Virus record (IMG/VR): IMGVR_UViG_3300032897_000532
Coordinates: 1-20,105 of that record
Reading direction: 5' to 3' (one strand)
Origin: a virus
DNA length: 20,105 bases
Under the pieces are notes generated by a model, which saw nothing but the letters and a program-made list of their open reading frames with translations, was not told where the DNA came from and did not search any database. Both the position numbers and the translations under genes were made by a program. Positions 1-20,105 of this stretch are shown here, piece by piece; the stretch's first letter is position 1, and the number at the start of each line of letters is the position of its first letter.

Positions 1-986
1 GGCTTCATGGTCGGATGGGCTTGGCTTGATGCTGGCCTCTTGATGAACCAGATATCGCCCTGGTCCCGCGCGCCGCACCAGAAGTGATCCGTGCCTTTGC
101 GCCAGCCATAGAGGATCGGCTCGTACTGCCGCTGGTAATCCGAGCGGCCCAACGTGAAGTGGTGCTTCGCCCAGATCACGAACGTGGACCAGTAGCCGCC
201 GGCATCTGTGAACGCCTGGTGGAGCGTGTGCAGTTCCGATGACGACATGCAGACGTAGATGGCGCCCTTCGTTACCGCCAGCACGTTCGCGCACGCATCG
301 CGCAGGAACTCATAGAACTTGCCGCCAAGCGTATCGTTGCCGATCTTGAGCTTCTTCGCCGTCTTGCCCTCGTAATCGACGTTGTACGGCGGGTCCGTGA
401 AAACCATGTCGGCCAAGCCGCCAGAGAGAACGGCCTGGACCGCATCCATGCTGGTCGCATCGCCGCACAGCAGCCGGTGCTCGCCCATCAGCCAGACGTC
501 TCCGCGCACGGTAACCGCGTGCTCCTCCTCTTCGGGAATCGCATCGTCGTCGGTCAGTCCAACATTGGACTCCTCTGGATCGCGCAGGAGTTCTTCAACC
601 TCCTCGTCCGTGAAACCGACCAAGTCGAGGTCGAAGCCGTCCTCCTCGAGCGATTCCAACTCCACGCGCAGCATTTCCTCATCCCACCCGGCGTTCAGCG
701 CCAGTCGGTTGTCCGCGAGCACCAACGCCCGGCGCTGTGTCGGAGTCAGATGGTCAAGGACGATGACCGGAACCTCGGTCAGCTTCAGCTTCCTGGCAGC
801 CGCCAACCGCGCGTGGCCGGCGATGATCACACCATCTGCACCGACCAGAATCGGATTCGTCCAGCCGAACTCGACGATGCTCGCCGCAACCTGCGCCACC
901 TGCTCGTCGGAGTGGGTGCGGGCGTTGCGCGCGTAGGGGATCAGTTTCTCAACTGCCCACTGCTGGACCTGGAGTTCGGTCTTCAT
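1..986 (-). CDS. ParB-N domain / DNA adenine-type methyltransferase fusion (3' end cut by window)
   Basis: 328 codons are visible from the ATG at 986; the C-terminus lies beyond base 1. Residues ~10-125 form a ParB/Spo0J-like N-terminal domain (LIPYARNARTHSDEQ near 15, IIAGHARL near 54). A methyltransferase domain follows: GEHRLLCGDA at 168-177, catalytic motif IV DPPY at 198-201, and HPTMKP at the window edge, the segment that in the N4/N6-methylase family (PF01555) precedes the SAM-binding motif I, which is therefore missing only because of the cut. DPPY suggests N6-adenine methylation, but the target is unknown. The start lies 4 bases after the stop of the related upstream gene. Such fusions are frequent in temperate phages beside terminase genes, so terminase could lie just outside the window (inference). 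Confidence 0.88.
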   Translation of the reverse strand, partial: MKTELQVQQWAVEKLIPYARNARTHSDEQVAQVAASIVEFGWTNPILVGADGVIIAGHARLAAARKLKLTEVPVIVLDHLTPTQRRALVLADNRLALNAGWDEEMLRVELESLEEDGFDLDLVGFTDEEVEELLRDPEESNVGLTDDDAIPEEEEHAVTVRGDVWLMGEHRLLCGDATSMDAVQAVLSGGLADMVFTDPPYNVDYEGKTAKKLKIGNDTLGGKFYEFLRDACANVLAVTKGAIYVCMSSSELHTLHQAFTDAGGYWSTFVIWAKHHFTLGRSDYQRQYEPILYGWRKGTDHFWCGARDQGDIWFIKRPASSQAHPTMK

Positions 987-990
987 TAGC

Positions 991-2535
991 TCAGGAAACC
1001 TTCCGGCGGCTCCCGTAAAACGGTGCCGGTCCGTTGTGCTGAATGCGCCGGGCGTCCCGCGCACGGGGATTGTCGACCTGCTCCAGCGGGACATCGCGCG
1101 CGGCGGCGACTTCGTTGATTGCTTGACCGGTCCCGAGCAGAATCGGAATCTCGCCGGTCAGATTTGAAATGCGCCGCAGGATCACGTCGCAATAGGACGG
1201 ACTGATTTCGCAACCCAATCCGATCCGACCCAGCACGTCCGCCGCGGCGATCGTCGTTCCGCTTCCCAGGAACGGATCGAATACCAGGTCGCCCGCATCC
1301 GTAAACGCTTTGACGAAGAACTCTGCCAGCCCACGTGGAAAGGGAGCGGAGTGCGATCCCTGGTTGGATTCCGTCCGCGCCTCGATGACGTTGCTCGGCC
1401 GCGCGACACCACGGAAACGACCATCTTCATCCGCCGCGCCCGGCTTCGCGGCCGCACTCCCGCGCGCTCCGGTGCCCAACAGTCCGCTCCCGGAAGTCGA
1501 TTTCGGATTGTTGGGCGAGTAATCAAAGCAATCCTCGGAGACGTGACCGACCGTCTTTGGGCGGAATTTGATTTCAGGCTGGCGACAGAAGTGGAAGACC
1601 GGCTCCCACGCGTTCTTAAATCGATTGCCCCAGCCGCCTGGCACACCGTTGTCGGTCTTGCGCCAGCAAAACTCATCGACGAAGCGCCAGCCCCACTGCC
1701 GCTTGTGCGCCAACACGAGATCCATCACGTAGAGATTGCGCTCGCCTTCGTCCGCGTGGGCTTTGATGTTCAGGAAGTACGAGCCGTCGGGCGCCAGAAT
1801 CGCCTGGATGTTGGCAGCGACATCGCGAAACCAATCGCAGTATTCTTCCGGAGGTATTGGCTTGAAGCCGCTCGTCGAATCGTACTCGCGCTGCGTGGCG
1901 TAGGGCGGCGAAGTAACCACCACGTTCGCGCGCTTCCCATCGAGCAGTTTCTCGATCACATCGAGATCACGGCAGTCGCCGCAAACCAATCGATGTCTTC
2001 CGATCAACCACACGTCACCAGGCTGGGTGATCGGTTGGCTGGGCGGTTCCGGAATCGGTTCTTCGTCTTCCGGTTCAGAACCGTCGCAGTCATTCGCCAG
2101 CAGCGCTTCCAACTCCTCGTCGGAGAATCCAACGAGCCGGAGGTCCAGGCCCTCGTGCTCCAGATCCGTGAGTTCCGCGGCCAGGATCTTCTCGTCCCAC
2201 CCAGCGTTCTCCGAGAGCTTGTTGTCGGCGATGATGTACGCGCGCCGCTGAGTCTCGGTTAGGTGGTCCAGCACGACGACCGGCACTTCCGGCAGACCCA
2301 ACTTCCGCGCCGCCAGCAGACGACCATGGCCGGCGACGATCCCGGCGTTGCTGTCCACCAGGATTGGCGCGTTGAAGCCGAACTCCGCGATAGAGGCCGC
2401 GATCTGCGCAATCTGGGCGTCCGAGTGGGTGCGCGCATTCCGAGCGTATGGCACCAGGCGGTCAACGGGCCAGATCTCGATGCGCCGGGCGAGCGCGGGC
2501 GTGATGGAGACCGGTTCTTGGAGCACGGGAGTCAC
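991..2535 (-). CDS. ParB-N domain / SPPY-type DNA methyltransferase fusion
   Basis: 514 aa from a GTG start; the frame is closed by a stop shortly upstream and no better in-frame ATG precedes the ParB domain. Residues ~18-135 are a ParB-like domain (LVPYARNARTHSDAQ near 27, IVAGHGRL near 66). An acidic, proline-rich linker (~150-172) leads to the methyltransferase: GRHRLVCGDC near 179, motif IV SPPY at 209-212, SAM-binding motif I DPFLGSGTT at 420-428. The order IV then I marks the beta class; SPPY is most common in N4-cytosine enzymes but also occurs in N6-adenine ones. Residues 340-395 are Gly/Ser/Pro-rich and may hold target recognition. Its ParB half is clearly homologous to that of the next gene (1-986), while the catalytic halves differ, so the pair probably methylates two different motifs. 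Confidence 0.92.
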   Translation of the reverse strand: MTPVLQEPVSITPALARRIEIWPVDRLVPYARNARTHSDAQIAQIAASIAEFGFNAPILVDSNAGIVAGHGRLLAARKLGLPEVPVVVLDHLTETQRRAYIIADNKLSENAGWDEKILAAELTDLEHEGLDLRLVGFSDEELEALLANDCDGSEPEDEEPIPEPPSQPITQPGDVWLIGRHRLVCGDCRDLDVIEKLLDGKRANVVVTSPPYATQREYDSTSGFKPIPPEEYCDWFRDVAANIQAILAPDGSYFLNIKAHADEGERNLYVMDLVLAHKRQWGWRFVDEFCWRKTDNGVPGGWGNRFKNAWEPVFHFCRQPEIKFRPKTVGHVSEDCFDYSPNNPKSTSGSGLLGTGARGSAAAKPGAADEDGRFRGVARPSNVIEARTESNQGSHSAPFPRGLAEFFVKAFTDAGDLVFDPFLGSGTTIAAADVLGRIGLGCEISPSYCDVILRRISNLTGEIPILLGTGQAINEVAAARDVPLEQVDNPRARDARRIQHNGPAPFYGSRRKVS

Positions 2536-2542
2536 GGTTGAA

Positions 2543-2674
2543 CTACTTCGCCTTGGGCGTCATTGGCCGCCCCTTCGCGCACAGTTGGCCCACGTTGCGC
2601 CGGGTGGCGGCGGGTTGGCCTGTCCTACCAGGCTGGCGGGCGGCCGCCCACGGGCGCGCCGACCAGGTGACCAC
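2543..2674 (-). CDS. Possible 43-aa basic small protein
   Basis: GTG start at 2674 behind a purine-rich stretch with AGAGGTGG at 2678-2684, stop TAG at 2543-2545, seven bases before the GTG of the ParB-methyltransferase. The product is short, Arg/Ala/Pro-rich and basic, with no recognised domain. It fills the gap 2536-2720 in the operon direction, but GC-rich DNA often opens such frames by chance. Translational feeding of the downstream GTG start is a possible role. Confidence 0.22.
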   Translation of the reverse strand: MVTWSARPWAAARQPGRTGQPAATRRNVGQLCAKGRPMTPKAK

Positions 2675-2720
2675 CGACCACCTCTTTTTTCGGCTGACGC
2701 TAGCGAACTTGCGCTACTCT

Positions 2721-2852
2721 TCAACGCGCCGCCGCCGCGCGCCGGGAAGTACCTATGGCTTTAACGGGCGGCTGCCGATCGCCACGGCGAACGAACGCGC
2801 CGCGAAGCCAAGCCACATACCGCCCGCCCACCTTGCGCTGCGGATGCTTCAT
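2721..2852 (-). CDS. Possible 43-aa basic small protein, ATGA-coupled
   Basis: ATG at 2852 overlaps the TGA stop (2849-2851) of the 111-aa gene as ATGA, the junction type seen repeatedly in this element. The product starts MKHPQRKVGGRYVAWLRGAF and ends in an Arg/Ala-rich tail; it is strongly basic and matches no family I know. Position and coupling favour a real gene; small size and simple composition argue against. Confidence 0.35.
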   Translation of the reverse strand: MKHPQRKVGGRYVAWLRGAFVRRGDRQPPVKAIGTSRRAAAAR

Positions 2853-3184
2853 GCGATCAAACAATCCACCAGCACCTGCACGAATAGACCGCGCGTGGAG
2901 AAAGCGACACCATCCTCGTCCTTGTGGTCGAGGCGGCGCAGTTTCCAGCACCGGCCATATTCCAGGTTTTCCAGAAAGCTGTATCGCGTGCCGCCTGGTG
3001 CGCGCGTTTCCACCGGATTGCTGCCGTCCTCCTTACGCAGCCAAATCGCCTTGAGATGTCCCTTTCGACCATAGGACGGCTTTACGAAGCCGCCGGCGAT
3101 GAGCCGTTTCGCAGCCTCGATCGAACGAAAGCCCAGCGAGGTTCCATCGGGAGCGTAGTAGGGGATTTGTTCGGCGGGTTTCAT
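2849..3184 (-). CDS. Uncharacterised 111-aa protein
   Basis: The frame stays open up to an ATG at 3271, but that start would sit inside the putative promoter at 3249-3285. The internal ATG at 3184 (MKPAEQIPYYAPDGTSLGF) gives a compact 111-aa protein with a leader of about 65 nt, and is preferred even though no strong Shine-Dalgarno is visible before it. Features: a Tyr/Pro-rich N-terminus, a helical segment at ~20-32 and a basic centre (KPSYGRKGHLKAIWLRKEDG). No domain is recognised. It is the first gene of the leftward unit that ends in the two ParB-methyltransferases, so a regulatory or DNA-processing role in the same programme is plausible but unproven. Confidence 0.6.
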   Translation of the reverse strand: MKPAEQIPYYAPDGTSLGFRSIEAAKRLIAGGFVKPSYGRKGHLKAIWLRKEDGSNPVETRAPGGTRYSFLENLEYGRCWKLRRLDHKDEDGVAFSTRGLFVQVLVDCLIA

Positions 3185-3248
3185 CTGGGCACACTTCAGG
3201 CGCGGCACGGAAGGGAAAGAGTTTTGCGAGCGTCCCGTCGCTCGGTCT

Positions 3249-3285
3249 CGTTCACTATATACGCGCCTCATTCCGAATCTGTCCG
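3249..3285 (-). promoter_or_regulatory. Putative leftward promoter, copy 1 of a shared element
   Basis: On the minus strand: CGGACA (3280-3285), 18-bp spacer, then GCGTATATAGTGAACG (3249-3264) holding a TATATA -10-like box at 3256-3261. The same 16-mer, with another NNGACA exactly 18 bp upstream of TATATA, occurs at 19390-19426 before the integration module. The spacer sequences differ between the copies, so the shared boxes and spacing look functional. It would drive the 111-aa gene and the ParB-methyltransferases. Confidence 0.55.
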
Positions 3286-3362
3286 GGCGCGGCGATGGCT
3301 GGCGGGGTTAGCGGGGTTGGCGGGGTTAGTTTGGCTTTGACGCCACAGCGCTCGCGCGTACC

Positions 3363-3388
3363 CGTACGTATGTATGCGCGCGCGCGCG
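3363..3388. other. 26-bp strictly alternating purine-pyrimidine tract
   Basis: Every base from 3363 to 3388 alternates pyrimidine-purine, ending in (GC)n. Such tracts favour left-handed Z-DNA under negative supercoiling. It sits between the forward and reverse iteron clusters, so it may act as a structural element of the putative origin or of the divergent promoter region (inference). Confidence 0.6.
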
Positions 3389-3442
3389 AACGATGTGGTT
3401 CTAACCCCGCTAACCCCGCCAGACAAGCGTAAACTGTTCCGC

Positions 3443-3451
3443 TGTGGATAG
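3443..3451 (+). promoter_or_regulatory. DnaA-box-like 9-mer
   Basis: TGTGGATAG differs at one position from the canonical DnaA box TGTGGATAA (TTATCCACA on the other strand). It lies between the second and third groups of iteron-like repeats. A single near-match can be chance; its value rests on the location. Confidence 0.4.
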
Positions 3452-3578
3452 TTGAGGCGGCGGGGTTAGAGGCGGGGTTAGGCTTTGCCGGCGGGGTCAG
3501 TAACCCCGCCCGCCCGCTATCGCGATCGGTGCGGCGGCCTCAGAACGGCGTCGATTCTTGTCGCTTTGAAGTACACTT

Positions 3579-4331
3579 ATGCAGAAGCGATTGATGAGAA
3601 GGAACATGCCTCACTCGCAGTCCTATCGGTTTGACGCCCTGCTGAGGCTGGTCCATCTCACCGTTGAAACCGACGCAATAGAACGGCTCCACGCGGCAAT
3701 CGAACGGCAGATCGGCGCCTCTTCCAGGCGCATCGACAGGGCGAAGGCCAGCGGCAATCATGAATATCTCGACGCGATTGTTGATGATGAATGCGATCAC
3801 ATCGAAGAACTGCTCGGCCTGGCATTCGTGGCGGCGCAAACGTTTATCACCCGTTTCCGAGGCCGGTTGGCATGGGCTTCGGCCATCGTGAAGGATGAGT
3901 TCGGAGCAGGACTCAGCTTTGCAACTCTGCCGAAAGCGTACGAAGTTCTCGCGAGGGGCCGTGCGCTTCCTGCAGGCTCTGCGCAATCGGTGGTCGAAGT
4001 CATCAACGCCGTTGCAAACTACTGGAAACACCAGGAAGACTGGCCCACAACAGAAGAACCCAAGAGCGGGCGCCTGATCACGATCTGGAACGTGCAATCT
4101 CATTTGCTGCGCAAGAACGAGAGGCGCACCATTGAAGTCGTAACAAGCATTGGAATGAAACCAGGTTCCACGGGCAACCTCCGCACGGCGGCCGAGGCTC
4201 TCGGCGTAACCGATTATGCCGACCTGTCGCCCATTCGACAAGAGCTTAAAGTTTGGGCGGACAGTCTTTTCGAGGCGACCCGCGCGGAACTTTCTCAGCG
4301 CAGGGCGTCGGTGACACAGGTCAAGGTCTGA
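3579..4331 (+). CDS. Uncharacterised 250-aa protein, the only plus-strand gene
   Basis: Open from ATG 3579; ATGs at 3594 and 3606 are alternatives, the last preceded closely by AGAAGGA. The product looks like a real soluble, mainly helical protein with a Cys-poor, Asp/Glu-rich middle. Visible landmarks are a helical repeat-like N-half, a segment near residue 146 reading NAVANYWKHQEDW, and a C-terminal helix rich in charged residues. An Asn-x-x-Trp-Lys-His patch of this sort recalls uncharacterised HEPN-like or phage-immunity proteins, but the canonical HEPN R-x4-6-H motif is not evident, so no function is assigned. It diverges from the iteron region and converges on the primase gene with an 11-bp tail overlap (4321-4331), so it is transcribed independently of everything else and may be an added cargo gene. 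Confidence 0.75.
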   Translation: MQKRLMRRNMPHSQSYRFDALLRLVHLTVETDAIERLHAAIERQIGASSRRIDRAKASGNHEYLDAIVDDECDHIEELLGLAFVAAQTFITRFRGRLAWASAIVKDEFGAGLSFATLPKAYEVLARGRALPAGSAQSVVEVINAVANYWKHQEDWPTTEEPKSGRLITIWNVQSHLLRKNERRTIEVVTSIGMKPGSTGNLRTAAEALGVTDYADLSPIRQELKVWADSLFEATRAELSQRRASVTQVKV

Positions 4332-6822
4332 CCACTCTCCACCTCTGTACTTTGGATTTGCGGTCTTCATCCGCCCGCTCAACGAATACTTGGCTTTCGC
4401 CGAAACGCCGGCCGAGTCGCTCAGCGAAGCACTTTCCGAGGCGACGCTGGAAGAACCCCCCAGTCCGGTCCGCCGCGTCTGCAAGAAAGTCCGGCAGGGC
4501 CTCGCGCAAACGCTTGGACTCGCCCGCGTTCGGTATCGCTAGAGCCCTCGCCTCCATCCTCTCGACAATTTCCGTAACGCGAAACGGCTCGCCGCCGAAA
4601 ATGTCCGCAAGCGTTAGGAGAAAGGCCTCCCACTGCGCGGCGTCCGAATCTGACTGCTCGAACATCGTCTCCGCATTGCCGAGGAAACCCTCGACGCCGG
4701 CCAGTTCGAGGATGCCGCCGACCACGTTGCACCAGGATTCGAAACTGCCCAGCGGCCGTACCCTCTTCGGCTTGGGCCGCCCCTGATGAAACCAGTACCG
4801 CGCCAAGATCAGGAGGGCGACGATCAAGTCGCCACGATGCTCTGTTACCCAGGCCCGGAGATTCTCATGCTTGAAGCCCGTTCGATGGAATGGCTTCGAT
4901 TGTTTCGCATCCAAGCGTATCCAGTAACAGCGCCGCGGCAGGTCACCGCCGAGCTGCACGTTGTTCCCGGTGGCGATCCACGCGCACTTCACGGGGAGGA
5001 CGATCCGCTCGAACGTACGGAAGATCCGGTCCGAGATTGTGGTTGCGGTGATCGCGCTACACAACGCGTCGGAATCGAGCCTGTAATTGACGTTGTCGAT
5101 AACTACTACTCCGGTGCCCGAAGCCAGCGCAGTGGTGATCTTCTTGCGCCACTCTTCGGGGTCAGTCGGCGCTGAAAACGTCTCGGCCGCCCGGCCAGTG
5201 GCGATAATGGCGACAACCTCAGCCAACAGCGTCTTCCCGGTGCCTGCCTGAGGCGCGTCGTAGAGAGCGAGCGGCGTAGGGCTGTCGATAGCTGGACGTA
5301 CCAATGGAGTGAGCATAGAGGCGATGGCATTCGCTTTACTTGCGGCGTCCGCGAATGGGAAGTCACTGATAGCTGAATCGATGAGATCCAGCATCACATC
5401 GACATCATCGACCATGGGTGTTTCGGGGATCTCCGGGAGGCGGAGGCCAAGCGCAGGCGCATAAAAAAGGTACGTGGACTCGTCATATCCAGGGCGCGTG
5501 CAGATTGTCCCATCAAGGCGTAGAAACGGGGTCTCGATCAGTGCTTCGATCGGTGGGAACTTCCATTCAGCCGGCGGAAGCGCGAGGATATCTCGAACGA
5601 CATCCAGCGGCGGCGCGCATTCGATGCGATCCCCGTCCTTGCTCAGCTTGTAGTAAAAGCCGCTTCGGGCCATGCGGCCGCGGAGGGCGGCCTCTGAGAC
5701 GTCCGCGATTACGTGGCGGTCGCGTTCATCGCGGATCACGGCCACCATGCGCCCACTGCGGACAAAGAGTTCTGGTGGAGCATTACCCTGCTGGAGTGCG
5801 GCAAGAGCTTCAGCTGTAATCGCTGGAAGTTGCCTGGCTCCCACCCAGATTCCGGGTAGTGTGTCCGCATCTGGATGGTCATGCGGAAAATTTGTGCCAG
5901 CCGGTGACGATTTTCCCTTGGTCGGCTTGTAGAATTCCTTTGTTTGCTCAATGGCAGCCTGGATCGTGCGCTCTCGGTAGTCTTCGCGCTCCAACCATTT
6001 GTCGCGGGCGAGGCCGCTCTGGCGGAAAAGGGCATCGATCCGAGATGAGTCGGGACCAGACCAGAAGGCCAGCATGCAGCACAGCGCCAAGTCGGCCTCC
6101 GATTGAGATGAGTAGATGCCTTCCCAATTACCGGCCCAGAGTGATGCGAACTTCGCGCCATTTTTTGCCCGGCGGGCGTGCTCGATGATCTCAGAGTCGG
6201 TCGGCGCCTCGCCACCGGACACCGGTGGCTTCGAGGCTTTCATCCAGCTCTCGCGCCGCATCAAACCGAGCAGCCAGTCGATTGTCTCTTGATGCTCTTT
6301 GAGTAGTAACGGCGACTGTTGGTAGGTTCGGCCTGTCAGCGCAAAGAATCGGAGTCGATCAAAGAGCCCGATCTGCGCGCGTTTGCCGAAGGGATCGGTC
6401 GGGCCACCGGGGACGTTGAAATTCCGGCCTTTCCCAGGTAAGACGGCGCGACAGAGGATGTGTAAGCCATTGCCGGAAACCGAAACTGCGCGGTAAGTGT
6501 CCTCGAAGCGATCGATGATGTCTCGGGCCCATGGTTGCGGATTGCCGTCGGCGTCCACACTTACGTCCAGGTCCACACCGCAGAAGGGATCGTCAGCTGC
6601 GAAGAAGTAGCCGACGCCGCCGCAACGTTCGGGCTGCTGATCCACCGCGGCGCAAACGACCGAAAATGCAGTCCAGGTTCTCGGATCGTTGCTGGCGGCC
6701 TTTCGTCCGTCGGGCCTGTACGGCACCTTTGTCAGGCGACCATTTCTGTCCGGTTCGACTCGCCAGACACACCACTGATTCCTGGCAGTCAGTTCGTCCG
6801 GGAACCGCGGCGCGTCCTTCAT
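4321..6822 (-). CDS. NrS-1-type primase-polymerase fused to AAA+ helicase
   Basis: 833 aa, ATG at 6822 overlapping the sigma-like gene's stop as ATGA. N-terminal archaeo-eukaryotic primase core: DLD acidic motif at 84-86 (GVDLDVS), SGNGLHIL at 117-124 with the motif-II His, and LFDRLRFFALTG near 153 as motif III. Residues ~205-300 match the helix-bundle domain found in NrS-1-like polymerases (SEADLALCCMLAFW, then IDALFRQSGLARDKWLERE). The C-terminal half is a P-loop ATPase: Walker A APQAGTGKT at 523-531, Walker B VVVIDN at 572-577, sensor-like ATGNN near 617 and an Arg pair near 630. Known relatives prime and extend DNA and unwind the template for phage or plasmid replication; a cytoplasmic replisome role is expected. 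The iteron-like region 0.8 kb away is the likely site of action (inference). Confidence 0.88.
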   Translation of the reverse strand: MKDAPRFPDELTARNQWCVWRVEPDRNGRLTKVPYRPDGRKAASNDPRTWTAFSVVCAAVDQQPERCGGVGYFFAADDPFCGVDLDVSVDADGNPQPWARDIIDRFEDTYRAVSVSGNGLHILCRAVLPGKGRNFNVPGGPTDPFGKRAQIGLFDRLRFFALTGRTYQQSPLLLKEHQETIDWLLGLMRRESWMKASKPPVSGGEAPTDSEIIEHARRAKNGAKFASLWAGNWEGIYSSQSEADLALCCMLAFWSGPDSSRIDALFRQSGLARDKWLEREDYRERTIQAAIEQTKEFYKPTKGKSSPAGTNFPHDHPDADTLPGIWVGARQLPAITAEALAALQQGNAPPELFVRSGRMVAVIRDERDRHVIADVSEAALRGRMARSGFYYKLSKDGDRIECAPPLDVVRDILALPPAEWKFPPIEALIETPFLRLDGTICTRPGYDESTYLFYAPALGLRLPEIPETPMVDDVDVMLDLIDSAISDFPFADAASKANAIASMLTPLVRPAIDSPTPLALYDAPQAGTGKTLLAEVVAIIATGRAAETFSAPTDPEEWRKKITTALASGTGVVVIDNVNYRLDSDALCSAITATTISDRIFRTFERIVLPVKCAWIATGNNVQLGGDLPRRCYWIRLDAKQSKPFHRTGFKHENLRAWVTEHRGDLIVALLILARYWFHQGRPKPKRVRPLGSFESWCNVVGGILELAGVEGFLGNAETMFEQSDSDAAQWEAFLLTLADIFGGEPFRVTEIVERMEARALAIPNAGESKRLREALPDFLADAADRTGGFFQRRLGKCFAERLGRRFGESQVFVERADEDRKSKVQRWRVVRP

Positions 6823-7367
6823 CGGCCGCGACCCGCAGCCGGCTTGAACCCAGCACCCTCGAACGCCGTCCGAATTCGGCGTATTCGTTCATAGACCGTA
6901 GACCTCGGCATGCGAAGGTCTCGGCTCGCTTCGGTCGGCGAATGATCGGTGAGAAATGCGGCAAGGCGACGATCCGCTTCAGGCAGGGACGCCGCGATTG
7001 TTTCGAAGTCCATCCGAAATTCCGCGGCGGGAATTCCATCGAGGCCCACCAGATGGTGCGCCTCCAGGCGCTCAATCTTGAATTTCCAGTGTGGTGCCCG
7101 CATGAGCGAGGCGATACGATTCGCGACAACCCTCTCAACGAACGTTCGCAACGATGCCCGCGACGGGTCGTAGTGCTGCAGCGCCTGCCAGACTGCCGCA
7201 AACGCCTCCTGCTCCAGGTCCTCACGGTCTGGCGTTACAGCCGCCAGTTTCACTGCGGCAGCCGATCTCACACCAGCCGCGCGGCGAATCAGGGGATAGG
7301 CATCCTCGAATCGCTGCAATAATTCTTGTGAACTCTCATGCGTGCGCCCGAAGGCAACTCTCTTCAT
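6819..7367 (-). CDS. Sigma-70-family (ECF-like) factor or derived regulator
   Basis: 182 aa from ATG 7367, chosen over the upstream ATG at 7415 because CCAAGGAGGAAGA stands directly before it. Residues ~47-92 look like sigma region 2 (DREDLEQEAFAAVWQALQHYDP, then TFVERVVANRIASLMR). Residues ~142-167 form the region-4 helix-turn-helix (SPTEASRDLRMPRSTVYERIRRIRTAFE). The region 2-4 linker is longer than usual, with a His/Leu-rich patch near 103. The gene is immediately upstream of and overlaps the primase gene, so the two are co-expressed. It could redirect host RNA polymerase to element promoters such as the paired boxes at 3249 and 19390, or act as a phage-type transcription regulator. It is too short for a housekeeping sigma, and no anti-sigma gene is seen. 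Confidence 0.75.
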   Translation of the reverse strand: MKRVAFGRTHESSQELLQRFEDAYPLIRRAAGVRSAAAVKLAAVTPDREDLEQEAFAAVWQALQHYDPSRASLRTFVERVVANRIASLMRAPHWKFKIERLEAHHLVGLDGIPAAEFRMDFETIAASLPEADRRLAAFLTDHSPTEASRDLRMPRSTVYERIRRIRTAFEGAGFKPAAGRGR

Positions 7368-7512
7368 TCTTCCTCCTTGGCCGAGGAGGAGAACCCTGAA
7401 GGTGGCGCCCGGCAACGAAACAGCGGAGATCGTGGAGGCTCGCCGTCTCTGGCGTCACCCACAAGACCTCCGCTTTGCGGCCAGTCTTTGCCTGGTGCTA
7501 AAACTATCGTCC

Positions 7513-7839
7513 CTACGCCGACTGCTCGATCACGAGCCGGAACGGGAGACCGTGCTTCACTTCGATCACCGCAACCGTACCATCGCCGACGCGGTTCAAA
7601 TGATCGAATAGTTCGGCGACCTGGCTCTTTAGAGCGAAATCATCGCGAGCCAATTCGGGTCGCGGCCCGTTCTCACCGCCGATCTTGATGTCTTGGACAA
7701 TTTTCGGCGCGGGATCGAAGGCGGGTTCACCTGCGTGAACCGCCAAGTTCTCGATCCGGCCGAAGTTGAGCCGCTGCATGGTTTCAAGCAGCCGCCGTCG
7801 TGCGCCGGAGAGCGCCGACTTTGTGTGAGTGCTTGGCAC
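7513..7839 (-). CDS. Uncharacterised 108-aa protein
   Basis: The frame is open from an ATG at 7941, but the GTG at 7839 is preferred: GGGAGGTGAT, a near-perfect Shine-Dalgarno, ends two bases before it. The product begins with a Ser/Thr/Arg-rich helix (STHTKSALSGARRRLLETMQ). It continues with FGRIENLAVHAGEP, a Pro-rich stretch with PAPKIVQDIKIGGENG, an acidic-basic helical region (DDFALKSQVAELFDHLNRVG) and a beta-rich tail (GTVAVIEVKHGLPFRLVIEQ). No family is recognised. It starts the leftward unit leading to the sigma-like and primase genes and is separated from the upstream two-gene unit by a likely terminator, so it probably belongs to the replication/early region. Confidence 0.65.
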   Translation of the reverse strand: MPSTHTKSALSGARRRLLETMQRLNFGRIENLAVHAGEPAFDPAPKIVQDIKIGGENGPRPELARDDFALKSQVAELFDHLNRVGDGTVAVIEVKHGLPFRLVIEQSA

Positions 7840-7850
7840 GATCACCTCCC
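7840..7850 (-). promoter_or_regulatory. Strong ribosome binding site deciding a GTG start
   Basis: Minus strand GGGAGGTGATC precedes the GTG at 7839-7837. GGAGGTGAT matches the full anti-Shine-Dalgarno complement, with five bases between GGAGG and the start codon. This moves the start of the 108-aa gene 34 codons inside its open frame. Confidence 0.65.
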
Positions 7851-7959
7851 GAAATTCGGCGAGGTTGCCGGTTCTGCGGGCGGGATGGAGCGTCAAGTGG
7901 TCATTGTCGTTCCTTGCGACTCCAACTCGTCGCCTGGGCAACGCCTCGAAGTCTTAGTA

Positions 7960-7985
7960 TTTCGCCGTTACAAAGTGTGGCGAAA
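7960..7985. repeat. Inverted repeat upstream of the 108-aa gene
   Basis: Arms TTTCGCC (7960-7966) and GGCGAAA (7979-7985) are perfectly complementary with a 12-bp spacer. It lies in the 248-bp gap 7840-8087, which holds no other gene I can support, about 120 bp before the GTG. No run of T follows, so an operator is more likely than a terminator. Confidence 0.35.
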
Positions 7986-8038
7986 GTGTTTCGGAGGGCA
8001 AGAATCCGAGGGGGATGTAAGTGACTGAAGGACGGGAC

Positions 8039-8086
8039 AAAAAACTTGATTCGTGAGGAATGGTTCTCCGGGTGCGCACGCCAAGT
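8039..8086 (-). terminator. Candidate rho-independent terminator after the two-gene unit
   Basis: Starting just past the TAG stop at 8088-8090, the minus strand reads ACTTG-G-CGTG, a loop of about 21 nt, CACG-AAT-CAAGT, then six T (A run at 8039-8044). The nine paired bases are split by a small internal loop, so the hairpin is imperfect, but the position and T-run fit termination of the 10197-8088 unit. Confidence 0.42.
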
Positions 8087-8087
8087 G

Positions 8088-9083
8088 CTACGGCGAGACT
8101 TTCGCGAGACTATTCTGGGCTGGTTGGTTTCGGCGCACCCAGTTAATTCGATATTTGATGTACTTCGCCACGCGCTCCCGACGAGACGAGTTCCCGGAGC
8201 CAAGGATGTCTTCCGCGATCTCGTCCCAGGTATCCACGCATTCCTGGCTTCGCAGGGATTCCGGGAATACGGCACCGGCGTTCTGAAGTCGCCGGCACAC
8301 TTCGACCAGCCGGGAGGACCAATCCGAACCGATCTCGGATATGACTTCGGCAATCCTGTAATGCTCGTCCGCATTCGCGGGGAAGCCTCTGGGCCTGCGG
8401 CCTGCGGCGTCGGGCATGACGATCGGCCTGCGTCTCTTTATACCCAGTGCGGCGTGCCAGTCTAATGCGAGTCGCCCTTCCGCCGCAGAGGGCGTAAGGG
8501 CAAGAGTTGTTAGCTTGCTTGATGCCAGAATTTGCGCAGCTTCGGTGGACAAACACAGAGCAGCCGGCGTCAGCAGTACGATTCTTCGTTGCGGATCGAG
8601 ACCTGCAAGTCGCCTGCAACGTGCAATCACAGCATCCTCGGTGTGATTCGGAAGTGAAAAGTAGACATCAGCGATTCCCGCCTCATCCACCGATTTCTGC
8701 CCAAGTGAGATGAGGCCATTGTCGTCTCGGAATCCACTTCCCGCGATTCCATTTTCCTTGCGAACCTTCGCAGCCACTCCGACCGCCATCACTTCGTATT
8801 GGCGCACGTCCAATTCGGTCAAAGGAACGGGATCGAAATAGTCATCCTCGCCGGCGACACCGAAAAGCCCACGCGCTGTTTCGCGGACAACCAAGTCTGG
8901 GCCGGGACCGAACCGCTCCGGCCGAGGGATTTCGCTCGCGATCGCAGTCTCGTGCAAGATCGACTCAGAAACAAGCTCGTCAAGCGCCTCCGGTCCGTAG
9001 GCGCTGGCGAACGCGTGCGAGACGACCGGGCAGTCCACTTGGTCGAGCAGATCGAGGACGGCTTGGAGGAGGCTCTCAGCCAC
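8088..9083 (-). CDS. Uncharacterised 331-aa protein, second gene of an unknown two-gene unit
   Basis: GTG start at 9083, with GGAAGA seven bases upstream. The first 8 bp overlap the end of the 373-aa gene, so the two are translationally coupled. The N-terminal third is acidic and helical (VLDLLDQVDCPVVSHAF...). A middle region near 160-200 reads RCRRLAGLDPQRRIVLLTP followed by a helix and LTTLALT, an alternating strand-helix pattern that could be a Rossmann-like half domain. The C-terminus is basic: SSRRERVAKYIKYRINWVRRN near 298-318 looks like a DNA- or RNA-binding helix. No Walker motif, nuclease signature, signal peptide or membrane segment is seen. I do not recognise the family. Setting between a restriction system and replication genes suggests defence or element maintenance (inference). 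Confidence 0.75.
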   Translation of the reverse strand: MAESLLQAVLDLLDQVDCPVVSHAFASAYGPEALDELVSESILHETAIASEIPRPERFGPGPDLVVRETARGLFGVAGEDDYFDPVPLTELDVRQYEVMAVGVAAKVRKENGIAGSGFRDDNGLISLGQKSVDEAGIADVYFSLPNHTEDAVIARCRRLAGLDPQRRIVLLTPAALCLSTEAAQILASSKLTTLALTPSAAEGRLALDWHAALGIKRRRPIVMPDAAGRRPRGFPANADEHYRIAEVISEIGSDWSSRLVEVCRRLQNAGAVFPESLRSQECVDTWDEIAEDILGSGNSSRRERVAKYIKYRINWVRRNQPAQNSLAKVSP

Positions 9084-10197
9084 GGAGGATCTTCCATTTC
9101 CTCAGGTATCGGAACACGTCGTCAGCGTGCTTGACCCTTTTGAACGAAATCTTGTTGGTGCCGCTGAGTTCGATCCGTTTTCCGCGACCGTCGTCAGGGA
9201 ACGTGAACTTGAAGACGGCCCGCTTAATCGCCCCGCCCGACAGTTTCCGGCGCAGGTTGTTCAACTGGAGAGTTTCAAGGACATCCTTTGACTTCACCAG
9301 GAACGACGGCCCGTGTTTCTGCTTGATGGTGAAATACAGTTCTACCAGCGCCGCCGTGTCGCCCGCATCGGTCTCCGGTGCGAAATCCGACGCCCCGATC
9401 ACAGCGAGGTCCAGGCGGCGCGCGGCTTCAGGCCGTTCGAACAAGTTCTCGTCTCCGAGGCAGCACCCCGCGAAATTTTTCCTCAGCGCCGCCTCTTCAA
9501 CCTCAAACCGGGCCTCAATCTCTGCCTGGCCGGTTTTGGTGTTGTAGCTAATGAAGTCCTGCTGAGCTGGCCGCAGAACTGTCGGCGAGACATGGCTGTG
9601 CTTTTGCGAGCCCTTGAACGTGAGCACCGCCTGCATCCGTTTCTCGTGGTAGACGATGAAGTTGACGTATCCGTCCTCCTGATACGGCCTCACGAGCACG
9701 CGATCGCTATTCTTGTCGCCCTTGAACTGGTCGGCAAGTTTCTGACGCAGGTGCTCCGTCGCCGCTGCAAGATCCGTGATCGCCTGCCCCTTCTTTCCCT
9801 GGTAAATCGAGAATCGTTCTGCTTGCTGGAGCGTGCAACGGTCGTAGGCGAAATTGAAAACATCTTCGCGTGCGGTACGAACAGCCAACCCGAGGTGCTC
9901 GACCGTCATCTTGTCGTTGGGATCTGGATCGTAATTGAGATCCCGGCACGCCGATTTGAGCGCTTCGTGCCCGTGTTCGGTACAAAGATCGAATACCCGG
10001 AAGAGACCCTCCATGAAGGCATCCTTGTCGACGCCCTCGCCGTCGGCCAGAAAAGCCTTTAACCCTTCAACATCGAGCGAAGGAATGTCCAAGTCCAGCC
10101 CGTTCTTCCAGAGCTGTGCGTAATTTCGCAGCAACACTTCCTGGCCCTGGAACTTGTCCAGGAAGCGGTCGGCGTTAAATTTCCGGTGCTTAGCCAT
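9076..10197 (-). CDS. Uncharacterised 373-aa protein, first gene of an unknown two-gene unit
   Basis: ATG at 10197 with GAGGG about 9 bases upstream. The protein is highly charged and soluble. Residues 1-60 start MAKHRKFNADRFLDKF and contain a helical pair. A helix-rich section to ~150 follows. Then comes a beta-rich core near 165-250, with VNFIVYHEKRMQAVLTF, a Pro-Arg-Pro step, QQDFISYNTKTGQAEIEARF and a Phe-rich segment ending in LGDENLF. The C-terminal ~100 residues are strand-rich and basic (SGTNKISFKRVKHADDVFRYLRKWKIL). The pattern resembles proteins I have seen only as hypothetical, with phrases like 'YN..TG...I.A' before 'GDE..F'; I can attach no activity to it. It overlaps the 331-aa gene, and a promoter-like sequence precedes it, so the pair appears to be its own unit. 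Confidence 0.75.
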   Translation of the reverse strand: MAKHRKFNADRFLDKFQGQEVLLRNYAQLWKNGLDLDIPSLDVEGLKAFLADGEGVDKDAFMEGLFRVFDLCTEHGHEALKSACRDLNYDPDPNDKMTVEHLGLAVRTAREDVFNFAYDRCTLQQAERFSIYQGKKGQAITDLAAATEHLRQKLADQFKGDKNSDRVLVRPYQEDGYVNFIVYHEKRMQAVLTFKGSQKHSHVSPTVLRPAQQDFISYNTKTGQAEIEARFEVEEAALRKNFAGCCLGDENLFERPEAARRLDLAVIGASDFAPETDAGDTAALVELYFTIKQKHGPSFLVKSKDVLETLQLNNLRRKLSGGAIKRAVFKFTFPDDGRGKRIELSGTNKISFKRVKHADDVFRYLRKWKILRG

Positions 10198-10290
10198 AGC
10201 GCCAAGCCCTCTATCCTACGCGCTGATTCTTTCGGAGTGACCCGGTGATCGGAGAGCCAATCTGAGCGGCATCGACCGATACTGCATCAT

Positions 10291-10318
10291 ATTCTATCAG
10301 TTTTCCGCAACAAGTCTA
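10291..10318 (-). promoter_or_regulatory. Possible promoter of the unknown two-gene unit
   Basis: Minus strand TAGACT (10313-10318), 16-bp spacer, TAGAAT (10291-10296): four of six and five of six matches to -35 and -10 consensus. It would start transcription about 85 nt before the ATG at 10197. The leader 10198-10290 shows no other feature. It overlaps the end of a doubtful 38-aa frame. Confidence 0.38.
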
Positions 10319-10413
10319 CGAAGGAATGTTCTATCGACGCGCGCCGTTTCGAATGAGATGTGCGTCGAACGGGGCGGTTGCCAGGCATACTTCGGTCGGG
10401 GATACCCCGTCAT
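10297..10413 (-). CDS. Possible 38-aa protein, ATGA-coupled to the McrC-like gene
   Basis: ATG at 10413 overlaps the TGA stop of the McrC-like gene (10410-10412). The product starts MTGYPRPKYAWQPPRSTHIS and ends with an Arg/Leu-rich helix. No domain is seen. The junction type fits the operon style, but any TGA preceded by A gives it by chance. A small hairpin (CGGGG/CCCCG, 10397-10409) lies inside the frame. Confidence 0.25.
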   Translation of the reverse strand: MTGYPRPKYAWQPPRSTHISFETARVDRTFLRRLVAEN

Positions 10414-11678
10414 GCTACGGTCCCAACTTCGAGGCGCGCTAACAGTTGCGGAAGGTGCTCCGAGAGATTTCGGACATCGACCGCGAATAGCCAAGTCCGA
10501 CAACCCGTCGCGGACGCGCCGAGATCGCGTTCCTCATACTGGTTTCCAGGAAAAATCAAAAAAGCGCAGCGCGCGCCCAGTGCGGAAGCATGCGCAAGCA
10601 GCTGATAAAGGTCCGATGGTGAGGGAGTCGTTGACCAGGTCTTGTACTTTACGTCTCCAATAGCGTCGACGACTCCGCTCCGAAGAAAAACCAAATCTGG
10701 ATTTGCCCGGTAGGAGTTCGGTTGCGCCGGAAAGAGTGGGGCATTCTTGCCGAGCTGAGTCGCGGGTTTAACTTGTCCGGAGTACTGCTCCTGAAGCCTT
10801 CGTTGAACTGCGATCTGGAACAGATTTTCTAAATTCAAGAACCACGCTCGCGGTACGGTGTCTACACCTTTGGCTCCATGCTCGAAGCTCTCGTGCGCCA
10901 ACACGACCGACGCAAGGTATAGGAGATCGCGATCCTTCGCTGACTGCGCCGCTGAAGCCAGTTGGACTGCATTCTTGACCAGCCGTTCCCTGCTGCCGAA
11001 AAGGAGCTCGGCGTCCTGGCAGTCCGAGAACATCATAGATAGCCCGCGTGCGACTGCGAGATCCTCGCCTGGTATCGAAACAAGCCGTGCCAGCTTTCCG
11101 ATCTCCCGGAGCGCGGCAGCCAACATCCTATTCTTTATGGTGTCCTTTCGGATCGTGGAGCGCTCAAACGCGAGCAGATGCCGAAGACCCCGAGCTCTCA
11201 ACTTCAAAGTTCGCGTCGTGTTCAGTCTGCCGGAAACCATCGAACTTGCGCTGGGCACCGCTCGGTACTCGAACTCTCGCCCCGCCGAGACATACGCCCG
11301 TGTAATCCTCAGAAATTGCCGAATGAGCAAAGAAATCAAATCGCCCAGATCCGACGCTGAGGAAGGCATGTGTTCGATCCTGAACGAATCGGAAGTTGCG
11401 GATTGCAGCAGAGCGGCAACTGCACCGGGGACCTTCTCTGAGAGGTCGAGGACGAATCGGTCGAGCCTGACGCGACCCACGTAGCAGGATCCTTGAAGGC
11501 GCGCTCTACCTCCGGACAACTGGGATACGACGAGAATATTCCGATCCACGAGCGCCCATAGGCCGGCCTCCGATCGGATCTTTGACCAGATCGAAGCAGA
11601 CAAATCAACAGTGCCCCGCTCAGGGACCGAGACGATGAAATGGCTCAGCTGAGAATGAATTCCGGGGACTGATGCCAT
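10410..11678 (-). CDS. mcrC: McrC-like restriction endonuclease subunit
   Basis: 422 aa, somewhat longer than E. coli McrC (about 350). The N-terminal ~130 residues form the McrC-type regulatory half. The C-terminal half carries a PD-(D/E)xK nuclease: NPDLVF with the first Asp at 328, IGDVKYK with Asp342 and Lys344, and DLYQLLAHA near 356, where the family's conserved Gln sits. In McrBC and LlaJI-type systems this subunit is driven by the McrB-like motor to cut DNA that the motor complex has translocated. The ATG lies 33 bases inside the end of the motor gene, a 34-bp overlap that makes tight coupling likely. It ends the restriction-modification cluster. The sequence is intact, with all catalytic residues in place. 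Confidence 0.85.
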   Translation of the reverse strand: MASVPGIHSQLSHFIVSVPERGTVDLSASIWSKIRSEAGLWALVDRNILVVSQLSGGRARLQGSCYVGRVRLDRFVLDLSEKVPGAVAALLQSATSDSFRIEHMPSSASDLGDLISLLIRQFLRITRAYVSAGREFEYRAVPSASSMVSGRLNTTRTLKLRARGLRHLLAFERSTIRKDTIKNRMLAAALREIGKLARLVSIPGEDLAVARGLSMMFSDCQDAELLFGSRERLVKNAVQLASAAQSAKDRDLLYLASVVLAHESFEHGAKGVDTVPRAWFLNLENLFQIAVQRRLQEQYSGQVKPATQLGKNAPLFPAQPNSYRANPDLVFLRSGVVDAIGDVKYKTWSTTPSPSDLYQLLAHASALGARCAFLIFPGNQYEERDLGASATGCRTWLFAVDVRNLSEHLPQLLARLEVGTVA

Positions 11679-12484
11679 GGATACTCCTGCTCGATCAGGT
11701 CGGCGAAAGGGTGAGGATCAATGAGCGGTCGCCGGATGATGTGACGAATCCTCTCGACCCACAAGCGATGCAGGTCTGGAACTTCGGATGTAACATCGGC
11801 GAATATACCGTGCCCGAACGGCATCAGATGGTCATAGTCGGCGGCGAACTGTTCCTTACATGCTGTGAACACTCGCTGGAGTTGCACGACGACCTTTGCT
11901 GGAAGCGCGGCAGGCTTCAACATTTCAGTTAGCTGCTCTATGGATGGCGGAAAGTCGATCACTCTGAGCCGTCGCAAGAGCGCACTGTCGATTTCTATGG
12001 CAGACCGGTCAGTAGGATTGTAGGTAGCTATGATTGTGAGGTTCTTTGCCACCTCTACCGGCCGCCGGCTATACACCGTTAGGAAGGGCCGGTCCCTATG
12101 CTCTATATACGTCATCAGCTCACCCAGGACCGCGGACAAATTGGCGCGTGTGAGCTCCTCAATTAGTAGAACGTAGCGATGGTCGGGATCTTCGCGGGCT
12201 TGGTCATTCCACTCAAGAAAGATTCCTGGCAATACATTCACGGCTCCACTGCTGTCGATCCGCATGCCTTCTATAAACTCTTCATACGAGAAGGCTTGGT
12301 GAAACTGGACTTCCCTGACCAGAAGCGGCTCGCCGGCGAAACGTTGCGCTGCGATGGACGCCATGAACGACTTCCCTGTCCCTGGGACCCCCGCCAGAGC
12401 GATGATGGATCGAGTTCCCGATCTTTCGCACGATTGAACGACCTCTTGGATCTTCGCTTCCGTGGCACTGCCGTAGTTAGTCAT
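11645..12484 (-). CDS. McrB-like AAA+ NTPase (restriction motor), stand-alone domain
   Basis: 279 aa from ATG 12484, which overlaps the preceding TGA as ATGA; the ATG at 12505 is less likely. Walker A GVPGTGKS at 32-39, the McrB-family segment FHQAFSYEEFIEGMR at 61-75, Walker B LLIEEL at 106-111 followed by TRANLSAVLGEL, and the signature NPTDRSAIEIDSALLRRL at 156-173. The McrB signature normally reads NTADRS; here it is NPTDRS, and the usual Asp-Glu of Walker B is Glu-Glu, so nucleotide preference (GTP in E. coli McrB) is uncertain. At 279 aa it is essentially the motor alone: E. coli McrB (about 460 aa) has an N-terminal DNA-binding domain that is missing here. The neighbouring 276-aa protein may supply target recognition. 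Confidence 0.85.
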   Translation of the reverse strand: MTNYGSATEAKIQEVVQSCERSGTRSIIALAGVPGTGKSFMASIAAQRFAGEPLLVREVQFHQAFSYEEFIEGMRIDSSGAVNVLPGIFLEWNDQAREDPDHRYVLLIEELTRANLSAVLGELMTYIEHRDRPFLTVYSRRPVEVAKNLTIIATYNPTDRSAIEIDSALLRRLRVIDFPPSIEQLTEMLKPAALPAKVVVQLQRVFTACKEQFAADYDHLMPFGHGIFADVTSEVPDLHRLWVERIRHIIRRPLIDPHPFADLIEQEYPWHQSPEFILS

Positions 12485-13311
12485 CTGACGTCCTTCGGCA
12501 GACACGCCGCCTCTGCAATGAACTCGACATATGCGCGCTTCTCGGTGCCGAAGTCACGGTGCCGGTGCCGGATAGCCGCGGCCTCCTGAAGTATTCCTCT
12601 AGTGCGCGGCCTGATCGTGTAATAGCCCTCTACTTCGCCTGCCCGCTTTTCTGCGATGAGGGTCCAGCCGAAAGAAGCAATAGAGATCCAAGGAATAACG
12701 CGATCATTCTTCTTGTCGCCGGTTATGGTTTCTTCACCCATGAGATCAAGATCGTTCTTGAGGCGCGATTCTCGAATTGCCTCGATAGCTTGGTACAGTT
12801 GGTCCTCATTGGTGACCTTGAACATCGCCCGGTTGAGTTCGTCTGAGCTTATTCGACCATCCAGGGCGAACATGGCGCGCCAGATGTAAGAAAACGGAAA
12901 CACGCGCACGGCGGCGTCATACGGTTGGACCCCTATCGGATTCCGCAACTGACAGGCCGCGAGCGCGTACGCAGCATGCCGACCAAGCAACGTTACATTC
13001 TTCTCGGACAGCAGGGGAAGCCATCTCAGGGTCGCCCGCCCGAGTTCCGTTACGTGAAGTGCCCCGCCATCCTCGTACACCAAGCCGGCGGTCTCATAGA
13101 TTTGCCGGTAGTCCCGATATCGTTTCGCATCGGGGACGGCGCCGGCTGTGCCACGCGACCGACTGCGGTCATAGGGGAGCTTCTGCAGAACGTCCTCCTG
13201 CGTCAGGCCATCGCTTTCCAAGAAAGGTTGCAGGTGCCCAAGCGGCTTAGGCAACAATCGGAATGTCGTATGGAGAGAGCCACCCCACTCGGTTCTCGGT
13301 TCTCTTGACAT
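12481..13311 (-). CDS. Restriction-associated protein, probable winged-helix, in the position of BsuMI YdiR
   Basis: 276 aa from ATG 13311, five bases after the stop of the second methyltransferase; the ATG at 13368 would run into that gene and is rejected. The N-terminal ~100 residues read like a winged helix: helix (HLQPFLESDGLTQEDVLQKL), a basic loop with two Arg pairs, helix (KRYRDYRQIYETAGLVYEDG) and a wing-like hairpin ending in HVTELGRATLRWLPLL. The central part holds AMFALDGRISSDELNRAMFKV, resembling a second helical DNA-binding unit, and the C-terminus is basic (RPRTRGILQEAAAIRHRHRDF). Gene order (two m5C methylases, this gene, McrB-like, McrC-like) matches my recollection of BsuMI ydiO-ydiP-ydiR-ydiS-ydjA. 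A role in DNA recognition for the restriction complex is the best guess. Confidence 0.7.
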   Translation of the reverse strand: MSREPRTEWGGSLHTTFRLLPKPLGHLQPFLESDGLTQEDVLQKLPYDRSRSRGTAGAVPDAKRYRDYRQIYETAGLVYEDGGALHVTELGRATLRWLPLLSEKNVTLLGRHAAYALAACQLRNPIGVQPYDAAVRVFPFSYIWRAMFALDGRISSDELNRAMFKVTNEDQLYQAIEAIRESRLKNDLDLMGEETITGDKKNDRVIPWISIASFGWTLIAEKRAGEVEGYYTIRPRTRGILQEAAAIRHRHRDFGTEKRAYVEFIAEAACLPKDVR

Positions 13312-13316
13312 AATGA

Positions 13317-14447
13317 TTAAGCTGTCGGCCGCGAGAATAGCGGAAGCTGATCGACGCCTGTGGTGCAAACGTCTTGGTCAGCCCCGGCTGGTTCGGAACG
13401 TAAGAACGAGAGATAGCTGAACAACGCTTTGCCGATGACTTGAGCGAGCCGCGGCGGAACGGCATTCCCGATCAACGCCGCCATCTCCTCTTGGCTGCCG
13501 CTGAAGCGAAATGTGTCGGGGAACGTCTGGAGACGCGCGCCTTCGCGAAGCGTGATGTTCCTGTGTGAAAAAGGATGCGCGAACTTCCCCCGCGTGAAGC
13601 TGTCAAACCGGGCTGTTATGGTTCCGGCTGGCTGATTGGCATCAAGGCGGCCATAGACGTATCTGTGACCAATGCGGTCGGGCCCGTCCTTGTGGCAGTC
13701 AACTCTCATCTCAACGGGCAGACTCTCAAAGCCCTTGCCAGGGGGGATGAGCTTGAGGCGTTCAATATTGGTGGGAGAAAGTCGATGCCTTTTGTGCAGC
13801 GGATCAGACGGTTGCGGAGAATAGTCCTCCGGTGGCTCCGGGAGGTCGCCGATCGCCTTCCACACCGTAACATAAGAATCGCTGTCATGAGTTGGGCGCG
13901 GAAAAACGAACGGGACTGGGACGTCGCGCCTCCATCCGTAATAGAGAACGCGCTTTCGGAGTTGCGGAACGCCGTAATCGGCGGCGTTAACACGAATCGA
14001 TCGCACTTGGTATTGGGGATAGAGCGCCTGTTCGAATCTGTGGGCGGTTGCGCCCCCCCGCTTTCCAAGCAGGCCCAGGACGTTTTCCATCAGGAAGACA
14101 GTCGGCTGAAGCTCGTTGACGTATCTCGCGAACTCCAAAACCAGGTCATTGCGATCGTCTGCGTCTTCTCCAATTCGCTGTACGGAGAACCCTTGACAGG
14201 GCGGCCCGCCGGCGACCAGGTCGACCTTCATATCAGAATTGCCGGTCAGCGACAAGAACTCCTGTGCCGAGAGCTTTCTGATGTCATGGTGCAGCGCGGG
14301 ATGATCGAAGTTCAGGCCGTAGCACTGGCATGCGAGCTTCCAATTGTCGAGGGCGCCCAACACGTTGAAGCCCGAGGTCTGTAAACCCAGGGACAGCCCG
14401 CCGGTGCCGCAAAACAGATCTACGGCGGTGAACATCGTGTTCGTCAT
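13317..14447 (-). CDS. DNA (cytosine-5) methyltransferase 2 of the R-M cluster
   Basis: 376 aa; ATG at 14447 (a second at 14435). All main C5-methylase motifs are present in order. Motif I is DLFCGTGGLS at 10-19 (SAM binding). Motif IV is GGPPCQGFS at 80-88, with catalytic Cys84. Motif VI is MENV at 120-123, motif VIII QLRKRVLYYGW near 162 and motif X IGNAVPP at 326-332. The target-recognition region, about 200-275, is different from that of the upstream methylase. Length is standard for the family. It should methylate the fifth carbon of a cytosine within the site protected from the McrB/McrC-type nuclease. Two methylases are usual in LlaJI/BsuMI-type systems, where each may cover one strand of an asymmetric site. 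A 66-bp gap (14448-14513) separates it from its partner. Confidence 0.93.
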   Translation of the reverse strand: MTNTMFTAVDLFCGTGGLSLGLQTSGFNVLGALDNWKLACQCYGLNFDHPALHHDIRKLSAQEFLSLTGNSDMKVDLVAGGPPCQGFSVQRIGEDADDRNDLVLEFARYVNELQPTVFLMENVLGLLGKRGGATAHRFEQALYPQYQVRSIRVNAADYGVPQLRKRVLYYGWRRDVPVPFVFPRPTHDSDSYVTVWKAIGDLPEPPEDYSPQPSDPLHKRHRLSPTNIERLKLIPPGKGFESLPVEMRVDCHKDGPDRIGHRYVYGRLDANQPAGTITARFDSFTRGKFAHPFSHRNITLREGARLQTFPDTFRFSGSQEEMAALIGNAVPPRLAQVIGKALFSYLSFLRSEPAGADQDVCTTGVDQLPLFSRPTA

Positions 14448-14513
14448 GCTCGAATCCGTTGCGTTGATCTACAATTATGCACTTTCCGGCTCATCAGAGG
14501 TGCAGCGCTCTCT

Positions 14514-15950
14514 CTACCACAGCCGTTCCTGCCCGCAACTCAAATCACCCGAAGGCCCCGTCCGCCAATCGCGGGCCTTCAGAGAAGGGATCATCCGCGA
14601 AAAAGAATGTCCCAACGGGCGTTCCACGCCGTGATCCACTTCGGATTCCGGCAGTTCCACACCTAGAAGCTCTCCTAGGATGTGCATCGCAAGATGAGCG
14701 GCGAAGGTAGGCGGCACGGCATTACCAACCTGCCTGAAGCGCTCATCTAACGAGCCATGGAACCAATAGCTTCTTGGAAACCCTTGAAGCACGGCCGCCT
14801 CTCGGACTGAAAGCCCCCTATCCTGTTCCGGATGCACAAACCGCCCGCTCGCCGGGTTGCGTGAATAGGCCGTGATCGTGATCGCCGGTTTGTCCCACGA
14901 CAATCGGCCGTACACGTCCTCGTAGGCGGCTTTCCCTTGGCGTTCCGCGACACGTCGTAGGCACGCCGGGCCGACATCCGCAGGACGGCTACCACCGTCT
15001 TTCGGCACAGCGCGTATTGTCGCCAATGTGGATTCCTGGTGACCGGCGGTATAGTGCATCTCATCTTTGGCGAATCGCTCGCCGGCCTTGATCCTAGGAA
15101 GATCCCCGATCGCGTCCCGGACGGTTCGGTACTTTGGACGACCTAGGAATCCGCTTGGAGCCCTGAACGGTTGCCGCATGGCCAGAAGCACGGCTCGGAA
15201 CCTCTCCTGCGGTACCCCGAACGCAGCCATGTTGTGGACGCCGATGTGGACGTGATAGCCGGCCCTTTTTAAGATGGCGCGCGCCTCCAAGACGAATGGC
15301 CAATACTTGTGCGTCAATAGCTCCGGCACATTTTCTACGACCACAGCCTCAGGACCGAGCCGCGCCGCGATCCTCGCAAAGTCGAGGAACAATGAATTCC
15401 GCTGATCGGATTCCCCTGCGCTATTGCGGTGTGATGAGAATCCCTGACATGGGGCGCAGCCGATCAGAACGAAGGGCAGCCCTCTCCGCGGCTCTGCTAT
15501 TTGCTGCAGTTTGGCGAATGCCGTCTGGCGCCGCGCGATTTCTGCCACGTCCGATTCTGCCGGTCTGAGCGCCAGATTACGCTCATAGGACCGATTCGCG
15601 ACGTGGTCAATATCGACAGCGTGGACAAGGTCAAACACAGGAAGCAGGCCGTTCACGGCACGGAACCCCGTTGACATCCCACCGCATCCGCTGAACATGT
15701 CGATGACCTTGACGGGGCCGTTCGAGCGGCCTTCTGAGAGGTTCCAGTAGCGATCAAGATTCAGAGCGAGTTCGATTCCGCAGACGCGTGCCGCCATCCG
15801 TGGGTCCAGTCGCTTGCCACCACCGCTCAGCTTACGTCCCTTTGCAATCACGGATGCTGTCAAGTCTCGGAGCAGCTTCTCGGGCTGACCGGCTGCTATT
15901 CGCCCAGCGACCTTTCGAGCCGCGCATGATGGTTGTTCTCCGGTAGGCAT
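14514..15950 (-). CDS. DNA (cytosine-5) methyltransferase 1 of the R-M cluster
   Basis: 478 aa. Its ATG shares one base with the TAA stop of the ribbon-helix-helix gene (TAATG), so the two are coupled. An 80-residue basic N-terminal extension precedes motif I DMFSGCGG at 84-91. Motif IV is GCAPCQGFS at 164-172 with catalytic Cys168, motif VI VENVPE at 205-210, motif VIII QERFRAVLLA at 248-257 and motif X QVGNAVPP at 407-414. The target-recognition region spans about 270-360. The 60-residue tail after motif X, with a charged end, has no known counterpart. The catalytic set is complete. The N-terminal extension might bind DNA or contact a partner; some C5 methylases use such extensions as operator-binding domains, but this one shows no clear HTH. 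Confidence 0.93.
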   Translation of the reverse strand: MPTGEQPSCAARKVAGRIAAGQPEKLLRDLTASVIAKGRKLSGGGKRLDPRMAARVCGIELALNLDRYWNLSEGRSNGPVKVIDMFSGCGGMSTGFRAVNGLLPVFDLVHAVDIDHVANRSYERNLALRPAESDVAEIARRQTAFAKLQQIAEPRRGLPFVLIGCAPCQGFSSHRNSAGESDQRNSLFLDFARIAARLGPEAVVVENVPELLTHKYWPFVLEARAILKRAGYHVHIGVHNMAAFGVPQERFRAVLLAMRQPFRAPSGFLGRPKYRTVRDAIGDLPRIKAGERFAKDEMHYTAGHQESTLATIRAVPKDGGSRPADVGPACLRRVAERQGKAAYEDVYGRLSWDKPAITITAYSRNPASGRFVHPEQDRGLSVREAAVLQGFPRSYWFHGSLDERFRQVGNAVPPTFAAHLAMHILGELLGVELPESEVDHGVERPLGHSFSRMIPSLKARDWRTGPSGDLSCGQERLW

Positions 15951-16147
15951 TAGACTTTCCTCGCGGTTTGCTCGGATGAACCGAGCTTTTCCTTCTCTCT
16001 TTCCTTTTCGGCATTTAGGAAGTCGCGGACGAGCTTCGCGATGAGAGTGCTCTTCTTGAAACCATGCTCCCGACAGTAGTCGGCGAATCGCCTAAACTCC
16101 TCATTCGGCAGGAGAACCGTGATCTTGCCAATGTTGGATTTGGCCAT
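15950..16147 (-). CDS. Ribbon-helix-helix (Arc/CopG-type) regulator of the R-M operon
   Basis: 65 aa from ATG 16147; longer upstream starts would run through the promoter and operator and are rejected. The protein reads MAKSNIGKITVLLPNEEF: a short basic lead, a beta strand KITVLLP, then helix FRRFADYCREHG, turn FKKS and helix TLIAKLVRDFLNAEKEREKE, the classic RHH plan, in which paired strands insert into the major groove. A lysine/glutamate-rich tail follows. The promoter 22 bp upstream carries a perfect 16-bp palindrome between its boxes, a fitting site for an RHH dimer pair. The most likely role is autorepression and timing of the R-M operon, comparable to the C-proteins of other restriction systems. 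Confidence 0.75.
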   Translation of the reverse strand: MAKSNIGKITVLLPNEEFRRFADYCREHGFKKSTLIAKLVRDFLNAEKEREKEKLGSSEQTARKV

Positions 16148-16169
16148 TTCGCTTATTCTTCGCCTCTGT

Positions 16170-16198
16170 AGGATACCGCAAAAGTGCGCACTTTTCAA
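16170..16198 (-). promoter_or_regulatory. Promoter of the RHH-methyltransferase-restriction operon
   Basis: Minus strand TTGAAA (16193-16198), exactly 17 bp, TATCCT (16170-16175). The -10 ends 22 bp before the ATG at 16147, leaving a leader of roughly 15 nt. It is the best sigma-70-type promoter seen in the window and lies in the 91-bp gap between vsr and the RHH gene. Confidence 0.68.
16180..16195. promoter_or_regulatory. Palindromic operator within the R-M promoter
   Basis: AAAAGTGCGCACTTTT is a perfect 16-bp palindrome filling most of the 17-bp spacer and reaching into the -35 box. A bound protein would block RNA polymerase. The adjacent RHH protein is the obvious ligand; the methylation state of its GCGC centre could also matter. 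Confidence 0.68.
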
Positions 16199-16238
16199 TA
16201 CCTTTTCGCAGTACTCCGGAGAAAGGCTGATTCGAGTG

Positions 16239-16652
16239 TCAGGACTGCGCTTTGAGAAACCGCGAAACGACGCGCTCCAGCGTCCGGTCGGCAGCGAGCT
16301 GACACTCCCACAGAACGAGCACCTTCCACCCATCGTGTCGCAATTGCCGTATCGCCTTTGCATCTCGCCTAACGTTGTTCAGCAGCTTCTCCCTCCAATA
16401 CGAAGCGCGCGATTTTGGCAACGCCGATCGAACGCATCCGGTGTGCTGATGCCAGAAGCAGCCATGAACAAAGATCACCCTCTTCAATTTGCGAAAAACC
16501 AGGTCCGGCCGGCCAGGGAGGTCGGAGCAGTGAAGACGGTACCGAAATCCCATTGAATAGACGAGCCTTCGCACTAGCAGCTCGGGACCGGTGTCGGCTG
16601 CGCGTACTCGCCTCATGATCTCGCTGCGTTCTTCTGGGGTGAAGCGATCCAT
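16239..16652 (-). CDS. vsr: Vsr very-short-patch mismatch endonuclease
   Basis: 137 aa, the usual Vsr length; ATG at 16652 with AAGGA three bases upstream. Visible family residues: N-terminal RSEIMRRVRAADTGPE (Glu24), PGRPDLVF with catalytic Asp50, IFVHGCFWH with His63, Cys65/His70/Cys73 and Cys117 as the zinc site, and NVRRD with Asp97. Vsr nicks 5' of the T in T:G mismatches made when 5-methylcytosine deaminates. It therefore protects the sites methylated by the two adjacent C5 methylases. It sits just upstream of the R-M promoter and is read from the integration-module side, or from a promoter not seen in the 32-bp gap before it. The Thr preceding the catalytic His in E. coli Vsr is Val62 here. 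Confidence 0.93.
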   Translation of the reverse strand: MDRFTPEERSEIMRRVRAADTGPELLVRRLVYSMGFRYRLHCSDLPGRPDLVFRKLKRVIFVHGCFWHQHTGCVRSALPKSRASYWREKLLNNVRRDAKAIRQLRHDGWKVLVLWECQLAADRTLERVVSRFLKAQS

Positions 16653-16684
16653 CTATCCTTCTTGAGAAATCAAGCTTATCGCAA

Positions 16685-17092
16685 TTAGCCCACACGCCAC
16701 TCCGAACGCCAGTGCTGACGTTGATCGCCCCAATGAACAAGCCCCGCTAGCGGCCTGAGCAGGGTTTCGCGCATCGTAGAGCACGTTGCGATCCCGTTCA
16801 GTTCCAGAATCTCCATTTGGATATCCGGCGCCAAATTAAGCAGGTTCATTATCTGGGTGATCCGCGCACGAGAGACGTAGCCGAGACGTGCAAGGTCGGC
16901 GTAGTCCCGGACCTCGCCACGGTCAACCATGTCCTGGAATTTGATTGCGAGAGCCATCAACCGCGTGATCCTAGGGATGCGCGGTGGGTCCGGCACCCTG
17001 GGCACAGCCGGGCTGCGATGCTGGCCGCCCTTGCGGCCCTTCGCCGGGGCAATGGTGATTTCGATCTGGAGCATCTCGTCGTTTGTCTTCAT
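16685..17092 (-). CDS. Small HTH protein of the recombinase module (ParB-like helix-turn-helix)
   Basis: 135 aa. The ATG at 17092 overlaps the recombinase stop as ATGA, so translation is coupled. The first 40 residues are basic and Pro-rich. Residues ~41-92 are helical with a clear HTH: RGEVRDYADLARLGYVSRARITQIMNLLNLAPDIQ, close to the KorB/ParB-type HTH in wording. The C-terminus is Trp/Arg-rich (LVHWGDQRQHWRSEWRV). Proteins of this kind follow large serine recombinases in many integrated elements. It could be a recombination directionality or regulatory partner, but that is inference from position. No catalytic residues are seen. Confidence 0.72.
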   Translation of the reverse strand: MKTNDEMLQIEITIAPAKGRKGGQHRSPAVPRVPDPPRIPRITRLMALAIKFQDMVDRGEVRDYADLARLGYVSRARITQIMNLLNLAPDIQMEILELNGIATCSTMRETLLRPLAGLVHWGDQRQHWRSEWRVG

Positions 17093-18627
17093 CGGACTGC
17101 CTCCTTCTGAACCAGTTCCTTCACGCCGGCGGATTTGAAACTCACCGTGACCTTGCCAGTGCGGCCGTCGTAGCCGACCTTCTCCACCAGTTGGCGCAGG
17201 AGGTTCCGCTGCTCATCAAGGTTCATGGCCTTCCACACGTCCTCGAAGGACTCCATCGTGCGGCGCAACTCCTTCTCGTCGATTCGCTGCTTCTCACGCC
17301 GTAGAATCTGCTTGCGAAGCTCCTCTGCGCGCGTTTCGCCTTCTGCGAGTTGCTCCCGGATCTCTGCCAACCGGGCAGCCTCCGGGTTTCGAATCCGTGC
17401 GATCTGCGACTTCAGATTCTTGACGCGACCGTTCGTCGTGTTCAGTTCCTCGCGAAGGCCAGTAATAATCTCCGCGAGCTGCTGCCGCGCCAGGCGCGCG
17501 GTCTCCGTGAGCACGTCCGGGTGCACGCCGACGCGCCGGATGCTCTCGACGACGGCCTCCTCAACCGATGGCGCGGACACCGCGCGCGACGTGCAGTAGC
17601 CTTCGAGTTTCTGCTGCGAGCGGTAGCAGACGTAGTAGCGGTAGCGGCGTTCCTTGTTGGCCGAGTACGTCGAGTACATGCCGGAGCCGCAGCAGGAGCA
17701 GTAGATAAGCCCTCGCAGCAAAGCCTCAAATTTCACGCGATGCGAGTTGCCCGGCGTCCAAGCGTTCTGTTCAAGCCGCTTCTGGGCCAGATCGAAGGTC
17801 TGTTGATCAATGATTGCCTCGTGCTCGCCAGGGAAGGTTTCGTCGCCAACCTTCACCTGCCCGGTGTAGAGGATGTTACCGAGCAGCTTGTAGATGTGGC
17901 AGCGACGCAGTAGGCTGCCGCCGTAGAGCTTGCCGTCCTGTGTGGTCCATTGCTTGTTGCGCCACCCGAGCTTGTCGAACCGCTGGACAATTTCGGAGAC
18001 CGGCGTTCCTCCCAGGTAGAGGCGGAACATCTCGCGGATGCGGTCGGCCTCCTCGGAATTGATGGTCAACTTTCCCGCGCGCGAGTCGAGGTCGTAGCCC
18101 AGGAGGATGTGCCCACCGGTCCACTTGCCCTTCTTGCGCGCGGCGACTTGCTTGTCGCGCGTGCGGTCGGAGATGATCTCGCGCTCAAACTGCGCGAAAG
18201 AAAGCAAGATGTTCAGCGTCAGGCGCCCGAGAGGCGTGTTGGTATTGAACTGCTGCGTGACGGAAACGAAACACACGCCGTGCTTCTCGAACAAGCCCAT
18301 CATTCTGGCGAAGTCGATCAGCGAACGGCTGAGGCGATCAACCTTGTACACGACCACGCAGTCGACCTTGCCGGCTTCGATGTCGGCCAGCAATTGGCGC
18401 ACGCCGGGTCGTTCAATATTCGCGCCGGTGTATCCGCCGTCGCTATACTCGTTGGGGACCAGCGTCCAACCCGCGTGTCGCTGGCTGAGGATGTACGACT
18501 CGGCCGCTTCCCGCTGTGCATCGAGCGAGTTGAAGTCCCGGTTGAGTCCTTCGTCCGTTGACTTCCTTGTGTATATCGCGCATCGGACGGGCTTGGTAGC
18601 GGGCGCAACGTTACTGGTGGCTACCAT
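17089..18627 (-). CDS. Large serine recombinase (integrase)
   Basis: 512 aa. The resolvase-type catalytic domain starts after residue 14: nucleophile Ser23 in YTRKSTDEG, EYSDGGYTGANIERPG near 60-75, YKVDRLSR with the conserved Arg pair at 94-101, and FEREIISDRT near 147-156. A recombinase domain (~175-300; GYDL, TGQVKVGDETF, HEAIID) and a zinc ribbon follow, with cysteines at 310/313 and 334/345. A long coiled coil with leucine/glutamate heptads occupies ~375-470. This build matches phage-type integrases that join attP and attB without host factors. The 5' end overlaps the DUF2924 gene by 17 bp and the 3' end overlaps the HTH gene, so the three are one unit. It appears intact and is the probable integrase of the element. 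Confidence 0.94.
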   Translation of the reverse strand: MVATSNVAPATKPVRCAIYTRKSTDEGLNRDFNSLDAQREAAESYILSQRHAGWTLVPNEYSDGGYTGANIERPGVRQLLADIEAGKVDCVVVYKVDRLSRSLIDFARMMGLFEKHGVCFVSVTQQFNTNTPLGRLTLNILLSFAQFEREIISDRTRDKQVAARKKGKWTGGHILLGYDLDSRAGKLTINSEEADRIREMFRLYLGGTPVSEIVQRFDKLGWRNKQWTTQDGKLYGGSLLRRCHIYKLLGNILYTGQVKVGDETFPGEHEAIIDQQTFDLAQKRLEQNAWTPGNSHRVKFEALLRGLIYCSCCGSGMYSTYSANKERRYRYYVCYRSQQKLEGYCTSRAVSAPSVEEAVVESIRRVGVHPDVLTETARLARQQLAEIITGLREELNTTNGRVKNLKSQIARIRNPEAARLAEIREQLAEGETRAEELRKQILRREKQRIDEKELRRTMESFEDVWKAMNLDEQRNLLRQLVEKVGYDGRTGKVTVSFKSAGVKELVQKEAVR

Positions 18628-19144
18628 GCTTCCTCCCCGGCTTACCGCCCAGGCCGAAAAACGCGAAGCCGTTCCACGGCGTGCCGGTAGCTTGCCGAAC
18701 GGCGGAACTCAGGGAACGGTGGATCTGGCCACTGTACTCGAAGCCGTCCTCCCGAACGCGCACGACGACATCTTTTCCCCGGTAGCGTCGCAACAGTTCG
18801 GTGCCGGGCATCGGGAGCCGCGGGTCCTCGGTCGGCGCGACGCGCGCTTCGATGGTGCGCGTTTCGTCCAGGTCCTCCTTCAAGAAGTTCTTGGGAGCCC
18901 GGATTCTGAGGTCGGCGTCGTTGGCGATCTCAAGCGCGCGTCGGCGCGCGCGTTCCGAAAGGCCGCCGTAGGCATTCGCCTGCATGCGCCAGGCAATGCG
19001 CCGGAAGAGGAACTGTTTGTGATTCGACCGGCTCGATTCACCGAAGACGTCTCGGTACTTGTCCTTGAGCTGCCCGACGGTCATGTGGCGCAAGGCCTCA
19101 ATCTCTTCCCGCAGGGCCGTTGATCTGTTGGTCTCTGTTCTCAT
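18611..19144 (-). CDS. DUF2924 protein, recombinase-associated
   Basis: 177 aa from ATG 19144, with GGTGG nine bases upstream; a GTG at 19156 in the same frame would overlap the previous gene by 8 bp and is the alternative. Residues ~10-75 carry the DUF2924 pattern (LREEIEALRHMTVGQLKDKYRDVFGE, then SNHKQFLFRRIAWRMQANAYGGLSERAR). A charged helix and a beta-rich tail follow (GTELLRRYRGKDVVVRVREDGFEYSG, then WNGFAFFGL). DUF2924 proteins regularly sit directly before serine recombinases in phage-like elements. Their function is not established; a DNA-binding accessory to integration or excision is a fair guess. The overlap with the recombinase supports joint expression. Confidence 0.85.
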   Translation of the reverse strand: MRTETNRSTALREEIEALRHMTVGQLKDKYRDVFGESSRSNHKQFLFRRIAWRMQANAYGGLSERARRRALEIANDADLRIRAPKNFLKEDLDETRTIEARVAPTEDPRLPMPGTELLRRYRGKDVVVRVREDGFEYSGQIHRSLSSAVRQATGTPWNGFAFFGLGGKPGRKHGSHQ

Positions 19145-19148
19145 AGCG

Positions 19149-19298
19149 TTAACCACCAGTCACATGAGGGCGGGAAGTCTCGGCACAGTCAACTTCCTTC
19201 TGGAGAGTTTCAGGGAAGCGCAGGCGCACGTAGGCGGCAGCAAGGATTGCGGCGATCTGGCATATGGCTTCGGCGCGATCAGCATCGCGTTCTTTCAT
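19149..19298 (-). CDS. 49-aa leader protein of the recombinase operon
   Basis: ATG at 19298 preceded by CTAAGGAGACCGCTC, a strong AAGGAG Shine-Dalgarno seven bases from the start; stop TAA at 19149-19151, four bases before the ATG of the DUF2924 gene. The product begins MKERDADRAEAICQIAAILA and continues with a helix rich in Ala/Leu/Arg. It is a small, partly amphipathic helical protein with no domain recognised. The ribosome site and tight spacing make it a likely real first gene of the operon. Confidence 0.62.
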   Translation of the reverse strand: MKERDADRAEAICQIAAILAAAYVRLRFPETLQKEVDCAETSRPHVTGG

Positions 19299-19389
19299 GA
19301 GCGGTCTCCTTAGAGGCCACCCACGACGATGTCCGCTTCGCGGTCGAGCGCCGTCTGGTGGGATTATCGACGCGGTCCGTTTCCGCGTC

Positions 19390-19426
19390 CGTTCACTATA
19401 TACGCAGGGAGCGTGGAAGATGTCTC
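19390..19426 (-). promoter_or_regulatory. Putative promoter of the integration module, copy 2 of a shared element
   Basis: Minus strand GAGACA (19421-19426), 18 bp, then GCGTATATAGTGAACG (19390-19405) with TATATA at 19397-19402. It repeats the box, spacing and 16-mer seen at 3249-3285. The first gene starts 92 bp downstream. The stretch 19299-19389 shows only the ribosome site, and in 19427-19656 I see nothing else. Confidence 0.55.
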
Positions 19427-19655
19427 ACTCGGGGTCGGCGATTTCGCGCGGGCGTAAACAAACTCCGGTAGAGGGAACCAGAGACGCAGAGAACGGGCGC
19501 GTGGAGGGCGTGGAACCGGACAGGACTCGGAGGGCCAACTGCGGTGGGCTCAAACGGAGAGACGAACGGAGACGTGAAGTTCTACGAAAGACTACGCGGA
19601 CGCGGAGGAGGATGCCGTCAACGAACGGGCACGCAAATCAATGGAGGGAAAGGAA

Positions 19656-19707
<52 letters not shown>

Positions 19708-19713
19708 TTTAGG

Positions 19714-19800
19714 GCGAAGTTGTGCGAAGTGAAAAACGCAAGTTGCTGAAAATAGAAGTGTCGCAGTCGTGGAGCCGCTCGCCGTTTCGCATGGCTTCGC
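19714..19800. repeat. Inverted pair of 15-bp repeats beside the tRNA fragment
   Basis: GCGAAGTTGTGCGAA (19714-19728) and, inverted, GCGAAGCCATGCGAA (complement of 19786-19800). The two outer blocks are identical and the central four bases differ. Each unit is itself a direct repeat of GCGAA. Located 8 bp from the tRNA fragment, they look like recombinase-binding sites. Confidence 0.55.
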
Positions 19801-19802
19801 AT

Positions 19803-19826
19803 AAAAGTTCGTACAAAAGTTCGTAC
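19803..19826. repeat. Two tandem copies of AAAAGTTCGTAC
   Basis: Perfect 12-bp tandem duplication (19803-19814, 19815-19826), two bases after the inverted pair. Arm-type sites of tyrosine integrases are often short tandem repeats near the att core, which is the favoured reading. Confidence 0.6.
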
Positions 19827-20105
19827 AGTGCCTATGGGTACCGAAACTGTCTCAGCCATGGCTGGGCCTTGGGCAATGAACCGTCCGGCAGAGTATCATC
19901 TTCGATTCCTGTCAGTCTTCCTGACATGACGAGAGCCAGTTAACACACACGCTGGCCTCGCCGAGCATCAGTTGGTCGAAACGGGGTTTGGGTGGCCGGG
20001 CGAAGTTTTGGTAATGACAACCTGGACATCGTACCGAACGGTCTCTTAAAAAGGGCGCGTGAAGTATCTTGGACGAGTACCCAGTTACGAGACGGAGACA
20101 ACATC
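19827..20105. other. Stretch without a supportable gene
   Basis: No convincing coding frame. It holds a 12-bp palindrome CAGCCATGGCTG (19853-19864) and a small hairpin TGTCAG-TCTTC-CTGACA (19910-19926). It may be the end of a neighbouring element continuing to the right. Confidence 0.4.

Follow-up and report, generated by a model that had tools for sequence, protein, structure and literature searches.

Introduction

RdgC binds DNA, as do CENP-N and CENP-L, two proteins of the kinetochore. RdgC assembles into a dimeric ring on DNA and inhibits RecA. The complex of Chl4 and Iml3, the yeast forms of CENP-N and CENP-L, resembles both RdgC and TBP (PMC4080450; PMC5095916), and RdgC and DinD are both regulators of RecA (PMC4457935). 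Here, we describe a pair of adjacent genes, A and B, the first of which encodes a protein predicted to have a fold of this class. The pair was found in IMG/VR record IMGVR_UViG_3300032897_000532, and we refer to the whole stretch analyzed, 20,105 bases at positions 1-20,105 of that record, as the window.

Results

A Conserved Gene Pair Without Family Assignment

Gene A (9076-10197, 373 aa, ATG start) and gene B (8088-9083, 331 aa, GTG start) lie on the reverse strand of the window. The coordinates, lengths, and 8-bp overlap given in the initial annotation are confirmed by our ORF calls, and both start codons are consistent with those of the relatives. The annotation had also viewed the pair as a self-contained module, and a transcription unit of this kind finds no support at either end. 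The promoter-like match at 10291-10318 is present, but it is a single match against a chance expectation of 0.7, and the hairpin proposed as a terminator at 8039-8086 was missed by a terminator scan and folds no better than shuffled sequence (z = 0.07).

The absence of known motifs, by contrast, is confirmed. Neither A nor B matches Pfam, PADLOC, PHROGs, or NCBIfam, and no match was found to any nuclease, NTPase, or toxin family, or to PDB sequences, profiles included. The same family libraries, PADLOC among them, returned nothing for the distant relatives. Thus, both protein families and the module that they form are unannotated in every library tried. The literature searched holds no description of such a module, an absence that open-access coverage makes weak evidence.

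When viral contigs and the genomes of bacteria and archaea were scanned, 20 close relatives of A were identified, 54-65% identical over the full length, together with one distant phage relative at ∼29% identity. In every case, a relative of B follows directly. A check of two of the longer contigs showed terminase and portal genes of known families, and several of the other contigs carry relatives of those genes; these are therefore phages or prophages. A first A profile detected weak relatives in four further genomes among 392 Planctomycetota, and a profile extended with these gave matches in 30 of 201 genomes of one planctomycete order and in 20 of 161 of another. The phyla of genomes G001 and G012, when sampled, gave only the cases already known. 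Of the planctomycete loci, 40 were retrieved for comparison. Relatives total ∼60 (20 close and ∼40 distant for A), drawn from virus contigs, metagenome-assembled genomes (MAGs), and one isolate, many of them from Planctomycetota. Searches by tblastn with A and B against plasmids and with A against phages gave no match, and a scan of viral contigs using B alone gave nothing that was confirmed.

Is B a constant partner of A? In 58 of the 59 loci with enough sequence, an ORF of 180 aa or more begins at the end of A on the same strand, and 57 of these ORFs overlap A. The sole exception is G020 (locus L008), where A is truncated and the B behind it is intact; its A gene (oriented coordinates 16563-17501) runs for 312 aa in frame before a stop, either through a frameshift in the phage or through an assembly error. 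Because a comparable downstream ORF also follows 87 of 232 control genes, an ORF by itself is not rare, and the homology of B was tested by profile. A profile built from phage-type B proteins recovered 15 planctomycete B proteins at E ≤ 0.01, the best at 7e-12, and matched zero non-B genes. Since A is conserved over its full length among the relatives and B adjoins it throughout, the pair is more than a chance arrangement. The earlier view of a conserved two-gene unit of undescribed families is thus borne out.

Host assignments should be read with caution. G007 and G008 have identical loci (L015 and L016), yet their MAGs are labeled Omnitrophota and Acidobacteriota, and L018 and L020 (G010 and G012) give the same matches under labels of different phyla. 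Such cases look like binning errors or shared phages, so the host labels of these MAG loci are unreliable. Homologs found mostly alone, outside mobile or defense regions, would have counted against the first reading of the locus; instead, nearly all copies lie in mobile elements. The elements that carry A-B are phages, satellites, and genomic islands, and they come from several bacterial phyla.

The Pair Forms the Boundary Between Cargo and Early Genes

In gene direction, the reverse strand of the window encodes a DUF2924 protein (18611-19156), a large serine recombinase (17089-18627), Vsr (16239-16652), two C5 methyltransferases (13317-15950), and McrBC-like proteins (10410-12505), followed by A and B. 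From Vsr to the McrBC-like genes, the region forms a variable cargo slot (10410-16652), which neighbors the pair and excludes it. Between the McrB-like gene and a C5 methyltransferase lies a 295-aa gene (12481-13368, also reverse) that has no family match in Pfam or PADLOC; its product is perhaps the DNA-recognition part of the modification-dependent restriction cluster. Past B, the same strand carries a small gene (7513-7941, ORF call; cluster c8, common to some relatives), a sigma-70-like gene (6819-7415; Pfam Sigma70_r2), and a primase/helicase-type replication gene (4321-6822), which a domain match shows to include an NrS-1-polymerase-like domain. This domain is a helix-bundle domain. The early region begins after A-B with the sigma-like gene, and this order is conserved.

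This layout is the usual one in the relatives. Upstream, an integrase or serine recombinase is usually followed by defense genes, often by a switch gene, and then by A-B. Downstream are genes for sigma-like or AlpA-like, exonuclease-like, Sak4-type AAA_24, DUF669, helicase, and primase proteins. In the small integrative elements L137, L141, and L145, A, B, an AlpA-like gene, a primase gene, and an integrase gene lie close together. A gene at 991-2535 of the window encodes a ParB-like N terminus fused to an adenine-methyltransferase-like C terminus, and its relatives (cluster c4) recur downstream of A-B in other phages.

The upstream switch gene encodes LexA in 10 loci (8 of them distinct), DinD in 3, and an XRE repressor and/or an ImmA-type M78 peptidase in 13. 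The LexA and DinD examples tested score above curated cut-offs, and the M78 example scores above that of Pfam. LexA, DinD, and ImmA are absent from the window and from many relatives.

The upstream defense genes vary, from type I and III restriction-modification, Hma, and DrmD-like helicases to type I-E Cas7 and Cas4-Cas1; in some elements (L149, L144) they are absent and A-B is retained. No relative has the cargo of the window. In L115, the distance from the end of a DUF499/HmaC-type gene to A is 61 bp. Besides the window, G001, G021, L086, L088, L114-L119, L124, L127, and L141 have such a variable slot, located between the integrase gene and A-B. In the planctomycete group L114-L120, the pair closes a gene block, often a defense block, and no recognized phage gene follows it. 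Translated tRNA-like tails had raised the suspicion of a tRNA integration site after A-B in L114-L119; ARAGORN found none.

These arrangements qualify the first description of the pair as lying inside a defense cargo block. The part that stands is the upstream side, where restriction genes adjoin the pair in the window; on the downstream side, sigma-like and primase genes of phage type follow, which makes the pair the border of the cargo rather than a part of it. The proposed physical link with defense genes is seen just upstream of the pair in many relatives, and it may be accounted for by a cargo slot that lies beside the core module.

A Predicted Fold Resembling RdgC and CENP-N/L

The structure of A was modeled with AlphaFold2 from 20 sequences (pLDDT 87.3, pTM 0.78). 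The model begins with seven helices (residues 9-123), followed by a beta-alpha-beta-beta-beta-beta-alpha unit (residues 128-247) and a similar second unit (residues 281-367), and it contains the beta-rich core that had been anticipated from the sequence. By our reading of the order of elements, the two units are TBP-like halves.

Twelve fold matches in the PDB reach E ≤ 0.001, and every one is to Escherichia coli RdgC or to human or yeast CENP-N/CENP-L. The best is RdgC (2owl; Foldseek E 6e-7, probability 1.00, TM 0.37-0.44), and the N-terminal half of CENP-N (6eqt) aligns over 201 columns with a TM of 0.52. In a viral structure library, the named top matches are phage RdgC-type proteins. The TM-scores of these matches are modest, at about 0.3-0.5. 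At the sequence level, no relationship to RdgC was detected. A Pfam scan gave no hit to PF04381, and comparison with 12 RdgC sequences by hhalign returned probabilities of 0.2-0.4% with both the 20- and the 59-sequence A profiles. This twice-negative profile comparison led us to reject A as an RdgC family member by sequence, and an early guess that A is a WYL-domain protein found no support in the model and the fold search. The predicted structure thus places A in the same fold class as RdgC and CENP-N/L, a likeness at the level of fold alone.

A Constant Domain and an Exchanged C Terminus in Protein B

Protein B has two parts. Its first ∼210-215 residues are common to the relatives, and the remainder occurs as several mutually unrelated types. 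In the window, alignments place the conserved N-terminal domain at about residues 1-215 (8439-9083, reverse strand), the part recognized by the B-specific profile, and the variable C-terminal part, with a putative DNA-binding role, at about residues 216-331 plus the stop codon (8088-8438, reverse strand). A Cys-rich, zinc-ribbon-like stretch is present in the first part of 36 of 58 B proteins. The C-terminal type of L002, L003, L009, and L010 matches the phage 434 repressor (E 0.001), and that of L014 has a weak likeness to an excisionase-type helix-turn-helix (HTH) domain (HTH_17, E 0.005). The model of a third type, the B of L015, has a likeness to OmpR/AfsR-type regulators that is below significance, and the fold search with this model gave no match with E below 0.07. 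The C terminus of the window's own B is basic, and neither the viral-contig scan nor the alignments found relatives of it.

Two sister phages, G001 and G021, illustrate the exchange. Their recombinases are 94% identical, their A proteins 90%, and their sigma-like proteins 80%, whereas their B proteins are only 40% identical and have different C termini. At the DNA level, similarity starts at the start of gene A, ends just past A, and resumes at the sigma-like gene. Judged from these sequences, the pattern is that of a putative exchangeable specificity determinant beside a constant partner.

Element-Specific Repeats Follow Gene B

Of 53 loci, 38% carry some 7-mer three or more times in the 150 bp past B, with both strands counted, compared with 6% of 139 other intergenic windows of the same loci (p about 5e-7, which is only a guide because the words were chosen from the region past B and related loci lack independence). 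Enrichment there extends to inverted repeats (62% vs 35%), and some of these dyads could be terminators. No enrichment is seen in the 150 bp upstream of A, with three or more copies in 4% of loci. The repeats past B are iteron-like, and the repeat words differ between elements (CGGTAACG, TTTTGCAG, CATTTGCA, ACTGTAAC, GGAATTGCAG, and GCGCGGTGT). In G013, L117, L125, L147, L149, and L151, all copies within the examined sequence lie past B.

The repeats are clear in many relatives and weak in the window, and many relatives have no simple repeat. The window's candidate site (7957-7994), between B and the small gene, consists of the dyad TTTCGCC-N12-GGCGAAA, with arms at 7979-7985 and 7960-7966; this 7-bp dyad (7960-7985) is the only one there, and 10% of shuffles of that stretch give such a dyad.

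Individual loci show further elements. Within 300 bp past B, L147 and L149 have in common one further repeat copy after the cluster. Both also have a hairpin-like GGAGGT stretch directly before the sigma-like gene, possibly a promoter or an RNA element. In G001, a perfect inverted repeat, GTGAAAC-N14-GTTTCAC, lies ∼30 bp before A (oriented coordinates 18811-18838).

Discussion

Our preferred reading, which we hold tentatively, is that A-B is a sequence-targeted DNA-binding complex that regulates the early operon at the point where the element leaves dormancy. We infer such a complex from a computed combination of features: an invariable pairing, the clamp-like predicted fold of A, a variable and DNA-binding-like B, local repeats in the relatives, and a gene order that puts the pair at the switch and replication position. 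In this mechanism, A would be the constant subunit, a clamp-like protein with two TBP-like halves, and B would be the targeting subunit, whose N-terminal domain is common to all elements and whose C-terminal DNA-binding domain would be swapped between them. B would bring A to the small cluster of repeats that immediately follows gene B. Once formed and bound, the complex would regulate the early (replication) operon that starts at this cluster; we also infer the direction of that regulation. Where LexA, DinD, or XRE plus ImmA lies directly upstream, it would couple A-B to DNA damage. The users of such a switch would be temperate phages, satellites, and related islands.

Several observations weigh against this reading of A-B as a switch. 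A has no sequence similarity to RdgC, its TM-scores are modest, and the B model has no significant match. The site in the window is weak, the window's B has a C terminus of its own without relatives, and many relatives lack a simple repeat. LexA, DinD, and ImmA are missing from the window and from many other loci. Repressor genes usually diverge from the early operon, and the co-directionality of A-B with that operon therefore counts against a switch as well.

A second explanation, possible but on the unlikely side, is that A-B is a replication initiator, in which B binds iterons (an origin) past its own gene and the clamp A opens or marks that origin. Repeat clusters that lie right past B and not elsewhere in the examined sequence would suit such a role, as would a primase/helicase gene close behind the pair, which follows almost directly in the small elements L133, L137, L141, and L145. 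The swap of B together with new repeats would likewise fit initiator-origin pairs. However, the family libraries searched reveal no Rep-type domain in A or B, the sites are few (three to five copies) and occupy the position expected of the next operon's promoter, and L114-L120 have no replication gene after the pair. A more ambitious proposal, which we regard as unlikely, is that A-B represents a new class of targeted DNA clamp that acts on element-specific repeats through an interchangeable targeting subunit and licenses replication of the element.

A distinctly improbable third explanation is that A-B modulates RecA or recombination in the manner of RdgC, either as a control on the SOS response or as an aid to phage recombination. 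A mobile element, ICEBs1, is reported to dampen the host DNA-damage response (PMC11841131). The RdgC-like fold of A, the LexA or DinD genes directly upstream in 13 loci, and the Sak4-type and exonuclease-like genes downstream are consistent with RecA modulation. Yet A falls outside the RdgC family by sequence, and this explanation leaves unaccounted for both the changing DNA-binding part of B and the repeats past it. The anti-phage defense system proposed in the initial annotation is very unlikely and probably not what A-B is, since the pair stays while the defense genes that adjoin it in many elements change or are missing, what recurs beside it is the element's own machinery in fixed order with replication genes, and neither PADLOC nor any nuclease, NTPase, or toxin family matches it.

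The likely kind of function, a switch or an initiator of a mobile element, is one that is already known. If A proved to be a loaded clamp, the module would be more than a variation on that known function, and the idea of a constant clamp with an exchangeable targeting subunit and a nearby repeat site lends itself to direct tests. A-B recurs steadily in the mobile elements of little-studied phyla, and it marks a place where these elements store defense genes, making it a possible anchor for finding new defense systems. Finally, the predicted fold and domain order of A bear on the origin of kinetochore CENP-N and CENP-L; if the clamp reading is true, A would be the bacterial equivalent of CENP-N not only in fold but also in the order of its domains.

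It is useful to contrast A-B with the described systems that it most resembles. RdgC (PF04381), also carried by many phages and plasmids, is the best structural match to A in the PDB and among viral models. A differs from it by an extra helical N-terminal domain, an obligate partner B, and the lack of profile-level sequence similarity. CENP-N and CENP-L of the inner kinetochore (Chl4 and Iml3 in yeast) give significant fold matches, and the predicted order in A, a helical domain and then a TBP-like one, may correspond to that of CENP-N, whose N-terminal helical domain is pyrin-like. However, A has no match to them among PDB sequences, and CENP-N/L is a eukaryotic heterodimer of two related proteins, whereas B, judged from the L015 model, is not CENP-L-like. 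Switches of the ImmR-ImmA or LexA/CI kind share with A-B their position, and XRE plus M78 or LexA is often found directly upstream of the pair; one type of B, moreover, has a 434-repressor-like HTH. A-B itself is neither a repressor-protease nor a peptidase, and it is co-directional with the early genes. Pfam finds no HTH plus S24 peptidase and no XRE with an M78 partner in the window's A and B, and in the relatives these are separate upstream genes. Initiator-iteron and ParA-ParB-parS modules are unlike A-B in protein family, as neither A nor B belongs to Rep, ParA, or ParB, but the layout seen in many relatives is like theirs: a gene pair followed by a local, element-specific repeat cluster.

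Follow-up and report, generated by a model that had tools for sequence, protein, structure and literature searches.

Organization of the operon and its predicted promoter

The stretch of DNA analysed here, referred to as the window, comprises 20,105 bases of a record with a viral classification and carries on its minus strand an anti-phage restriction-modification (R-M) operon of six genes in the order RHH, M1, M2, U, McrB-like and McrC-like, a layout like that of BsuMI, LlaI and LlaJI. The first gene (15950-16147) encodes a 65-aa protein, MAKSNIGKITVLLP...ARKV, which is assigned to the ribbon-helix-helix (RHH) proteins by its predicted fold, by family alignments and by weak Pfam matches in relatives. 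Its stop codon is fused with the start codon of M1, with a single A in common (TAATG), just as a preliminary description of this DNA had stated. M1 (14514-15950; PF00145, 3.7e-53) and M2 (13317-14447; PF00145, 4.9e-61) are both C5 cytosine methyltransferases. Between M2 and the McrB-like gene lies U (12481-13311), a 276-aa protein without a family match, followed by a 286-aa McrB-like AAA/GTPase subunit (11645-12505; AAA_5, 8.3e-18; McrB model PRK11331, 1e-28) without the N-terminal DNA-binding part, and by a McrC-like nuclease subunit (10410-11678; PF10117, 7.4e-20) in which a PD...DVK motif (NPDLVF...GDVKYK) can be read from the sequence. Upstream of the operator, a gene for a Vsr mismatch endonuclease occupies 16239-16652 on the same strand (TIGR00632, 1.5e-40); Vsr is found at many related loci and is absent from some.

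It has been reported that LlaJI consists of two C5 methyltransferases, a McrB-like R1 and a McrC-like R2, and that BsuMI and LlaI have three-ORF restriction cassettes with a small McrB-like subunit (PMC1459862). Compared by layout, the window operon resembles LlaJI in its two C5 methyltransferases and its McrB-like and McrC-like subunits, and resembles BsuMI and LlaI in its three-ORF restriction part with a small McrB-like subunit. The combination of two C5 methyltransferases, a McrB-like NTPase and a McrC-like PD-(D/E)XK nuclease is that of the LlaJI/BsuMI type, whereas McrBC systems of the modification-dependent Type IV have no cognate methyltransferases in the operon, unlike the window operon with its M1 and M2. 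The U protein is probably a separate target-recognition subunit for the McrBC-like nuclease, as suggested by a structural model of modest-to-low confidence (pLDDT 67) that resembles the DNA-recognition domains of BpuJI (Foldseek E 5.5e-4, probability 1.00) and N.BspD6I. Judging from this model, the site of the system may perhaps be asymmetric, and an asymmetric target would fit the need for two methyltransferases. Homologs of U occur at other loci, which are cited by handles (L002, L009, L011, L023, L024 and L055), and a search of viral contigs with U returned L002 only. U-like segments are also seen inside larger proteins adjoining M1-M2 at L045 (7673-10003), L046 (3167-6304) and L052 (5190-6815), one of which has an HNH nuclease domain, the others having weak AAA/STAND or sacsin-like matches. 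Downstream of McrC, two genes encoding proteins of 373 and 331 aa (10197-9076 and 9083-8088 of the window), without any Pfam, NCBIfam or PADLOC match, are possible further defence genes.

The putative promoter of the operon (minus strand, 16170-16198) consists of TTGAAA at 16198-16193, a 17-nt spacer and TATCCT at 16175-16170, and it is the only sigma-70-like match within 15900-16700, a region for which shuffled sequences average 0.2. Its -35 box and spacer are overlapped by the proposed operator, a perfect 16-bp palindrome, AAAAGTGCGCACTTTT, at 16180-16195, with arms of 8+8 that are 100% complementary and with a conserved core, AAGTGCGCACTT, at 16182-16193. The preliminary description, which had placed a 16-bp palindrome within the frame of TTGAAA-17-TATCCT, was accurate in all its observations.

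The AlphaFold (AF2) model of the RHH protein, with a pLDDT of 83 overall and over 90 in the core, predicts an extended N-terminus and helices at 15-28 and 32-57. The model of the monomer lacks the N-terminal beta-strand, which is what one would expect of a strand that pairs between subunits. The predicted structure agrees with the beta-alpha-alpha fold of MetJ/Arc/CopG members, which have an N-terminal strand and two helices. Its matches among PDB structures are overwhelmingly RHH proteins (CopG, Arc, NikR, PutA, MazE, ParD), with Omega (1irq) as one among many, at weak Foldseek E-values of 0.07 and above, which are usual for a 65-residue chain. The window protein matched no RHH family of Pfam or NCBIfam at E 0.01; in Pfam searches with the relatives, RHH_9 was found weakly in four of 11 (best E 0.002) and ParG in one. 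A PDB sequence search with the RHH profile gave weak matches, mostly to 14-3-3 proteins, which were taken as chance, and ParG at E 0.33. The family alignment reveals conservation of K-I-[TS]-V-L-L in the strand and of G-[FY]-K-K-S-[TS]-L in the helix-helix turn. The strand and the helix-helix turn are the DNA-contacting parts of RHH proteins. Across these methods, the assignment of the predicted fold shows good consistency.

Distribution of the RHH gene and the operator motif

When about 85,000 genomes were scanned with an M1 alignment, 80 loci were obtained. The viral contig L002 carries the same six genes, with an M1 that is 53% identical over the full alignment, and profiles made for each gene placed RHH homologs directly upstream of M1 in L020, L024, L040, L047/L048, L051 and L055 as well as in viral L002, L007 and L019. 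Of the 14 lineages sampled, 13 have such a homolog immediately before a C5 methyltransferase gene. Homologs with 38-56% identity to the window protein precede such genes, overlapping or at a short distance, in L002, L007, L019, L020, L024, L040, L051, L055, L117, L125, L126 and L130, and the methyltransferases of the RHH-bearing systems share as little as about 25% identity among them. Four of these loci, L117, L125, L126 and L130, serve as an out-of-sample check, in that they were located by RHH alone with the methyltransferase unused. L117 is Acidithiobacillus phage AcaML1 (JX507079.1), in which an unannotated RHH gene with its operator (about 8989-9204) precedes one Dcm methylase that is accompanied by McrB and McrC, and the same locus is present in genome G521. 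In the three genomes of L125, L126 and L130, RHH stands directly before a C5 methyltransferase each time, that of L125 being assigned by M1/M2 profiles only. The search with the RHH family alone also led to L100 (4523-5183), where Vsr, the operator TTGAAAAGTCCGCACTTCTGCG and RHH are present with no methyltransferase behind them; an R-M operon has probably been lost from this locus and left them as a remnant.

Only one new strong match, G521, came from surveys of two classes (385 and 369 genomes), and surveys of the family and order revealed three more, so the RHH family is rare. Exactly one copy is present in each of the seven RHH-bearing genomes tested, and none was found in five genomes holding RHH-less relatives. 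No close RHH relative was found in the plasmids searched, and a search of viral contigs with RHH alone, using window-specific peptides, returned nothing, family alignments being needed. Weak RHH matches at L112-L115 were left out of the counts, since these proteins, NikR-like or of other RHH kinds, do not belong to the family.

The preliminary description had proposed looking for the palindrome upstream of homologous operons as a check on its reading, and when this search was run the motif proved to be conserved. An unbiased 7-mer count over 150 nt before the RHH start codon of each of the 14 lineages, compared with 300 dinucleotide-shuffle sets, gave the half-site AAGTGCG/CGCACTT as the most widespread word, present in 12 of 14 regions, where the best shuffled word reached at most 5 of 14; most of the other top 7-mers are pieces of the same motif or of the -35 box. 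The exceptions are L117, which has the one-mismatch form AAGTACGCATTT, and the subclade of L019, L047 and L048, which has kept RHH and has no copy of the motif. At RHH-less loci, in stretches of about 400 nt, the heptamer occurs in 2 of 34 of the M1 family and in 0 of 48 more distant methyltransferase loci (Fisher P about 1e-7, a value that is indicative since the loci are related). The two copies, in L027 and L044, are read as background, as 2 in 34 stretches fits about 0.2 per kb.

The core AAGTGCGCACTT itself is present upstream of RHH in L002 and L007, and AAGTACGCACTT in L040 and L055. L002 carries AAAAGTGCGCACTTcT upstream of its RHH homolog, so that 14 consecutive bases (AAAAGTGCGCACTT) recur at a place where the flanking intergenic sequence does not align well. 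The upstream regions of L020 and L051 hold AGAAGTGCG-N8-CGCACTTCT and TGCGCACTT-N8-AAGTGCGCA, respectively, and L024 has one half-site that adjoins the start codon. Perfect or one-mismatch 12-mers are found in the window, L002, L007, L040, L051, L055, L100, L117 and L126, and a single good half-site only in L024, L125, L126 and L130. Conservation is restricted to the inner 12 bp, the outer A/T pairs being variable.

It could be argued that the palindrome is the site of some other host factor or arose by chance, and that the RHH protein acts elsewhere. Perfect palindromes of at least 16 bp are not rare, as 0.54 of them are expected per 20-kb window of such composition; the probability that a perfect 16-bp palindrome falls in the 91-bp gap between Vsr and RHH is about 0.002, and AAAAGTGCGCACTTTT is the sole palindrome of such length in the window. 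Against this argument, however, the palindrome and RHH are conserved together in several bacterial families, and relatives that have no RHH mostly lack the palindrome, and we give this explanation next to no weight. Comparative conservation is stronger evidence against chance than the palindrome odds.

Candidate mechanism of control and its alternatives

Based on the anatomy of the locus, the fold predicted for the RHH protein, the joint occurrence of its gene and the motif and the common position of the gene, we propose that the RHH protein is an autorepressor of methyltransferase-led R-M operons and a functional stand-in for C proteins, a reading to which we assign a probability of about 0.75. 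The preliminary description had suggested an RHH autoregulator in place of the usual HTH C protein, and this suggestion gains support from the finding that RHH and the half-site co-occur across divergent R-M systems. An R-M operon entering a new cell must make methyltransferase before nuclease. Under the proposed mechanism, an RHH dimer would recognise AAGTGCGCACTT (half-site AAGTGC) via its N-terminal beta-strand (GKITVLLP), and the bound protein would block RNA polymerase at the window promoter, whose -35 box and spacer it would cover. The RHH protein would thereby set the level of itself, of both methyltransferases and of the U, McrB and McrC genes behind them, since its gene is the first of the operon, is presumably co-transcribed and is closely spaced with M1. 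When the operon is new to a cell, the promoter would fire freely because no RHH protein is present yet, and the methyltransferases would be made first; as RHH accumulates, expression would settle at a low and self-limited level. Such a role in timing would be the job of a C protein carried out with another fold.

An alternative is dual control like that of C proteins, in which RHH would activate when low and repress when high, giving a delayed and bistable rise of the restriction genes. The position of the motif relative to the promoter varies among loci, and L020 has its operator a short way upstream of the -35 box, which is compatible with activation. Moreover, RHH holds the position of XRE-type regulators in relatives, and L020, L051, L055 and L130 have paired dyads spaced by 10 or 20 bp, a ten-base phasing of secondary half-sites that is suggestive. 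However, the operators of the window, L007 and L100 lie over the -35 box and spacer, so that polymerase should be blocked by a dimer bound there, and the RHH regulators Omega and PaaR are strictly repressors (PMC3874152). For these reasons repression is favoured and dual control appears unlikely; activation from an upstream site might occur with an arrangement such as that of L020.

The preliminary description had also raised the possibility that methylation of the GCGC centre tunes expression, which would mean that M1 or M2 methylates GCGC or an overlapping site, alters RHH affinity and so reports host methylation, as in LlaJI or CfrBI. The window operator does contain GCGC, the operon encodes C5 methyltransferases, and LlaJI expression, as cited in PMC11779793, is governed by methylation or binding at promoter sites. 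However, GCGC is lost in L040, L055, L100, L117, L125 and L126 with the rest of the motif kept (L040, L055 and the variant of L117 have GTACGC as their centre, L125 and L126 have TACGC, and L100 has TCCGC), and the same motif serves methyltransferases of about 25-35% identity. Because GCGC is dispensable across operators and the methyltransferases differ, the suggestion does not hold up as a general principle, and we consider it very unlikely. In addition, the 91-bp gap has no GACGC/GCGTC or CTCGAG, although the target of the window system may differ from these. Unlike LlaJI, which is regulated by its own methyltransferase and promoter sites, the window operon has a separate RHH gene and operator.

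An antitoxin-like RHH protein might also bind the methyltransferase or McrBC subunits, the complex modulating operator binding (conditional cooperativity). Many of the fold neighbours are indeed RHH antitoxins (ParD, MazE, TacA, AtaR), and the close coupling with the methyltransferase is conserved, but the C-terminal tail of RHH, which in antitoxins is the toxin-binding part, is short and not conserved. RHH also travels with unrelated methyltransferases and with restriction parts that differ, which makes it unlikely that a partner surface has been conserved, and such an additional function seems extremely improbable.

Known control proteins and exchange of controllers

Three modes of transcriptional control have been recognized in R-M systems, by a C protein, by methyltransferase activity and by methyltransferase binding, and the C proteins of Type II systems are XRE helix-turn-helix proteins (PMC3978073). 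The proposed autorepressor shares with C proteins such as C.AhdI, C.BclI, C.Csp231I and C.Esp1396I a small regulator gene heading an R-M operon and a palindromic operator in its own promoter, but it is predicted to have an RHH fold instead of the XRE HTH fold and has another operator. RptR, which represses defence islands with Type I R-M systems (PMC12255303, 2025), is similar as a small repressor that heads an R-M operon, has a short palindromic site and shows a strong genetic association with R-M, and differs in its HTH-like all-helical fold, its TAGCTA direct repeats and its Type I partners. The RHH regulators Omega (of omega-epsilon-zeta) and PaaR have already been likened to C proteins (PMC3874152). 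They are also RHH repressors encoded upstream of the genes that they repress, but their targets are toxin-antitoxin operons rather than methyltransferase and restriction genes. We found no description of an RHH controller of an R-M system in the open-access literature, and an earlier one elsewhere is possible.

To explain the distribution of RHH on the methyltransferase tree, 8 gains or losses are required, and well-supported branches force at least 5 of them; several members are only about 25-35% identical, and their long branches leave exact placement unsure. The slot of RHH in RHH-less relatives often holds, as read from the sequences, XRE-type HTH genes (L012, L028, L033, L034, L036-L039 and L042) or, in L014 and L031, excisionase-like HTH genes. 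The M1-M2 core has RHH in Proteobacterial members and XRE-type or excisionase-like HTH proteins in others, and since relatives fill the same slot with HTH genes, RHH appears to sit in a controller position and to be exchanged for other controllers.

In this respect, the finding is broader than first proposed, as the comparison of sequences points to an RHH-operator module that recurs among C5 R-M systems. We regard it as an evenly balanced question whether these regulators form a class of R-M control proteins not described before, in which a portable module with a common operator was joined on several occasions to C5-methyltransferase R-M systems that are unrelated, one of them phage-borne. 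If they do, the module would represent an independent solution beside HTH C proteins, methyltransferase self-control and RptR. With one operator sequence common to all, such systems could cross-repress and fall into incompatibility groups, as is the case for C proteins, and its conservation between systems makes it directly testable whether R-M systems residing in one cell regulate or exclude one another. The motif together with a 60-aa RHH gene would also provide a simple search handle for R-M operons on mobile elements.

At several loci a serine recombinase and a protein of 126-139 aa that contains an HTH-like stretch lie just ahead of the R-M operon (window 18627-16685; L002 4896-6583; L019 and L047, upstream of RHH; L130 2931-4186). 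This neighbourhood suggests a common integration or cargo site of R-M operons.
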